Assembly (NCBI GenBank): GCA_009929375.1
Contig: SAAO01000001.1
Coordinates: forward strand, 1-64,000
DNA: 64,000 nucleotides
Direction: 5' to 3'
Origin: Bacteroidia bacterium
Lineage (GTDB): Bacteria; Bacteroidota; Bacteroidia; Bacteroidales; Paludibacteraceae
The translations under genes and the position numbers were made by a program. Below the pieces are notes generated by a model. That model was given only the letters and a program-made list of their open reading frames with translations. It did no database searches and was not told where the DNA came from. Position 1 is the first letter of the stretch. Each line of letters begins with the position of its first letter. Below, piece after piece: positions 1 through 64,000 of the stretch.

Positions 1-3000
1 TTTTAGCGCCGAAAGAAACAGCTGAAAGACAAATGGAAAGAACTTAATGATAGTTGTGATTTGCTTTCAAAATTGTATTTTAGCGCCGAAAGAAACAGCA
101 AAAACCTTATTGCAACCGTTTGGATTTGGTTGTGATTTGCTTTCAAAATTGTATTTTAGCGCCGAAAGAAACAGCGCATTTCGGGTTCGGTGCCATCGGG
201 TTCAAGTTGTGATTTGCTTTCAAAATTGTATTTTAGCGCCGAAAGAAACAGCAAATCAAAAGTCCGCGCGAAACTTACAGCAGTTGTGATTTGCTTTCAA
301 AATTGTATTTTAGCGCCGAAAGAAACAGCAGTGTACAAATCAAACGACGGTGATTACCTGTTGTGATTTGCTTTCAAAATTGTATTTTAGCGCCGAAAGA
401 AACAGCGTGCTCCATGCTGTACCGCTTCCGGCTACAGTTGTGATTTGCTTTCAAAATTGTATTTTAGCGCCGAAAGAAACAGCTGCAACAATATGGGCAT
501 AATCGGGCTTAAAGTTGTGATTTGCTTTCAAAATTGTATTTTAGCGCCGAAAGAAACAGCCAATGGCCTGAACCATTGGCGTGCTGAATAGTTGTGATTT
601 GCTTTCAAAATTGTATTTTAGCGCCGAAAGAAACAGCAGTTCGAGTTTACGATCTTCGTTTTTACGGTTGTGATTTGCTTTCAAAATTGTATTTTAGCGC
701 CGAAAGAAACAGCAAAAAACAAATTGGAGAAATTCCACCTCCAGTTGTGATTTGCTTTCAAAATTGTATTTTAGCGCCGAAAGAAACAGCTATTTAGAAA
801 CGCTACTCTCTGATTTTGGCGTTGTGATTTGCTTTCAAAATTGTATTTTAGCGCCGAAAGAAACAGCTTCGTGAAATAGCTGATCAGTTGTATATAAGTT
901 GTGATTTGCTTTCAAAATTGTATTTTAGCGCCGAAAGAAACAGCTGTCAGTTAACCCAGTAAATTGTCCTACTGTTGTGATTTGCTTTCAAAATTGTATT
1001 TTAGCGCCGAAAGAAACAGCGGTTTGAAGAAAGATTATCAGCATTAGAAAGTTGTGATTTGCTTTCAAAATTGTATTTTAGCGCCGAAAGAAACAGCCGT
1101 CACCGCCAATGATTGCGTTGTTGATTAGTTGTGATTTGCTTTCAAAATTGTATTTTAGCGCCGAAAGAAACAGCCAAACTTTGTCAAGACAGGAATAGCC
1201 CTTTGTTGTGATTTGCTTTCAAAATTGTATTTTAGCGCCGAAAGAAACAGCCGTACCCATGTTCGGCCATCCTTGCGTAAAGTTGTGATTTGCTTTCAAA
1301 ATTGTATTTTAGCGCCGAAAGAAACAGCGTAGAGCGCGCGGCAAAGATAGGAACGCGTGTTGTGATTTGCTTTCAAAATTGTATTTTAGCGCCGAAAGAA
1401 ACAGCATTATTTCAGGTGGGTATGAGTATTATGAGGTTGTGATTTGCTTTCAAAATTGTATTTTAGCGCCGAAAGAAACAGCACCTCGTTAAGTTTAGCT
1501 TCCAGTTCATTTGTTGTGATTTGCTTTCAAAATTGTATTTTAGCGCCGAAAGAAACAGCAAAGAAAATCATAGAGGGACAAGCCTACTGTTGTGATTTGC
1601 TTTCAAAATTGTATTTTAGCGCCGAAAGAAACAGCTGCGCTCTTTTTTTCCTGCCTGATTGTATAGTTGTGATTTGCTTTCAAAATTGTATTTTAGCGCC
1701 GAAAGAAACAGCATGGGCGCAAGTGCCTAAAGTTGACTTCGGTTGTGATTTGCTTTCAAAATTGTATTTTAGCGCCGAAAGAAACAGCCTGCTGCGGAGC
1801 GATAACCAGAACTAACAGTTGTGATTTGCTTTCAAAATTGTATTTTAGCGCCGAAAGAAACAGCGCTGTTGAAAATGTGGAAGATTGGAACTTAGTTGTG
1901 ATTTGCTTTCAAAATTGTATTTTAGCGCCGAAAGAAACAGCATATTATTATTCCCGAAGATAACGGAACAGGTTGTGATTTGCTTTCAAAATTGTATTTT
2001 AGCGCCGAAAGAAACAGCTACAACGACTTACGGGACTGGCACAACACGGTTGTGATTTGCTTTCAAAATTGTATTTTAGCGCCGAAAGAAACAGCCTTCC
2101 TCGAATACTAAGTCTGTCTTTTTTTGTTGTGATTTGCTTTCAAAATTGTATTTTAGCGCCGAAAGAAACAGCTCGTTTTTGCCCGTCATCCCGATAGCGA
2201 AGGTTGTGATTTGCTTTCAAAATTGTATTTTAGCGCCGAAAGAAACAGCAATATGCTTTCTCCATACCTCTCTACAAGCGTTGTGATTTGCTTTCAAAAT
2301 TGTATTTTAGCGCCGAAAGAAACAGCAGTGTTCATGGGATTGTTTTTCCTTCCCTGTTGTGATTTGCTTTCAAAATTGTATTTTAGCGCCGAAAGAAACA
2401 GCCAGCTTGCAAACGGTGAACTTAGCTCACTTGTTGTGATTTGCTTTCAAAATTGTATTTTAGCGCCGAAAGAAACAGCTGGTTGGTGAAGTTGTTCGGT
2501 AATACTAAAGTTGTGATTTGCTTTCAAAATTGTATTTTAGCGCCGAAAGAAACAGCCCTTTAAGTGTGGGTTTGACGCTGAGTACTGTTGTGATTTGCTT
2601 TCAAAATTGTATTTTAGCGCCGAAAGAAACAGCTCAGATATGTTTTATAGGATTGAAGGTACAGTTGTGATTTGCTTTCAAAATTGTATTTTAGCGCCGA
2701 AAGAAACAGCGATATTCTGTATCACATGCCCGAACGTTTTGTTGTGATTTGCTTTCAAAATTGTATTTTAGCGCCGAAAGAAACAGCTTTACCGTAAAAG
2801 TTCAACGCTTCCAAATAGTTGTGATTTGCTTTCAAAATTGTATTTTAGCGCCGAAAGAAACAGCTTTTTGTCCGTGGGGGGGGGTAATCAATAAGTTGTG
2901 ATTTGCTTTCAAAATTGTATTTTAGCGCCGAAAGAAACAGCTCATTATCAAAACCGATGTTGGTTTTGTTAGTTGTGATTTGCTTTCAAAATTGTATTTT

Positions 3001-3556
3001 AGCGCCGAAAGAAACAGCCAAGCAAGTAAAGCGGCATCACGTGCATCTGTTGTGATTTGCTTTCAAAATTGTATTTTAGCGCCGAAAGAAACAGCGCTAC
3101 ATAATTGATGTCGATGCGTTGCAATGTTGTGATTTGCTTTCAAAATTGTATTTTAGCGCCGAAAGAAACAGCACTCCATTTTTCCAACACGTGTTGGCAA
3201 AGTTGTGATTTGCTTTCAAAATTGTATTTTAGCGCCGAAAGAAACAGCTTTTTCTGAAAGGCTTTCAACCGTTCCAATGTTGTGATTTGCTTTCAAAATT
3301 GTATTTTAGCGCCGAAAGAAACAGCGTAGATACAGGATTTACAATATCGATAAACGTTGTGATTTGCTTTCAAAATTGTATTTTAGCGCCGAAAGAAACA
3401 GCCTGGCGGGCTTGGCAATGGCGTGACAGATGGTTGTGATTTGCTTTCAAAATTGTATTTTAGCGCCGAAAGAAACAGCTCAAGCCAAACGCGGTGTGTG
3501 CTGCTGTCTGTTGTGATTTGCTTTCAAAATTGTATTTTAGCGCCGAAAGAAACAGC
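1..3556 (+). CRISPR. Type II-C CRISPR array, 46 full repeats plus one partial
   Basis: A 47-base repeat starting GTTGTGATTTGC and ending GAAACAGC recurs from 53 to 3556, preceded by the last 22 bases of another repeat at 1-22, so the array continues off the left edge. I placed 46 full repeat starts; the spacers are 30 bases (38 of them) or 29 bases (8 of them). The repeats looked identical everywhere I compared them, including the last one, so I see no degenerate trailer repeat. The strand is inferred from type II practice: the crRNA is spacer followed by GTTGTG, and the tracrRNA at 11783 pairs with that end of the repeat. Transcription would then run left to right, toward and convergent with cas2, with the leader and newest spacers outside the window on the left. 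The repeat closely resembles repeats I recall from Bacteroides type II-C loci. The short ORFs seen through the array are only repeat read-through. Confidence 0.98.
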
Positions 3557-3631
3557 ACATTATGTGCAAAGTGCTAAAAATCTGAAAATTACAACATGAA
3601 TTTGATTCAAAAAATCAGGCTGTTTTAAAAC

Positions 3632-3659
3632 AAAAATCCCGTCGTATGACGGGATTTTT
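3632..3659. terminator. Bidirectional hairpin between the array and cas2
   Basis: Two perfect 12-base arms (3632-3643 and 3648-3659) enclose a GTAT loop, with five A on one side and five T on the other. It can therefore end transcription from both directions, which fits an array running rightward and a cas operon running leftward. Confidence 0.85.
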
Positions 3660-3668
3660 GCTTTCTGA

Positions 3669-4028
<360 letters not shown>

Positions 4029-4052
4029 CTACATAAGAACTAACTACTCAGA

Positions 4053-5093
4053 TCAGAACGTTGGGAAAGCGATTTTTCTGGTTTCACCCATATAGCATTT
4101 TGCTAATGATGCTGTAGTCTGATTTACAGCTATCATCAACGGACTTCGCTGATTATTTATCATTACATCAAGTACCGGAATATTTAAAAGTTTCGCTTTT
4201 ATTTCTTTGGTCAAATCGAAGGCCGACATTTTACTTTGTGCCTGTTCATCGTATTCGTTTGTTTCAGGTGCAGCTGCAATATTATAATCAAGCTGTCGAC
4301 TATTTATCTCTTCTATAGCAATGGGATTCTGTTTAATAATATCATCTACAATTTCTATAACCATTTTATCCACAAAAGGTCGATAAGGTTCCATAATATC
4401 GTCGGCCAGGCAATAAGCATTATAACGGTTGTGATGATGAATACCAAGTGTAGGCAGCAAACCGCTACCTACAAGCGAACGAGCCACTACAGCACGTAAT
4501 ATCGCATAACCATAATTCAATAGATTATTTGGTGGCACCCCTTCCCTGCCCCGTTTAAAATCGGGAATCATCGGGAATGCATTTTTCCAGTAATAAGCAG
4601 CTGCACGCGCTTCGAGATTATCGCTGTCACCACTTTTCACATCATCTACCCATACACGCATGTTTTTCACTACCACACCACGAAAATTTTCAAGTACATA
4701 AGCCTGATTGCTGATTTTTGCCTGTACTGTTTGCTGCCATAGTTGCTTGCGCAATGGCACCGATGCATCAATTTGTGCCTGAAACCTTTCGCTCTGAACT
4801 GTGTGACTACTTAGAGGCATAAGCAATCCCAACGGCATTCGCGAACTATCGCAGGTAATAACCGCCACATTGTTTGCCAGCAAAGCTTCAAGCAATCCTT
4901 GTGTAATAGTGATTTGTTTGTGGTCAAGCAACACTACTCCGATATCTTCGATGGGGATAGTAGCCTGTGCTTCCTTCTTAAAATTCTCGGGCAGATCATT
5001 GTTTTTCACTACTTCGGGTAAATGAATTACCAACTGTGCATTTCGCATACTCAGATATGCCGGATTACCAAAATACAATGTGCGTTTTATCAT
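4053..5093 (-). CDS. cas1: CRISPR-associated integrase Cas1 (type II)
   Basis: A protein of 346 residues, somewhat longer than the roughly 300 usual for type II Cas1. Expected metal ligands are visible: E161 (in DNLEARAAA), the histidine cluster H219-H221 in LGIHHHNRYN, and D231/D232 in the LADDIMEPYRP motif. The N-terminal beta domain (TLYFGNPAYLSMRNAQLVI) and DHKQITITQGLLEALL are typical. With Cas2 it inserts new spacers at the leader end of the array. Normally cas9 lies directly upstream; here 2.4 kb of RAYT, DUF6155 and palindromic DNA separates them, so cas1-cas2 may need their own promoter. Confidence 0.97.
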   Translation of the reverse strand: MIKRTLYFGNPAYLSMRNAQLVIHLPEVVKNNDLPENFKKEAQATIPIEDIGVVLLDHKQITITQGLLEALLANNVAVITCDSSRMPLGLLMPLSSHTVQSERFQAQIDASVPLRKQLWQQTVQAKISNQAYVLENFRGVVVKNMRVWVDDVKSGDSDNLEARAAAYYWKNAFPMIPDFKRGREGVPPNNLLNYGYAILRAVVARSLVGSGLLPTLGIHHHNRYNAYCLADDIMEPYRPFVDKMVIEIVDDIIKQNPIAIEEINSRQLDYNIAAAPETNEYDEQAQSKMSAFDLTKEIKAKLLNIPVLDVMINNQRSPLMIAVNQTTASLAKCYMGETRKIAFPTF

Positions 5094-5176
5094 AATATTG
5101 CCGGATTAAGATGTTACAAATTGTCGGAAAAGCAAGATGTCGGAGTACAACCTAAAGTCGTGCTCCGACTTGTAGT

Positions 5177-5884
5177 TTACAAGTGTAAACCAAATTCTTC
5201 CACTCGTTGACGGCAAACCAACTTACCATTTCTGAGTCCACATAAATCGCGAAAAGATGAATACTCCCAATCGTAAGGATTTTTTACAAGCCCTACTTTT
5301 ACGAGATTCTGATGAATATAATTAAAACAAATCTGAGGATAATCCCTGTCGGGGTCGGGAATATAAATTAAAGTGCCAAATCCGAGATTGTAATACGAAG
5401 GCGACACCTCCTGTGGGTTGGTAATACAGTCGGCTTTGGTTTTTTGACGGAATAATGAACCACTCCGACTTTGCTGCACGTTGATGGCGCGGGTGTAAGA
5501 ACGAAGTAAAATAGCTATGCTGTCGTTCAGGTTACGTTTGATAATCGAGCCATTGACAGGGTGACTTCGAGTCACCCTGTCAATTTCCGTTCTTCCAGCT
5601 ATCGCACCCCGACTTGCCTCACGATTCGAAGTCACCCTGTCAATTTCCGTTTTACCTGTTATTGCGCCACGACTTGTCGGTATTTCCAACTCCGATTCGC
5701 GCACATAAACCATCCAATGAAAATGATTCGGCATAAGGCACCATGCAAGCACATCGCAATAAGGCAATAAATAATCGTTCATCTTTTGCAGAAAAAAACC
5801 GTAGTTATCTCTGTTGTAAAAGATTTTCTGTCGGTTATTGCCCTGATTGTAGATATGATAGATATTATCTTTGATTAGTTCCAT
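5177..5884 (-). CDS. REP-associated tyrosine transposase (RAYT, Y1/HUH family)
   Basis: About 235 residues when started at the ATG before ELIKDNIYHIYNQGNN. The frame stays open 47 codons further up, but that stretch is noncoding-looking and contains a palindrome. The family hallmarks are present: YHIYNQGNN, the HUH motif in MPNHFHWMVY, and the C-terminal YIHQNLVKVGLV block with its candidate nucleophile tyrosine. RAYTs are single-domain Y1 enzymes that bind and cut REP palindromes. The gene is odd in the middle: two copies of a segment reading RGAI(T/A)G(K/R)TEIDRVT are encoded by tandem palindrome-derived DNA (about 5553-5680), so a REP-like repeat has grown inside the coding region without breaking the frame. 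Whether it remains active is unknown. Confidence 0.85.
   Translation of the reverse strand: MELIKDNIYHIYNQGNNRQKIFYNRDNYGFFLQKMNDYLLPYCDVLAWCLMPNHFHWMVYVRESELEIPTSRGAITGKTEIDRVTSNREASRGAIAGRTEIDRVTRSHPVNGSIIKRNLNDSIAILLRSYTRAINVQQSRSGSLFRQKTKADCITNPQEVSPSYYNLGFGTLIYIPDPDRDYPQICFNYIHQNLVKVGLVKNPYDWEYSSFRDLCGLRNGKLVCRQRVEEFGLHL
5552..5584. repeat. REP-like palindrome, family 1, copy a (inside the RAYT gene)
   Basis: Perfect 15-base arms around a TCG loop (core GACAGGGTGACT). The right arm plus adjoining sequence is repeated about 60 bases later (about 5629-5670), making a short tandem duplication that is translated as the EIDRVT repeats of the RAYT protein. Confidence 0.85.
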
Positions 5885-6014
5885 AAGCTTTACACTTTGC
5901 GATTTATTATCATGTAAGCATGCCTGTTTCACCGAAAGATTTAATCGATTTTCTTTACTGGTATTATTTGAAAGAGCCCCCACAGAGGGTGTATCTTCGG
6001 GAGATGCCCTCTGT
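5673..6014. repeat. 342-bp duplication, copy A (RAYT 5' half plus upstream region)
   Basis: This segment matches 6786-7127 over the same length and in the same orientation, with scattered substitutions and no visible gap. It includes the RAYT N-terminal coding half, its start region and a palindrome at the outer end. The two copies bracket the DUF6155 gene. Confidence 0.85.
5982..6014. repeat. REP-like palindrome, family 2, copy a
   Basis: Arms ACAGAGGG and CCCTCTGT enclose an inner stem ATCT/AGAT and a five-base loop; a small bulge separates inner and outer stems. It lies upstream of the intact RAYT start. Confidence 0.8.
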
Positions 6015-6054
6015 ATATGCGGCATAGAATCGCACTCAGATGCTTATGGTTATA

Positions 6055-6576
6055 TTACTCGCCATAATAATCGTAAAAAACGCCAGCTATATCATCGGCA
6101 AAACCATACCCGCACGGAGATGCCCATTCTACACATTGTTCGGCACGGGCTCTGAACACATCGAGTGTTTTATTTTTTGCCATAAACTCAAGTGCAGCCT
6201 TGTAATTATTATATGCCGAATCGTAAAATTGCTCAGAAAAATCGCCATAGCAATATGTCAACTCACAGGCACTTTCGGGCAAGTACAGCATAACATCGGC
6301 TAATGCTTCGGCTGTTGGTTGTAAGTTCTTAAAATCCGAGATAGCTTTTTTAGCAACAGAAAATTTCTCACTGCTACGCTCCGGTCTCTCTACATTGAAC
6401 TCTTTCCGAATCAATTTTTTATACTTTTCAACCAGTTCCTTTTCGTTACGTGGATTCAGATAAAAATTGTAAAACTCCCTCACCGCTTTGTTTTTCTCGT
6501 ACAAATCAAGAATTTGTTCTACCAATTGCTCTTTGGTAAGGTTGTTCAGTTCTTTTTTTAGTTTTGCTTTGGACAT
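6055..6576 (-). CDS. DUF6155 family protein
   Basis: A protein of 173 residues beginning MSKAKLKKELNNLTKEQLVEQILDLY, which I recognise as the DUF6155 family pattern. It is helical, soluble and charged, with no signal peptide or membrane segment. No enzymatic motif is visible and the function is unknown. It sits between the intact RAYT and a truncated RAYT copy, inside the two 342-bp duplicated arms, and may have been carried or trapped there when the RAYT region duplicated. It is on the same strand as cas9 and cas1, so it could be read from the same transcript. The family name is a recollection, hence moderate confidence. Confidence 0.7.
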   Translation of the reverse strand: MSKAKLKKELNNLTKEQLVEQILDLYEKNKAVREFYNFYLNPRNEKELVEKYKKLIRKEFNVERPERSSEKFSVAKKAISDFKNLQPTAEALADVMLYLPESACELTYCYGDFSEQFYDSAYNNYKAALEFMAKNKTLDVFRARAEQCVEWASPCGYGFADDIAGVFYDYYGE

Positions 6577-6600
6577 ATTCGTTTCTTTTTTTGGGGATTA

Positions 6601-6638
6601 ATCTTTTCCAATCCGTTAGCTAACGGATTGGAAGAGAT
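6601..6638. repeat. Palindrome, family 3, copy a
   Basis: A 38-base inverted repeat centred on GTTAGCTAAC, with 19-base arms and one wobble. It begins ATCTTTTCCAA, the same outer arm as the palindrome at 7418-7455. It spans the stop codon of the truncated RAYT. Confidence 0.85.
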
Positions 6639-6997
6639 ACATATCGGTTAAACTGATATATTGCCAAGACGACGTCCTCTGTTTCGGCATCATCCAACAT
6701 CATTTTCCCTATAGAGGCTCCTTTTATAGGCTGTATATCATCGATATGCGAATCAGAGAGGGCGTCTTTTATAAAGACACCCTCTCTTGTCGGTATTTCC
6801 AACTCCGATTCGCGCACATATACCATCCAATGAAAATGATTGGGCATAAGGCACCAGGCAAGCACATCACAATATGGCAATAAATAATCGTTCATCTTTT
6901 GCAGAAAGAACAGGTAGTTATCTCTGTTGTAAAAGATTTTCTGACGGTTATTACCCTGATTGTATATATGGTAGATATTATCCTTGATTAGTTCCAT
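6620..6997 (-). pseudogene. Truncated RAYT copy
   Basis: The first 70 or so residues (MELIKDNIYHIYNQGNNRQ... through NHFHWMVYVRE) are nearly identical to the intact RAYT at 5177-5884, including the HUH motif. The remaining half has been lost: after PTREGVFIKDALSD the sequence no longer resembles a RAYT and it stops at about 125 residues inside a palindrome. The YIHxN block with the catalytic tyrosine is missing, so it should not be an active transposase. A DNA-binding remnant is conceivable but unproven. Confidence 0.8.
6755..6787. repeat. REP-like palindrome, family 2, copy b
   Basis: Outer arms AGAGAGGG/CCCTCTCT and inner arms GTCTTT/AAAGAC around a TAT loop, with one mismatched pair between them. 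It is in the truncated RAYT exactly where the RAYT homology breaks off. Confidence 0.85.
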
Positions 6998-7127
6998 AAG
7001 CTTTACACTTTGCGATTTATTATCATGTAAGCATGCCTGTTTCACCGAAAGATTTAATCAATTTTCTTTGCTGATATTGTTTTAAAGAGCCCACACAGAG
7101 GATGTCTCTTCGAGAGAAGCCCTCTGT
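6786..7127. repeat. 342-bp duplication, copy B
   Basis: Direct copy of 5673-6014, ending in the same kind of ACAGAGG palindrome. The equal length and shared ends suggest a segmental duplication, later diverged by point changes. Confidence 0.85.
7095..7127. repeat. REP-like palindrome, family 2, copy c
   Basis: Arms ACAGAGG/CCTCTGT with inner TCTCT/AGAGA around TCG. It is the counterpart in copy B of the palindrome at 5982-6014. Confidence 0.8.
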
Positions 7128-7192
7128 TTTCGGGTTAGTCGGAGTGCGACTCGTTGCTTATGCTAAACTTATCTTTGTACAAGAGAATGTCC

Positions 7193-7227
7193 AATTGACG
7201 GGGTGACTTGAAGTCACCCCGTCAATT
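7193..7227. repeat. REP-like palindrome, family 1, copy b
   Basis: Perfect 17-base arms around a single central base, core GACGGGGTGACTT. It shares the GTGACTT/AAGTCAC centre and flanking AATTTCC with the copy at 5552-5584, and like that copy it lies within RAYT-derived sequence. Confidence 0.88.
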
Positions 7228-7415
7228 TCCTTTTCACGCATATCAAAACATCCAACGAAAGTGATTCGGCAACAGGACGAAAATAAATTAGGTATTTCTC
7301 CAGAAAAACCGATAATTCTCGTCCTGAACAAAGATATTCTCAAACCCTTTGGCGTGATTGAAAATATGATACGTACAAGTTGGGCGTAAATTTTTCCCAT
7401 TTGTTTTTTGCTTTC
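7228..7415 (-). pseudogene. Decayed third RAYT remnant
   Basis: Reading the minus strand gives TYHIFNHAKGFENIFVQDENYRFF, a RAYT N-terminus of a different lineage from the two neighbouring copies. A frameshift follows, and in another frame LPNHFRWMF is seen, which is the HUH region with the second histidine replaced by arginine and stop codons directly after. A family 1 palindrome abuts the broken end. The ORF at 7158-7430 crosses this stretch in mixed frames and is not a real gene. Confidence 0.7.
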
Positions 7416-7417
7416 TT

Positions 7418-7455
7418 CTATCTTTTCCAAAACTCTAAAACTTTGGAAAAGATAG
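7418..7455. repeat. Palindrome, family 3, copy b
   Basis: Perfect 14-base arms with a 10-base loop, outer sequence ATCTTTTCCAA as in 6601-6638. It lies just past the cas9 stop, but no T-run follows on the minus strand, so it is a weak terminator candidate and more likely part of the repeat set. Confidence 0.75.
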
Positions 7456-7470
7456 AGGATTTATTGTTAT

Positions 7471-10400
7471 TTAAATGAAAACAACTGTTCCATCAGGGCA
7501 AATTTTAAAGTCTTTATTCTCAAATAGACAATTAATCTTATCAAGAACGAGCATTAACCTTGCTTGATATCTAGATGGGTTAAAAGTGCTTTCTGTCTTC
7601 TCAATATCTTTTTCTGTTCGAGCTTCAATATGATTCTGAAAATAAAGAAAAGCACTTCCCATTTCATTGAACTTATATAATTTATATAACCTGTTTTTGG
7701 TGTTTTCAGGGGTAATTTCATCTCTGCTTTCATTATAGAAAATAACTTTATCTCCAGCTTTTAAAATAACCTTTAGAGACAGCTCAAATTTACCTTTTTT
7801 GATCGTTTGGAATTCAGGTTCATTTTTAATTGTATTGATATCTTTTATTTTAAGCTGAGCAATATCAAACAGGTTTAATATCCGGTAATGCCTAATTGTT
7901 TTGTTTTTATCGTTTAAACCTTCATAGAGTAGAAATAAATAATTTTCTTCATTTTGAACAAGATACTCATTCTTGTGTGTATGTCTTGAAGAGTATGTTT
8001 GTGTCTTTATTGGCATTGCTTTGTCTTTAGACAAGAATCCAACACCTGCTTTTACACGAATTCGAATATGTCTTATTGGTTTGTTGTTAAAATCCGTCAC
8101 AGATTCTAATGATATACCATTATCCAACTGTTTTTGAATATGTTTTTTTAATAAGTCATCTACAATAATATCTTTATCAATCTTTATGTCCTTAATTGGT
8201 TTTTTTGATACAATCCAAATTTCGTCTTCCTCTATTTTATTTTTAAGAATTTTGTATTTTCCATTTTCTTTTATAGGAAAACCTTGTTCATTTCTTTCTA
8301 AGACTTTAATGGCACCAAAAAAGGTTTCTTTATGTAATTGTCCTCTGATACTATTACCCTGAGCTTTTTTACCTGTTCTTTCTCCTCGTTTTCTTATGTT
8401 CTTTATTGTTTCTGTTAATGTCTTATCATGAGATATATGATTGATGATGACATTTTTCTCAATATCAAGAATATGAGAAGAATTAAAACTTTCGTATGGT
8501 TTTGTATGGAATTTCCTTTTTTCCTCCTCTGCTTTATAGTAACTTTCTAAAATTGCTTCGCGCTTTGCAGAATTGGGAATTAAAGTCAGAATTGCAGCAT
8601 CTTGAGCATGATGGCTGTGTTTACTTCTATCTTTTTGTTCATCACCTTTAATCTGATATATTTTTTTAAACTTATCAGTATTTGTCCCTTTTTGTACGTC
8701 AACTTTTTCAAAGACAGTTTTCAGGTATGCCCGTGCATATTTTGAAATAATTTGTGTGTCTATTAATTGGCTATTTTTCCATTGTAATGGAATTTCTGTA
8801 AGAGTAAATGTTTCAACTTTCTTCTTCCAGTAGTCGTAATCAAATTGCAATAAATGTCTATTCTGAATCAGATTTTTTTTAGTTCCCGGATCTTGAGTTT
8901 TTTTTGTCCGCTTTTTATTTTCTTCTATCAAATTTTTGAAATGTATAACCTTTTCTTTCCACTTTTCTATTCGTGGTTCTATTGCTGTATATGTCCTCCC
9001 TTTAATGATAACATCTTTTGAGTAATTTGGTAATTGTGTTGGAATCTTATTACTTTGAATTTCGTTATTATAATAAGCATCTCCAACTGTTAGATTTGCT
9101 AATGAACTATCAAATGACGCACTTACTGGAAAAGTATGCATTATTTGTGTTTGAGTTCCATCAAACAAGTTAGTTATATTAATTGGTTTCCCAGTATAAA
9201 TGCAGATACAATCTTGTTCTTTCCATAGACGATATTTCTCAATATCTTCTTTTAATGATTTTATCTGTTTATATACTTCTTCGTTGTTTTCGACTTGTTC
9301 CCACCATAGTCGAACCTTGTTGATATTTTCAATATCATTTTCGTTCAAGTTGGGGTATTTTTGTTTTACAACACCCACAATTGCTTTTGCAAATTCCTTA
9401 TTCTCATCTTCTCTGTATCTCTGATAGGTTTGTATTGCCCAACGCTTATTTGCATCATTGAGTTCTCTTGCCATCTCAATAACAATTTTTGTCTCTTTAT
9501 CTATTTTGCCAATTTTCAAAAGATAGTTTATTAGATGACGAAGTTCATGCAATGTGCGCATTGCCATAGGGTTTTTCCAACCCTTAGATGGTGGCTGTGG
9601 ACTTTCTAATATTTTTGTATTAGTATCTTTTAATTCAGTTCTTGATACCGGATACATTTCAATGTCCGAAGGATGATATAGTGCTTTTAAATTACTTTCG
9701 GCAATATTAAAACTACTTCTTAAATTTTGTTTGATAGATTCATCCAGACGAGGAAGTTTATAATAATCTATTTCAGGAATGTGATTATCCTTTGCAGATG
9801 CTTTTTCCTCTTTAGTTTGTTCTCCATTCAAGAAACGAATGTATAAAATGAAAACTTCTTTTTGAATCAATTCTTTTTCTGATTCCGGTTTTTTGTTCCA
9901 TTCATTTTCACCATAATATTTTTTTAATCTATCAATTGTTTCTTTCTTGGCTGTTTCTATTATTTTCTCATCAGCACCTTTAGCATGGTTGGTTTCTGCC
10001 TCGGCAAAATAAGATTGAATTAAGCCATTGACAATATTGTATCTTTCTTTGATTAACCCGGTTTTCTTTATAGTTTTTGCTATAATAGTCTTTGCATCTT
10101 CTTTTTTATTTTCAAATTCGCTACCCAAGACCTTTTTTAGATTTGCAAATAACAATGCTTCAGAATATATGTACCCACCTTGTAAAAATGGTAATATTTT
10201 ATTGATAGCTTTATAGCTCAAAGAGCCATATCCTTGAGGAATATCAATTGAACAGAATGCTTTAGTTTTGTCTTCATCAAACTCTAAAACATCTTTGCAG
10301 AACTTTTCTAAGTCTTCTATTTTATCTTTGGTTTGTATATAATCAAAAAGCAAATGCCAGATTTCATCTACCTTTAAGTCTCTTTTTGCTCCGGTTTTAT

Positions 10401-11742
10401 TCCCATACTTCACGGTGTAGTTAAGTACCAAACCATCCCAATTAATACCGTAATTATTTTCATCCTGAATAAATTTGTTATCCCATTCTTCGTTGAAGAC
10501 ATTCATTAATGCGGCAATAGTTGGGCAGGTTGAAACATTTGGTAAGTTTTTATAATTAAACTCATAAGTCCCATTTTCTGAGTAGTTTTTGATTATATCT
10601 TCGAAGTTAAAATAAGACTCTCCACTAATTTTGCCTTTATTTTTACCACCTACAAGTTTTCTAAAAAACAGATCTTCAAAAATTCTCTTTTTTAAAGTGA
10701 TTGGAATTTCGACAAATTCTTTACTGTCTTTTTCCCTCCATTTAATATTGTTGATGAATTGTAAAGCACGGAACTCTTCGAATTTTGGATGACTAATAGG
10801 AATGCGTGGTCTTCCTTTTTCTAAGGTGCAATTTCCGACTAATCCTTTTTGAGACCGTAAAGGACGTACAAAGTAAATAGCTTTATGCAGGCTTTCAATT
10901 AATGCGCTACTTAAATTTTGTTTGTTGCAAATAGCAAAAAATTCATCTTCAAAATATTTTCTTTGAATTACACCACTTGCTCGAAAGCGTTCTCCGTTAT
11001 CAAGTCTTTCTTTAGCTAAAAATGAAATTTGAAAGTTTGAGTTCTCTTTTTTAAGTTGTTCAATATCTTCATTTGTTGCAAAAGTTGATTTTCCACTTTT
11101 TCGACTGGACTTAAAGCCTCTTCTTTGTACTAAATGGTAAAGTGCTCTTCCAATTTTCAGTTTTTTAATGTATTCATTAGTTTCTTCTTGTTTTATTAAT
11201 TCACAGCGTAAATCATAAGGGTTTTTCCTAACAGGTTTTCCATTTATTGAGGTTCCTTTATCGCCGAAAATTGTTGGGTCAAGTGCTAACCAATTTTGGA
11301 AATCTTCATTGTTTACAGGATATATCCGTCCTTTATTTTTCCATTTATCTTCATATTTTTCCCAATATCCAACACTCCATAGTCTTAACTCATCCTTTGT
11401 CAAAGGACACATTTCATTTTCGATTAGTACTTTTAGGAGTTCCCATTTTCTATACCTTTTAGCATTATAAAGCCGACGCTTACTACGATTATTTCTTCTC
11501 TCAGCTGCTAATGAAAATTCACCGGATTTTCCATCACCAACCCCTTTTTTGAATATTATGACTCCATTATCAACAATTTCATTATCTTTATCTATTTCTT
11601 TTTTATTCTGAATTTGTTTCAGGCTTTCAAATCTATCAGTAAAAAACCTTTCAAAATAAACCTCTCTTTCAAAGCCATCATTAACACGTATAGCCCAACC
11701 AATTGAGTTTGTGCCAAGGTCAAGTCCTAAAAATTTTGCCAT
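7471..11742 (-). CDS. cas9: Type II-C CRISPR nuclease Cas9
   Basis: A protein of 1423 residues, the usual size for Bacteroidota Cas9. RuvC-I opens the protein (MAKFLGLDLGTNSIGWA, catalytic D8). An arginine-rich bridge helix follows at about 80-100. RuvC-II is KIVIEMARE with E756, the HNH domain carries H869 in IMHTFPVSASFD followed by the ANLT and YYNNE asparagines, and RuvC-III is HSHHAQDAAIL with D1048. The last 300 or so residues are the variable PAM-interacting part. All expected catalytic residues are intact, so it should cut DNA guided by crRNA and tracrRNA. It starts about 40 bases from the tracrRNA, which runs in the opposite direction. No cas4 or csn2 is nearby, which supports II-C. 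RAYT DNA separates it from cas1. Confidence 0.98.
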   Translation of the reverse strand: MAKFLGLDLGTNSIGWAIRVNDGFEREVYFERFFTDRFESLKQIQNKKEIDKDNEIVDNGVIIFKKGVGDGKSGEFSLAAERRNNRSKRRLYNAKRYRKWELLKVLIENEMCPLTKDELRLWSVGYWEKYEDKWKNKGRIYPVNNEDFQNWLALDPTIFGDKGTSINGKPVRKNPYDLRCELIKQEETNEYIKKLKIGRALYHLVQRRGFKSSRKSGKSTFATNEDIEQLKKENSNFQISFLAKERLDNGERFRASGVIQRKYFEDEFFAICNKQNLSSALIESLHKAIYFVRPLRSQKGLVGNCTLEKGRPRIPISHPKFEEFRALQFINNIKWREKDSKEFVEIPITLKKRIFEDLFFRKLVGGKNKGKISGESYFNFEDIIKNYSENGTYEFNYKNLPNVSTCPTIAALMNVFNEEWDNKFIQDENNYGINWDGLVLNYTVKYGNKTGAKRDLKVDEIWHLLFDYIQTKDKIEDLEKFCKDVLEFDEDKTKAFCSIDIPQGYGSLSYKAINKILPFLQGGYIYSEALLFANLKKVLGSEFENKKEDAKTIIAKTIKKTGLIKERYNIVNGLIQSYFAEAETNHAKGADEKIIETAKKETIDRLKKYYGENEWNKKPESEKELIQKEVFILYIRFLNGEQTKEEKASAKDNHIPEIDYYKLPRLDESIKQNLRSSFNIAESNLKALYHPSDIEMYPVSRTELKDTNTKILESPQPPSKGWKNPMAMRTLHELRHLINYLLKIGKIDKETKIVIEMARELNDANKRWAIQTYQRYREDENKEFAKAIVGVVKQKYPNLNENDIENINKVRLWWEQVENNEEVYKQIKSLKEDIEKYRLWKEQDCICIYTGKPINITNLFDGTQTQIMHTFPVSASFDSSLANLTVGDAYYNNEIQSNKIPTQLPNYSKDVIIKGRTYTAIEPRIEKWKEKVIHFKNLIEENKKRTKKTQDPGTKKNLIQNRHLLQFDYDYWKKKVETFTLTEIPLQWKNSQLIDTQIISKYARAYLKTVFEKVDVQKGTNTDKFKKIYQIKGDEQKDRSKHSHHAQDAAILTLIPNSAKREAILESYYKAEEEKRKFHTKPYESFNSSHILDIEKNVIINHISHDKTLTETIKNIRKRGERTGKKAQGNSIRGQLHKETFFGAIKVLERNEQGFPIKENGKYKILKNKIEEDEIWIVSKKPIKDIKIDKDIIVDDLLKKHIQKQLDNGISLESVTDFNNKPIRHIRIRVKAGVGFLSKDKAMPIKTQTYSSRHTHKNEYLVQNEENYLFLLYEGLNDKNKTIRHYRILNLFDIAQLKIKDINTIKNEPEFQTIKKGKFELSLKVILKAGDKVIFYNESRDEITPENTKNRLYKLYKFNEMGSAFLYFQNHIEARTEKDIEKTESTFNPSRYQARLMLVLDKINCLFENKDFKICPDGTVVFI

Positions 11743-11747
11743 AATAT

Positions 11748-11777
11748 TTTGTTTAATAAAACTTTTGATTACTTTTG
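11748..11777 (+). promoter_or_regulatory. Candidate tracrRNA promoter
   Basis: TTTG at 11748-11751 and TACTTTTG at 11770-11777 are 18 bases apart, close to the Bacteroidota consensus TTTG-N19-TAnnTTTG. A start about 7 bases downstream would fall at the first base of the anti-repeat. It lies in the short gap upstream of cas9. Confidence 0.6.
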
Positions 11778-11782
11778 CTCTT

Positions 11783-11851
11783 GCAAATCACAACAAGGCT
11801 ATAAGCCGAAGGATTTGTATCCTTTAACCCCGCGTACTCCGTGGGGTTTTT
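11783..11851 (+). ncRNA. tracrRNA for the type II-C system
   Basis: Bases 11783-11794 are the exact complement of the first 12 bases of the CRISPR repeat. After a short linker come two small hairpins (GGC/GCC at 11797-11807, and AGGAT/ATCCT at 11810-11823) and a terminator hairpin (arms 11828-11834 and 11840-11846, then five T). This order of anti-repeat, small hairpins and terminator is the known tracrRNA plan. Upstream bases such as CTTTTG at 11772-11777 could pair with CAAAA in the repeat beyond a bulge if the transcript starts earlier, so the 5' end is uncertain. The RNA is transcribed divergently from cas9. Confidence 0.9.
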
Positions 11852-11935
11852 GATTTTGCCATAAAATTACATTATTTAAATTTTAAAAGCAATAAAATAA
11901 TATATTTATTTTCACAAACATGTTGAAGAACATTT

Positions 11936-11959
11936 AAGGCGGGGCAACTCGCCTTTTTT
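11936..11959 (+). terminator. Rho-independent terminator downstream of the tracrRNA
   Basis: AAGGCG and CGCCTT arms followed by a run of T. No plus-strand protein gene ends here, so it may be a backstop for tracrRNA read-through or the end of another small RNA. Confidence 0.6.
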
Positions 11960-12603
11960 CTTTTGTAAAAAGGTTTTACTTTGCCTCTATCATTGAACAC
12001 GGGTAGTCAACCCCACTTAACAGCATTTCGGAAATCTGCAATAACCGATATAGCGAAGTTGAGCGTATTTCGAAAAATATAAAAAAACGATTTAGCGGAC
12101 TTAAACGGTTTTCGGAAAGTGGAAATTATCAATTAAGTGGACTTAAGTGGAATTTTCCAAATAGAAAAAAACAAATAAGTGGACTTAAACGGTTTTCGGA
12201 AAATGGAAATTATCAATTAAGCGGACTTAAGTGGTTTTCGGAAAATGGAAAAAAGCAATTAAGTGCACTGGAGTGGAATTTTCCAAATGGAAAAAAGCAA
12301 ATAAGTGGACTTGAACAGTTTTCGGAAAATGGAAATTATCAGTTAAATGGACTTATTTGAGTTTTTCCAAATGTAGCGGATCGTTACAGCATTGACTATT
12401 TTGCAATATATCAGCCCGATAACAAAAGAAAAACGATTTATAGTTTTCTTCTGCGCCTTATTTATTTCACGTAAAGTTGATATAAACCCGTGCTTTACAG
12501 AATATTCCTGAAACGCATTTAAGAAAAACCATCGGTTTCTCGTTGCGACTTTGCGTGAAATAATAGTATTTTATAACGAAGTACAGCACACACAAATCAC
12601 AAA
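11960..12603. other. Noncoding region with a tandem repeat, otherwise empty
   Basis: No ORF with coding character is seen. The middle (12050-12373) is a 42-bp tandem repeat; the flanks (11960-12049 and 12374-12603) show no RNA gene, promoter or mobile element that I recognise. Confidence 0.6.
12050..12373. repeat. 42-bp tandem repeat, about 7.5 units
   Basis: Units start at 12092, 12134, 12176, 12218, 12260, 12302 and 12344 with an exact 42-base period; a degenerate unit precedes at 12050. Each begins TAAGTGGACTTAA. Two versions occur: one with TTTTCGGAAAATGG and one with ATTTTCCAAATGG, so short self-complementary motifs recur at each period. The period is a multiple of three, but I found no sustained ORF. 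Confidence 0.92.
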
Positions 12604-12637
12604 AAAGCCCCTCCGGAAACATGTCCGAAGGGGCTTT
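12604..12637 (-). terminator. Terminator of the DUF6261-like gene
   Basis: A strong GC-rich hairpin (AAAGCCCC...GGGGCTTT) followed on the minus strand by six T, 54 bases after the stop at 12691. Confidence 0.9.
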
Positions 12638-12690
12638 CAATAGCGTTATTCAGCGAAAACGTCGTCTACACAACATTCTCACACGACAAA

Positions 12691-13437
12691 TCAGGCCGAT
12701 TGCTGTGTTTGTTCCGACGCATCGGCTTCCGTATTGTCAGCAGTATCATTTTTTTGCGAACTTACTGTCAAATCGTCTACGCGGGCATTTACTTCAATGC
12801 AAAGTTTACGAATTGCTTCACTTCCGGTTTGGAGTGCCAGCCAGTTCAGTTCTTCGATATGAAGTCTGATCGCTTCATTCAGTTCGCGTCGCAGCGACGA
12901 TGCCGTTACTTTTACTTTAAGCTTGGTGCTACGAATGCTAAACTGATTTTCGTATTCGCGCTGTGCGCTATCCAGTTCTTCAACTCTGGCTGCAAGTTGT
13001 GTTTTAACGAGTGCTGCCGACAGTTCGGGCTGTTTGAGCGCTTCGATAATACGAATATAACGGAACGATTGCACATCGCGTCGCAGGTTGCTCAAAAACT
13101 GTCCGTACATATTCAGTGCCCTGAAAACCTGCTTTGCAGCATCGGCCATTTCGGCTTCAGAAGCATTACACAGTCCTTTGGCATATACATACATGGCATT
13201 GAACAAACTGCGACGCTCGTCGTAGCACGTATTTACTGATTCGCTCAACTCTTTCCGCTTCTGTTTTTCGGCGGCTTTTTCGAATTTCACACTCAGTTCG
13301 GCATGTACAAGGTATTGTTTGCCGTTTACCGCTTCCTGAATGTCTGATTTTACAACTGCTTCAAGAATACGTTTTGAAAGCATGGCAACAGTTTCGTTGG
13401 TGGCTTTCGATATTTTATATAAATTATTTATTTTCAT
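12691..13437 (-). CDS. DUF6261-like family protein
   Basis: A protein of 248 residues, almost entirely helical by composition, rich in Ala, Glu, Lys and Arg, without signal peptide or membrane segment. The opening MKINNLYKISKATNETVAMLSKRILEAV and the repeated helical pattern resemble the DUF6261 family, which I know from Bacteroidota; the match is a recollection, not a computation. The C-terminus is an acidic, polar tail (NDTADNTEADASEQTQQ). No catalytic motif is visible. It is monocistronic with its own strong terminator. A 179-residue ORF on the opposite strand is its shadow. Confidence 0.6.
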   Translation of the reverse strand: MKINNLYKISKATNETVAMLSKRILEAVVKSDIQEAVNGKQYLVHAELSVKFEKAAEKQKRKELSESVNTCYDERRSLFNAMYVYAKGLCNASEAEMADAAKQVFRALNMYGQFLSNLRRDVQSFRYIRIIEALKQPELSAALVKTQLAARVEELDSAQREYENQFSIRSTKLKVKVTASSLRRELNEAIRLHIEELNWLALQTGSEAIRKLCIEVNARVDDLTVSSQKNDTADNTEADASEQTQQSA

Positions 13438-13588
13438 TGTTTTGCTATTTTGCCCCGGCTTAACTGTACTGTGCTAAATGCAACCGACTAATAAAAGCCT
13501 TGGCGGTTATAAATTCTATTAAAAAAACATGCGGATTTTTACCCTACAGAAATGGCCATCTTCCGCAAAAAAGGAGGATAACCGAAAT

Positions 13589-14131
13589 TTACAACGATGA
13601 AGGAACGGGGTGTGATGAAGTGCCTGAAATGGCATCGAAGATATATCCCGAACAGCTGCAGCAAAGTCCGAAAAATATCGAAAGTGAATGTATTAGTGTA
13701 TTACGTAATACGCGGAATAGTGTGGACAGTTCATGCCCTGTGTAAACGGCCAGATTGTGCAGCAATTGTCTGGTGGAACCGCTGTAGAAAAAGCTGTAAT
13801 TGTTTTTTTGAGGTTTTTCCGACTTGACATCAGTGTCTAACCATGTGGCCAGTTCGATGATACTCTCGAGAAACTGATCATAACCAGGTGAGTTTACAGT
13901 TTCGTACTGACTAAGTGTTAAGTCGTCGGGACTATCGAAAACAAGTCTGAGTAATGAATTGAACTCATTAGAATTTAATTTCTGTTTATAATGTTTTCTG
14001 AAAATTGCAGGCATGGGTTGCCGGCCTGTCAGGAACTCATCCAGTATCGAAAGAGCACTATTGGTATTTACAGGTCTGCTTATTGCCTCCAGATTTGACA
14101 ACAGATCAGTGCTACTCACTACAAATTTCAT
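13589..14131 (-). pseudogene. Truncated or chimeric ORF starting like DnaN (beta clamp)
   Basis: From the ATG at 14131 the protein begins MKFVVSSTDLLSNLEAISRP followed by VNTNSALSILDEFL, which matches the start of the DNA polymerase III beta clamp (in the family: MKFxVSSxxLLxxLxxxxxx, ending in PILxxFL). The similarity ends near residue 35. The rest (TGRQPMPAIFRKHYKQ onward) does not look like a clamp and I do not recognise it, and the cysteine-rich end (FFGLCCSCSGY) looks out of frame. A real clamp is about 370 residues, so this cannot function as one. It may be a dnaN fragment joined to other DNA, or an uncharacterised protein that borrowed the start. An upstream ATG at 14173 is possible but adds non-homologous residues. 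Confidence 0.5.
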
Positions 14132-14295
14132 AATGTGTAAGTAACTGTCCTTTGGCAGTGCGTTAGTGGGCAATATGTCAGATAAAACTTCAAAATAGTC
14201 TGTTTGCTAATGGGTTATTATGAATTTTACATTATCAAAATTCATGCCAAATTGCAAACTTTTACTAAAATGTCAGTTTTTAAGATAAAATATGC

Positions 14296-15570
14296 TTAAA
14301 TCTTTGTCACCAGAATTTTATCGATACGGTTTCCGTCCATATCCACTACTTCGAAGGAGTGGTTGTGGAATACAAACTTATCGCCTACGCGGGGAATTTT
14401 GTTGATTTTCGACAGCACAAAACCTGCCACTGTGGCATAATCGATTTCGCTAAAGTCGACTTCGTAATCTTCAATAATATCGTCGAGAATTTCCACAGGA
14501 GCATCGCCGTTTACAAGCACCGAGTCGTCGTCGCGCACATACATATCAGGATCGGTATTTTCGCCTTCTTCGGGAATTTCGCCCACCAGATTTTCCAGAA
14601 TATCGTAGAGGGTAATAATGCCTTCGAGGCCGCCGTATTCGTTTACCACAAAGCACACTTTGTTTTCGTTGCGACGAAGTTCGGTAAGTATGCGAGATGC
14701 ATCCACTCTTTCGGGGAAAATAAGCGGTTCGCGTATCAGGGTATCTAATTTGGGATTTTTCTGTTCGTTTAGAGCCTTGTAAAAGTCTTTCAGATGCAAT
14801 ACACCCCGAAAGTTATCAAGATCGCCATCGCAGCAAATCACTTTACTGTGATGAATATTTTCGAGTCTGTTTTTGATATCGGCCAGAGACATATTGATAT
14901 CGATCCACTCAAGCTCGGTGCGGTGTGTGATAAGGTGTTGCGCCTTTTTGTCGGAGAAATTGAACAGATTTTCATGAATTTCATTCTGAGTCTCGTTGAT
15001 CACCCCTTCGCTCGAAGCCATTCTTATCATTTGGCGGAGTTCCGACTCGGTAAACTGCTCGGTTTGCTTTTTAACTCCCATCAGTTTCATTATAAGCGCA
15101 GTGGAAGCCGACAACGACCAAACCACAGGATATAAAGCCTTGCTGAAATAATAAATAACCGGAGCTACAATCACTGCTGTGCGCTCGGGATTGCTTAAAG
15201 CCACAGTTTTGGGAACCAGCTCGCCGATAATAATGGACACATAAGTGATAATTACCACTGTAAGAGTCATGGCAATTTCAGCAGCATAAGGTTTCAGCAC
15301 CTCAACGTTCATAAACAATGGCGCCAGATCGTCGGCAATGTTCACACCTCCGTACACCCCTGTCACAATACCTATCAATGTAATACCCACCTGAATAGCC
15401 GACAGAAAATCTTCCGATTCGTCCTGTAGTTTCAGGGCAATACGGGCTCCCTTGCTACCTTTGGTTTTAAGTTGTTCGAGTCTGGCTTTTTTACCCGATA
15501 CCAGAGCAATTTCCGAAAGCGCAAAAAAACCATTCAAAAGAAACAGAACAGAAAGAATAAGTATCTCCAT
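14296..15570 (-). CDS. CNNM/CorC (HlyC) family membrane protein with CBS domains
   Basis: A protein of 424 residues in the standard three-part layout. Residues 1-190 or so are the DUF21/CNNM membrane domain with four hydrophobic segments (opening ILILSVLFLLNGFFALSEIA). A pair of CBS domains lies at about 205-330, and a CorC_HlyC domain closes the protein (about 345-424, ending GNRIDKILVTKI). Members are implicated in magnesium or cobalt efflux, and in Bacteroidota relatives are called gliding motility-associated GldE; this one lacks clear evidence for that role. It has a good promoter directly upstream and appears monocistronic. Confidence 0.9.
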   Translation of the reverse strand: MEILILSVLFLLNGFFALSEIALVSGKKARLEQLKTKGSKGARIALKLQDESEDFLSAIQVGITLIGIVTGVYGGVNIADDLAPLFMNVEVLKPYAAEIAMTLTVVIITYVSIIIGELVPKTVALSNPERTAVIVAPVIYYFSKALYPVVWSLSASTALIMKLMGVKKQTEQFTESELRQMIRMASSEGVINETQNEIHENLFNFSDKKAQHLITHRTELEWIDINMSLADIKNRLENIHHSKVICCDGDLDNFRGVLHLKDFYKALNEQKNPKLDTLIREPLIFPERVDASRILTELRRNENKVCFVVNEYGGLEGIITLYDILENLVGEIPEEGENTDPDMYVRDDDSVLVNGDAPVEILDDIIEDYEVDFSEIDYATVAGFVLSKINKIPRVGDKFVFHNHSFEVVDMDGNRIDKILVTKI

Positions 15571-15595
15571 TATATATAATTACGAATTTAAAATG

Positions 15596-15627
15596 CAAAA
15601 ATACAATAAATACAATTCACTATCAAA
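15596..15627 (-). promoter_or_regulatory. Promoter of the CNNM/CorC gene
   Basis: On the minus strand TTTG (15624-15627) is followed after 20 bases by TATTTTTG (15596-15603), matching the Bacteroidota -33/-7 consensus, 26 bases before the start codon. Confidence 0.75.
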
Positions 15628-15665
15628 CTACTGACAATATAACTTATACTCAAGCTACTCAAAAC

Positions 15666-15827
15666 TACGGCAAACCTCCGCCACGGCGGACAGGCTCTAA
15701 AGGGGATTTAAGTTACTTTTGTCTCTGATAGCGAACTGCAAACATTTTTATATTCAAAATTAAGAGACGATACTAACTCACATCCCCTTTAGAGACTGTC
15801 CCGATTTATCGGGAGGCTTGGGGTAAC
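15666..15827. repeat. MITE-like inverted-repeat element
   Basis: Perfect 13-base arms CTCTAAAGGGGAT (15695-15707) and its complement (15782-15794), extended outward by imperfect matching that includes nested palindromes TCCGCCACGGCGGA (15677-15690) and TCCCGATTTATCGGGA (15799-15814). There is no ORF inside. It fills most of the gap between the CNNM gene and the phosphate transporter; the rest of the gap holds their promoters. The first nested palindrome recurs at 18202-18215. Confidence 0.75.
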
Positions 15828-15906
15828 AATTATCTTGTAACATAAATGTAACATCATTGAAATATTTATTTAATCGTTTTGAGGAATATATTACAGCACC
15901 ATAAAG

Positions 15907-15914
15907 TAATTTTG
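15907..15914 (+). promoter_or_regulatory. -7 element of the PiT gene
   Basis: TAATTTTG matches TAnnTTTG, 22 bases before the ATG. The nearest upstream TTTG is 25 bases away, longer than usual. Confidence 0.6.
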
Positions 15915-15936
15915 CGCCAAATTAAATACACAAAAA

Positions 15937-18198
15937 ATGGATAATATTTATTTGATTATTGTAATCGTTCTTTTAGGACTTGCAGCACTCGACCTTGTAG
16001 TTGGAGTAGCAAACGATGCGGTTAACTTCCTCAACTCGAGCATCGGTTCGAAAGTAGCTCCGCTGTGGGTTATACTTACAGTAGCTTCGGTGGGTATTCT
16101 TATTGGTTCACTGTTTTCGAGTGGCATGATGGAAATTGCACGAAGCGGAGTTTTTCACCCCGGAATGTTTACATTCCCGCAAATTATGATGCTCTTTCTG
16201 GCAGTAATGGTCACCGACGTTATTCTTCTCGACGTATTCAACACCTTCGGATTACCAACTTCCACTACTGTTTCGCTTGTTTTCGAATTGCTTGGAGCAG
16301 CTGTAGCTGTAGCCCTTTTCAATATATGGCAAACCGATTCTGGTGTACTGATCGATTACATTAACTCGGGTAAAGCACTTACCATTATATCAGGTATTCT
16401 GGTTTCGGTGGTTATTGCATTTGCATTCGGTTCGTTTATCATGTGGATTTCCCGTGTCATTTTCTCATTCAAATACAAAAAAACATTCAAATATGCAGGA
16501 GCCATTTGGGCTGGTCTGGCACTGACTGCTATCACATACTTTGCTATTTTCAAGGGATTGAAAAACAGCACGATTATGAGTAAAGACACACTGAATTACA
16601 TTCATGACAACATTTGGTTGGTTTTGACCTACATTTTGTTGGGCTGGACTGTATTGATGGCTATTTTACAACATATTTTCAAAGTCAATATTCTTAAAAT
16701 CATAATTCTGGCGGGTACCTCTGCCCTTGCACTGGCCTTTGCAGGTAACGACCTTGTAAACTTTATCGGGGTATTTATGGCCGGCCTGAGCTCATACGAA
16801 ATTGCTTCGGGAGTAGCTGCTGCAGGTGGCGACATTACCACTCTGAAAATGGGAGAACTGGCCGGACCTGTAAGTGTGGACTGGCGCTATCTGTTTGGTG
16901 CAGGTATTATTATGATTCTGGCTTTGTGGTTTTCGAAAAAAGCACGCTCGGTTACAAAAACTGAAGTAAACCTGTCGCGTCAGAACGAAGGTATCGAACG
17001 CTTTAACTCTTCGGGTGCTTCACGCTCCATTGTACGAAGCGCCATAAACATGAGCAAACTGTTTAAAACCATTACTCCGAAACCGGTTCTGAACTTTATT
17101 GAGCGACGCTTTACTCCGCTCTCAGCTGAGGAACGTGGCGATGCTTCATTCGACCTTATCAGAGCTTCGGTAAATCTTACAGTATCGGCACTTTTGATTT
17201 CGGTAGGTACCGACCTTAAACTTCCGCTTTCGACTACATATGTAACCTTTATGGTAGCCATGGGTTCGTCGCTTGCCGACCGTGCATGGGGACGCGAAAG
17301 TGCGGTATATCGTATCACAGGTGTACTTACAGTTATCAGCGGATGGTTCCTTACAGCATTCATAGCTTTTACTGTGGCTGCTATCGTGGCATTTGCCCTG
17401 ATGTATGGTGGAATTTATGCAGTGGTAGGTTCAATAATTCTGGTTGCATTCCTTATGTATCAGTTTACACGTATTCACAAAAAACGTGAGAAAGCTGAAG
17501 AAGTGCAGGATAATGAAATATCGGACGAACACGACATTGTACTTAATTGTACCAGAGAGATTGAAAAATCGGTGGAAACAACCATGTATATTTACAAAAA
17601 CATGATCGATGCACTCTTTAACGAAGACCGCAAAGAACTTATGAAACTGTACAAGGTTGCCGATGAATTCCACGGCCGTCAGAAACGACGCAGAACTTAC
17701 GAAGTATTGCCAACCATACAGCGTCTCGATCAGAATTCGCTCGATACAGGACAGTATTATGTGCAGGTGGTGGATTACTTCTACGAAATATCGGTTTCGC
17801 TTCGCTATATGACCGAATCGAGCTTCAAATTTATCGACAATGCCCACGAAGGTTTCACAGCCGAACAAATTGAAGATTTGAAAACGCTTGGAAACGGAAT
17901 TCTGGACATTTACAAAGACTTCGATAAAATGATTGAACAGGGCGATTACAGTGGTCTCGATACTATTAAGGAACGCCGTGCAAGTATTCTTGACCTGTAC
18001 AGCGAACTGGTGAAAAAGCAGATTAAACGTACAAAGAACAAGGACACTGGTACACGTAACAGTATTTTGTATCTGAATCTGCTGAACGAAACAAAAGTAA
18101 TTGCTATGAAATCGGTGAATCTGATGCGTGCGCAAATGAACCTGCACAACTCTGACGATTTCAACCGTGTTAATGAATTTGAAGATTTGAGGATTTGA
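15937..18198 (+). CDS. PiT-family inorganic phosphate transporter with C-terminal PhoU-like domain
   Basis: A protein of 753 residues. The membrane part (about 1-510) has the two inverted PHO4 repeats with their signatures: GVANDAVNFLNSSIGSKVAP near the start and GNDLVNFIGVFMAG near 270. The soluble tail from about residue 515 (IVLNCTREIEKSVETTMYIYKNMIDAL...) is a long helical PhoU-like domain, a fusion common in Bacteroidota and longer than the plain PitA type. It takes up phosphate with a cation symport; the PhoU-like tail presumably tunes the activity. It stands alone, with an MITE-like repeat upstream and a short direct-repeat stretch just after the stop. Its last codons (NEFEDLRI) already belong to that GAAGATTTGAGG repeat. 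Confidence 0.93.
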   Translation: MDNIYLIIVIVLLGLAALDLVVGVANDAVNFLNSSIGSKVAPLWVILTVASVGILIGSLFSSGMMEIARSGVFHPGMFTFPQIMMLFLAVMVTDVILLDVFNTFGLPTSTTVSLVFELLGAAVAVALFNIWQTDSGVLIDYINSGKALTIISGILVSVVIAFAFGSFIMWISRVIFSFKYKKTFKYAGAIWAGLALTAITYFAIFKGLKNSTIMSKDTLNYIHDNIWLVLTYILLGWTVLMAILQHIFKVNILKIIILAGTSALALAFAGNDLVNFIGVFMAGLSSYEIASGVAAAGGDITTLKMGELAGPVSVDWRYLFGAGIIMILALWFSKKARSVTKTEVNLSRQNEGIERFNSSGASRSIVRSAINMSKLFKTITPKPVLNFIERRFTPLSAEERGDASFDLIRASVNLTVSALLISVGTDLKLPLSTTYVTFMVAMGSSLADRAWGRESAVYRITGVLTVISGWFLTAFIAFTVAAIVAFALMYGGIYAVVGSIILVAFLMYQFTRIHKKREKAEEVQDNEISDEHDIVLNCTREIEKSVETTMYIYKNMIDALFNEDRKELMKLYKVADEFHGRQKRRRTYEVLPTIQRLDQNSLDTGQYYVQVVDYFYEISVSLRYMTESSFKFIDNAHEGFTAEQIEDLKTLGNGILDIYKDFDKMIEQGDYSGLDTIKERRASILDLYSELVKKQIKRTKNKDTGTRNSILYLNLLNETKVIAMKSVNLMRAQMNLHNSDDFNRVNEFEDLRI

Positions 18199-18245
18199 GG
18201 ATCCGCCACGGCGGACAAGTTTTGAAGATTTGAGGATTTAAAGAT
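18178..18245. repeat. Short direct repeats with a palindrome after the PiT gene
   Basis: GAAGATTTGAGGATTT occurs twice around TCCGCCACGGCGGA (18202-18215), the same palindrome as at 15677. Related GATTTGAAGATTTG strings recur at about 18980-19015. Confidence 0.7.
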
Positions 18246-18275
18246 TGCCCGCTAGGGTTATTCTAAGATAATTAC

Positions 18276-18315
18276 AAAACAAAGCCCCGGAGTTCTATTC
18301 TGGGCTTTGTTTTTT
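18276..18315. terminator. Hairpin at the nth 3' end, between convergent genes
   Basis: AACAAAGCCC and GGGCTTTGTT arms with T runs on the plus strand. It overlaps the last codons of nth and closes the PiT transcript. Confidence 0.8.
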
Positions 18316-18939
18316 ATAATACCGGCACCATTCCCTTATGCCACATTCGTGACATTTGGGTTTGCGGGCAATACACACGTAACGGCCATGCAAAATAAGC
18401 CAGTGATGCGCTCGCGGAATTAATTCTTCGGGAATATGTTTAACCAGTTCCCGTTCAGTCTGGAGGGGATTTTTAGAGTTTGTAGTTAGCCCGATTCGTT
18501 CCGACACTCTGAATACATGCGTATCCACAGCCATGGCAGGTTTATCGTAAATAACCGAAGCAATTACATTGGCAGTCTTCCGTCCCACTCCGGGTAAAGT
18601 CTGCAACAAATCCACATCGTCGGGCACCACGCCTCCAAAATCGTTGACTAACTTCTGAGCCATGCCCACCAAATGTTTGGCTTTGTTGTTGGGATACGAA
18701 ATGGAACGTATATATTCGAAAACCACCTCGTGCGAACTTGCAGCCATCACCTCAGGCGTCGGGAAAGCTTCGAACAAAGCCGGAGTAATCATATTTACAC
18801 GTTTATCTGTACATTGTGCCGACAATATCACAGCCACCAGTAATTCGTAAGGATTACTGTGATGCAATTCTGTCTCAGCCACAGGCATATTCACATGAAA
18901 CCATTCAACGATTTTTTTATAACGTTCTTTTGTTGTCAA
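18295..18939 (-). CDS. nth: Endonuclease III (base-excision DNA glycosylase/AP lyase)
   Basis: A protein of 214 residues, the family's usual length. The helix-hairpin-helix is LPGVGRKTA (115-123), with the catalytic lysine K121 and the aspartate D139 in AVDTHVFRVSERIGL. The C-terminal iron-sulphur cluster loop has C189, C196, C199 and C205 in the standard C-x6-C-x2-C-x5-C spacing. It removes oxidised pyrimidines from DNA and cleaves the backbone at the resulting abasic site. It is monocistronic and convergent with the phosphate transporter. Confidence 0.97.
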   Translation of the reverse strand: MTTKERYKKIVEWFHVNMPVAETELHHSNPYELLVAVILSAQCTDKRVNMITPALFEAFPTPEVMAASSHEVVFEYIRSISYPNNKAKHLVGMAQKLVNDFGGVVPDDVDLLQTLPGVGRKTANVIASVIYDKPAMAVDTHVFRVSERIGLTTNSKNPLQTERELVKHIPEELIPRAHHWLILHGRYVCIARKPKCHECGIREWCRYYKKQSPE

Positions 18940-19104
18940 AATGCTTAAAGTTTAAAAAGTTTTGGAGTTTCAGTGTTTCAGAGTTTTGATTTGAAGATTT
19001 GAAATTTGAAGATTTCCGGCTTCGGGAACGATTCTCAACTAATCCCGCGTTTATCATTCTTTTGTCTTTATTCTTTGGTCTTTGTTCTCTGTTCTCTAAA
19101 CCAA

Positions 19105-19134
19105 TTGCAAATATAATTAAAATCACTAACTTTG
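19105..19134 (+). promoter_or_regulatory. Promoter of the S9 peptidase gene
   Basis: TTG (19105-19107), 19 bases, then TAACTTTG (19127-19134): a full Bacteroidota-type promoter, giving a leader of about 50 bases. Confidence 0.8.
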
Positions 19135-19193
19135 ACGGAAAGAAAATTCATTTCCACCCAAATGTATTCTAAAACTCAACAACACAATTGAAT

Positions 19194-21974
19194 ATGAAGT
19201 ATTTACTCAGCACATTATGCCTGACAATCGTTTTGTCAGCCACTGTTTATTCCCAAAAAAGAAGCCTGCAAATATCTGATTTTGCCAACTGGAAACGTAT
19301 TGAAAGCCGTAAAATCAGCAACGATGGAAATTTTGTGGCTTATGAAATAAAAAAGCAAAAAGGTGATGGTGTACTACTCATTTACAATGCAGTAACTCAA
19401 AAAACCGACAGCATTCAGCATGGCTATCAACCTGAATTTTCGGCCGCTTCCGACTTTGTGGCTTTCCGTATTCGTCTGCCCGAAGACAGTTTGCGTAAAC
19501 TGAAAGTGGCCAAAACAAAGAAAGAAAATATGCCCAAAGAGAAGTTGGGGATTTTCAACCTGAAAAAAGCAGAGTTAAGCACTTTTGCCGATGTAAAAAG
19601 TTTTGCTTTGCCTGCGGAGAATAGCAACTTCATAAGTTTTCTGGCCAAACGTGAGCTTCCAAAAGTCGACACCACCGCAACCGACAGTACTAAAACTGCA
19701 AAGGACAAGAAAAAAACGAAAAAAGATATTTACGATCTTACGGTGCTGAATCCTGTGTCGGGCACAAAACATATTTTCAATGCGATTGATACTTTCAGTA
19801 TTTCAGCAAAGTCGGGTAAAATTGCATTTCTATCGCAGCTTAACGACAGCAATAAAATGAAAGCGCTAATAGTATTTGATAGCGAAACAGCTAAAACCGA
19901 TACTTTATTAAAAGACTCATTACACTTTCGTAAAATTACTTTCGACGAAAAAGGACTTCAGTTAGCATGGCTGGTTTCGGGCGACACGGCTAAGAATAAA
20001 AATTTTGCCTTGTATTACAGTGCGCTAAAAAAAATAAAAGTCACCCGTATTGCCGACAGCGCAACCATTGGACTAAAACAAAATATGTCGCCATCGGAAA
20101 ACGGGGGTATCTATTTTTCGCCTGATGGCAGCAAACTTTATTTCGGAGTAGCTCAAAAAGTCATTAATGAACCAAAAGACAGTTTGCTCGACGATGAAAA
20201 ACCACGCCTCGACCTGTGGAGCCATACCGATATGCTGATTCAGCCCCGTCAGCTAAAAGAAGTAAACCGCATGAAGAAACAAACTTTTCTGGCTGTATAT
20301 CGCACCGATGACAAAAAACTGTTTCAGATAGCCGACAGCACTTACGAGCAGACACAACTCCATGCCCGCAACAATGGCGATATTGCTCTGGTGTCGGACC
20401 GCAAACCTTATTTACGTCAATCCACTTGGAGTACTGTTTCGCCTTCGGACTATGCTGTCATCGATCTGAAAAAAGGCAAAACTCTTTTCGAACTAAAGGA
20501 AAAAAACGGCGTGCAACTTTCGGCTTCGGGTAAGTATCTGATTTGGTACGACCACGCTGAAAAACAATATTTCGTGGCCGACATTAAAACTCAAAAAACA
20601 TATCCTGTAACTCAGCAATTGCGCGTTTCTCTTACCGACGAACTGCACGACACTCCTAACCTGCCCGATACTTATGGCATTGCCGGATGGACCGAAGACG
20701 ATAAATATGTGCTTGTGTACGACCGCTTCGATATTTGGAAAATTGATCCTAAAGGCAAAGAAAATGCTCAAAACATAACCAACGGACGGGAAGCTAAAAA
20801 ACGTTTCCGCTATATTTCTGTCGACCCGGAACAATACTTTATAAATTTGAATAAAAAGCTTTTACTTTCCTCGACCAATGAAGATAATTGGGCTGAAGGT
20901 TTTTTCAGCCTGTTGCCCGGATCAGTCCAACCTGAAAAAATTCTGGAAGTAAACGAATCTCTGAGTAACCCTGCGAAAGCACGAAATGCCGAAAAGTATC
21001 TGTGGTCGTCGCAAACGGTAAAAGATTATCCGGAAATACGTTACAGCACCGAAAACTTTACTGATTCGAAAGTGATTTCGGAAACCAATAGCCAGCAAAA
21101 AGATTTTGTATGGTCAACCGTCGAGTCGGTCGAATGGGTTTCGTTTGCCGGCGACACTTTGCGCGGATTGCTTTACAAACCCGAAGACTTCGACCCTTCG
21201 CAGAAATATCCGATGATGGTTTATTTCTACGAACGCAGCTCCGAAACCATTCATCGTTACAACCTCCCGCAACCAAGTCGCTCCATTATCAGCATTCCGT
21301 TTTACAACAGCAACGGTTATCTGGTTTTTGTGCCCGACATTGTATATCGCGATGGCTATCCCGGACAAAGTGCTTACGACGCTATTGTGAGTGGTGTTCA
21401 GAAACTCAGCAACACACGTCCTTATATCAACAGTCAGAAAATCGGCTTGCAGGGACAAAGCTGGGGCGGATATCAGATTGCTTATCTGGTAACTCAAACC
21501 AATATGTTTGCAGCAGCAATGGCAGGTGCTCCGGTTAGTAATATGACAAGTGCTTACGGCGGAATTCGTTGGGGAACAGGTATGAGCCGCATGTTTCAGT
21601 ACGAAGAAACACAAAGCCGCATTGGTGGTACTTTGTGGGACAAACCCATGCATTATATCGAAAACTCGCCTGTATTTATGGCTCCAAAAGTGCAAACGCC
21701 CTTACTCATGATGCACAACGACAACGATGGCGCAGTGCCCTGGTATCAGGGAATTGAATATTTCATAGCGCTTTACCGCCTTGGCAAACCCGTTTGGATG
21801 CTAAACTACAATGGTATGGAACACAATATCGAATCGCAATACTGGGCTAACCGTGTGGACTTAAGCACACGTATGTTCGGATTTTTCAATCATTATCTGA
21901 AAGACATGCCCGCTCCCGAATGGATGACAAAAGGAATTCCGGCCATTGACAAGGGGAAAAAGACGGGATACTAA
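19194..21974 (+). CDS. Secreted prolyl oligopeptidase family (S9) serine peptidase
   Basis: About 926 residues from the ATG at 19194 (a TTG two codons earlier is less likely). The N-terminus is a signal peptide (MKYLLSTLCLTIVLSATVYSQ), so the protein is exported. Residues up to about 640 form an atypical beta-propeller region with many KK/DST-rich stretches. The C-terminal alpha/beta hydrolase domain has GQSWGGYQ with the nucleophile S756, an aspartate at 845 in NDNDGAVPW and H877 in GMEHN. It should cleave peptides in the periplasm or at the surface. Its last 80 coding bases plus the bases after the stop recur at 32535-32623, at the far end of the following AT-rich island, so this gene is the insertion target. 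Confidence 0.93.
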   Translation: MKYLLSTLCLTIVLSATVYSQKRSLQISDFANWKRIESRKISNDGNFVAYEIKKQKGDGVLLIYNAVTQKTDSIQHGYQPEFSAASDFVAFRIRLPEDSLRKLKVAKTKKENMPKEKLGIFNLKKAELSTFADVKSFALPAENSNFISFLAKRELPKVDTTATDSTKTAKDKKKTKKDIYDLTVLNPVSGTKHIFNAIDTFSISAKSGKIAFLSQLNDSNKMKALIVFDSETAKTDTLLKDSLHFRKITFDEKGLQLAWLVSGDTAKNKNFALYYSALKKIKVTRIADSATIGLKQNMSPSENGGIYFSPDGSKLYFGVAQKVINEPKDSLLDDEKPRLDLWSHTDMLIQPRQLKEVNRMKKQTFLAVYRTDDKKLFQIADSTYEQTQLHARNNGDIALVSDRKPYLRQSTWSTVSPSDYAVIDLKKGKTLFELKEKNGVQLSASGKYLIWYDHAEKQYFVADIKTQKTYPVTQQLRVSLTDELHDTPNLPDTYGIAGWTEDDKYVLVYDRFDIWKIDPKGKENAQNITNGREAKKRFRYISVDPEQYFINLNKKLLLSSTNEDNWAEGFFSLLPGSVQPEKILEVNESLSNPAKARNAEKYLWSSQTVKDYPEIRYSTENFTDSKVISETNSQQKDFVWSTVESVEWVSFAGDTLRGLLYKPEDFDPSQKYPMMVYFYERSSETIHRYNLPQPSRSIISIPFYNSNGYLVFVPDIVYRDGYPGQSAYDAIVSGVQKLSNTRPYINSQKIGLQGQSWGGYQIAYLVTQTNMFAAAMAGAPVSNMTSAYGGIRWGTGMSRMFQYEETQSRIGGTLWDKPMHYIENSPVFMAPKVQTPLLMMHNDNDGAVPWYQGIEYFIALYRLGKPVWMLNYNGMEHNIESQYWANRVDLSTRMFGFFNHYLKDMPAPEWMTKGIPAIDKGKKTGY

Positions 21975-21983
21975 TGCAATGGA
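21895..21983 (+). repeat. Left boundary repeat of the island (89 bp)
   Basis: Covers the last codons and stop of the S9 peptidase gene. It matches 32535-32623 without gaps at 82 of 89 positions. Four of the differing codons are synonymous and two change the residue, so the two copies look like homologous gene ends from different lineages rather than a fresh target-site duplication. Confidence 0.92.
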
Positions 21984-22105
21984 GAGTTGGCAATGGATAA
22001 TTAATGAGCTACTGTCGAATTTGTCCCTACATTCCTTATGGTGATTTGTTTGCAAGAATCGAATAAAAAAAGATATGTACGACACAGATTGGCTGACTTG
22101 AATTA

Positions 22106-22113
22106 TACTTTTG
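22106..22113 (+). promoter_or_regulatory. Candidate promoter of island module A
   Basis: TACTTTTG matches the -7 consensus 62 bases before the first island gene; no convincing -33 box is seen. Confidence 0.5.
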
Positions 22114-22174
22114 CATTAATTTAAGGAAAGCTGAAAACTTTACAGAGTAGGCAAAATCAAAAAAACAAAGAATT

Positions 22175-22426
22175 ATGGCAAATTATTATTGCGAGTATTG
22201 TGGACAAAAATTTTCAAGTGTATCGAGTTTAACGGCAGCAAGTTGCCCTCGCCATCCAAATGGAATGGGAAAAGGAAAACACAAATTGTATGAAGGAAGT
22301 GAGAAGACAAAATACACATGCAAGTATTGTGGACAAACATTTAATTCTTTAAGCTCATTAACCGCAGCAAGTTGTCCACGTCACCCAAATGGAATGGGAA
22401 AAGGAAAACACGCTCCAGCTTTATAA
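22175..22426 (+). CDS. Small protein with two C2H2-like zinc-finger repeats
   Basis: A protein of 83 residues made of two nearly identical halves: (Y/T)xCxYCGQxF(S/N)SxSSLTAASCPRHPNG, then MGKGKH. Each half has two cysteines in C-x2-C spacing, a third cysteine and two histidines, enough to bind zinc. It has no signal peptide. Bacterial relatives of this motif exist but I do not know a function. It is the first gene of the island and its stop is two bases before the exonuclease start, so the pair is translationally close. It could be a DNA or RNA binding accessory of the exonuclease. Confidence 0.75.
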   Translation: MANYYCEYCGQKFSSVSSLTAASCPRHPNGMGKGKHKLYEGSEKTKYTCKYCGQTFNSLSSLTAASCPRHPNGMGKGKHAPAL

Positions 22427-22428
22427 GT

Positions 22429-22899
22429 ATGGAAAGTTTTACTGCTATTGATTTTGAGATTGCACAAGGTTATCGTTGGAGTATTTGTCAAGTTGGACTT
22501 ATTCGGGTAGAAAACGGAATTATAACCAATGAATTAAACATATTGGTTCAACCTCCGAATAATTATTATTGGGACAGGTTTATTGATATTCATGGAATTA
22601 CGCCCGAAAAAACAGCTAACGCTCCAACTTTTGATAAAATCTGGCACAAAGTAGAGCCATTTATTAATGGACAAACCGTTGTAGCACACAATGGTTTGTC
22701 TTTTGACTTTCCTGTTCTTGCTAAAACTCTTGAGTATTATGGGCTACAAGAACCCATTTACGAAAAACGTTGCACTTATAAAATCTACAGGCAAGGTCTT
22801 AATGCACTTTGCGAAAAACACAATATCCCATTGAATCATCATGACGCTTTAAGCGATGCACGGGCTTGTGCAGAATTGTATTTGAGACATTTGATATAG
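22429..22899 (+). CDS. DnaQ-like 3'-5' exonuclease (DEDDh)
   Basis: 156 residues from the ATG at 22429, two bases after the previous stop; a longer frame exists upstream but overlaps the zinc-finger gene. All five DEDDh residues are visible: D8 and E10 in AIDFE, D93 in HNGLSFDF, and H138 with D143 in HHDALSDA. The family trims DNA or RNA from the 3' end. Free-standing domains of this size occur as proofreading-like or nuclease accessories. It sits between a zinc-finger peptide and a SprT-like protease, pointing to nucleic acid processing within the island. Confidence 0.88.
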   Translation: MESFTAIDFEIAQGYRWSICQVGLIRVENGIITNELNILVQPPNNYYWDRFIDIHGITPEKTANAPTFDKIWHKVEPFINGQTVVAHNGLSFDFPVLAKTLEYYGLQEPIYEKRCTYKIYRQGLNALCEKHNIPLNHHDALSDARACAELYLRHLI

Positions 22900-22942
22900 A
22901 ACAAAAGGAAAGCTCAAAGCAATTAATTTATATAAATACACC

Positions 22943-23308
22943 ATGATACAGAAAATCTTGAAGCAGGTCTTGGAAAATAAGTATTCGAAAAATGAAGCCG
23001 AACAAAAACGATTATTGGAAGTTCTGTTTTTAACTCAGGAATATCTTAACAACTATAACCTTTCAGCTATTGAAATAAAATTCACTAAAAGAAAAGACGC
23101 TTTGGGATTATGTTCCTCAACAGGGGATACCATATCTTTGAATTTAGACTTTGTTATGAATGATAAGTTAGAAAATATAATAGAAACTATTCTGCACGAA
23201 ATAGCCCATGCAATGACAAGTGGAGAAGGACACTTTATTGAATGGCAAATAAAAGCGATAGAATTAGGGCTTAGTTATGAACATATACAACGCTATAAAG
23301 AACTATAA
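22943..23308 (+). CDS. SprT-like zinc metalloprotease domain protein
   Basis: A protein of 121 residues. The zinc site is clear: H85-E86-x-x-H89 in LHEIAHAMTS and a third histidine H97 in GEGHFIEW, followed by the family's W and GL pattern. SprT/Spartan relatives degrade proteins crosslinked to DNA, but the bacterial members are poorly known. It lacks the C-terminal zinc ribbon of longer SprT proteins, although the zinc-finger peptide two genes upstream might supply a comparable module. It ends three bases before the AAA+ gene starts, so they are almost surely cotranslated. Confidence 0.85.
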   Translation: MIQKILKQVLENKYSKNEAEQKRLLEVLFLTQEYLNNYNLSAIEIKFTKRKDALGLCSSTGDTISLNLDFVMNDKLENIIETILHEIAHAMTSGEGHFIEWQIKAIELGLSYEHIQRYKEL

Positions 23309-23311
23309 AAA

Positions 23312-24889
23312 ATGAATAGGAAAATAATTGAAAATCAGTTCAACAAATATCTTCAGGTATATCATTATACAGAGGATGATAAACCTTTATTAAAAAATTT
23401 AAAAAATTTCTATCATCAGGAAGAAGTAGATTTAGCTTTGTGTTCAGAGGATTTTTTTAATTTCTTGCTCAATGAGTCGGATTTGGAAATTGAAACAAAA
23501 ACTCAAATTGCACTCAAACATCAAGACTTAATCACTAATTTTCCTCAAAAAAAAGAAGTTTTAGAAGAAAACACAATAACCGGAATTGAAAGAGTTTTTG
23601 ATTTTTATAATCAGCATCTAAAAAACAAAACATATAATTTTCAAATTCAATTTTTCGGAAAAACATTACCGGTCTTGGTAAGTTTTGAAATGATAAATGC
23701 CAGTAGAGGAACACCAAGACATATAGCGATCAATTATAAAATTTCCGTATGTGGTATCTTCGATGAAAAAAGAAGTCATAACTTATTTCATAAGGAAATC
23801 AAGGAAGCTAGAGCCAAATATAAAAAAATGGGATTTTATGAATTAATGAGAGAAATTGGACTTTACAAATTAGAAATAAACATTATCGATTATGAACAAT
23901 TACTTGAGAAAACTGAAATTCTGATGAAGCAAAATGGTGTACAGTTTTTAACTAATCAAAAAGTTCTTGAATACGAATATCAAAATGTTTTCACATGGTA
24001 TTTATTGTCGAGTAGTGATTCATTTTCAAAAGTAATATTGGAATCAGAATTAGAAATTAATCAAGATAGAAATCATTATTATGATAGAGAAAAAGTTGGG
24101 TTAATTGAAAACTACACAACACCTTACGTACGAATTTTCTCTCTATCACAAAAACGATATTATTTTATACATATCGATGACCTTATGCCATATCAGTATG
24201 ACAAAGAATCCTTTTCAAAACTAGTCATACCTGAAGAAACACGAAGTCTACTATCCAGTGTATTTCAATCCAATATTAAAGATTATTACAGCGATTTTAT
24301 AAAATCAAAACACGGCGGAATGGTAGTTTTGGCAGAAGGACCTACAGGTGTTGGAAAAACATCTACCGCCGAAGTATATGCCGAATTACTTGAAAAGCCT
24401 TTGTATATGGTACAATTGGATGAGCTTGGAACCGATGCTAGAGCTATTGAAAGTAACCTTTCTAAAATTTTTAAACGAATACAAAAATGGAATGCTGTTT
24501 TGCTTTTTGATGAAATTGATGTGTATTTATTCCGACGGGAAAATGATTTAGCTCAATCGGCAATTGTAGGTGTTTTTCTACGGTTGTTAGATTATTTCTC
24601 AGGTTTAATATTTTTCACTACCAATAGAAGTTCGGTTTTAGATTCTGCAATATTAAGCAGAATATCTCTTAGAATAAAGTATAAAAAACTTAACGAAGAC
24701 GCACAACTTGAGATTTGGAAAAGTAAACTTCAGGATGCACAAGTAACGATTGATTCTTTACAAGTACTACCTAACTTAGAACTTAATGGACGTCAAATAA
24801 AAAACACGATAAGAGTAGCTAAAGTTGTATATGGCAATCAACTCAGTGAAAATGAGGTTGTTCATTTAATTGAACAGTATATAATATAA
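23312..24889 (+). CDS. AAA+ ATPase with large uncharacterised N-terminal domain
   Basis: A protein of 525 residues. The C-terminal AAA+ domain has Walker A GPTGVGKT (343-350), Walker B LLFDEID (397-403), a sensor-1-like FFTTNRSS, and a probable arginine finger in ILSRISLRIKYKK. About 330 residues before it, beginning MNRKIIENQFNKYLQVYHY, are acidic and of no family I know. The spacing to the SprT-like gene (3 bases) suggests a functional pair, for instance an ATPase feeding the protease or loading on DNA. It differs clearly from the second island ATPase. Confidence 0.85.
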   Translation: MNRKIIENQFNKYLQVYHYTEDDKPLLKNLKNFYHQEEVDLALCSEDFFNFLLNESDLEIETKTQIALKHQDLITNFPQKKEVLEENTITGIERVFDFYNQHLKNKTYNFQIQFFGKTLPVLVSFEMINASRGTPRHIAINYKISVCGIFDEKRSHNLFHKEIKEARAKYKKMGFYELMREIGLYKLEINIIDYEQLLEKTEILMKQNGVQFLTNQKVLEYEYQNVFTWYLLSSSDSFSKVILESELEINQDRNHYYDREKVGLIENYTTPYVRIFSLSQKRYYFIHIDDLMPYQYDKESFSKLVIPEETRSLLSSVFQSNIKDYYSDFIKSKHGGMVVLAEGPTGVGKTSTAEVYAELLEKPLYMVQLDELGTDARAIESNLSKIFKRIQKWNAVLLFDEIDVYLFRRENDLAQSAIVGVFLRLLDYFSGLIFFTTNRSSVLDSAILSRISLRIKYKKLNEDAQLEIWKSKLQDAQVTIDSLQVLPNLELNGRQIKNTIRVAKVVYGNQLSENEVVHLIEQYII

Positions 24890-24915
24890 GATGAGCAAGA
24901 TATGAAGAAACCATT

Positions 24916-25440
24916 ATGGCAAATCAATTTCAATTTATTGAAAACTTAGAGCATTACGAAGCAATGGTTAATTTATTCAAAAAAGCCAAACGAACGTTAT
25001 GGATAGGTACTGCCGATATTAAGGATTTGTATTTCAAACAAGGTATCCAGGCAGTACCCATGCTGAAATTATTAGAAGAAATAATAAAACATGGGGTTGA
25101 AGTCAGATTGATTCATGCCAAAGAACCCGGACCAAATTTCAGAGCGGATTTCGACAAATATCCAATACTGAAAACGCATCTCGAAAGGGTACTTTGCCCA
25201 CGCGTACATTTCAAACTTTACATTATTGATTTAACTGAAGCATATATCGGCTCTGCAAACTTTACAGGTGCTGCCATAGGTATGAAAAGCAATAACAATC
25301 GAAATTTCGAAGCTGGCATACTCACCATATATCCAGAAATAGTAAATCGAGCCGTGAATCAATTTGACAAAGTTTGGGCGGGTGTCCACTGCAAAACCTG
25401 TGGGCGAAAACTGTATTGTGGCGACAATATAAATGCGTAA
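24916..25440 (+). CDS. Phospholipase D-family (HKD) protein with C-terminal zinc ribbon
   Basis: A protein of 174 residues with a single HKD motif: H98, K100 and D105 in HFKLYIIDLTEAYIGSANFTG. Single-domain members are typically nucleases that work as dimers (Nuc/BfiI type), although other activities exist in the superfamily. The C-terminus has C159, C162 and C168 (HCKTCGRKLYC), resembling half of a zinc ribbon. It ends module A of the island; 189 bases follow before the next gene. Confidence 0.82.
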   Translation: MANQFQFIENLEHYEAMVNLFKKAKRTLWIGTADIKDLYFKQGIQAVPMLKLLEEIIKHGVEVRLIHAKEPGPNFRADFDKYPILKTHLERVLCPRVHFKLYIIDLTEAYIGSANFTGAAIGMKSNNNRNFEAGILTIYPEIVNRAVNQFDKVWAGVHCKTCGRKLYCGDNINA

Positions 25441-25603
25441 AAAACATATCAATTTCTACGTAAAGCATATTTTCGGAGAAATTGTATTTAGAAGATGTCT
25501 CAATCGAGAGAAAAAACGAAAGGGCTTAAACCCTGCAAAACCGCCTGAAAATAAATTGTTAAAAATAAATCAATTAATATTAGGGATTTAGAGTTGTTTT
25601 TTT

Positions 25604-25611
25604 TATGTTTG
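25604..25611 (+). promoter_or_regulatory. Candidate promoter of island module B
   Basis: TATGTTTG matches the -7 consensus, 18 bases before the 32-residue ORF; a separate promoter would let the DUF262-AAA-WYL genes be expressed apart from module A. Confidence 0.5.
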
Positions 25612-25629
25612 TGGAAAATTTAATATAAC

Positions 25630-25728
25630 ATGGAAAAAATTACATTTGATGAGCATGAATTTGAAAACTATTTAACTGATGAGTTTTTGATCGTAAACAA
25701 ATACCAAAATAAGAATTATGAGCAATAA
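25630..25728 (+). CDS. 32-residue ORF overlapping the DUF262 gene
   Basis: ATG at 25630 opens MEKITFDEHEFENYLTDEFL and the stop is at 25726-25728, inside the next gene, whose ATG (25718) lies 8 bases before it. The 11-base overlap in a different frame is typical of translational coupling. The peptide is acidic and aromatic-rich, with no known motif. It could be a leader peptide, a tiny antitoxin-like partner or the remnant of a longer gene. It is too short to be sure it is translated. Confidence 0.5.
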   Translation: MEKITFDEHEFENYLTDEFLIVNKYQNKNYEQ

Positions 25729-27589
25729 AATTGAATTAAAATCGATAAACGAATTATTTGGAATGAATTTTTATATTCCTGCATACCAAAGAGGATATCG
25801 TTGGAATATACAACAAGTAAAGGATTTGTTAGAAGATATCCAAGAATTTATAGAAAAAAAGAAGGAAGGGTTTTATTGTATCCAACCACTGGTCGTAAAG
25901 CGAAGTATACCTGATGGAAAAATTAATGATTTCAAAACTGGGTTACATAAAATATATAATGCTGAAAGCGTAGAATTACTTGTCGACGAAACAGAAAAAC
26001 TCATTTTTGAAAATACTCAATGGGAGGTAATTGATGGTCAGCAGCGATTAACAACAATATATATCTTGCTTCATACATTGGATGTTAAAAATAAATACGA
26101 GATTGAATATCAAACACGTCGAGATAGTAAATCATTTTTAGATAATATTGATAAAACTAAAAAGGAAGAGAATATTGACTATTTTCACATATCAGAAACT
26201 AAAAACACAATTGAAGATTGGTTTAAAGAAAAGGGAGAACAAGATAAAATAAAATTTATAGAAACACTTTTGAAAGATGTTCAGTTTATTTGGTATGAAT
26301 CTGTTGACGAAGACCCAATAAAAATATTTACTCGATTAAATATCGGTAAAATATCACTAACCAATTCAGAACTTATTAAAGCTCTTTTTCTTAATAAATC
26401 GAATTTTGGGGGTAGTTATCAACGTGTCAGACTTCAACAAAATGAAATAGCAATAGAGTGGGATCAGATTGAATATGCTTTGCAAAATGATGAATTTTGG
26501 TTGTTTTTACATAAAGCTAATTACGACAAACCAACGCGAATAGATTTTATTTTTGATATAATTTGTGAAAAGAACATTCTGAAACTCAAAGATGAACAAA
26601 GAAAAAACTTAGGCAGTGATGATTATAAAACATTCAGATACTTCTATAAATGGTTTAAAATGCAAGAAAATTTGAATATTGCGGATTGCTGGAAAGAAGT
26701 AAAAATAATTTTTCAAACAATTCAAGAATGGTATAATGATATAAAATTGTATCACTATATTGGCTTTTTGATTGAACAAGGGACAACTGTTTCAATCATA
26801 CTCGACAAATGGAATGAGCCGAATAATACTATAGAGAAATTTATATCAGATTACCTATTCATTGAAATAAAAAAGAAGATTGATAAGTGTTCTGATTTGA
26901 ATAGACAATATGAGGATAGTGCAAGACCACAATGCAGACCTATTCTGTTGTTACACAACATTCAAACTGTAATCAATCAAAATCAATCACTTATTGAAAA
27001 AGACAAATACAAACTACCTGTTTTTTATAAATTCCCATTTCACTTATTTAAAAAAGAGGTTTGGAATGTTGAGCACATTGATTCGAACACCGAAAATTGT
27101 TTAGAAAATGACAAAGTTCAAAAAGAGTGGTTAAGTTCATGTTTAATTGCAGGGGTAAGTATAGAAATTGTGTGTGAGATTAGGAATTTCTTAAATAACA
27201 AAACAATTGACAATCAAAATAATTTTGAAAAATTGCGTTTAAACATCTTGTCTTCGGATAATAAAAACAAACTTGAAGGCAGTGAAAAGGATATGCTATG
27301 GAACTTTACATTGCTGGATGAATCCACAAATAAAAGTTATGGAAATGCTATTTTCTCTGCAAAAAGAAGAGTAATACTAGGTAAAGACCAAGGAAAAAAA
27401 ATTACCATAGATGAAAAGTTTGAAATTATGGAAAGAAAAAGCGAAAGTGCATTTATTCCACCTTGCACAAAAAACGTCTTTCTAAAATACTACAATCCAC
27501 TAACAAACAATTTACGTGAGTGGGATAAAACCGATGCGGAAGCATATCTTGAGAATATTAAAAAAACATTACACGATTTTCTAAATTAA
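25718..27589 (+). CDS. DUF262-DUF1524 (GmrSD-like) nuclease
   Basis: A protein of 623 residues. The N-terminal DUF262 ParB-like domain has IPAYQRGYRW (20-29) and the DGQQRLTT signature (106-113). The C-terminal part carries an HNH-like DUF1524 site: H453 in NVEHIDSN, N529 in LWNFTLLDES, and SYGNAIFSAKRRVI. This is the single-chain form of GmrSD, a type IV restriction system that uses NTP and cuts modified phage DNA. The HNH residues appear intact, so it is a plausible nuclease. It is followed after 6 bases by a second DUF262 gene. Confidence 0.85.
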   Translation: MSNKIELKSINELFGMNFYIPAYQRGYRWNIQQVKDLLEDIQEFIEKKKEGFYCIQPLVVKRSIPDGKINDFKTGLHKIYNAESVELLVDETEKLIFENTQWEVIDGQQRLTTIYILLHTLDVKNKYEIEYQTRRDSKSFLDNIDKTKKEENIDYFHISETKNTIEDWFKEKGEQDKIKFIETLLKDVQFIWYESVDEDPIKIFTRLNIGKISLTNSELIKALFLNKSNFGGSYQRVRLQQNEIAIEWDQIEYALQNDEFWLFLHKANYDKPTRIDFIFDIICEKNILKLKDEQRKNLGSDDYKTFRYFYKWFKMQENLNIADCWKEVKIIFQTIQEWYNDIKLYHYIGFLIEQGTTVSIILDKWNEPNNTIEKFISDYLFIEIKKKIDKCSDLNRQYEDSARPQCRPILLLHNIQTVINQNQSLIEKDKYKLPVFYKFPFHLFKKEVWNVEHIDSNTENCLENDKVQKEWLSSCLIAGVSIEIVCEIRNFLNNKTIDNQNNFEKLRLNILSSDNKNKLEGSEKDMLWNFTLLDESTNKSYGNAIFSAKRRVILGKDQGKKITIDEKFEIMERKSESAFIPPCTKNVFLKYYNPLTNNLREWDKTDAEAYLENIKKTLHDFLN

Positions 27590-27595
27590 TAAAAT

Positions 27596-29875
27596 ATGGC
27601 AATAAATCAACATATAACGTTTTGGCAATTTTTACAAAGTCAGAAGATTGAAATTCCAATTATTCAACGTGACTACGCACAAGGCAGAAATGGAAAAGAA
27701 AAATTACGAGAAAAATTTCTCAAAGATTTGAAACATGCCTTAGACAATAACGATTCGAACTCAAAACTTAAACTCGATTTTGTTTATGGAACGCTGGAAA
27801 GTGAGAAGTTACAACCACTCGATGGACAACAACGATTAACTACACTATGGCTTTTACATTGGTATATAGCTTTCAAAGCAGGGAAATTAGCAGATAACAA
27901 AGAAGTCTTCAAGAGATTTACTTATGAAACAAGAACATCCTCACGTGAGTTTTGCCATAAACTTTCGGAGTTTTCGGATTCAACTTCAAATAACATAGTT
28001 TCACACATTCAAAACCAAACTTGGTTTTATTCTATCTGGAAGCAAGACCCAACAATTCAAGCAATGTTGAATATGTTGGGAGGCACAGATATTTGTGAAA
28101 AAGATGTAGATATCGTTGATGGCATAGAGGAATTATTTACAGATAATTTTGAATATTATTGGAATATACTAATAAGTGAAAATTGTCCAATAGTATTCTA
28201 TTATATGCCTTTGAACGAGCTAAAGTTATCAGACGACTTATATATAAAAATGAATGCAAGAGGAAAGCCACTAACCAGTTTCGAAAATTTCAAGGCCGAT
28301 TTAGTCGGTTTTATGAAATCGAATAATGAAGATAATAACACTAACATTGATAAATCGAGTATTTCTGATATTCGTAGCTTTGAGCATAAATTAGATACAG
28401 ATTGGACCGATATTTTCTGGAAAAATAAATCTGAAAATTTTAAAATTGATGAAATATATTTTGCTTTTTTCAATCGCTACTTTTTGAATAAGCTTATAAC
28501 TGCAAAAAAGACAAACGGGAAGGATTTATTAACGCAAAAGGAAATTGAATCAAATAAATTATTCAGATATTTATATGGTGAGTCAAGTAATGATACAAAA
28601 GTAAAATATAACAGCTTCGATGTTTATAAATCGGAAAAATTATTGAATAAAGAGTTATTCGAAGGACTTAATCAGACTTTGGATAATTTCTACTCTGCAT
28701 TCAAAAACATCTCAAAGAACGAAATAAACACGAAGTTTTATCCAAGCTGGGATGTCAATTCAACCTTTCGTTTTATTCCTGAATATGTTGAAAATTCTAC
28801 AAATAACAATAACGAACATAAGTATATTCCGAGTTTAATAACTCAACCGCAAAGAGTTGTTTTTCATGCAATATGTTGTTATTTTGAAAATAATCAATAT
28901 GATGAAATTTCATTTAAACAATGGATGCGTGTTGTTTGGAATATTGTTGAAAATGCAAATATCAATAACAATGAATCAATGATTGGTTCAATCCGCTTAA
29001 TAACTGATTTAAGTAGAAATGCCCACAACATTTACATTCATTTGAAAGATAGAGATATTTCAAAAGATTTTGCAAAAGATCAAATGGAAGAAGAAAAAGA
29101 AAAAGCTAGAAAAATAAATGAAGATTCAACATGGGAAGAAAAAATAATTGAAGCTGAAAATTGGTCATTTTTTAAAGGTGCTATTCGTTTTCTATTTAGA
29201 ATTGAAAATAATACTTACGAATGGGATAAATTTAGCAATCGTTTTGAAAAATGTAAAATTTATTTTAATAATGAAGGTGTTGCTCCAGAATATAAAGAAA
29301 AATCTATTTTGCTTCGTTTTTTAATTAGCAAATTCAATAAATTAGATCATTTTAAAATGTTTTATGATAATTCCAATAGTTCTTGGAAATTGAATCTGTT
29401 AAGATATAGAAATGTAATTAATTCATTCCTTGATTCAGATAATATAAAGGACTTTGATTTTTCATCTTTCGAGTCAGTAATTCAAGACACAAAATTACAT
29501 TTTTTTCAAAATGACTTAGTGAGAACTGAAATTCTAAATCATATTTGCCCTGGTTGTTTATTTCATGATTGGAATTATTCTTTGTATCCATACAATACCA
29601 AAACACAAACTAAAATCTATTTGCTTGCAGATAAACGGAACCAGATTTTAAGTGAGTTGGAGAATGAAAACATAATTAGAGTTGATGATTGGCAAAGAAT
29701 TGAAAAACTACCATTTTATAGAGGTTGGGAAATATATTTTACAAATCAACTAAACAACAAAAAGTATCAATGGAGGAATAAATTAAAAGTGCAATCAGAA
29801 TCAGGTGAATGGCAAGAAGATAGTAATAGTGTTGATTTAAGTAATTTGAGAGAACACCTCCAAAAACAAAATTAA
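27596..29875 (+). CDS. Second DUF262 protein, without visible HNH
   Basis: A protein of 759 residues. IPIIQRDYAQGR (20-31) and PLDGQQRLTTLW (75-86) give a clear DUF262 domain at the N-terminus. The remaining 600 or so residues are charged and helical, and I did not find the EHI...N...F..KR pattern of DUF1524, so unlike its upstream neighbour it may lack nuclease activity and act as a sensor or partner. It starts 6 bases after the first DUF262 gene. Tandem DUF262 genes occur in other genomes, but the combination with the AAA+ gene that follows is not one I know as a named system. Confidence 0.8.
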   Translation: MAINQHITFWQFLQSQKIEIPIIQRDYAQGRNGKEKLREKFLKDLKHALDNNDSNSKLKLDFVYGTLESEKLQPLDGQQRLTTLWLLHWYIAFKAGKLADNKEVFKRFTYETRTSSREFCHKLSEFSDSTSNNIVSHIQNQTWFYSIWKQDPTIQAMLNMLGGTDICEKDVDIVDGIEELFTDNFEYYWNILISENCPIVFYYMPLNELKLSDDLYIKMNARGKPLTSFENFKADLVGFMKSNNEDNNTNIDKSSISDIRSFEHKLDTDWTDIFWKNKSENFKIDEIYFAFFNRYFLNKLITAKKTNGKDLLTQKEIESNKLFRYLYGESSNDTKVKYNSFDVYKSEKLLNKELFEGLNQTLDNFYSAFKNISKNEINTKFYPSWDVNSTFRFIPEYVENSTNNNNEHKYIPSLITQPQRVVFHAICCYFENNQYDEISFKQWMRVVWNIVENANINNNESMIGSIRLITDLSRNAHNIYIHLKDRDISKDFAKDQMEEEKEKARKINEDSTWEEKIIEAENWSFFKGAIRFLFRIENNTYEWDKFSNRFEKCKIYFNNEGVAPEYKEKSILLRFLISKFNKLDHFKMFYDNSNSSWKLNLLRYRNVINSFLDSDNIKDFDFSSFESVIQDTKLHFFQNDLVRTEILNHICPGCLFHDWNYSLYPYNTKTQTKIYLLADKRNQILSELENENIIRVDDWQRIEKLPFYRGWEIYFTNQLNNKKYQWRNKLKVQSESGEWQEDSNSVDLSNLREHLQKQN

Positions 29876-29937
29876 ATAAAAGCCTCTGCCATCCTTTGTC
29901 TCACTCTGTACCTATTTTTGCTCAAAAATACAAAGAT

Positions 29938-31611
29938 ATGGAACAGAATATTAGAATTAGGCTATTAGAAAGCATTGGCAAAATCTATGAAGAATCAAAA
30001 GATTGCAAACTCGAACCTGCATTTTTTGAAAAAGTTGAAAAAGAATTATCAGAGTTATCCAATTATTTCGGAATTTCACATACACAGTCGTTACTTGTGG
30101 CAATGGTATTTTCGCTCAATTACAAAGGGGATACAGTAGATTTTAAAGATTTAACTGAATATTTCGATTGTAACCCTATGAAATTACTTGAGTATAGCAG
30201 TGATTTTGAGAATCTGTATTCAAAAGGAATTTTTATAAAGGAAAAATCAAGACATAGAATTAAATTGGCTTTATCTAATGATCAGTTTACAATAAATGAA
30301 AAAGTTACAGAAGCCATTTTAAATAACATGCCGTTGCCGAAACTTGGAGAAGAAGTAGCAAAAGATATTATTGAGCTTTTGGAAAAAATATATGAGTTAG
30401 GTTTACAACGGGATGAAGATGAAATTTCAACTGAATTGTTATTTGATCAAATAATGAATTTAATAAGAAATAATCTGCATTATCCGTTAATAAAAATGGC
30501 AGATGATTTTAATTTCAATATCGAAGATACCTATCTATATTTATATCTAATTTGGAAAACATTAAATGGGTATGAATCGGTTGATATTGAACGTACAATA
30601 AGCGGAATTTTTGAAAATAGAACTCAGAAAATTAAGTATGTTCAAAAAATAATTTCAAGTGAGAATGATTTAATTCGTCATCAACTTATTGATATTATTG
30701 AAGCAAGGTTTCATAACGATATCGAAATTAAGCTTACTGAAAAATCATGCAAATTGATTGAAAAATGCGGGTTAAAGTTATTGACCAAAAAGAAAGTTAA
30801 TCAAAATAATATTATTACGCCAAATCAGATATTTACAAAGAATCTTTTTTATAATGGCTCGGAAGCAAAGCAACTTAATATACTAAAGCAAATACTTCAT
30901 GATGAGAATTTCAGAGCAACTCAACAGCGCTTAGCATCTAAAGGTTTGCCAAATGGTATAACCGCTTTATTACATGGTTTTCCTGGTACAGGCAAAACAG
31001 AAACAGTTTTGCAAATCGCTAAGGAAACCAATAGAGAAATTATTAAAGTTGAAATTAGTCAATCAAAATCGATGTGGTTTGGTGAAAGTGAGAAGATTAT
31101 CAAGCGGATTTTTACAAATTACAAGTCGTATGCTAAAGATTGTGAGCTAAAACCTATTTTATTGTTTAATGAGGCTGATGCAATTTTTGGAAAACGTAAA
31201 GAAATCGGCAATTCAAATATTGACCAAACTGAAAATACAATTCAAAACATTTTACTCGAAGAGTTGGAAAGTTTTGACGGTATATTTTTGGCAACAACTA
31301 ACTTAGTGAAAAATTTGGATACAGCATTTGAAAGACGTTTTTTGTTTAAAGTTGAATTTCAAAAACCAGATAATTCTATAAAAGCAAAAATTTGGAATTC
31401 AAAGCTTCCAAATCTAACAGAAAATGAGTGCAATGCACTCGCAAATCGCTTTGATTTTTCTGGAGGTCAGATTGACAATATAATACGCAAAAATGAAATA
31501 TATGAAATTGTACATGGAATTACAGTTGATTTCAATAGTATTGTAGAATTTTGTAATTCAGAATTACTTTTAAGAAATAAGTCATTCAAAGTTGGTTTCA
31601 CAAAAGAATAA
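29938..31611 (+). CDS. AAA+ ATPase, second in the island
   Basis: 557 residues from the ATG at 29938; an upstream TTG at 29896 is less likely. Walker A is GFPGTGKT (347-354). The Walker B region reads PILLFNEADAIFGKR, with asparagine N411 where the usual aspartate stands and the catalytic-type glutamate E412 kept; I recall the same FNEAD form in related Bacteroidota ATPases. Arginine-finger-like RRF follows in TAFERRFLFK. The N-terminal 330 residues are helical with no known domain. It ends 6 bases before the WYL gene, so ATPase and regulator are coupled. Confidence 0.82.
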   Translation: MEQNIRIRLLESIGKIYEESKDCKLEPAFFEKVEKELSELSNYFGISHTQSLLVAMVFSLNYKGDTVDFKDLTEYFDCNPMKLLEYSSDFENLYSKGIFIKEKSRHRIKLALSNDQFTINEKVTEAILNNMPLPKLGEEVAKDIIELLEKIYELGLQRDEDEISTELLFDQIMNLIRNNLHYPLIKMADDFNFNIEDTYLYLYLIWKTLNGYESVDIERTISGIFENRTQKIKYVQKIISSENDLIRHQLIDIIEARFHNDIEIKLTEKSCKLIEKCGLKLLTKKKVNQNNIITPNQIFTKNLFYNGSEAKQLNILKQILHDENFRATQQRLASKGLPNGITALLHGFPGTGKTETVLQIAKETNREIIKVEISQSKSMWFGESEKIIKRIFTNYKSYAKDCELKPILLFNEADAIFGKRKEIGNSNIDQTENTIQNILLEELESFDGIFLATTNLVKNLDTAFERRFLFKVEFQKPDNSIKAKIWNSKLPNLTENECNALANRFDFSGGQIDNIIRKNEIYEIVHGITVDFNSIVEFCNSELLLRNKSFKVGFTKE

Positions 31612-31617
31612 AAATAT

Positions 31618-32517
31618 ATGTCGAAAAGAGAATCAATAACACGTTATAGCCTGATTATAAAAAAGTTGAGAAAGAGCCCCGCAACTTTTAATGAAATATC
31701 AGAATATCTTTTGTTGGAATCAGAATTGCAAGAGTACAATTTTAATGTTTCAAAACGAACCTTTAAAAGAGACATAGAAGATATAAGTTCGCTTTATAAT
31801 ATCGATATAGTTTATGATTTTTCGCGAAAAGTTTATTATATCGACTTTGACGAACAACCGGAAGTAAACGAAAGAATTTTTGAAGCTTTTGACACTTTTA
31901 ATGCATTGAATATTAGCGACAGACTTTCTGACTTTATTCATTTTGAGAAACGGAGACCGCAAGGAACTGAAAATCTATATGGTTTATTACACGCTATAAA
32001 AAACAAAGTGCAGATTTGTTTCTCGTATCAAAAATTTTGGGAAGACAATATTACGTCAAGGGTTGTTGAACCTTATGCCCTCAAAGAATTTAAGAACCGC
32101 TGGTATATTTTAGCAAACGACTTGAAAGATAACAAAGTAAAAAGTTTTGCATTGGATCGTTTAACTGAGTTAGAAATTACGAATAAAAAATTCCAATTAC
32201 CCAACAATTTCAACACAAACGAACACTTTAAATTTTCATTTGGCATAATTAGTCCTAACGGACATGAACCCCAAGAAGTAATACTGTCATTTGACCCATT
32301 TCAGGGAAAATACATTAAAACTTTGCCGTTACACGAATCACAAGTTATTCTAAAAGACAACGAACAAGAACTGCTAATAAAACTTAGTTTGTATATAACA
32401 CATGACTTTTTTATGGAAGTATTGTCGTTTGGTGAAAATGTAAAAGTCATTCAACCTGAAAGTTTAATTTCTGATTTAAGAAGTGCTTACAACAATGCCT
32501 TAAATCAATACACTTAA
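31618..32517 (+). CDS. WYL-domain transcriptional regulator
   Basis: A protein of 299 residues. An N-terminal helix-turn-helix (RYSLIIKKLRKSPATFNEISEYL, and SKRTFKRDIEDISSLY) is followed by a WYL domain with RVVEPYALKEFKNRWYILAND and a WCX-like tail. WYL domains bind ligands, probably nucleic acid-related ones, and WYL regulators frequently sit in and control defence islands. As the last gene of the run it is probably autoregulating the module. It ends 17 bases before the right boundary repeat begins, so the island finishes here. Confidence 0.88.
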   Translation: MSKRESITRYSLIIKKLRKSPATFNEISEYLLLESELQEYNFNVSKRTFKRDIEDISSLYNIDIVYDFSRKVYYIDFDEQPEVNERIFEAFDTFNALNISDRLSDFIHFEKRRPQGTENLYGLLHAIKNKVQICFSYQKFWEDNITSRVVEPYALKEFKNRWYILANDLKDNKVKSFALDRLTELEITNKKFQLPNNFNTNEHFKFSFGIISPNGHEPQEVILSFDPFQGKYIKTLPLHESQVILKDNEQELLIKLSLYITHDFFMEVLSFGENVKVIQPESLISDLRSAYNNALNQYT

Positions 32518-32534
32518 AACCTTTAGAGAAACAA

Positions 32535-32623
32535 ATCTGAAAGATATGCCCGCTCCCGAATGGATGATAAAAGGAATTCCAGCCATAGACAAGGGGAAAA
32601 AGCTGGGATATTAATGCAATGGA
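32535..32623 (+). repeat. Right boundary repeat of the island (89 bp)
   Basis: Encodes a second S9 peptidase C-terminus in frame, ending KGKKLGY and a stop, instead of KGKKTGY at the left copy. There is no peptidase gene upstream of it, so it is a scar of the original gene end. Confidence 0.92.
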
Positions 32624-32660
32624 TAATTGATAATGGACAGTTGATAATTATTATTGAGAT

Positions 32661-32830
32661 GTTTTTACCACATAGTACACAGTAGTTTTGAAACAACAGA
32701 AAAGACTAAGAACACATAGTATTATCCCGAATATCGGGATAATTTCAGAGCGATAAAAGTATCGTCAGATACTTTTACTATGTGAACTAAGTCTTTTTCC
32801 TCTATTATTTCTATGTGTTCTATTGTGTTA
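32661..32830 (-). repeat. 170-bp palindromic element, copy 1
   Basis: Contains CACATAG inverted motifs at its ends, AAAGACTAAG/CTTAGTCTTT-like inner inverted repeats (32701-32797) and two nested palindromes. Its reverse complement matches 33982-34153 closely. No ORF inside. Together with the flanking bases it fills the gap from the island to the next gene. Confidence 0.85.
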
Positions 32831-32919
32831 GAAATATATCATTAAATATCTCAAAGAACCCATGTAGTGGATTTGGCAAAAAACCAATATGTAAAGTGAA
32901 TGAATTCGCTAAGTTTTTG

Positions 32920-32927
32920 TATCTTTG
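32920..32927 (+). promoter_or_regulatory. -7 element of the ferredoxin-NADP reductase gene
   Basis: TATCTTTG matches TAnnTTTG, with a leader of about 100 bases before the ATG at 33035. Confidence 0.55.
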
Positions 32928-33034
32928 CAGCGTTAATTTTCAAAAATTGTACTGAATCAAATTTTGAAATTGCTGTATATTATTCTGAAATAAATACACA
33001 GACAAATTATATATACACTCAATAAAAATATTTT

Positions 33035-33841
33035 ATGGAAGATCTAAATGCAGTCGTACAACAAGTAGTACAGGTGTCACCTATCATGAAGGTGTTTCGT
33101 ATCGCTCCTGTAGGCTGGGAGTTACCCGAGTTTAAACCAGGTCAGTTCGTAGCTATCGGATTGCCGCCAACCAGTTCGAAATGTCCTGAAGCTACAGAAG
33201 AACCTGTAGAGCCGGATCCCGACAAACTGATTAAAAGAGCTTATTCTATTGCCTCTTCGAATCTTTCGAAAGATTATGTAGAATTTTACATTACTCTGGT
33301 TCACTCAGGAGCGCTTACTCCACGTTTGTTCGACCTGAAAATTGGCGATAAAATTTGGATGGGAAATAAATTCGTTGGAATGTTTACGCTCGACCAGGTT
33401 GATGAAGATCAGAACATCGTGTTGATTGGAACTGGAACAGGTGTGGCTCCTTACATGAGTATGCTTCGTACCGACGCACTGCATCGTAAAGGCAATATCG
33501 TGGTTATTCACGGAGCTTCAAACTCATGGGATCTCGGATATTCATCGGAATTGAATCTTTTGCAGATTCTTTCTCCTAAATTCAAGTATATTCCTACCAT
33601 TACTTTCCCCGAGAAAGAATTTACACCATGGGCAGGGCGCACTCAGTTTATTCAGGAAATTTGGGAAGAAGGTGCAATTGAAAAACTCTGGGGCTTCAAA
33701 CCCACAGCCGAAAACACTCACATTTTCCTTTGCGGAAATCCACGTATGGTGACCGGCATGGTTGAAGCACTCGAAAAAGAAGGTTTCAAAGAACACACAC
33801 GCAAAGAAGCCGGACAAATTCACGTAGAGAAATTCAACTAA
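33035..33841 (+). CDS. fpr: Ferredoxin-NADP(+) reductase
   Basis: A protein of 268 residues, typical for the compact bacterial family. The FAD-binding motif KRAYSIASS and the flavin-side FKPGQFVAIG are in the first half; the NADP half opens with IVLIGTGTGVAPYMSML and ends with FLCGNPRMV. It moves electrons between NADPH and ferredoxin or flavodoxin. A short insertion at about 50-65 (SSKCPEATEEPVEPDPDK) differs from E. coli Fpr. It is monocistronic, with a strong terminator, and is framed by two inverted copies of a 170-bp repeat. Confidence 0.93.
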   Translation: MEDLNAVVQQVVQVSPIMKVFRIAPVGWELPEFKPGQFVAIGLPPTSSKCPEATEEPVEPDPDKLIKRAYSIASSNLSKDYVEFYITLVHSGALTPRLFDLKIGDKIWMGNKFVGMFTLDQVDEDQNIVLIGTGTGVAPYMSMLRTDALHRKGNIVVIHGASNSWDLGYSSELNLLQILSPKFKYIPTITFPEKEFTPWAGRTQFIQEIWEEGAIEKLWGFKPTAENTHIFLCGNPRMVTGMVEALEKEGFKEHTRKEAGQIHVEKFN

Positions 33842-33861
33842 TCGGCTTTACCGATACAGTA

Positions 33862-33890
33862 AACCCGGGCAGTTACATGTCCGGGTTTTT
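33862..33890 (+). terminator. Terminator of the reductase gene
   Basis: AACCCGG and CCGGGTT arms followed by six T, 20 bases after the stop. Confidence 0.88.
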
Positions 33891-33928
33891 TCATCTATTT
33901 TTCCGCCAAGTGTTTCTTAAAGATTTAT

Positions 33929-33936
33929 TATCTTTG
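33929..33936 (+). promoter_or_regulatory. Candidate promoter of the DUF2721-nadE genes
   Basis: TATCTTTG; the 170-bp repeat element lies between it and the gene, so the leader would contain that element. Confidence 0.45.
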
Positions 33937-33981
33937 CATTATTAGCATTTTATGTAACGAAATATATTCAATATTGTATTT

Positions 33982-34153
33982 TAAAACACAATAGCTCACA
34001 TAGTTATAATGGGAAATAAAGACTTAGTTCACATAGTAAAAGTATCTGACGATACTTTTGCTCTCTGAAATTATCCCGTTTTTCGGGATAATGCTATGTG
34101 AGCTTAGTCTTATTTTTAAAATAAAAAATACTACTGTGAACTATGTGACAAAA
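33982..34153 (+). repeat. 170-bp palindromic element, copy 2 (inverted)
   Basis: Matches the reverse complement of 32661-32830, with the conserved inner block at 34018-34111. It leaves no other gene in the 360-base gap before the DUF2721 gene. Confidence 0.85.
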
Positions 34154-34202
34154 TATATCAATAAGTATTTTCGAAAATTTAAGTTATATAATACACATCA
34201 AA

Positions 34203-34625
34203 ATGGAAGAACTTACACTTATTACACCCACATTTTTGTTTTCGGCCATCTCCCTGTTGATGCTGGCTTATACCAATCGTTTTCTTTCGTACGCACAACT
34301 TGTTCGCACATTGAAAGACAAGTACATGGAAGATAAATCGGCCATTACAAAAGCACAAATTCTGAATCTTCGTAAACGTTTGTATCTCACGCGAAACATG
34401 CAGCTTTTTGGTGTGGGAAGTTTAATGCTCAGCGTTGTCACCATGTTTCTGATTTATATAGGTTCGCAATTATTGTCGGCATGGATTTTCGGCATCGCAC
34501 TGGTTTTTCTGATTATTTCGCTCAGTCTGACAGTCGCAGAGATACGCATTTCAGCCAAGTCGCTCGAAATTTATCTGAGCGATATGCAGCATGCAAACGA
34601 ACCTATCGACACTGCTAAAAAATAA
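34203..34625 (+). CDS. DUF2721 family membrane protein
   Basis: A protein of 140 residues with three hydrophobic segments (about 8-25, 67-88, 93-112). The pattern, an N-terminal segment, a charged stretch (QLVRTLKDKYMEDK) and a hydrophobic pair, is that of DUF2721. No function is known. It ends seven bases before the nadE start, so the two are likely one transcript. Confidence 0.75.
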   Translation: MEELTLITPTFLFSAISLLMLAYTNRFLSYAQLVRTLKDKYMEDKSAITKAQILNLRKRLYLTRNMQLFGVGSLMLSVVTMFLIYIGSQLLSAWIFGIALVFLIISLSLTVAEIRISAKSLEIYLSDMQHANEPIDTAKK

Positions 34626-34632
34626 ACACATT

Positions 34633-36540
34633 ATGTACAAAGGATTTATACGCGTTGCCACCGCAATTCCCGAACTGAAAGTAGCCGATTGCGCTTTTAA
34701 TGTGAGTAAAATTGCAGAACTGGCCCGACAGGCCGAAGCACAAAAAGTGCAGGTGGTTTGCTTCCCCGAGCTGTCGGTCAGCTCCTACTCCTGTGCCGAT
34801 CTGTTCTATCAGCAGCAGCTTTATGCCGACATTGACAATGCGCTCAACGAACTACGCATGCTCACTTTTACTACCACAGCAGCGCTTATTGTGGGATTAC
34901 CTGTAGTCATCGAAAATCAGATTTTCAACTGTGCAGCTGTCATTCAGGGAGGACATATCCTGGGAATTGTGCCCAAAACACATTTGCCAAACAACAACGA
35001 ATTTTACGAAAAACGATGGTTTACAGAAGCTGCAAAAGCCACGGTAAACGAAATAATACTGGCAGGCGAAACAGTTCCTTTTGGCACCGATCTGCTTTTT
35101 GGCGATGCACATTTCAGTTTTGGAATTGAAATTTGCGAAGACCTTTGGGTACCGATTCCGCCGGGAACACAACATTGCCTGCACGGAGCTGATGTAATTT
35201 TCAACCTTTCGGCCAGCAACGAACTTACCGGAAAACACAACTATTTGTGTCAGCTTATCGTACAGCAATCGGCGCGCTGCATTTCGGGATATGTGTATTC
35301 CTCGGCAGGTTTTGGTGAATCGACCACCGATGTGGTGTATGGCGGAAATGCCATTGTAGCCGAAAACGGAAAAATCATCGCCAAATCAGAGCGCTTCAGT
35401 CTCGAAGCACAACTTATTGTTTCTGAAATAGATGTGGAACGATTGAAAGCCGACAGACTGAAGAACGGAAATTTCAGCAACCTGCGTACGGACAAAAAGT
35501 ACAGACATATAAAACTCGAAGACGCTTATTTTTCGAAATTTGAAATAAGCCGTAAATTTGAGAAACATCCTTTTGTGCCTTCAGTTGCAAACCGCGATGC
35601 TGCCTGTGGCGAGATTTTCTCTATTCAGGTAAATGGGCTTGCCAAACGCTGGATGCACACCAAAGCAGAAACACTTGTGATTGGTATTTCGGGTGGCCTC
35701 GACTCTACGCTGGCGCTTTTGGTTTGTGTAAAAACGGCTGACAAGCTTGGTTTCGACCGTAAACGCATTGTGGGAATTACCATGCCGGGCTTTGGCACCA
35801 CTAACCGGACTTACAACAACGCGCTGCAATTGATGCAGGCTTTGGGTGTTAGCGTAAAAGAAATTTCGATAAAAGATGCCTGTATTCAGCATTTTAAAGA
35901 CATTGAGCATGACCCATTGCTCCACGATGTGACTTACGAAAACACACAGGCTCGCGAACGCACTCAGATACTGATGGACATGGCCAACAAAACCAACGGA
36001 TTGGTGGTGGGCACCGGCGATTTATCGGAACTGGCGCTAGGTTGGGCTACCTACAATGGCGATCACATGTCGATGTATGCAGTAAACAGTGGTGTTCCTA
36101 AAACCCTGGTTCGCTATCTGGTGGATTGGGCTTCGCATCAACTCGACAAACAATCGGAAGAAATTTTGCAGGATGTAATTGATACTCCGGTAAGTCCCGA
36201 GCTGCTTCCTGCCGACGAAGAAGGCAATATTGCACAGAAAACCGAAGATTTGGTAGGACCTTACGAATTGCACGACTTTTTCCTTTATTATTTCGTGCGT
36301 TTTGGATTCAGCCCTGAGAAAATCCTTTTTCTGGCACAAAATGCATTCGAGAAAGAATATGATAAGGAAAACATCGTGAAATGGTTGAAAATTTTCATTC
36401 GTCGCTTCTTCAACCAACAGTTTAAACGTTCGTGTATGCCCGATGGTCCTAAAGTGGGTTCGATAAATCTTTCGCCACGCGGCGATTGGCGAATGCCGAG
36501 CGATGCAGTGGCATGGGCAACTGGTAAGCTTGGCGAATAA
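34633..36540 (+). CDS. nadE: Glutamine-dependent NAD(+) synthetase
   Basis: 635 residues from the ATG at 34633; an upstream in-frame ATG overlaps the DUF2721 gene. The N-terminal nitrilase-type glutaminase has E46 in CFPELSVSSY, the lysine in VPKTHLPN and the cysteine in IEICEDLW. The synthetase half carries the PP-loop GISGGLDSTLALL. It converts nicotinate adenine dinucleotide to NAD using ammonia from glutamine, the last step of NAD synthesis. The two-domain form is the usual one in Bacteroidota. Confidence 0.96.
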   Translation: MYKGFIRVATAIPELKVADCAFNVSKIAELARQAEAQKVQVVCFPELSVSSYSCADLFYQQQLYADIDNALNELRMLTFTTTAALIVGLPVVIENQIFNCAAVIQGGHILGIVPKTHLPNNNEFYEKRWFTEAAKATVNEIILAGETVPFGTDLLFGDAHFSFGIEICEDLWVPIPPGTQHCLHGADVIFNLSASNELTGKHNYLCQLIVQQSARCISGYVYSSAGFGESTTDVVYGGNAIVAENGKIIAKSERFSLEAQLIVSEIDVERLKADRLKNGNFSNLRTDKKYRHIKLEDAYFSKFEISRKFEKHPFVPSVANRDAACGEIFSIQVNGLAKRWMHTKAETLVIGISGGLDSTLALLVCVKTADKLGFDRKRIVGITMPGFGTTNRTYNNALQLMQALGVSVKEISIKDACIQHFKDIEHDPLLHDVTYENTQARERTQILMDMANKTNGLVVGTGDLSELALGWATYNGDHMSMYAVNSGVPKTLVRYLVDWASHQLDKQSEEILQDVIDTPVSPELLPADEEGNIAQKTEDLVGPYELHDFFLYYFVRFGFSPEKILFLAQNAFEKEYDKENIVKWLKIFIRRFFNQQFKRSCMPDGPKVGSINLSPRGDWRMPSDAVAWATGKLGE

Positions 36541-36600
36541 GCCAAAAAACTATTATTAAAACCTAAAGTATAAAAAAACATACATTTAAACATTAAAATT

Positions 36601-37653
36601 ATGCTGGAAACAATTTATTATGGAAACAGCCTGCAGGATTGGCTCATATCATTGAGCATTATTATTGGCTCCCTTTTACTTAACAAAATCATTGTCCTGC
36701 TCAATAAAAATGTAATTCGAAAAGTTACTGCAAAAACCAATAACCGACTCGATGACATTCTTTTCAGAATGATGGAAGCGCCTGTTTTGCTTGGTATTGC
36801 ATTGCTTGCCATTTGGATTGCAATTAGCCGGCTCGAATTCGATCCCAAGGTATTAAACTTTATCAGTAAGGCATATCAGTTCCTTACTGTCATCAATATT
36901 ACATGGTTTGTAGTGCGATTTGTAAGTTCGCTTATTGAGGAATATCTTGTACCACTTGCAAACGACCCTCATCACAAAAACCTCGACAACACTCTTATAC
37001 CAATTATAAAAAGAACTTCACTCGGAGTTGTGTGGGGACTCGGAGTAATTATGGCACTACGCAATGCCGGCGTGGATGTAGGTGCAATGATTGCCGGTTT
37101 GGGTATCGGAGGTTTGGCTTTTGCACTGGCTGCTCAGGACACTATTAAAAATATTTTCGGGGGTGTTACCATTTTCTCCGATCGTCCTTTCAGACTTGGC
37201 GACCGTATTGTGGTGGATGGTTTCGATGGAATTGTGGAAGATATTGGCATCCGTAGCACGCGCCTTCGCACGCTAGACAAGCAGCTGATTACCATCCCCA
37301 ATTACAAAATCGTGGAAGCTTCCATTCTCAACATTTCGGAAGAACCTATGCGCAAAGTAGTGATGAAACTTGGGTTGACATATGATACAACTCCGGAACA
37401 AATGCAAAAAGCAATTCAGATTCTGGAGTCAATGCCAGAGAAAATTAAGGAAATTGATGCGGAAGTACTGGTTGGATTTACTGAATTTGCGAACTTCTCG
37501 CTGAACCTCACTTTTATTTTCTGGATAAAAAAAGAATCGCACATTTTTTATACTCCTTCATTGGTGAACATGCAAATTCTAAAAGAATTCAACGAAAACA
37601 AGCTCGAATTTGCATTCCCGACCCAAACGGTTTATCTTGAAAAAGAAGACTGA
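36601..37653 (+). CDS. MscS-family mechanosensitive ion channel
   Basis: A protein of 350 residues. Several hydrophobic segments precede the pore helix, which reads GLGIGGLAFALAAQDTIKNIFGG, the family's glycine/alanine-rich signature, followed by the beta domain (SDRPFRLGDRIVV, IRSTRLRTLDKQLITIPN). It releases solutes when the membrane is stretched under osmotic downshift. It follows nadE after 60 bases and may be on the same transcript. Confidence 0.92.
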   Translation: MLETIYYGNSLQDWLISLSIIIGSLLLNKIIVLLNKNVIRKVTAKTNNRLDDILFRMMEAPVLLGIALLAIWIAISRLEFDPKVLNFISKAYQFLTVINITWFVVRFVSSLIEEYLVPLANDPHHKNLDNTLIPIIKRTSLGVVWGLGVIMALRNAGVDVGAMIAGLGIGGLAFALAAQDTIKNIFGGVTIFSDRPFRLGDRIVVDGFDGIVEDIGIRSTRLRTLDKQLITIPNYKIVEASILNISEEPMRKVVMKLGLTYDTTPEQMQKAIQILESMPEKIKEIDAEVLVGFTEFANFSLNLTFIFWIKKESHIFYTPSLVNMQILKEFNENKLEFAFPTQTVYLEKED

Positions 37654-37759
37654 CCGAAATAAAATCCGTGAACTTCAGATACACTCTTAAAATTAATTGA
37701 TTCGTGTCGCGAAATGATAATTAATGTTTTGAATCAGGACTGTATTTGAAGTTTTTTGC

Positions 37760-37767
37760 TATTTTTG
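37760..37767 (+). promoter_or_regulatory. -7 element of the sigma-54 activator gene
   Basis: TATTTTTG matches the -7 consensus, 40 bases before the ATG; no clear -33 box at the usual distance. Confidence 0.5.
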
Positions 37768-37807
37768 TCAGTGCTATGTCATTTTTACAGAAAAAATTTA
37801 TTTAATT

Positions 37808-39100
37808 ATGCAACTTTCAGAAATTCAGGCAGTAAAGCAACGATTTGGAATTATTGGCACTTCGGAGTTGCTTAACAGAGCCATAGATATAGCCGTTCAG
37901 GTGGCCCCTACCGATCTTTCGGTACTTATTACCGGAGAAAGTGGTGTGGGTAAAGAAAACTTTCCGCAGATTATTCATCATTACAGCCACAGAAAACACG
38001 GACCTTACATTGCAGTAAACTGTGGTGCAATTCCCGAAGGAACCATTGACTCTGAGCTTTTCGGACATGAGAAAGGCTCATTTACCGGAGCAACTGCCGA
38101 TCGTAAAGGTTATTTCGAAGTAGCCGATGGCGGTACAATCTTCCTCGACGAAGTGGGCGAATTGCCCCTTTCCACTCAGGTTCGCTTGTTGCGCGTACTC
38201 GAAACTGGCGAATTTATAAAAGTCGGTTCATCGAAAACCCAGAAAACAAATGTACGTGTAGTGGCGGCCACCAACCTGAATATGATACTGGCTACGCGCG
38301 AAGGTCGTTTCCGCGAAGATTTATATTACAGGCTCAACACTGTACCCATCAGCATACCACCATTGCGTGAACGAAAAGAAGATATTGTACTGTTATTCAG
38401 AAAGTTTGCTTCCGATTTTGCCGAAAAATACCGCATGCCTGCCATTAAACTTACCGACGATGCAAAAACATTGCTTTCGGCTTATTACTGGAACGGTAAT
38501 GTGCGTCAACTTAAAAATATTACAGAACAGATATCTGTCATTGAGCAACAACGTGAGATAAATGCTAATGTGCTGCGCAATTATTTGCCCAAAGACGAAA
38601 TGGAACGGCTTCCGGCCATTTTCCCTTCGGCAGGCAGTCACGATCATAAATCGTTCAACAGCGAACGTGAAATTCTGTATCAGGTACTCTTCGATATGAA
38701 AAAAGACATGAACGATTTGAAAAAGCTCGTTCACGAAATTATGAACGGACAGGTACCAGCGAATGCAGCCGAAACACTCTATAATTCAGGTTCATTCCTA
38801 TCGCACAATGACAATATTTTTCATTCGAAAAATGTAAAATCAGACTTTATTCCCGAAAAATCAAACAGTGTAAACCCTGTCTACGAACCAAATGTTGACG
38901 AAGTGGAAGATTATCAGGAAGCAGAAGAATATCATGAAGTTGAATCGACACAAAAACCTCTGAGTCTGGAGGATATGGAAAAACAAATGATCCGTAAAAC
39001 ACTTGAAAAACACCGTGGAAAGCGAAAAGCTGCCGCTGATGAACTCAAAATATCGGAACGTACCCTTTACAGGAAAATAAAAGAATATGGAATTGAATAA
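37808..39100 (+). CDS. Sigma-54-dependent transcriptional activator without receiver domain
   Basis: A protein of 430 residues. The AAA+ domain starts almost at the N-terminus: Walker A GESGVGKE (43-50), the sigma-54 contact loop GSFTGA (90-95, serine in place of the usual alanine) and Walker B IFLDEVGEL. The Fis-type HTH is at the end (RKAAADELKISERTLYRKIKEYG). With no sensory domain in front, activity is probably set by partner proteins or expression level. A central acidic linker (VEDYQEAEEYHEVE) separates the domains. It overlaps or abuts lptE, which seems to be in the same operon. Confidence 0.93.
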   Translation: MQLSEIQAVKQRFGIIGTSELLNRAIDIAVQVAPTDLSVLITGESGVGKENFPQIIHHYSHRKHGPYIAVNCGAIPEGTIDSELFGHEKGSFTGATADRKGYFEVADGGTIFLDEVGELPLSTQVRLLRVLETGEFIKVGSSKTQKTNVRVVAATNLNMILATREGRFREDLYYRLNTVPISIPPLRERKEDIVLLFRKFASDFAEKYRMPAIKLTDDAKTLLSAYYWNGNVRQLKNITEQISVIEQQREINANVLRNYLPKDEMERLPAIFPSAGSHDHKSFNSEREILYQVLFDMKKDMNDLKKLVHEIMNGQVPANAAETLYNSGSFLSHNDNIFHSKNVKSDFIPEKSNSVNPVYEPNVDEVEDYQEAEEYHEVESTQKPLSLEDMEKQMIRKTLEKHRGKRKAAADELKISERTLYRKIKEYGIE

Positions 39101-39104
39101 AAGA

Positions 39105-39617
39105 ATGAAAACAAAAGGGACATTTCTGTTGCTTGCAGTGCTTATTTTCACTTTTAGCGGCTGTACAATATCGTATAAGTTCAACGGTGCGTCCATAGAT
39201 TATACCAAAACGCGATCAATTTCAATTGCCGATTTTCCAAATACTGCCGAACTGGTGCATCCACCGCTTTCGCAGGAGTTCTCTGAGAAATTACGTGATG
39301 TGTACACCAAACAAACCCGTCTACAGGTACTCAAGAAAGGCGGCGACATGCACCTCGAAGGTGAAATTACAGGCTATCAGCTTACACCAATGGCTATCAG
39401 TGCCGACACTTATGCTTCGGAAACAAAACTTACTATCACTATAAAAGTAAGGTTTACAAATAACAAAAATCCGAACGAAGATTTCGAAAAAACATATTCG
39501 GCATACCAGACATTCGACAGTAATCTGATGCTGAACGATGTGCAGGACGAATTGCTCAAAACCATGATCGACGAGATTACCGACAATATCTACAACGATA
39601 CAGTTGCCAGATGGTAG
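39105..39617 (+). CDS. lptE: LPS assembly lipoprotein LptE
   Basis: About 170 residues from the ATG at 39105, four bases after the previous stop; an ATG at 39087 overlaps the upstream gene. The signal sequence ends in a lipobox (FTFSGC), so it is an outer-membrane lipoprotein. The body (SYKFNGASIDY...SISIADFPNTAELV) follows the Bacteroidota LptE pattern. It helps LptD insert lipopolysaccharide into the outer membrane. Confidence 0.82.
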   Translation: MKTKGTFLLLAVLIFTFSGCTISYKFNGASIDYTKTRSISIADFPNTAELVHPPLSQEFSEKLRDVYTKQTRLQVLKKGGDMHLEGEITGYQLTPMAISADTYASETKLTITIKVRFTNNKNPNEDFEKTYSAYQTFDSNLMLNDVQDELLKTMIDEITDNIYNDTVARW

Positions 39618-39679
39618 TTTTCAGAACCTCAGTACAACAGCTCTGATTCAGCAAAAAACAGACTTTTATCGCCAAGTTG

Positions 39680-40675
39680 ATGAAAAACCGTCATATCCTT
39701 CTTTTCGCCATTCTGTCATTTTTACTCCTGATACTCTTTCTGGCCGATCTGGCTTTCGGGAGTATCAGAATTCCGATAGAAAGCATTCCGGAAATACTAT
39801 TTAACCGGAACGGAGGTAATATGGAATCGGAAATTCTGTTGAACTTTCGCTTACCCAAAGCCCTTACAGCCATTATTGCAGGCGCATCCTTGTCGGTAGC
39901 AGGTTTGATGATGCAGACATTGTTCCGCAATCCACTGGCCGACCCTTATATTCTCGGCGTAAGTTCGGGTGCAAGTCTCGGAGTTGCACTAATCACAATG
40001 GCATCTGCTATATTGCCTGCCATGCTTGTGAGCAGTGGCTGGGCAATGATTATTTCGGCCATTGCAGGAGCTTCGGTGGTTTTACTGTTGGTGGTGGCAG
40101 TTTCGTTCAGGGTACAAAATGCAGTGACGCTTCTGATTGTGGGAATCATGTTTGGTACCATTGCCGGTTCAGTGGTAAGTATTCTGCAAAACTTCAGCAA
40201 TCCGGATGCGATCAAACTATTTGTAATGTGGACTTTTGGTAGTCTGAGCGCAGTGACATGGGATTACATGCAGGTACTTTTACCGGTATCTCTTGCGGGA
40301 TTGGGAATGGCGTTTCTGTTGCACAAAAAAATGGATGGACTACTTCTGGGTGAGAATTATGCACGCGGGTTGGGAATTCCGGTTATCAGAACGCGTTTCT
40401 GGATAGTAATTGCCACAGGATTATTAGCCGGAGGAATTACAGCATTTACAGGCCCCATTGCATTTGTGGGTGTTGCCATTCCGCATATTGCCAGAGGATT
40501 GTTTCGAACTTCATCGCATAAAATATTGTTGCCTGCCACTTTGCTTTGCGGTGCCTCGCTCCTGCTCCTTTGCGATATTATCAGTCAGATTCCGGCTTAC
40601 ACTTTACCCATAAATACCATAAGTTCGCTTTTTGGCGCACCTGTAATTTTGTGGATTATTTTAAAGAAAAAATAA
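39680..40675 (+). CDS. FecCD-family ABC transporter permease
   Basis: 331 residues from the ATG at 39680 (a TTG one codon earlier is less likely). Around nine hydrophobic segments and the family motifs FRLPKALTAIIAGASLSVAG, NPLADPYILGVSSGASLG and GPIAFVGVAIPHIAR are present. It imports iron complexes, haem or cobalamin through the inner membrane. No binding protein gene is here, so the substrate cannot be told. Its start lies 62 bases after the lptE stop and 16 bases separate its end from the ATPase gene. Confidence 0.92.
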   Translation: MKNRHILLFAILSFLLLILFLADLAFGSIRIPIESIPEILFNRNGGNMESEILLNFRLPKALTAIIAGASLSVAGLMMQTLFRNPLADPYILGVSSGASLGVALITMASAILPAMLVSSGWAMIISAIAGASVVLLLVVAVSFRVQNAVTLLIVGIMFGTIAGSVVSILQNFSNPDAIKLFVMWTFGSLSAVTWDYMQVLLPVSLAGLGMAFLLHKKMDGLLLGENYARGLGIPVIRTRFWIVIATGLLAGGITAFTGPIAFVGVAIPHIARGLFRTSSHKILLPATLLCGASLLLLCDIISQIPAYTLPINTISSLFGAPVILWIILKKK

Positions 40676-40691
40676 AAACAACGATTTTCGA

Positions 40692-41663
40692 ATGCCAGTT
40701 TTAAAAACCAGTTCGCTCAGTATCGGCTACATACGTAAAAACAACAGAAATGTGGTGCAGTCGGCTCTTTCGCTCACTTTAAAGGCGGGTGAAATGGTGT
40801 GTCTGATTGGTCCAAACGGCACCGGAAAATCAACTCTTCTACGAACTCTCGCCGGATTACAAAAGCCTCTTGCTGGAAAAATAATGATCGACAGTCATGA
40901 TATCACTGCATTTTCGGCTCACAAGAAAGCACTCAAAATTGCACTTGTACTTACCGACCGCGTTGATGTGGAAAACGCGACTGTTCAGGACATTGTGGCT
41001 TACGGACGTCATCCGCACAGTAACTGGTGGGGAAATGATGATAAAACCGACAGGGAAGCAATAGAAGAAGCCATTCGAATGGTAAATTTGCAGAAAAAGG
41101 CAAACAATAACTTCAGTGAATTATCCGACGGTGAAAGGCAACGTGTAATGATAGCCAAAGCGCTTGCACAGGATACACCAATCATTATGCTCGACGAGCC
41201 CACTGCGCATCTCGACCTACCCAACCGGGTTGATATTATGCTTTTGCTTCATCGACTGGCACATAAAACCGGAAAATCAATTTTGCTTTCGACTCACGAA
41301 CTCGATCTGGCACTCCAGGCAGCTGATCGTATCTGGCTTATGAGCAACGAAGGTGTGGTAAATGGCGTTCCCGAAGATTTGGTATTTAATGGCAGTTTTA
41401 ATAAGACTTTCGAAAGCCGTTCGTACTTTTTCAATGCCGACAATGGTAACTTTTCGATGAATTATCCTATGACAGGCAAAGTATGGGTAACCGGAAACAA
41501 AACCCGCATGTACTGGACGCTTCGTGCACTGGCGCGTGCCGGCTATATGGTTGTGCCCGAAGCCGAAACAGTGATTAATATTACCGAAAACAGCTGGATA
41601 GTGAAAGATGCAGAGTTTCACACCATCGAAAGTCTGCTGAATCACATCGACACTTCGCTTTGA
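40692..41663 (+). CDS. ABC transporter ATP-binding protein (iron/cobalamin type)
   Basis: A protein of 323 residues. Walker A GPNGTGKS (40-47), signature ELSDGERQRV and Walker B IIMLDEPTAHLD are present. It is longer than a typical FecE (about 255) by a C-terminal extension of about 70 residues (from YPMTGKVWVTGNKTRMYW) that I cannot assign. It powers the adjacent FecCD-type permease. An anaerobe-like B12-dependent ribonucleotide reductase further on makes cobalamin a possible cargo, but this is guesswork. Confidence 0.9.
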   Translation: MPVLKTSSLSIGYIRKNNRNVVQSALSLTLKAGEMVCLIGPNGTGKSTLLRTLAGLQKPLAGKIMIDSHDITAFSAHKKALKIALVLTDRVDVENATVQDIVAYGRHPHSNWWGNDDKTDREAIEEAIRMVNLQKKANNNFSELSDGERQRVMIAKALAQDTPIIMLDEPTAHLDLPNRVDIMLLLHRLAHKTGKSILLSTHELDLALQAADRIWLMSNEGVVNGVPEDLVFNGSFNKTFESRSYFFNADNGNFSMNYPMTGKVWVTGNKTRMYWTLRALARAGYMVVPEAETVINITENSWIVKDAEFHTIESLLNHIDTSL

Positions 41664-41669
41664 AAACAA

Positions 41670-41699
41670 AACGGAGGACACTTTTCAGCATCCTCCGTT
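41670..41699. terminator. Hairpin between convergent ABC and phosphoglucomutase genes
   Basis: AACGGAGGA and TCCTCCGTT arms around a 12-base loop, placed between the two convergent stops. Confidence 0.75.
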
Positions 41700-41722
41700 C
41701 CATATTTGAATTTTATCTTCGC

Positions 41723-43468
41723 TTACACTCCCATCGAAGCTCTTACTGCTTCGACTTTTGCATTGGCAGCAGCATCAGCAGCATCATATTCGGCACGCGA
41801 TTTCATTTCGCCACGAACTTCAATGTAGAACTTAATTTTCGGCTCGGTTCCCGAAGGACGTACCGAAATTTTGGTTCCATCTTCGGTGAAATACTGCAAC
41901 ACATTTGACGTAGCAGGGAAATCGAGATCCGATTCTTCGCCTGTAGCTACATTTTTCATTTTCAGCGTTTTGTAATCCTTGATTACTTTCACTTTCGATC
42001 CGGCAATTTCCACAGGAGGAGTTGTGCGATAATCACTCATGATTTTAGCAATTTCCTCGGCTCCCGATTTGCCTTTGCGCACTACCGAAATACCTTTTTC
42101 CTTGCCATAGCCGTATTCAAGGTAAATATCCTGGAGTAATTCGTAAAGTGTTTTGCCATTGTCCTTTGCCCATGCAGTAATTTCGGCCATCAAAGTACAT
42201 GAAGACACAGCATCTTTATCGCGACAGAAATCTTCGGGAAGGAATCCGTAGCTTTCTTCGCCTCCACCAATATATTTTTTCAGACCTTCATTTTCACGAA
42301 TCACTGCTGCAATCCATTTGAATCCGGTGAAGCAATCGTACATTTCAACGCCGTTTTTATCAGCGATGTCTTTGATAATTTCGGTTGTCACAATGGTTTT
42401 CACGATATATTCATTACCCTGTAAACGTCCGAGTTCTTTCCAGCGTGTAATCAGATAATATACAAACAACAAAGCTGTTTGATTTCCATTGACAAGAATC
42501 CATTCGCCTTTGTCATTTTTAATGGCAATACCCAAACGGTCGGCATCGGGGTCCGAAGCCATTACAATGTCAGCATTGGTTTCGATGGCTTTTTTCACAG
42601 CCATATCAAGCGCAGCAGGTTCTTCGGGATTTGGAGAAACCACTGTAGGGAAATTTCCGCTCACCACATCCTGCTCAGGCACATTGATAATATTGGTAAA
42701 ACCATATTCTTTCAGCGCACGTGGAATAAGTTTCACGCCTGTACCATGAATCGGAGTGTACACAATTTTCAGATCACTGTTACGCTTGATAGCCTCAGGC
42801 GACAACGAAAGTGTTTTGATAGCTTCGATAAATGCTTTGTCAATTTCTTCGCCGATAATATGAATCAGTTCGGGACGACCTTCAAACTTAATGTCGTCCA
42901 CTTTGATTTTCATTACCTCGTCGATCACATTCGTATCGTGTGGGGCAATCATTTGAGCACCGTCGTTCCAGTAAGCCTTGTAACCGTTATATTCTTTCGG
43001 ATTGTGCGAAGCGGTAAGAATAATACCACTCTGACAACCTAAATAACGAATAGCGAACGAAGCTTCAGGCGTTGGACGCAGGTCTTCGAAAAGATATACT
43101 TTTATGCCATTGGCCGAGAAAATATTAGCTGAAACTTCAGCAAACAAACGGCTGTTGTTGCGACAATCGTGACCAATTACCACACTTATCTGAGGCACAT
43201 CGGGAAACTGCGAAATAAGATAATTGCTCAAACCCTGAGTAGCTGCGCCTACAGTGTAAATATTCATACGGTTTGTGCCGGCGCCCATAATGCCACGCAA
43301 ACCTCCTGTACCAAATTCCAAATCGCGATAGAACGATTCAATCAACTCGGTTTTGTCCTCAGCATCCATCATTCTGCGGATATCGCTTTTTGCTTCTTCG
43401 TTGTAATTGCCATCAAGCCATGTCTGTGCCTTGGCTATTACTTCATTTAATAAAGTACTGTTATCCAT
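41723..43468 (-). CDS. Phosphoglucomutase/phosphomannomutase
   Basis: A protein of 581 residues, the longer alpha-D-phosphohexomutase type found in Bacteroidota and Firmicutes. The active serine S154 lies in LTASHNPKEYNGYK, the metal-binding loop in ASDPDADRLGIA, the sugar loop in GGGEESYGF, and the phosphate-binding site in VRPSGTEPKIKFY. It interconverts hexose 1- and 6-phosphates for glycogen, nucleotide sugars and envelope polymers. It is 70 bases downstream of the USP gene and has no recognised promoter of its own. Confidence 0.95.
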   Translation of the reverse strand: MDNSTLLNEVIAKAQTWLDGNYNEEAKSDIRRMMDAEDKTELIESFYRDLEFGTGGLRGIMGAGTNRMNIYTVGAATQGLSNYLISQFPDVPQISVVIGHDCRNNSRLFAEVSANIFSANGIKVYLFEDLRPTPEASFAIRYLGCQSGIILTASHNPKEYNGYKAYWNDGAQMIAPHDTNVIDEVMKIKVDDIKFEGRPELIHIIGEEIDKAFIEAIKTLSLSPEAIKRNSDLKIVYTPIHGTGVKLIPRALKEYGFTNIINVPEQDVVSGNFPTVVSPNPEEPAALDMAVKKAIETNADIVMASDPDADRLGIAIKNDKGEWILVNGNQTALLFVYYLITRWKELGRLQGNEYIVKTIVTTEIIKDIADKNGVEMYDCFTGFKWIAAVIRENEGLKKYIGGGEESYGFLPEDFCRDKDAVSSCTLMAEITAWAKDNGKTLYELLQDIYLEYGYGKEKGISVVRKGKSGAEEIAKIMSDYRTTPPVEIAGSKVKVIKDYKTLKMKNVATGEESDLDFPATSNVLQYFTEDGTKISVRPSGTEPKIKFYIEVRGEMKSRAEYDAADAAANAKVEAVRASMGV

Positions 43469-43538
43469 ATAGTTATTATTTGATAATTTCTATTTATTTG
43501 AAAGGGTAAATATACAATAATTTTGCTAAAGCCGAAAA

Positions 43539-44285
43539 TCAATCACACAAAGCATAGAGGTCGCCTCGCGGATTTACCAACAAAACCGGAACGCTGGTTT
43601 TTCGGATTAAATGTAATTCCTTTGGTCCGAAAAACAAATCGTCGAGACCGTATTCACGGGAAGCACTGACCAGAATCAAGCCGAATGTATCTGAAAAGCC
43701 GAGTGCTTCTTCATCTACTTTAAAACTATCTTTCTTTGCTTTAATAATCTGATATACAAAACTGAATTTTGAAAAAAACTCAGTCATTCTCGCTACTGTA
43801 TTGGCAGCTTTCGATCCATAATCGTTAGCCTGTAACAGTGTGATTTCTGAATTGCAAAAACGCCCGAAAGCTGTTGCAAACTGCGCTTTTTCTATTTCCT
43901 CCTCCAAAAAATTGACGGGTACAAGCACTTTGTCCATTTTCAGAATTTCGAAATCGTCTCTGAAAATCAGGTACGGTATCCGTAAATTACGGCATGCATT
44001 CAGCAATTTCTGTAAAGATTTACGGTTATACTGCGCAGCCTGAAGAAACAGAAATGATATTTCGTTTTCTTCGCAAAAATCGGCAATAGACTGAATATCG
44101 GCATTTTCCTGAAAAATCAGAGTTTCAGCAGAAGCGTGTTTTTCAGCTAATGCCTGCTTTTCCTGATCGGACACAAAATCAGCACAAAGTACAGCCGGCT
44201 TTTTGTCGAGACTTTTTGCCAGATTCAGGGCACTTTGAAGTAGCTTTTCGCTTGTTTCAGTATTTTGTATGTATGCTAAAATCAT
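43539..44285 (-). CDS. Universal stress protein-like protein
   Basis: A protein of 248 residues. The opening MILAYIQNTETSEKLLQSALNLAKSLDKKPAVL has the USP strand-helix pattern, and a second weaker half begins near 130 (KMDKVLVPVNFLEEEIEKAQFATAFG), so it seems to be a two-domain USP. Key nucleotide-binding GxxG(S/T) residues are not obvious, which leaves ligand binding open. Its function is probably in stress or stationary phase. Confidence 0.75.
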   Translation of the reverse strand: MILAYIQNTETSEKLLQSALNLAKSLDKKPAVLCADFVSDQEKQALAEKHASAETLIFQENADIQSIADFCEENEISFLFLQAAQYNRKSLQKLLNACRNLRIPYLIFRDDFEILKMDKVLVPVNFLEEEIEKAQFATAFGRFCNSEITLLQANDYGSKAANTVARMTEFFSKFSFVYQIIKAKKDSFKVDEEALGFSDTFGLILVSASREYGLDDLFFGPKELHLIRKTSVPVLLVNPRGDLYALCD

Positions 44286-44300
44286 TTTTATATTTAAAAT

Positions 44301-44352
44301 TCACCACTTAGGCACTAAGGACACAAAGAAACACTAAAAGACATTTATAACG
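44301..44352. repeat. 52-bp direct repeat, copy 1
   Basis: TCACCACTTAGGCACTAAG and on to ATTTATAACG recur at 44383-44434 with few changes. An inverted partial copy (TAAGTGCCCTTAGTGG) follows at about 44470-44485, giving a small repetitive cluster in the gap between the USP and murF-alr genes. Confidence 0.8.
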
Positions 44353-44382
44353 AAAATCTTCTGAGAAGAATTATTATAAGTT

Positions 44383-44434
44383 TCACCACTAAGGCACTAA
44401 GAGCACAAATAAACACTAAAAGACATTTATAACG
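44383..44434. repeat. 52-bp direct repeat, copy 2
   Basis: Same element and orientation as 44301-44352, ending in the identical ATTTATAACG. Confidence 0.8.
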
Positions 44435-44492
44435 CATATTTTCAAAAAGAAATCTTCCTAAGTGAAACTTAAGTGCCCTTAGTGGTAAAATA

Positions 44493-46955
44493 TTATTCCT
44501 GAAAATAAACACGTTTCACACGACGTGAAATGCCTGTGAGTATTTCGTAAGGAATGGTATGGAGTTTTTCGGCCATTTCCGAAATCGTAATATTCTGTCC
44601 AAAAATCTCTACGATATCACCTTCGGAAGCTTCGATACCGGTGATATCAATCATAATCAAATCCATCGACACATTACCGATAAGTTTTGCACGTTTACCG
44701 TTTACGAACACCTCTCCCACTCCGTTGCTGAGTTTACGGTCGAAACCATCAGCATAACCTACGGGCAAAATAGCTATTCGTTTATCGGTATCAGCAATTC
44801 CTTTGCGGCTGTAACCTATTGTATCACCAGACTTTATGTTCTTAATCTGCAGAATAACAGTGCGCAGCGTACATACCTGAGCAAGTTTTACATCGGGCAA
44901 AGCGCTAATACCATAATGTCCGATTCCCAAACGTACCATGTCGAACTGAAATTCCGGGAAACGCTCGATACCTGCAGAATTGAGGATATGACGCATGATA
45001 TAATGTGGAAAAGCAGTAGTAATTTTGTCGGCACATTCGCCGAAAACACGAACCTGCTGACGCGTAAAATCATCGAACTGCGGATCGTCGGCACCTGCCA
45101 AATGCGAAAATACCGAGCGGACTTTCACCTGATTTTGCGAAGCAAGAAGAGCTACAAGTTTCTCCATATCAGCCATTTCGAAACCGAGGCGATGCATTCC
45201 ACTGTCAATTTTGATATGAATTGGATAATCGCTCACACCAATTTTGGCTGCTTCGGCAATAAATGCTTCGAGCAAACGAAAACTGTAGATTTCGGGCTCC
45301 AGATTATTATCGAAAATAAGTCCGAAACCACCTTTTTCAGGATTCATAACCACAATAGGAATGCGAATTCCTTCGCGACGCAACTCAGCTCCTTCGTCGG
45401 CCACAGCTACTGCCAGATAATCGCAACGATGATGTTGTAAGCTACGTGCAACTTCTACAGAGCCACTTCCGTACGCAAATGCCTTCACCATGCTCATTAC
45501 TTTGGTTTCGGGACGAAGTTTCGAACGGAAATAATTCAAATTATCGGTAAGCGCATTCAGATTAACCTCAAGCGTTGTTTCGTGCGCAATAAGTTCGATA
45601 CGCGACAGCACATCTTCGAAACGATATTTACGTGAACCTTTGAGCAAAATAATTTCATTTCTGAAATCGTAATGAATGCCCGACTTCAGGAAACTTTCGG
45701 TGTCGTCGAAAAACACAGCATCGATGTCACTAAAAAGTGACGATTGCTGCGAAATTTCGTGACCAATGCCAATCAGTTTGCGAATATTTCTGTTTCGGAT
45801 AAGTCCGGCCACTTCGGCATACAATTCACCGGAAGTTTGTCCGCTTTGCAAAATATCAGAAAGCACAAGTGTACGCGAAAGATTTTTATCGGTTGCCTGT
45901 TGCTGAAGGAAATCAAGTGCAATGACCAGAGAATTCAGATCCGAATTATAGCTATCATTAATTATCAGACAATTGCGCACGCCCGTTTTTACTTCAAGAC
46001 GCATAGCTACAGGCTCGAGTTTTTGCAACTTAGCCTGAATATCCGGTGCTTTATAGCCCAGATAAAGCAGCAGAGCAACACATTGAAGCGCATTTTCCAC
46101 AGAAGCTTCATCCACAAACGGAATTTGAATTGTAAAATCATTTTGCTGATAATTCAGGCGAAGATCTGTACTTGTTTTTCCTTTCTTTACTTCCGAAATT
46201 CTCAATGTACAATTTGCTTCCTTTCCCCATCGGAAAAGCTGTCCACCAAAATCTGATTGTTTTACAGCAATATCTACAAGTTTATTATCTGAATTATAAA
46301 TCAGCACCTTAGCATCCTTAAACAATTTCAGTTTCTCCTCACATTTCTGTTTCAGACTGCGGAAATTTTCCTGATGCGCATCGCCAAGATTTGTAAATAC
46401 GCCTATTTCCGGCTTAATCACTTTCTCCAGAAATGCCATTTCACCCGGTTGCGAAATTCCGGCTTCGAAGATACCGATTTGCGTTTTATCGTTCAGTCCC
46501 CAAACCGACAGTGGTACCCCGATTTGCGAGTTATAGCTTCGTGGCGAGCGGGTTACAACTTTATCGGTATGTAAAAGCTGATAGAGCCACTCTTTGACCA
46601 CTGTTTTTCCATTGCTTCCGGTAATGCCAATCACAGGTACCGAAAAATTGCTACGGTGTACTGCTGCAAGCTGTTGCAAAGCGCGTAAAGTATCGGGCAC
46701 AAGCAGAAATACTGCGTCAGGAAATTCCTTGTAATTTTCAGGTAAATCACTTACCACAAAATGCCGTAATTGTTGCCTGTACAATTCAGAAATATAATTG
46801 TGTCCATTGTTTCGCCTTGTTTTAATGGCAAAAAACAAACTTCCGGCCGGAAACGAAAGCGAACGGCTATCGGTAAGCAGCCACCTGATTTCCTGATCGG
46901 CTGGCGATCCGTACATTTGAGCCGAAATATATTCGGATATTACACTGATATTCAT
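44493..46955 (-). CDS. MurF-alanine racemase fusion
   Basis: A protein of 820 residues joining two enzymes. Residues 1-450 are MurF (D-Ala-D-Ala adding ligase), with the ATP site GITGSNGKT (110-118). From about 455 it is a PLP-dependent alanine racemase with K491 in VKAFAYGSGSVEVA; the typical sequence is VKADAYGHG, so two residues beside the lysine differ. The racemase makes D-alanine, which MurF attaches to the peptidoglycan precursor, so the fusion links supply and use. This fusion is known across Bacteroidota. Start at 46955. Confidence 0.94.
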   Translation of the reverse strand: MNISVISEYISAQMYGSPADQEIRWLLTDSRSLSFPAGSLFFAIKTRRNNGHNYISELYRQQLRHFVVSDLPENYKEFPDAVFLLVPDTLRALQQLAAVHRSNFSVPVIGITGSNGKTVVKEWLYQLLHTDKVVTRSPRSYNSQIGVPLSVWGLNDKTQIGIFEAGISQPGEMAFLEKVIKPEIGVFTNLGDAHQENFRSLKQKCEEKLKLFKDAKVLIYNSDNKLVDIAVKQSDFGGQLFRWGKEANCTLRISEVKKGKTSTDLRLNYQQNDFTIQIPFVDEASVENALQCVALLLYLGYKAPDIQAKLQKLEPVAMRLEVKTGVRNCLIINDSYNSDLNSLVIALDFLQQQATDKNLSRTLVLSDILQSGQTSGELYAEVAGLIRNRNIRKLIGIGHEISQQSSLFSDIDAVFFDDTESFLKSGIHYDFRNEIILLKGSRKYRFEDVLSRIELIAHETTLEVNLNALTDNLNYFRSKLRPETKVMSMVKAFAYGSGSVEVARSLQHHRCDYLAVAVADEGAELRREGIRIPIVVMNPEKGGFGLIFDNNLEPEIYSFRLLEAFIAEAAKIGVSDYPIHIKIDSGMHRLGFEMADMEKLVALLASQNQVKVRSVFSHLAGADDPQFDDFTRQQVRVFGECADKITTAFPHYIMRHILNSAGIERFPEFQFDMVRLGIGHYGISALPDVKLAQVCTLRTVILQIKNIKSGDTIGYSRKGIADTDKRIAILPVGYADGFDRKLSNGVGEVFVNGKRAKLIGNVSMDLIMIDITGIEASEGDIVEIFGQNITISEMAEKLHTIPYEILTGISRRVKRVYFQE

Positions 46956-47033
46956 TTATTTAATTTTTATAATCAAATAAGCCTCAACCTCGCTGACGAC
47001 TTACAAAACATATTCAATTCTGATAAAATAATT

Positions 47034-47906
47034 TCAATTCCGTTTATCTGCTTTTCTGAAAATACATCGTTTCTTTCGAACCGCCTTATTATCTGTTTTT
47101 ACCGGTTCAGTCACAGCGGTTTCCTCTTTTACAAAAAAAGGTAAGGACATCCAGAGAATTTCTGCATTTCCCGGTTGTTTTTCAGCTACATGAAGTGAAT
47201 CGGAAACAGTATAAACTGAATATCCGCAAAGATGCTCATTGTTTTTCAGTGTCGAACGATTGATAATACCCGGAATTCCGTCATAGGCAAACAACACATT
47301 TCTGTGATAATGTCCGCCCAGAACAGTCATTACCTTATATTTTTTCAATACATCAACCATATCAGGCCAGTTATCCACATCGCCGGTTTGCAAAGGATAA
47401 TGTGTTACAGCAATTATTCTGACTGAATCGGGCAGTTCAGAAAGCTCCTTTTCGATCCAGTTAATATCTTCGTGCGCTATCACGCCATTTCCACCAACCT
47501 GCGAAGGACGGGTTGCAAAGCCTACAAAATGAATTCCTTTATGTGAAAACGAAAACTTATTATCGCCAAAAACATCATTAAAATAATCGTAAGATGGAGG
47601 ACTGAGTTTTTGATCGTGATTGCCGGGAGTAATGTAAAATGGCATTTTGAGAGTACCGAGCAAGGCTTTTGCCTTTTCAAGCGAAGGTTTATCGCCAAAT
47701 TCGGTGATATCACCACTCACCAACACTAAATCGATATTTTGTTGCTGATTAATGTCTTGAATCACAGTTTCCAAATCCTTTTCGGGAGCATTATTTCCCA
47801 TCTGAATATGTAAATCGGTAATCAACGCAAATCTGAATGGATTTATCGCAAATATCTGTATTACAAGCTGATAAAAAACTATGAAAATCAGAATTCTTTT
47901 CATCAT
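47034..47906 (-). CDS. Calcineurin-like metallophosphoesterase
   Basis: A protein of 290 residues. An N-terminal hydrophobic stretch (MKRILIFIVFYQLVIQIFAI) suggests export or a signal anchor. The metal-binding motifs occur in order: LITDLHIQ, SGDITEFGD, GNHDQ and GGHYHR. The C-terminus is basic (KKRCIFRKADKRN). The substrate is unknown; similar secreted enzymes act on phospho-esters or cell wall components. Confidence 0.85.
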   Translation of the reverse strand: MMKRILIFIVFYQLVIQIFAINPFRFALITDLHIQMGNNAPEKDLETVIQDINQQQNIDLVLVSGDITEFGDKPSLEKAKALLGTLKMPFYITPGNHDQKLSPPSYDYFNDVFGDNKFSFSHKGIHFVGFATRPSQVGGNGVIAHEDINWIEKELSELPDSVRIIAVTHYPLQTGDVDNWPDMVDVLKKYKVMTVLGGHYHRNVLFAYDGIPGIINRSTLKNNEHLCGYSVYTVSDSLHVAEKQPGNAEILWMSLPFFVKEETAVTEPVKTDNKAVRKKRCIFRKADKRN

Positions 47907-47995
47907 TAACAGGTGATTTGAAAATTAGCACAAAGATACAAATTTCATTTCAGGCAAAGGGACAAAAATAATGGCTAAATAATGGTTTTTGACAA

Positions 47996-48028
47996 CAAAA
48001 AAAGCGAATCCTGTGGATCCGCTTTTTC
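47996..48028 (-). terminator. Terminator downstream of nrdJ
   Basis: Arms AAAAAGCG and CGCTTTTT plus inner ATCC/GGAT; the minus strand ends in a T-rich run, 28 bases after the nrdJ stop. Confidence 0.82.
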
Positions 48029-48055
48029 TTTATTAGTATTCTGAGTTTTGCAAGA

Positions 48056-50605
48056 CTATCCGCAACGCGAATAACCACAACTTTTACAGGTCAAACAACC
48101 TTCCTGATAAACCAGGGATTTTTGTCCGCAACTCGGACAAGCCTGTTCGGCAATCTGAGTTCCATCTGGAATATATTTTTTGAGTGCACGCTCTACCCCT
48201 ACTTTCCAGGTGTTGATGGATTCGCTGTCGAGCTGAAGTCCCTGAACCAGTTTTACAACCTGATCGATAGGCATTCCGTAGCGCAACACACCCGAAATAA
48301 GTTTGGCGTAGTTCCAGAACTCTTTATCGAACTTATAGTTCAAACCTTCAACTGTGGTTTTAAAGCCGCGTTTGTTGGTAAACTGGAAGTCGTAACGTTT
48401 TACGCCCTGTTCATCAACAGTTTTGATAATTTTACCTTCGGTTACAGTTTTCGGAAGCAAAATACCTTCCTCATCGTCAGCAAGACCGGTAAAAATTTCG
48501 TATGGACGACCATCTTTCAAACCTACAAAAGCAATCCATTTGTCTTTGGCATTCTGGAAACGAACTACCTCGCATTTCAATTCTTTCGGACGGATAAACT
48601 GACTTTCATCATATGGGAAGCAAACAGTTTTTTCTTCTTTTTTCTCCTCCTTTTTCTCTGTACTCGAAATAAGCACACCCGAACGCGATCCGTCACGGTA
48701 CACAGTTACACCTTTGCAACCCGAACGCCATGCTTCTTCGTAAAGTTTACCCACAAGTTCTTCGGATACATCCGATGGAAGATTGATTGTTACACTGATA
48801 GAATGGTCAACCCATTTCTGAATACGACCCTGCATCTGCACTTTTTTCAACCAGTCAACATCATTGGCTGTTGCCTTGTAATAAGGTGACTGAGCTACCA
48901 GATCAGCAATTTCCTCGTTTGTGTAATGTTTTGTAGCTGAATGTCCGTTAGCTTCCATCCAGGTTACAAACTTATGATGGAACACTGCATATTCTTCCCA
49001 CGAATCACCATTTTCATCCACAAAATCAACACGCACATTTTTGTCGTTCGGGTTTACTTTACGACGACGGGTGTACACAGGCATAAATACCGGTTCGATA
49101 CCCGAAGTTGTCTGAGTCATAATACTGGTGGTTCCTGTAGGCGCAATAGTCAGACAGGCAATATTACGGCGACCATATTTAGTCATCATTTGATACAATT
49201 CAGGATCAGCATCACGAAGACGTTGTACAAATGGATTTTTTTCTTCGCGTTTGGCATCGTACACTGTAAATGCACCACGTTCTTTTGCCATAATTACCGA
49301 CGAACGATAAGCCGACAAAGCAAGTGTTTTGTGAACTTCTTCCGAGAAATCGGTAGCTTCATCGGTTCCGTAACGGAAACCTAATGCCGCAAGCATATCA
49401 CCCTCACCTGTTGTACCCACTCCGGTACGACGACCCTGAGAAGTTTTCAGTTTAATTTTTTCCCAAAGCTGGAATTCGGTCAGTTTAATATCATCGGCTT
49501 CAGGGTCAGACTGGATTTTTTCGATAATTTTCTCGATTTTTTCCATTTCGAGATCGATAATATCGTCCATAATACGCTGAGCAAGACCCACATGTTTTCT
49601 GAACAATTCGAAATCGAATTTTGCTTCAGGAGTAAACGGATTCTGAACGTATGAATAAAGATTTATGGCCAGCAAACGACAGCTATCGTAAGGACACAAA
49701 GGAATTTCACCACAGGGGTTTGTTGAAACTGTGCGATATCCCAGATCGGCATAACAATCGGGCACTGACTCGCGGAGAATGGTATCCCAGAAAAGGATGC
49801 CGGGTTCAGCCGATTGCCATGCATTGTGCACAATTTTTTTCCATATAGCGTTTGCATCTACTTCCTTCTTAAACCACGGATCGTTCGATACAGTCGGATA
49901 TTGCTGAACATACGGTGTGTTGCTCAGAGCCGCACGCATAAAATCATCGTCGATTTTTACCGACACATTGGCTCCGGTTACTTTGCCCGATTCCATTTTA
50001 GCATCAATAAACGACTCTGAATCCGGGTGTTTAATAGAAACGCTCAACATCAAAGCACCACGTCGACCATCCTGCGCAACCTCACGTGTGGAGTTTGAAT
50101 AACGTTCCATAAAAGGAACAATACCTGTAGAAGTCAGTGCCGAGTTTTTTACCGGCGAACCTTTGGGACGAATATGTGAAAGATCGTGACCTACTCCACC
50201 ACGGCGTTTCATCAGTTGTACCTGTTCTTCATCGATTTTAATGATAGCACCGTACGAATCGGAATCACCATCAAAACCAATCACAAAACAATTCGAAAGC
50301 GAAGCCACCTGATGATCGTTTCCGATACCTGTCATTGGACTTCCCTGAGGAACGATGTACTTAAAATTACGGAAAAGTTCGAAAAGTTCATCTTCAGAAA
50401 GCGGATTCTGATAATTTCTTTCGATACGTGCAATTTCCCGGGCCAATCTCCGGTGCATGTCGTCTGGGGTGAGTTCGTATACATTCCCGAATGAATCTTT
50501 CAGTGCGTACTTGGTTGTCCACACTTTTGTGGCCAGGTCGTCGCCTTTAAAAAATTCAAATGAGGCTACACGAATCTCTTCAGGGGAATAAGTTTTTGTT
50601 TCCAC
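48056..50605 (-). CDS. nrdJ: Adenosylcobalamin-dependent ribonucleotide reductase (class II)
   Basis: A protein of 849 residues. The fold signatures SLSNCFVIGF, NPCGEIPLCPYD and the loop ACLTIAPTGTTSIMTQTTSG match class II reductases. The C-terminus has a zinc-finger-like cysteine set ending CPSCGQKSLVYQEGCLTCKSCGYSRCG (the tail region from about 820), as in long NrdJ forms. It makes deoxynucleotides with or without oxygen, using vitamin B12. The 306-base upstream gap shows no cobalamin box or riboswitch I can see. The start ATG at 50605 is the only good one. Confidence 0.94.
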   Translation of the reverse strand: METKTYSPEEIRVASFEFFKGDDLATKVWTTKYALKDSFGNVYELTPDDMHRRLAREIARIERNYQNPLSEDELFELFRNFKYIVPQGSPMTGIGNDHQVASLSNCFVIGFDGDSDSYGAIIKIDEEQVQLMKRRGGVGHDLSHIRPKGSPVKNSALTSTGIVPFMERYSNSTREVAQDGRRGALMLSVSIKHPDSESFIDAKMESGKVTGANVSVKIDDDFMRAALSNTPYVQQYPTVSNDPWFKKEVDANAIWKKIVHNAWQSAEPGILFWDTILRESVPDCYADLGYRTVSTNPCGEIPLCPYDSCRLLAINLYSYVQNPFTPEAKFDFELFRKHVGLAQRIMDDIIDLEMEKIEKIIEKIQSDPEADDIKLTEFQLWEKIKLKTSQGRRTGVGTTGEGDMLAALGFRYGTDEATDFSEEVHKTLALSAYRSSVIMAKERGAFTVYDAKREEKNPFVQRLRDADPELYQMMTKYGRRNIACLTIAPTGTTSIMTQTTSGIEPVFMPVYTRRRKVNPNDKNVRVDFVDENGDSWEEYAVFHHKFVTWMEANGHSATKHYTNEEIADLVAQSPYYKATANDVDWLKKVQMQGRIQKWVDHSISVTINLPSDVSEELVGKLYEEAWRSGCKGVTVYRDGSRSGVLISSTEKKEEKKEEKTVCFPYDESQFIRPKELKCEVVRFQNAKDKWIAFVGLKDGRPYEIFTGLADDEEGILLPKTVTEGKIIKTVDEQGVKRYDFQFTNKRGFKTTVEGLNYKFDKEFWNYAKLISGVLRYGMPIDQVVKLVQGLQLDSESINTWKVGVERALKKYIPDGTQIAEQACPSCGQKSLVYQEGCLTCKSCGYSRCG

Positions 50606-50911
50606 GATAGAAAATTCTTAATAAGATTATAATTAGTTAGTTATATGACTATGAAAAATACATTTTTCGGAATTGCAATGTTAGGTATTTTTTCTTACAA
50701 ATACAACATAAATTTCAATCAATTTCGCTTGCAAAAATAAAAAGTTTTCCGTATTAAAATACAAATAACTGAATAACAACAAAATAAAAATTTCATTTCA
50801 GGAAAATATTTCCCAAAATGAAATTTTACATATTACACCCATTGAAAAATTATTTCATTGAGTTTACAATTTCGATATATTTAAATTTTAAGACAAAATG
50901 ACATTTTGTTT
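50606..50911. other. AT-rich intergenic region upstream of nrdJ
   Basis: Contains one notable inverted repeat at 50787-50827 (AAAATTTCATTT and its complement, with an inner GGAAA/TTTCC stem). No ORF or riboswitch-like motif was found. It sits between recF and nrdJ, both on the minus strand, and may hold the nrdJ promoter or a control hairpin. Confidence 0.55.
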
Positions 50912-52012
50912 TCACAACTTAAGAATTTCGCCATTATTTACCAAAAATAATGACGCAGGTTGTTCGAGCTGGGCAAGTATCATATCTAAATGTTCACGAT
51001 TGGTATCAGTAATAAAAATCTGACCAAAAGTTTCACCCGATACAAGATGAATTATTTCAGTGACACGTTTTGAGTCAAGTTTATCAAAAATATCGTCGAG
51101 TAACAACACCGGTGCAAAATTATGCGCACGCTTCAAAAAATAAAACTGAGCAAGTTTCAGCGAAATCAGATAAGTTTTGTTTTGTCCCTGCGAACCGACC
51201 CGCTTAATGGGATAACCGTCGAGCAACATATCAAGCTCATCTTTGTGAATCCCCTGTGTGGAATAACCCAAAATGCGGTCGCGATCACGGGTTTGCTTCA
51301 TGCTTTGCGCAATATCCCTGTCGTTGTGCTGAGAAGTATAAGTCAGGCTGATTTGCTCATGTCCACCCGATATACGATGATATATTTCCTGAAAAATCGG
51401 AATAAATTCGTTGATAAACTTTTTACGTTCTTCAAAAATAAGCCGGCCATATTCAGCCATTTGCTCTTCCCATATTTCATACAGTGAAACATCGGCCATT
51501 TCTTCCAACTTCAAAAGTGCATTTCGCTGCCGTAAAGCATTATTGTAACTCAATAAATGCTGCAGATAATTGCGGTTATACTGCGAAATAACACCATCCA
51601 CAAATTTACGGCGTTCTTCGCTGCCTTCCGAAATCAGCACATTGTCGTCGGGCGAAACCATTACCAGCGGAAATAATCCTATATGATCAGAAAGTCGTTC
51701 GTACTCCTTTTTATTACGTTTAAACTGCTTTTTCTGCTTGCGTTTCATTCCGCAATACACATCCTCAGGCACACCATCGAAATCGTAATGCCCCTGAATC
51801 ATAAAAAAATCAGCATCGTGCAGAATGTTTTGGGAATCAATTGAATTGGAGTGACTTTTACAAAACGACAAATAGTAAATGGCATCCAGCAGGTTGGTTT
51901 TTCCCATTCCGTTATCGCCGATAAAACAATTTATCTTGGGCGAAAACGCAAGTTCCGCCTCAGGTATATTTTTGTAATTCAGGATAGAAAGGGTTTTTAA
52001 CTGCATACGCAT
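50912..52012 (-). CDS. recF: DNA replication and repair protein RecF
   Basis: A protein of 366 residues, the normal RecF length. The ABC-ATPase Walker A GDNGMGKT (32-39) is in CFIGDNGMGKTNLLDAIYYL, the RecF-specific lid motif HKDELDMLLDG is present, and Walker B reads LLLDDIFDKLD. It loads RecA at single-strand gaps together with RecO and RecR. An ATG two codons later (52006) is an alternative start. It stands apart from dnaN here, unlike in many genomes. Confidence 0.96.
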   Translation of the reverse strand: MRMQLKTLSILNYKNIPEAELAFSPKINCFIGDNGMGKTNLLDAIYYLSFCKSHSNSIDSQNILHDADFFMIQGHYDFDGVPEDVYCGMKRKQKKQFKRNKKEYERLSDHIGLFPLVMVSPDDNVLISEGSEERRKFVDGVISQYNRNYLQHLLSYNNALRQRNALLKLEEMADVSLYEIWEEQMAEYGRLIFEERKKFINEFIPIFQEIYHRISGGHEQISLTYTSQHNDRDIAQSMKQTRDRDRILGYSTQGIHKDELDMLLDGYPIKRVGSQGQNKTYLISLKLAQFYFLKRAHNFAPVLLLDDIFDKLDSKRVTEIIHLVSGETFGQIFITDTNREHLDMILAQLEQPASLFLVNNGEILKL

Positions 52013-52152
52013 TTATTTTTACGTTTCAATGCAAAGATAGCTCTTTTTTAGCGTGCATTCCACTCCATTTTGCAGATTGTTGAAAACTCATAGCCGGCAC
52101 CCGAACACATTAAACGGAACAAATTTAATTTCCGATTGTGATTTGAAAGTTG

Positions 52153-52160
52153 TAATTTTG
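52153..52160 (+). promoter_or_regulatory. -7 element of the YeiH gene
   Basis: TAATTTTG lies 18 bases before the ATG at 52179, so the leader is very short. This also supports that start over the longer frame. Confidence 0.55.
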
Positions 52161-52178
52161 CAGGAAACTTTCAAGATT

Positions 52179-53105
52179 ATGAACACTACGATCATTAAAA
52201 TTCTTTTTTCAGTATTGGCCATCGCCTGCATTTTCCCGTTCGCCACTCCTCCACTGGCATTATTTTCCGGATTGGTTTTTGCACTTTTCTTCGAAAATCC
52301 CTTCCCTGTTTTCAGCAAAAAAATTTCAAAATATCTTCTGCAGGGTTCTGTAGTTGGTCTCGGCTTTGGTATGCATATCAGCGAAGCATTAAAAGCCGGT
52401 AGCGATGGTGTACTTTTTACCATATTCTCGGTTGTCAGTGTAATGGTTATGGGAATTCTGATTGGAAAATGGCTGAAAGTCAGCCGCACATCTGCATATC
52501 TGATTGCATCCGGAACGGCCATTTGCGGAGGTAGCGCCATTGCTGCTGTAGGTCCAGTTGCCCGTGCAGGTTCAAACGAAATGTCGGTGTCACTGGCCAC
52601 AATATTTGTATTAAATGCAATAGCTCTTTTCATTTTCCCTGTGATAGGCCATTTTCTGAACATGACACAGCACGAATTCGGTCTTTGGGCTGCTATAGCC
52701 ATTCACGACACAAGTTCGGTGGTCGGCGCCGGAGCAACCTATGGTCCCGAAGCACTGAAAGTAGCTACAACTGTAAAACTTACCCGCGCACTCTGGATCA
52801 TTCCGCTGAGTATTTACACTGCATTCCACTTTAAATCAGACAGCAAAAAAGTCAGTGTACCGTGGTTTATTTTGTTCTTTGTTTTGGCCATGCTGATAAA
52901 TTCTTTTTTGAATGTCCCTGAAAGTCTGAGCAAAGGAATTGTTTCAGTTTCGCGCCAGGCGCTTACTGTCACGCTGTTTTTTATTGGTGCAGGTCTTTCA
53001 CGTTCGAACCTTAAAACCGTGGGCTTCCGTCCTATGGTGCTCGGCGTAACGCTGTGGATTTTCATTGCCATTATCAGCCTTCTGTTCATCTTGTTTTTAT
53101 ATTAA
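52179..53105 (+). CDS. YeiH/UPF0324 family membrane protein (putative sulfate exporter)
   Basis: 308 residues from the ATG at 52179; the frame is open 42 codons earlier, but the promoter lies inside that stretch. It is hydrophobic throughout with around ten membrane segments. The family signature ASGTAICGGSAIAAVGPVAR and HDTSSVVGAGATYG are present. Members are called putative sulfate exporters, but transport has rarely been shown. Its TAA overlaps the next ATG by one base (TAATG), so the next gene is translationally coupled. Confidence 0.9.
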   Translation: MNTTIIKILFSVLAIACIFPFATPPLALFSGLVFALFFENPFPVFSKKISKYLLQGSVVGLGFGMHISEALKAGSDGVLFTIFSVVSVMVMGILIGKWLKVSRTSAYLIASGTAICGGSAIAAVGPVARAGSNEMSVSLATIFVLNAIALFIFPVIGHFLNMTQHEFGLWAAIAIHDTSSVVGAGATYGPEALKVATTVKLTRALWIIPLSIYTAFHFKSDSKKVSVPWFILFFVLAMLINSFLNVPESLSKGIVSVSRQALTVTLFFIGAGLSRSNLKTVGFRPMVLGVTLWIFIAIISLLFILFLY

Positions 53106-53782
53106 TGAATCCTAGGCTGTTTACATATTTATTATGCATTGGCATTTGTGCTCTGAGTTCCTGTAAACAATTAAGCAACGAAAACTCAATCAACAAATCA
53201 ACAACATCTTCTGAAATACAAACAAAGACTTCAGAAGATACAATTGTAGTCGATTGTAATTATAGTTTTGAAGAAGCCATAGCAGGAACCAAAGCACCAC
53301 AGAAAATTATCGACCAGCTAACCCTTATTCAGGTTCAGTACTACAGCTTCGACAGCCTTTTGCATCAGGGTCAGATCGTTTGTCATAAGTCGATTGCAAA
53401 TGATTTGAAAGAGATTTTTGATTTCATACTTGAAACGCGTTTTCCTGTTGGGAAAGTGATTCCAATGGTGAAATACAACGAAAGCGATCCTCACTCGATG
53501 AATGACAACAACAGCTACTGTTTTTGCTACCGAAATGCAAGCTATTCGAAACATGCATCAGGATTGGCTTTTGATCTGAATCCAATGCAAAACCCACTAC
53601 GCTGGAAAAAAGGATACGAACACAGAAAGGATCTTCCGGAAAATGCAAGCTATAATCCCGCAGCACCGGGCACCTTATATCCGCAACATCCTGTAGTATT
53701 GAAATTTGAAGAAAAAGGATTTCGCTGGGGACATCATTTCAAACGAAATCATGACGATCATCATTTCGAGAAACGACGTTAA
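53105..53782 (+). CDS. M15-family D-alanyl-D-alanine carboxypeptidase-like lipoprotein
   Basis: About 225 residues from the ATG at 53105. A signal peptide with lipobox LSSC precedes the mature part, so it is probably lipid-anchored. The zinc site has the M15 motif SKHASGLAFDLNP, and FRWGHHFKRNHDDHHFE carries the second H cluster. The closest type is the endolysin-like L-alanoyl-D-glutamate peptidase or VanY-like enzymes. It would trim peptidoglycan side chains. Coupling with a YeiH transporter is of unclear meaning. Confidence 0.85.
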   Translation: MNPRLFTYLLCIGICALSSCKQLSNENSINKSTTSSEIQTKTSEDTIVVDCNYSFEEAIAGTKAPQKIIDQLTLIQVQYYSFDSLLHQGQIVCHKSIANDLKEIFDFILETRFPVGKVIPMVKYNESDPHSMNDNNSYCFCYRNASYSKHASGLAFDLNPMQNPLRWKKGYEHRKDLPENASYNPAAPGTLYPQHPVVLKFEEKGFRWGHHFKRNHDDHHFEKRR

Positions 53783-53828
53783 ATTCATCTTAAAATTTAA
53801 TTTCTGTGCTATATTGATATTATTATTC

Positions 53829-53836
53829 GTACTTTT
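53829..53836 (+). promoter_or_regulatory. -7 element of the malic enzyme gene
   Basis: TACTTTTG matches the consensus, 57 bases before the ATG. Confidence 0.6.
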
Positions 53837-53893
53837 GCAACAATTTCTTATAAATAAAGAATTTATACTTACGAATTATATCATATCAAAATT

Positions 53894-56194
53894 ATGGCAA
53901 AACTCACTAAAGAAGATGCTCTTTTGTATCACTCACAGGGCAAACCCGGAAAAATTGAAGTAAACCCCACAAAACCATACAGTTCGCAGCGCGACTTGTC
54001 ACTGGCTTACTCTCCCGGTGTAGCCGAACCTTGTCTCGAAATCGAAAAAGACCCGAATGCAGCTTACGAATATACAGCCAAAGGAAATCTGGTGGCTGTG
54101 ATTTCGAACGGAACAGCGGTACTGGGGCTGGGCGATATTGGTGCTATGGCCGGAAAACCTGTGATGGAAGGTAAAGGACTCCTTTTTAAAATTTTTGCAG
54201 GTATTGATGTATTCGACATTGAGGTAAATCAGAAAGATCCCGAAAAATTCATTGAAGTAGTAAAAGCCATTGCTCCTACTTTCGGGGGCATTAATCTCGA
54301 AGACATTAAAGCTCCTGAATGTTTTGAAATCGAGGAACGACTAAAAGCCGAACTCGACATTCCTATCATGCACGACGACCAGCACGGAACTGCAATTATT
54401 TCGTCGGCTGGTTTACTGAACGCGCTTGAAATTACAGGTAAAAAAATTGAAGATGTAAAAATAGTCGTAAACGGAGCCGGTGCTGCAGCAAATTCATGTA
54501 CCCAGCTTTACATGCTTCTCGGTGCTAAAAAAGAAAACATTGTAATGGTGGATTCAAAAGGTGTGATCAACACCAAACGTACCGACCTGAACGATCGTAA
54601 AAAACCTTTTGCCACTTCGCGTGACATTACTACTTTGGCCGAAGCAGTCGAAGGTTCTGATGTTTTTCTGGGATTATCGGTTGCAGGCGTATTGAGCAAG
54701 GAAATGGTAAAAAGCATGAACCGGAATCCGATTGTTTTTGCTTTGGCCAATCCAAATCCCGAAATTTCGTATGAGGATGCTATGTCGGCCCGAGAAGATA
54801 TCATTTTTGCTACCGGACGTTCCGACCATCCTAATCAAATCAACAATGTACTTGGTTTCCCATATATTTTCAGAGGAGCACTCGATGTGCGCGCAACCTG
54901 TATCAACGAGGAAATGAAGGTAGCCGCAGTTCGTGCCATTGCAGAGCTTACTAAAAAAGCAGTTCCCGATGTGGTAAATGCTGCCTACGGACTGAAAAGG
55001 CTGACATTCGGACGCGACTATATAATTCCAAAACCACTCGACCCACGTTTATTAACAATCGTAGCACCAGCTGTAGCACGTGCTGCCATGGAATCGGGTG
55101 TAGCGCGTAAACAGATTACAAACTGGGATGCTTACAACAACAAATTGCACGAAATGATGGGTCATGACAATAAAATGCTCCGTCGTTTTTACGAAACTGC
55201 CAAAGCCAACCCGAAACGTGTGGTTTTTTCTGAATCGAATCACATCAACATGATCAAAGCTGCTGAAGCAGCATTGGCCGAAGGAATCTGCTTCCCTGTT
55301 TTATTGGGTAATGAAGAAAAAATCGGAAGTATTGCAGCCGAAAACCACATTGACCTCACAGGTATTGAGATTATCAATTTGCGTCACGACCGCGAAGAAA
55401 ACCGCCGTATAAAATTTGCTAAAATACTCGCTGAAAAACGTAAACGCGATGGTATGACTTTCGACGAAGCATACGAAAGGATGTACGAGCGTAACTATTT
55501 TGGAATGATGCTGGTGGAAACAGGTGAAGCCGATGCCCTGATTACAGGCGTTTACACCAAATATACCGATTCGATAGTGGCTGCCAAAGAAGTTATTGGT
55601 ATTCGTGATGGACTGAAACACATTGGTGCAATGCACATTATGAATACAAAAAAGGGAACTTTCTTCCTTTCCGATACACTTTTCAACCGCCATCCCGACA
55701 CTGAAACGCTGATTGATATTGCCAAGCTTACACACAATACCGTAAAGTTTTTCAATCATGAACCGGTAATGGCCATGCTCTCATACTCAAACTTTGGTTC
55801 GGACAAAGAAGGAAGTCCTGCAAGTGTGCATAAAGTTGTGGACACACTTCACAACTCTTATCCTGAAATGATTGTTGACGGTGAAATGCAGGTTAATTTT
55901 GCATTGAACAAAGAACTTCGTGACAAAAAATTCCCATTCTCGAAACTTGCCGGAAAAGATGTAAATACACTTGTTTTCCCGAATCTGAGTTCAGCCAATA
56001 CAGCCTACAAAATGCTGCTTGAAATGGGATTAGCCGAAACAATCGGACCAATCCAAATGGGACTAAAAAAACCTATTCATATTCTGGACGTGGAAAGTTC
56101 GGTACGCGACATTGTCAACATGACTGCTATCGCTGTGCTCGATGCTATGGTTCAGGAACAAATTGACTGGAATAAAAAATTACAGGAAGTTTAA
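53894..56194 (+). CDS. maeB: NADP-dependent malic enzyme with phosphotransacetylase-like domain
   Basis: A protein of 766 residues in the MaeB layout. The N-terminal malic enzyme part (about 1-430) has [22 protein letters not shown] and the Rossmann motif [11 protein letters not shown]. The C-terminal part (about 435-766) is phosphotransacetylase-like ([32 protein letters not shown]) and is regulatory in known MaeB proteins, not usually catalytic. It converts malate to pyruvate and CO2 while reducing NADP. Confidence 0.95.
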
Positions 56195-56215
56195 AATAAC
56201 GCTCTAAAAATGTTG

Positions 56216-56251
56216 AACACCTCACTGAATCATGCGAATCAGTGAGGTGTT
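56216..56251. terminator. Hairpin between convergent maeB and yifB genes
   Basis: Perfect 13-base arms AACACCTCACTGA and its complement around a 10-base loop. No long T run follows, so termination strength is uncertain. Confidence 0.7.
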
Positions 56252-56278
56252 CTAATATTATAAAGGATAAATCAGTCT

Positions 56279-57817
56279 TTAGCCAGCCCAACCTTCACGA
56301 TCGAGGTTACGATAATTAATAGCTTCGGCAATATGATGCGAAAGCACATGTTCCGAATCATCGAGATCGGCTATCGTACGCGCTACTTTGATTATACGAT
56401 CGTAAGCACGGGCAGACAAATTAAGCCTTAACATCGCATTTTTCAACAACTCAGAGCCGGCTTTATCAATCACAGCAAATTCACGCATTTGTTTCGACGA
56501 CATTTGTGCATTGCAATACACACCATCAATATCGCGAAAACGCAATTCCTGAATTTGCCGCGCTTTCATAACCCTTTCACGCACCTTTTCACTACTTTCC
56601 GATTCTCTGAGTTCCGAAAGTTTTTCGAATGGCACAGGAATTATTTCGATATGAATATCAATTCTATCGAGCAAAGGACCTGAAATACGGCTCAGATATT
56701 TCTGTACCACGCCCGGAGCACAAACACAGTCGCGATCGGGATGATTGTAATAACCGCACGGACACGGGTTCATAGAAGCTACAAGCATAAAACTGGCCGG
56801 ATATTCGATGGCGAATTTGGCTCTTGAGATACAAATTTTACGGTCTTCGAGCGGTTGACGCATCACTTCGAGTACAGTTCGTTTAAATTCAGGAAGCTCA
56901 TCAAGAAAAAGCACACCATTGTGGGCGAGCGATATTTCACCGGGTTGAGGAAAAGTCCCGCCGCCGACCAAAGCGACATCCGAAATCGTATGATGAGGGC
57001 TTCGGAACGGACGTTGCGAAATAAGCGAAGTATTACTATCGATATTTCCGGCTACACTGTGAATTTTTGTGGTTTCCAGAGCTTCGTGCAAAGTGAGCGG
57101 AGGCAAAATAGTCGGAATTCGTTTCGCCAGCATCGACTTTCCGGCACCCGGAGGACCAACCATTATTATATTATGACCACCAGCTGCAGCTACTTCGAGC
57201 GCACGTTTTACATTTTCCTGACCTTTTACATCCGCAAAATCAATTTCAGAATAATTCAAATGGCTGAAAAATTCTTCACGAGTATTAACGACAGTAGGTT
57301 CCAGTTCTACACTTCCATTGAAAAAACCAATTACTTCTGTAATATTTTCAACGCCATACACTTCCAGATTATTGACTACTGCTGCCTCACGGGCATTTTG
57401 TTTGGGTAAAATAAAACCTTTGAAACCTTCTTCGCGGGCCTTTATGGCAATAGGCAAAACACCTTTGATTGGCTGCAGACCACCATCGAGCGACAATTCA
57501 CCCATGATGATATATTTTTCGAGCGCATCAGCAGGAATTTGCTCCGAACCAGCCATAATCGCAATTGCCAAAGGCAAATCGTATGCTGACCCTTCTTTGC
57601 GAATATCGGCAGGTGCCATATTAATCACAATTTGCTTGTGCGGAAATTTATATCCCGTGTACTGAAGCGCTGAAGTAATGCGCTGCTGACTTTCCTTTAC
57701 GGCATTGTCGGGCAAACCCACAAGCATAAAACGAATTCCGGTACTTACATTTACTTCAATAGTGATAGTGGTAGCATTTATGCCCTGCACAGCAGCTCCG
57801 TAAGATTTTACTAACAT
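56279..57817 (-). CDS. YifB/ComM family Mg-chelatase-like AAA ATPase
   Basis: A protein of 512 residues. The N-terminal Lon-S16-like domain (VNVSTGIRFMLVGLPDNAVKE) is followed by the Mg-chelatase AAA core: Walker A GPPGAGKS (221-228), Walker B GVLFLDELPEF, and the C4-type MNPCPCGYYNHP element. Family member ComM is a branch-migration helicase for integrating transformed DNA in naturally competent bacteria, and the gene is widespread elsewhere. Confidence 0.92.
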   Translation of the reverse strand: MLVKSYGAAVQGINATTITIEVNVSTGIRFMLVGLPDNAVKESQQRITSALQYTGYKFPHKQIVINMAPADIRKEGSAYDLPLAIAIMAGSEQIPADALEKYIIMGELSLDGGLQPIKGVLPIAIKAREEGFKGFILPKQNAREAAVVNNLEVYGVENITEVIGFFNGSVELEPTVVNTREEFFSHLNYSEIDFADVKGQENVKRALEVAAAGGHNIIMVGPPGAGKSMLAKRIPTILPPLTLHEALETTKIHSVAGNIDSNTSLISQRPFRSPHHTISDVALVGGGTFPQPGEISLAHNGVLFLDELPEFKRTVLEVMRQPLEDRKICISRAKFAIEYPASFMLVASMNPCPCGYYNHPDRDCVCAPGVVQKYLSRISGPLLDRIDIHIEIIPVPFEKLSELRESESSEKVRERVMKARQIQELRFRDIDGVYCNAQMSSKQMREFAVIDKAGSELLKNAMLRLNLSARAYDRIIKVARTIADLDDSEHVLSHHIAEAINYRNLDREGWAG

Positions 57818-57861
57818 AGATTTGAGGTTTTATAAAATATTGAATTTCTATTATTCCGAAA

Positions 57862-60312
57862 TCAAAAATACAACTTCGCTCCCAAAATCAATCCACGCGG
57901 GATATTCATCGACAGCGGATAACGTTTTCCGGTATCATCAGGTTGAAAAGTATATTCGGCCAGCTCCGTTCCAAAATCGTATAAATTATACATAAGCAAA
58001 GTCAGCTCAAAATTTTGCCCGCCTAGTTTTCCTGAATAGACAGTACGCAGATCGACATTAAAAAATGAATCTTCGCGGCTACCAAAATCTCCGTTATATG
58101 GATTTATGCCTTTTGTACGTTTTGCCCAAATTGCCATCTGATTATTTCCGGCGGCATCGGTCATCGTCATGGTTTCGAAATTAGCAAAAGGCTGACCGTC
58201 CTTAAACTTAGCTGTTACCGAAAAATTCAAATTCCTGTTCAACTTGTAAGCTGCATGGATTCTGGCCACATAAGCTCGTTCCTGATCGAGTCGCCCGATA
58301 AGTTTATAATTGATATTCGGATTAGCTGTACTTTCAGAATAAACTCCCAGATTATTGTGCAAAGGCCCATTACCCAAAGTGGAAATACCTGCCATAAGGT
58401 AGGAAGTCCACGAAAGCGAAAGCAAAAATTTTTCTGTAGTATAGCTGTATTTCACAACCGACGAAACATAATATGGCGAATTTGTCAGAAATCCCGATCC
58501 TTCAGCAGTTTTCATATACGCATCAGGATAATAATCAAGCACATAGTTTTTCACTCCGTTGTTCATAAAATAAATATCCTTATCGCCGTGATTTACAAAG
58601 TATCCGTACTCGCCTGCGGCTTTATCAAAACCTGTAGTCAGATTGTGATTATACTTCCGATAGGATTGCAAAAAAGAAATTGTATGACGCCCAAGCAAAA
58701 AATGAAACGGGATATCGAACACAAAATACGAAGGCTGTTTCAGCCCCGAAGCTACCGAGCGGTATTTTCCACCTGAAGTACTGAACAGATCAGACTTCTC
58801 GCCGGTCTGAAATTTCGAATCCTGATTTTGATCCTGCCAGTAATAAATCCCGGCATTCATATAATCGTCCGAAAGATAACGCAAATCGTCCGCATTATAG
58901 CTTATCCTATTTCGGGCCACGTTCATTTCGGTATAAAACCATGCTGCCGGACGAAACTGCAAACCTGCTTTTGCCTGCCAGTTAGGATTTACACGCGATT
59001 TATTTTTTATAATCATGGCATCGAAAGTCACATCAGCCTGCGCATTGAAATTTAATTTTGAAGATAAGGCTCTTTCAAAACTCAAGCCCAGTGTATTTTC
59101 CAATAAACCTGCTGCAAATGATTTTGCAGTCCAGTCGTACACATACAACGACCTGTAAGGTAGATTGACATTACGTGCAAAAACAGGGTTTGAAAACTGT
59201 TGACTTTCAGGATTGAATTGTAGCAAAGAATTATAACTATTGAAATACAATTTCAGATAATCTGAAAATTTTTTTTCGTAATTCAGGGCATGCGAAAATT
59301 CAAATCCGGCTCCATCGGGATACCATGGTTCGAAAGCCTCTCCATCCTGATCGATAATATTGCGACTGAAATTCAGATCAGCATGTTTCAGATGGTTGTA
59401 AGCAAATGTGAGTCCGGTGGTCAGTTGCGAATTTTCATGTTTTTTCGATCCGTAAACCGAAAACGCAAGTGCCTTATGCACAGCCGATTCAGCCTTCGAA
59501 TAATAAAGTTCATTGTAAAGATTGTCGCGACCCGAGATATTCAGAAGATAAGATGTTTTATCGAACAAACGACCCGATTTGAAAGGTAACTGTCCGGAAA
59601 GCTGCACTTTATAAAAATTTTCCGGATAAAACTCACTTATTCCTGTTTCGTCAAAATCGGTCAGCATTCGGGTACCAAAAGTAGCGTAAAGTTGTTGCTG
59701 ATAGTTTTTGCCATTTATTGGAAGTGCATAATTAAGAGTCAGCGTCCCTGCTCCTTTCATTTTATTGCGAAATTCGATCGGGCGGTAAAGACGCTCGGTT
59801 GCCGAAGGATGGTAAAGATTAATCAGGGCATTCGTTCCGGGCGAAATTCCACCAAGACCACCTACATTGTAACTGAGCGAAACCGCGTTTGGAATATAAT
59901 CGTCAGTTGTATATGAAACAGTAGAGTTCAGATAATCGACACTCAGACTTTGCGAATAAAGATCGGGAACAAAAAAAGTGGATCCTGAGAAAAAACGGCT
60001 ATCGAGTCTGAAACCATCAAGATAGTATTTATTCCATTTATGTGAATTTCCGGCAATAGAAAAAATCAACTGATCGGGTGCATTGAAACTTCCGGTTGTT
60101 TCAGACTGGTAAGTAATAAAATCGTTCAGATTATCGAAATAATGAACGGCATCGTTCAGCAAATATCGTTCGCGAAAGAATCCTGAATTAATTTTCTGCT
60201 GTCCGTTTACGGAAAGTGAGTCTGAAAAATGTTGAGCATAGGTCAGGTCATTTCCATACAAACAAATTAAAGCAATAACAATTAAAAACTTAAAGCTGAT
60301 AAAATTTTTCAT
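57862..60312 (-). CDS. TonB-dependent receptor-like outer membrane barrel
   Basis: About 816 residues from the ATG at 60312 (a TTG five codons upstream is weak). A signal peptide is present (FKFLIVIALICLYGNDLTYAQ). A plug-like region (VSLSYNVGGLGGISPG) is followed by many alternating-residue strands, and the last residues (PLSMNIPRGLILGAKLYF) form a typical barrel-end with terminal aromatic residue. There is no carboxypeptidase-like N-domain and no adjacent SusD gene, so the substrate is unknown. It could also be an orphan barrel without TonB dependence, since no clear TonB box is seen. Confidence 0.75.
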   Translation of the reverse strand: MKNFISFKFLIVIALICLYGNDLTYAQHFSDSLSVNGQQKINSGFFRERYLLNDAVHYFDNLNDFITYQSETTGSFNAPDQLIFSIAGNSHKWNKYYLDGFRLDSRFFSGSTFFVPDLYSQSLSVDYLNSTVSYTTDDYIPNAVSLSYNVGGLGGISPGTNALINLYHPSATERLYRPIEFRNKMKGAGTLTLNYALPINGKNYQQQLYATFGTRMLTDFDETGISEFYPENFYKVQLSGQLPFKSGRLFDKTSYLLNISGRDNLYNELYYSKAESAVHKALAFSVYGSKKHENSQLTTGLTFAYNHLKHADLNFSRNIIDQDGEAFEPWYPDGAGFEFSHALNYEKKFSDYLKLYFNSYNSLLQFNPESQQFSNPVFARNVNLPYRSLYVYDWTAKSFAAGLLENTLGLSFERALSSKLNFNAQADVTFDAMIIKNKSRVNPNWQAKAGLQFRPAAWFYTEMNVARNRISYNADDLRYLSDDYMNAGIYYWQDQNQDSKFQTGEKSDLFSTSGGKYRSVASGLKQPSYFVFDIPFHFLLGRHTISFLQSYRKYNHNLTTGFDKAAGEYGYFVNHGDKDIYFMNNGVKNYVLDYYPDAYMKTAEGSGFLTNSPYYVSSVVKYSYTTEKFLLSLSWTSYLMAGISTLGNGPLHNNLGVYSESTANPNINYKLIGRLDQERAYVARIHAAYKLNRNLNFSVTAKFKDGQPFANFETMTMTDAAGNNQMAIWAKRTKGINPYNGDFGSREDSFFNVDLRTVYSGKLGGQNFELTLLMYNLYDFGTELAEYTFQPDDTGKRYPLSMNIPRGLILGAKLYF

Positions 60313-60432
60313 AATCAAAAATAACAACTAAAATATCGTAGATTTACAAATCGAACTGTAAAAATAATAATTATATCCATTAATTGTAAAAAACGATTCA
60401 AAAAAAATTGACATATTCGGAAATTAAACAAA

Positions 60433-60466
60433 AAAAAGTCTGCCCCGTGTGATAGGCAGACTTTTT
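60433..60466 (-). terminator. Terminator of the peroxiredoxin gene
   Basis: Arms AAAAAGTCTGCC and GGCAGACTTTTT, 30 bases after the stop; the minus strand continues with T residues. Confidence 0.9.
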
Positions 60467-60495
60467 GAACAGAGATAATAAATTATTGAAATCTA

Positions 60496-61128
60496 TTATT
60501 TTTCAGAGAGATAACTTGAAATTCCTTCCTGAGTTGCTTTCAGGGCTTTGTCACCTTTTTTCCAGTTAGCGGGACAAACTTCACCATATTCTTCGGTAAA
60601 CTGAAGTGCATCGATCAGACGAATCACTTCTTCTACGCTACGTCCGAGTGGCATATCGTTCACTACCTGGTGACGAACAACACCTGATTTATCGATCAGG
60701 AACAGTCCGCGATAAGCTTTTGCATCACCTACAAACTGTACGTTTCCTTCTTCATCATACACTTCTTCACCAGCAAGCACATCATATGCTTTTGAAATCT
60801 GAAGAGTTTGGTCCGCTACGATTGGGTATTTTACACCCTGAATACCACCCTGATTTTGTGGAGTCTGAAGCCATTTCCAATGTGAGAATTCCGAGTCGGT
60901 TGAAGCACCTACTACAGCTACATTGCGCGATTCAAATTCCTGAATTTTATCCTGGAAAGCGATCAACTCTGTGGGACACACAAAAGTAAAATCGGCAGGA
61001 TAAAAGAAAAATACCACATATTTTTCACCTTCGTACTGTTTTAACGAAAAGTTTTCTACAATTTCTGATCCGTTTACCACTGCTTTGGTATTGAAAACCG
61101 GTGCTTGTTTTCCTACTAATACTGACAT
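60496..61128 (-). CDS. ahpC: Peroxiredoxin, AhpC type (2-Cys)
   Basis: A protein of 210 residues. Peroxidatic cysteine C51 is in ADFTFVCPTEL and the resolving cysteine C185 in GEVCPANW, giving a typical 2-Cys enzyme. It reduces hydrogen peroxide and organic hydroperoxides. AhpF, its usual reductase, is not next to it, so thioredoxin may serve instead. The gene has a full consensus promoter and terminator, so it is monocistronic. Confidence 0.95.
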   Translation of the reverse strand: MSVLVGKQAPVFNTKAVVNGSEIVENFSLKQYEGEKYVVFFFYPADFTFVCPTELIAFQDKIQEFESRNVAVVGASTDSEFSHWKWLQTPQNQGGIQGVKYPIVADQTLQISKAYDVLAGEEVYDEEGNVQFVGDAKAYRGLFLIDKSGVVRHQVVNDMPLGRSVEEVIRLIDALQFTEEYGEVCPANWKKGDKALKATQEGISSYLSEK

Positions 61129-61168
61129 ATTGATATTATTTTTTAATTGGTTTAATAATTTCGTAGTG

Positions 61169-61199
61169 CAAAAATACTTAGTATATTTTTGTAATCAAA
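61169..61199 (-). promoter_or_regulatory. Promoter of ahpC
   Basis: On the minus strand TTTG (61196-61199), 19 bases, then TATTTTTG (61169-61176): an exact match to the Bacteroidota pattern. The leader is about 35 bases. Confidence 0.82.
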
Positions 61200-61249
61200 A
61201 CATTTTCGGATAGAATTCATTTATCCTCAAATAAGCGATATCTATATAA

Positions 61250-61387
61250 TAGGTGACAGTTGATAATGGATAATGGATAGTTGACAGTTGACAATAGGAA
61301 ATGAAGTTTACTTGTTTACTTGTTTACTTGTCTCCTCATATCCTTATCTCCCAATCTCCTTGTCTCCTCGTCTCCTTGTCTTCTCGC
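61250..61387. repeat. Low-complexity region with ATAATGGATAATGG and pyrimidine-rich repeats
   Basis: GATAATGGATAATGG and GACAGTTGACAATAGG strings, then TTACTTGTTTACTTG and a CT-rich run (TCTCC/TTGTCTCC) up to the ispF stop. Similar GATAATTGATAATTG strings lie at 21990-22005, 32620-32650 and 61870-61915, so these are dispersed noncoding repeats. Confidence 0.6.
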
Positions 61388-61870
61388 TTACTTTCTGTAA
61401 ATCAAAACAGTTGCATATGCAGCCATTCCTTCTTTACGACCCACAAAACCAACTTTTTCAGAAGTTGTTGCTTTAATTGAAATCGTATTGGGACTTACCT
61501 GCATAACTCCGGCTAATGTTTCCTGCATTTTGGGAATATGCGGATTAAGTTTTGGCGCTTCGGCAGCAACGGTACAATCGGCATTTCCAAACTCGTAACC
61601 GGCATTTCGCAAAAGTTCCATTGTACGGACCAACAGAATTTTACTGTCGATATTTTTGTATTCACCCGCAGTATCGGGAAAATGATATCCAATATCGCGC
61701 AAAGCAGCGGCACCAAGTATGGCATCGCAAAGGGCATGAATCAATACATCGGCATCCGAATGACCTAAAAGGCCTTCAGTGTGCTCTATCTTCACACCAC
61801 CTAACCACAACTCACGATTGACTGCAAACACATGCACATCGTAACCAAAACCTACTCTGAAAGGAACCAT
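61388..61870 (-). CDS. ispF: 2-C-methyl-D-erythritol 2,4-cyclodiphosphate synthase
   Basis: A protein of 160 residues. The zinc ligands D11 and H13 (GFGYDVHVF) and H45 (DVLIHALCD) are present, as are GHSDADV and DIGYHFPDT. It forms the cyclic diphosphate intermediate of the MEP isoprenoid pathway. It is free-standing, not fused to IspD. Confidence 0.96.
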   Translation of the reverse strand: MVPFRVGFGYDVHVFAVNRELWLGGVKIEHTEGLLGHSDADVLIHALCDAILGAAALRDIGYHFPDTAGEYKNIDSKILLVRTMELLRNAGYEFGNADCTVAAEAPKLNPHIPKMQETLAGVMQVSPNTISIKATTSEKVGFVGRKEGMAAYATVLIYRK

Positions 61871-61994
61871 AACTAGTTAATTGATAATTGACAATAAATA
61901 ATTGATAATTAAAACGGCTAAATTACAAAAAAAACGGTTGTAATTCACTGTGGAATAACAACCGCTTAATGACTTATGTTTATTAAATAAGTTT

Positions 61995-63098
61995 TTATCT
62001 CATCATATTACGAATTCCAAACAGGTCGAACGATAGCGATAAACGCAAAGTCTGATCAAGTGGATTGGTTTGCGAAGTTGAAATTACATAACCGGCATCG
62101 ATCTGAAATACATTCAGTTTGAAACCCGCACCGGCAGTAAAGAACTGACGGTTTCCCTTGTATTGATTTTCGTGGAAATAACCTGCACGCACAAAAAACT
62201 GTTTGTTATATGCATATTCAGCACCTACTGACCACATAATTTCACGTAATTCTTCTTCAGCAGGAGCATCACCAAATGACATAAAAACACCTGAAAGCAT
62301 ACTTATTTTATTGAAATCGGTAGTTGCATCCGGTGTTGGAACAAGTAATTTATTCAAATCGGCACTGAACGAAATGCTTTGATAATCGTCGATAGGATAA
62401 AGGAATGAAGTACCAAAACGCATATTCGTAGGAATAAAACTACTGGTTACATTTTCGTCGTACGAAATTTTGGAACCAAGATTAGAGATATTCAAACCAA
62501 AAGCCAGATTACCGTCACCGGTATTGAGGCTTATCGGGCGACGATAATATCCGGCCACGTCAGCTGCAACCGACATTCCGGGGTACATATCCTGAGCAAA
62601 ACCATTACTTAAATCGGAATAAATAAAGCGCATTGCCACAGCAGCGGAGAAATATTCAGACAACAAACGCGAATATGCCACATCAAAGGCAAGTTCATTT
62701 GGCGTTGCAGTTGTCAGAAAACCTCCAAGTTGATCGGTGAGAGCGATATCACCCAAAGAGAAATAACGTAAAGATGCACTCAATGACTGACGATCATCAA
62801 ATTTGTAATATCCCGAAACATATGCCAGATCAATATCGTCGACCAACTGACGTAACCACGGAGTATATGAAAGCGATATACCAGCCTGACTTTCGAGGAA
62901 AACATATTTTGCAGGATTCCAGTATTGTGAAAATACGTCAGGCGAAGTAGCTGCACCAAGGTCACCCATACCACCGGCACGGGCATCAGGTGTGATCGAC
63001 AAAGAAGGTACTGCTGTAAAAATCGGATTAGGGTCGATTGCCTTTACAAACATGCTAACCGACATAAAGGCCATTAAAAATAAAAGACTTTTCTTCAT
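61995..63098 (-). CDS. porV: Type IX secretion system outer membrane protein PorV (LptO)
   Basis: About 367 residues from the ATG at 63098, which begins a signal peptide (MKKSLLFLMAFMSVSMFVKA); the frame is open ten codons further. The early motif PSLSITPDARAGGMGDLGAATSPDVFSQYWNP is the PorV/PorQ signature, and a beta-barrel ends in FDLFGIRNMMR. PorV shuttles T9SS cargo from the translocon to the sortase PorU on the surface. It lies directly after porU, as is normal. Confidence 0.9.
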   Translation of the reverse strand: MKKSLLFLMAFMSVSMFVKAIDPNPIFTAVPSLSITPDARAGGMGDLGAATSPDVFSQYWNPAKYVFLESQAGISLSYTPWLRQLVDDIDLAYVSGYYKFDDRQSLSASLRYFSLGDIALTDQLGGFLTTATPNELAFDVAYSRLLSEYFSAAVAMRFIYSDLSNGFAQDMYPGMSVAADVAGYYRRPISLNTGDGNLAFGLNISNLGSKISYDENVTSSFIPTNMRFGTSFLYPIDDYQSISFSADLNKLLVPTPDATTDFNKISMLSGVFMSFGDAPAEEELREIMWSVGAEYAYNKQFFVRAGYFHENQYKGNRQFFTAGAGFKLNVFQIDAGYVISTSQTNPLDQTLRLSLSFDLFGIRNMMR

Positions 63099-63179
63099 TA
63101 GAGATTTAATAAATTTTTTAGCTTGCAATATTACAACTTTTAAATGAGAGCTTAATGTAAATAACGAAAAATTTAAATT

Positions 63180-64000
63180 TTATTGTTCAACTATGAGCAT
63201 TTTAGATGTTTTCGAGTAAGTATCGCTATCTAAAGTGCTGATGGTGACACGATACAGATAAATTCCGGATTTCACACGTTTTCCGTCAGAAGAAACCACA
63301 TTCCATTCCACATCATCGGCATTTGCCTGTTCGAACGTCCATATTTTACGACCTGCAAGGTCAAAAATATCGACAACCGTTTTCAGAATTGTTTCAGGTC
63401 GATCGTGATCTACTTTTATACGTGTCACCGAGCTCACCGGATTTGGATAATTCGAAACGCCGAAAATATGCGGAGTTAAACCTTTCACCACTTCAAATTC
63501 GATTGTTTGTGTTGTGGAGTTGTTGAGCAAATCCCAGGCTCTGAACGACATAGTGTGTTTTCCCTCGGGAAGTTCGGGCAACTTGTATTTCACAGTACCT
63601 TCTTTAAATGTATTGGCAGCTGCTTCGAAATAATTGTTCAACACATAAGTCTGACGAGGATCATTGTCAACTGTAAGCAATAAATCGTGTCCGATTCCGG
63701 TTCCCACACGGTTAATTCCATTTTCATCTCTCAAATGCGCCATAAACACAGGCGTTTCGTTCACTTTATCGCCCGAAACAAAATTCACACTATTGAGATA
63801 GAGTTGCATTTCAGGACCTTCAGTTTCGTACACAATATCCGGATTGGTGCCACCCACTACAAAGTTTTCGAAATATCCCTGAGCTTCGTCACCGGTTTCG
63901 GAATCATTAGCATAGTAATTTATGCGTCCGGTTCCAAAATTATACTTGATATCTTTGGGTAACATAAAGCTGATTTCAAATTCCCCATCTTTTACAACAG
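63180..64000 (-). CDS. porU: Type IX secretion sortase PorU, C-terminal part
   Basis: The frame runs off the right edge: the last 35 bases continue it (VVKDGEFEISFMLPKDI), so the 261 residues after the first methionine are only the C-terminal portion of a larger protein. A T9SS-like C-terminal domain is recognisable (VSNYPNPVSSVTRIKVDH, VDIFDLAGRKIWTFE, GIYLYRVTI). The catalytic cysteine region is not included. PorU removes C-terminal signals from cargo and attaches them to lipopolysaccharide. An 81-base gap separates it from porV. Confidence 0.85.
   Translation of the reverse strand, partial: VVKDGEFEISFMLPKDIKYNFGTGRINYYANDSETGDEAQGYFENFVVGGTNPDIVYETEGPEMQLYLNSVNFVSGDKVNETPVFMAHLRDENGINRVGTGIGHDLLLTVDNDPRQTYVLNNYFEAAANTFKEGTVKYKLPELPEGKHTMSFRAWDLLNNSTTQTIEFEVVKGLTPHIFGVSNYPNPVSSVTRIKVDHDRPETILKTVVDIFDLAGRKIWTFEQANADDVEWNVVSSDGKRVKSGIYLYRVTISTLDSDTYSKTSKMLIVEQ

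Follow-up and report, generated by a model that had tools for sequence, protein, structure and literature searches.

The closest described relatives of the locus studied here are two-gene GmrSD-like restriction systems, reported in papers of 2024 and 2025 and exemplified by TgvAB (PMC11411939) and GrwAB (PMC12137116). Both come from V. cholerae islands and pair a DUF262-DUF1524 protein with a DUF262 partner; the passages that deal with two-gene restriction in these papers do not settle why the activity takes two proteins. GmrSD, BrxU and SspE also combine a DUF262 NTPase with a DUF1524 nuclease, in their case within one protein. Regulators of the BrxR/CapW type (PMC9122601, PMC9122588) provide a second point of comparison, namely a WYL-domain regulator at a defence locus; a word find in PMC9122601 returned no DUF262, exonuclease, AAA or Bacteroid-, yet GmrSD appears three times.

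We analysed a window of 64,000 nucleotides (i.e., the whole stretch of Bacteroidia DNA presented above), which contains a 10.5 kb island of nine genes and a 32-residue ORF, all on the forward strand. The features are as follows:

21895..22005, + strand: left copy of the flanking direct repeat (the S9 peptidase gene's 3' end and roughly 30 nt more; 87% to the right copy)
22077..22160, + strand: conserved leader with GTANGACACNNATTGGCT, a TANNTTTGC-like box and AAGGAAAGCNGAAAACTTT in this order, proposed WYL promoter/operator
22175..22426, + strand: ZnF, 83 aa, two C2H2-type zinc fingers (Pfam)
22429..22899, + strand: DEDDh 3'-5' exonuclease-like protein, 156 aa (RNase_T by Pfam; DxE and HxxxxD present)
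22943..23308, + strand: SprT-like metalloprotease, 121 aa (Pfam; HEIAH)
23312..24889, + strand: AAA525, an AAA+ ATPase of 525 aa (Walker A/B canonical), accessory insert next to SprT
24916..25440, + strand: PLD/HKD nuclease-like protein, 174 aa (PLDc_2; single HKD motif, HFKLYIID), accessory
25630..25728, + strand: 32-aa ORF, probably what is left of a gene for a small acidic protein
25718..27589, + strand: DUFa, DUF262-DUF1524, 623 aa (DGQQR; His-Me H453/N529/N538), GrwA/TgvB-like
27596..29875, + strand: DUFb, DUF262 with a long C-terminal part, 759 aa (DGQQR), GrwB/TgvA-like partner
29938..31611, + strand: AAA571, classic-clade AAA ATPase in which Asn replaces the Walker-B Asp
31618..32517, + strand: WYL-WCX transcription regulator, 299 aa (Pfam)
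32535..32645, + strand: right copy of the flanking direct repeat (87% to the left copy)

An earlier note on this DNA had described an AT-rich, single-strand and mostly tightly spaced island, and this description holds: GC content is 0.302 in the island versus 0.398 in the remainder of the window, and the gaps between the nine genes are, in order, 2, 43, 3, 26, 277, 6, 62 and 5 nt. Pfam likewise returned the families that had been named there (zinc fingers, RNase_T/DEDDh, SprT-like, AAA, PLDc_2, GmrSD_N twice, AAA and WYL-WCX). An observation absent from that note is that the island is flanked by an imperfect direct repeat (111 nt, 87%), which covers the final 25 codons of the neighbouring S9 peptidase gene together with around 30 nt past its end. 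Six codons differ between the copies, four of them silently, and the full repeat occurs twice in the whole genome, both times at the island edges. Considering a site-specific integrative element, we found this gene-end repeat, and no integrase or transposase match among the nine island proteins (Pfam). Relatives of the S9 peptidase were found in 4 other genomes of 60 and yielded no empty insertion site, because nothing on those stretches matched the downstream reductase at E 1e-20. The island is probably a mobile defence cassette of foreign-looking DNA.

The two DUF262 genes make up a GmrSD-like pair of the two-gene, type IV restriction kind, whose layout is closest to that of GrwAB and TgvAB. 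GmrSD_N was matched in both DUFa and DUFb, both carry the published DUF262 motifs (QR, DGQQR and an FxxxN-like motif), and the DUF1524 His-Me residues (H, N, N) are found in one partner, DUFa, where Pfam GmrSD_C was not reached and E452-H453, N529 and N538 are nonetheless invariant in all 18 aligned rows. Profiles of the two proteins also match solved GmrSD-type proteins (SspE at E 1.8e-19 for DUFa; E 9.2e-8 for DUFb). As set out in PMC12137116, GrwA-GrwB has the same gene order and a long C-terminal partner; in DUFb, the DUF262 part is all that Pfam recognises. The likeness to the V. cholerae proteins is one of layout and motifs rather than of direct alignment. DUFb is adjoined by a partner in 78 of 80 loci (the two exceptions, L150 and L194, have it at a contig end), and in L151, L176 and L192 the same family appears as hsdM-hsdS-DUFa-DUFb-hsdR, i.e., the type I setting published for TgvAB (PMC11411939). 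However, while GrwAB and TgvAB are described as standing alone or within a type I locus, the island pair is accompanied by ZnF, exonuclease, AAA571 and WYL genes. A description of this gene set was not found in the open-access literature searched; the DUF262 pair itself is of a described kind.

Among these companions, ZnF is 95% identical in the same-genus genome G034 and 74% in a Sphingobacterium locus (L203). AAA571 is, from its sequence, a p97/FtsH-class AAA protein; its ORF has 571 aa, and the start conserved with relatives (ATG at 29938) gives 557 aa. A winged helix at its N terminus was suggested only weakly, with no match at E 0.001. Relatives of AAA571 were found on 6 viral contigs, with none of the other island families in the stretches examined.

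We found that part of the gene set recurs, as the earlier note had predicted for DUF262-DUF262-AAA-WYL. Specifically, AAA571 was present in the fetched stretch of 10 of 80 named DUF262 loci, all ten of which also had WYL and seven the exonuclease, compared with 0 of 20 control windows with any of these three. One Sphingobacterium locus has the order of the island (ZnF-exonuclease-DUF262-DUF262-AAA-phosphoesterase-WYL). Such co-location could nonetheless be explained by a plain defence island, in which independent genes have gathered, the DUF262 pair acts alone, AAA571-WYL belongs to another system, and clustering yields neighbours that do not act jointly. AAA571 was not seen in 70 of the 80 named DUF262-pair loci (39 of 45 among stretches of at least 20 kb), and DUFb is absent from 45 of the 62 rows of the AAA571 tree, although 13 of those 45 are on stretches below 12 kb that may hide genes. 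Other neighbours of AAA571, adjacent or close by, are McrBC (L090), a Schlafen-type protein (L091), HsdM (L089), HsdR (L092) and PDDEXK_4 (L098). Against this explanation, Exo-DUFa-DUFb recurs with fewer than 40 bases between genes (L111, L135, L139 and L203), and a single leader heads these genes in G034, G136, Sphingobacterium and the window. Also, among loci with AAA571, the exonuclease tends to be present where the DUF262 pair is (12 of 17 with DUFb versus 2 of 45 lacking it; on the AAA571 tree, 10 independent pairs, median p 0.031, range 0.008-0.22). WYL and PLD track the pair on this tree as well, not significantly (median p 0.5 each). Where DUFb is absent, 70 of the 229 neighbours of AAA571 were scanned with PADLOC and matched 15 families, versus 34 for 70 control proteins, i.e., no enrichment. 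Of 395 genomes drawn across the phylum, only one besides the window's own held both AAA571 and DUFb, and the link between these companions and the pair is thin outside Bacteroidales. We consider a plain island unlikely, though it is the alternative that survives best.

Further evidence comes from distance-matrix tests on full-length proteins (1000 permutations). Correlations were found within the pair (DUFa-DUFb, rho 0.87, reached by 0 of 1000 permutations) and among its companions (AAA571-WYL, rho 0.64, 0 of 1000; Exo-WYL, rho 0.58, 3 of 1000; Exo-AAA571, rho 0.56, 6 of 1000), compared with rho of -0.31 to 0.01 between the two groups. In the same-genus loci L085 and L086, WYL is 91/86% and AAA571 83/78% identical, yet DUFb only 27/24%. 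It appears that the cutting pair and its helpers are swapped one without the other, and this lack of co-divergence is also what a plain island would show. We favour, with a probability of roughly 0.6, the reading that ZnF-Exo and AAA571-WYL would form a WYL-controlled chassis bearing interchangeable modified-DNA restriction pairs, different pairs being exchanged into it.

The island is therefore not the single ten-gene composite that had been proposed, as chassis and pair do not co-diverge and SprT-AAA525 and PLD are optional inserts in this copy; it comprises at least three units, namely the DUF262 pair, its companions and the inserts. In the composite explanation, protein-linked DNA would be sensed and degraded by the whole set, and SprT-AAA525 would correspond to a bacterial SPRTN/Wss1 with p97/Cdc48, stripping covalently bound protein from phage or plasmid DNA ends. 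The likeness lies in a SprT-like protease adjoining an AAA ATPase, with motifs intact, and in yeast Wss1 complexes with Cdc48 and counters Top1 adducts (PMC4559962). SPRTN/Wss1-p97/Cdc48 is eukaryotic, whereas a function for SprT-AAA525 would be read from its genes only; should the two work as a unit, bacteria would have in them a compact parallel to SPRTN with p97. The recurrence of the adjacent genes, also foreseen in the earlier note, was confirmed: they lie 3 nt apart, together in 2 of 199 genomes (including the window's own) and apart in none, both times near a DUF262 pair. By contrast, scans of other chassis loci found them in 0 of 80 and 0 of 46. AAA525 relatives occur on 207 plasmid records, and a widespread plasmid pair was rejected, as Pfam detected no SprT-like direct neighbour in the six loci checked (L246, L249, L250, L251, L252 and L254); the third gene downstream in L246 resembles SprT weakly (E 0.015), and L250 has an HExxH protein whose peptidase match is weak (E 0.047). 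L247, L248, L253 and L255 were scanned for HExxH alone. Viral carriage of AAA525 was not detected by the patterns used. The SprT-AAA insert is the one feature that would point to protein-linked DNA as a target, and we regard the composite as improbable. Two named systems were rejected: IetAS, whose IetA/IteA models both AAA proteins hit weakly (76 and 48 versus a curated 510 bits) with no subtilase among the island Pfam matches, and DISARM, whose DrmC-like PLD model scored 41 versus 133 bits with no helicase or methylase among those matches.

The first half of the leader (its first 18 nt) was found exactly in 3 of 119 genomes, once each and only at such operon heads. It was undetected in the next WYL clade members (L089-L091, 60-64% identity), and its halves have 15 and 1 exact matches in viral contigs, none on stretches bearing island genes. 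A structured RNA was rejected, with no base pair showing compensatory change and no Rfam match. The leader is probably the operator through which the WYL protein would control the operon.

Under the favoured reading of a chassis bearing exchangeable pairs, the DUF262 NTPase domains would sense modified bases in incoming DNA, the probable target, and the His-Me (DUF1524) domain of DUFa would cut it. The exonuclease may chew the ends left by this cutting, and AAA571, being of a protein-remodelling type, may assemble, reset or clear the restriction complex. In PafBC, ssDNA binds to the WYL domains and activates them (PMC11804915); ssDNA arising from cutting and chewing is a plausible WYL ligand here and would switch the regulator, closing a feedback loop.

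More tentatively, the WYL-controlled ZnF, DEDDh exonuclease, AAA571 and leader might serve interchangeable modification-dependent restriction modules in general, a form of chassis-and-cartridge immunity. The cartridges would then be GrwAB-like here and McrBC in the one locus where it lies behind AAA571-WYL. If so, a lineage could change the DNA modification it targets by swapping cartridges, with sensing, end-processing and control kept through the swap. The locus family offers candidate accessory genes for two-gene restriction, and a candidate operator together with the regulator that matches it. Its natural swaps of cartridges among similar chassis would let specificity and helper function be tested by exchange.

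A minor observation concerns the 32-aa ORF, which looks like a remnant because it matches, at its N terminus, a 92-aa acidic protein encoded upstream of an intact DUF262 pair in G034.

The island in the genome of the window (3.87 Mb, 122 contigs) spans positions 22006-32534; its nine genes, plus a 32-residue ORF, are all encoded on the + strand, and its GC content is 0.302 (vs. 0.398 outside). Its Pfam assignments are ZnF (two zinc fingers), DEDDh exonuclease, SprT-like, AAA, PLD, two GmrSD_N, AAA and WYL, and active-site motifs were found in the exonuclease, SprT, PLD, both DUF262 proteins and both AAA proteins (with Asn replacing the Walker-B Asp in AAA571). The following features are referred to by name:

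22077-22160, conserved leader ahead of ZnF
23312-24889, + strand, AAA+ ATPase beside the SprT-like gene (AAA525)
25718-27589, + strand, DUF262-DUF1524 protein, 623 aa (DUFa)
27596-29875, + strand, DUF262 partner, 759 aa (DUFb)
29938-31611, + strand, AAA ATPase (AAA571)

ZnF, the exonuclease, AAA571, the WYL regulator and the leader are henceforth called the chassis.

A DUFb profile search over 84,980 species genomes confirmed at least 145 places, of which we kept 80, with hosts among Bacteroidota, spirochaetes, Clostridia, Proteobacteria, actinobacteria and others. DUFa adjoined DUFb in 78 of these loci (77 at a stricter score), and in the other two DUFb lay at a contig end. As published, GrwAB consists of a DUF262-DUF1524 gene followed by a DUF262 gene with a tail of unknown domains (a layout and gene order common to the window pair), and its defence is abolished by mutating the DUF262 arginines or His-Me residues (PMC12137116). 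Furthermore, three of our pairs (L151, L176 and L192) are embedded in a type I locus, with hsdM-hsdS on one side and hsdR on the other, matching the position given for TgvAB (PMC11411939). Given this GrwAB-like layout and TgvAB-type setting, the window pair is, as judged from sequence, of a known kind.

We found that chassis genes recurred around such pairs. Within the fetched stretches, 46 AAA571 loci from relatives contained WYL in 24 cases, exonuclease in 8, DUFb in 8 and PLD in 7, while the 80 DUFb loci contained WYL (18), exonuclease (15), AAA571 (10), phosphoesterase (6), PLD (4) and ZnF (2); since 35 of the 80 stretches were shorter than 20 kb, chassis-gene absences are upper bounds. 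The two sets share two loci, each of which bears two names (L107/L132 and L125/L212). None of these genes was found in 20 control windows, which covered 375 kb in genomes from the same draw and were placed around weak AAA matches (probably FtsH or similar proteins). Thirteen relatives' loci chosen by DUFb had AAA571, WYL and exonuclease in 5 each and PLD in 4; adding three loci chosen by AAA571 gave 8, 8, 7 and 5 of 16, respectively. Where named loci held both AAA571 and DUFb (n=10), WYL was always present and exonuclease was present in 7. Gene orders included:

L203, Sphingobacterium alimentarium: ZnF-Exo-DUFa-DUFb-AAA571-phosphoesterase-WYL
L139, Flavobacterium sp.: WYL-Exo-DUFa-DUFb-AAA571
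L135, Bacteroidales: WYL-Exo-DUFa-DUFb-AAA571
L134, Bacteroides caecigallinarum: AAA571-WYL-Exo-DUFa-DUFb

The phosphoesterase (calcineurin-like, ~200 aa) recurs near exonuclease, ZnF, AAA571 or WYL in L203, L106, L092, L121, L105 and L141.

A live alternative is that simple clustering of genes in the island explains their co-location. Against the chassis reading, no chassis was seen at most DUF262 pairs, and outside Bacteroidales the link is thin: both occurred in just 1 other genome of 395, and of 10 DUFb loci taken from this set, 1 had AAA571, 2 had WYL and none had the exonuclease. There was also no PADLOC excess beside AAA571 without DUFb (15 families vs. 34 in the control, 70 proteins each). 

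On a tree of 62 AAA571 proteins, 17 had DUFb within the stretch (the window, 8 from relatives' loci and 8 brought in by DUFb). Exonuclease accompanied 12 of these 17 vs. 2 of the 45 others, 13 of which had stretches below 12 kb; the near-identical L107 and L113 are both counted. Across 10 independent tree pairs exonuclease went with DUFb 6.6 times vs. 0.2 (median p 0.031, range 0.008-0.22). WYL (15/17 vs. 19/45) and PLD (7/17 vs. 3/45) pointed in the same direction, each with a median p of 0.5. DUF262 linkage required at least 12 changes on this tree (shuffled mean 15.1; 6 of 300 shuffles at or below 12), and has thus been gained and lost often.

Evidence bearing on a possible swapping of pairs between chassis comes from identity matrices for 25 loci, selected for the pair plus at least one chassis gene (L113 left out). 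Correlations (rho) within groups were 0.61 for DUFa-DUFb, 0.53 for AAA571-WYL, 0.58 for Exo-WYL and 0.33 for Exo-AAA571; across groups they were -0.02 for AAA571-DUFb, 0.00 for WYL-DUFb and -0.18 for Exo-DUFb. With full-length proteins only, the within-group values (same order) were 0.87, 0.64, 0.58 and 0.56, reached by 0, 0, 3 and 6 of 1000 permutations, and between-group values ranged from -0.31 to 0.01. Excluding the window's genus gave 0.83, 0.65, 0.61 and 0.64 (between groups -0.31 to -0.04), and excluding two further divergent pairs gave 0.78, 0.50, 0.55 and 0.57 (0, 15, 7 and 35 of 1000 permutations; between groups -0.29 to 0.16). Two genomes of the window's genus, G034 (L085) and G002 (L086), match its WYL at 91% and 86% and its AAA571 at 83% and 78%, with DUFb at 27% and 24%; beside its different pair, L085 carries a further DUFa ORF of 415 aa that is related to the window's 623-aa protein (76%). 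Despite having the closest DUFb (60% in L134, partial at 391 aa; 53% in L125; 49% in L106), these three loci have WYL only 27-30% identical to the window's.

A stretch of about 85 nt preceding ZnF in the window is shared with G034, G136 and Sphingobacterium; the WYL proteins of these three show 91%, 77% and 73% identity, respectively, to that of the window. The 6.3-kb contig of G136 holds a small ORF, DUFa-DUFb and WYL, and no ZnF, exonuclease or AAA571; in G116 the first half of the leader alone precedes a 259-aa ORF, AAA571 and WYL. An exact copy of that half was found in 3 of 119 genomes, one per genome and always heading such an operon (its reverse, as a control, in none). An exact second half was found in one of 111 family genomes, the window's own (this set did not include G034 or G136). 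The leader's middle is presumably a Bacteroidetes-type -7 box, and the leader may be an operator bound by the WYL protein.

Other island genes behave as inserts. SprT and AAA525 occurred in 2 of 199 genomes, side by side in both; in G023 the two genes lie ~1.2 kb after a different GmrSD pair (GmrSD_N; GmrSD_N + GmrSD_C in Pfam). Several genomes carry PLD, at 55-61% identity, close to AAA571 or to a DUF262 pair. The slot between exonuclease and DUFa is occupied in L107/L113 by AbiEi-AbiEii and in L124 by a RhuM-Fic protein. AAA525 relatives lie on 207 plasmid records, with a ParA or ParB gene nearby in L246, L252 and L255.

A 111-nt direct repeat (87% identity) lies on both sides of the gene run and consists of the S9 peptidase gene's final 25 codons (this gene lies upstream) plus ~30 nt. 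Six codons differ, four silently, which suggests that the second copy is the terminus of a homologous gene of outside origin. There was no third full copy in the genome, no integrase or transposase among the nine island proteins (Pfam), and a search for an empty insertion site found none; entry at the 3' end of a protein gene, via a lost or external integrase or homologous exchange, is likeliest. A small acidic protein (~90 aa) lies near GmrSD pairs in the window's genus (L085 6973-7248, L105 7684-7761); the window copy has 32 residues only (25630-25728).

The predicted model of AAA571 (mean pLDDT 82, pTM 0.48) places it in the classic clade of AAA proteins, as its matches include structures of proteasome Rpt, Vps4, FtsH and Cdc48, with a best E of 6e-12. 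Among 62 relatives, 61 have NE in the Walker B motif (the pattern missed the remaining one), and 42 end in K/R/N-x-G-F. In L090 (3597-9199) a different modification-dependent restriction set stands directly behind AAA571-WYL, made up of an AAA_5 (McrB-like) gene together with McrBC. AAA571 relatives also lie on six viral contigs (L309-L314), with no WYL or DUF262 within the stretches examined.

p97-class AAA rings remodel protein complexes. According to published accounts, two-gene GmrSD-like systems restrict modified DNA via DUF262 and His-Me domains (PMC11411939, PMC12137116), and PafBC is activated by ssDNA, which binds its WYL domains (PMC11804915). In the proposed mechanism, the DUFa-DUFb pair would cut modified invading DNA, the exonuclease would turn the cut ends into ssDNA, this ssDNA would switch WYL at the leader, and AAA571 might recycle the restriction complex.

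A probable type II CRISPR-Cas9 locus lies ~10 kb from the island:

1-4000, CRISPR array, 46 repeat-unit copies at ~77-nt spacing (search limited to this range)
4053-5093, Cas1
6055-6576, DUF6155 gene inside the locus
7471-11742, 1422-aa protein with HNH_4 and a borderline Cas9_a match
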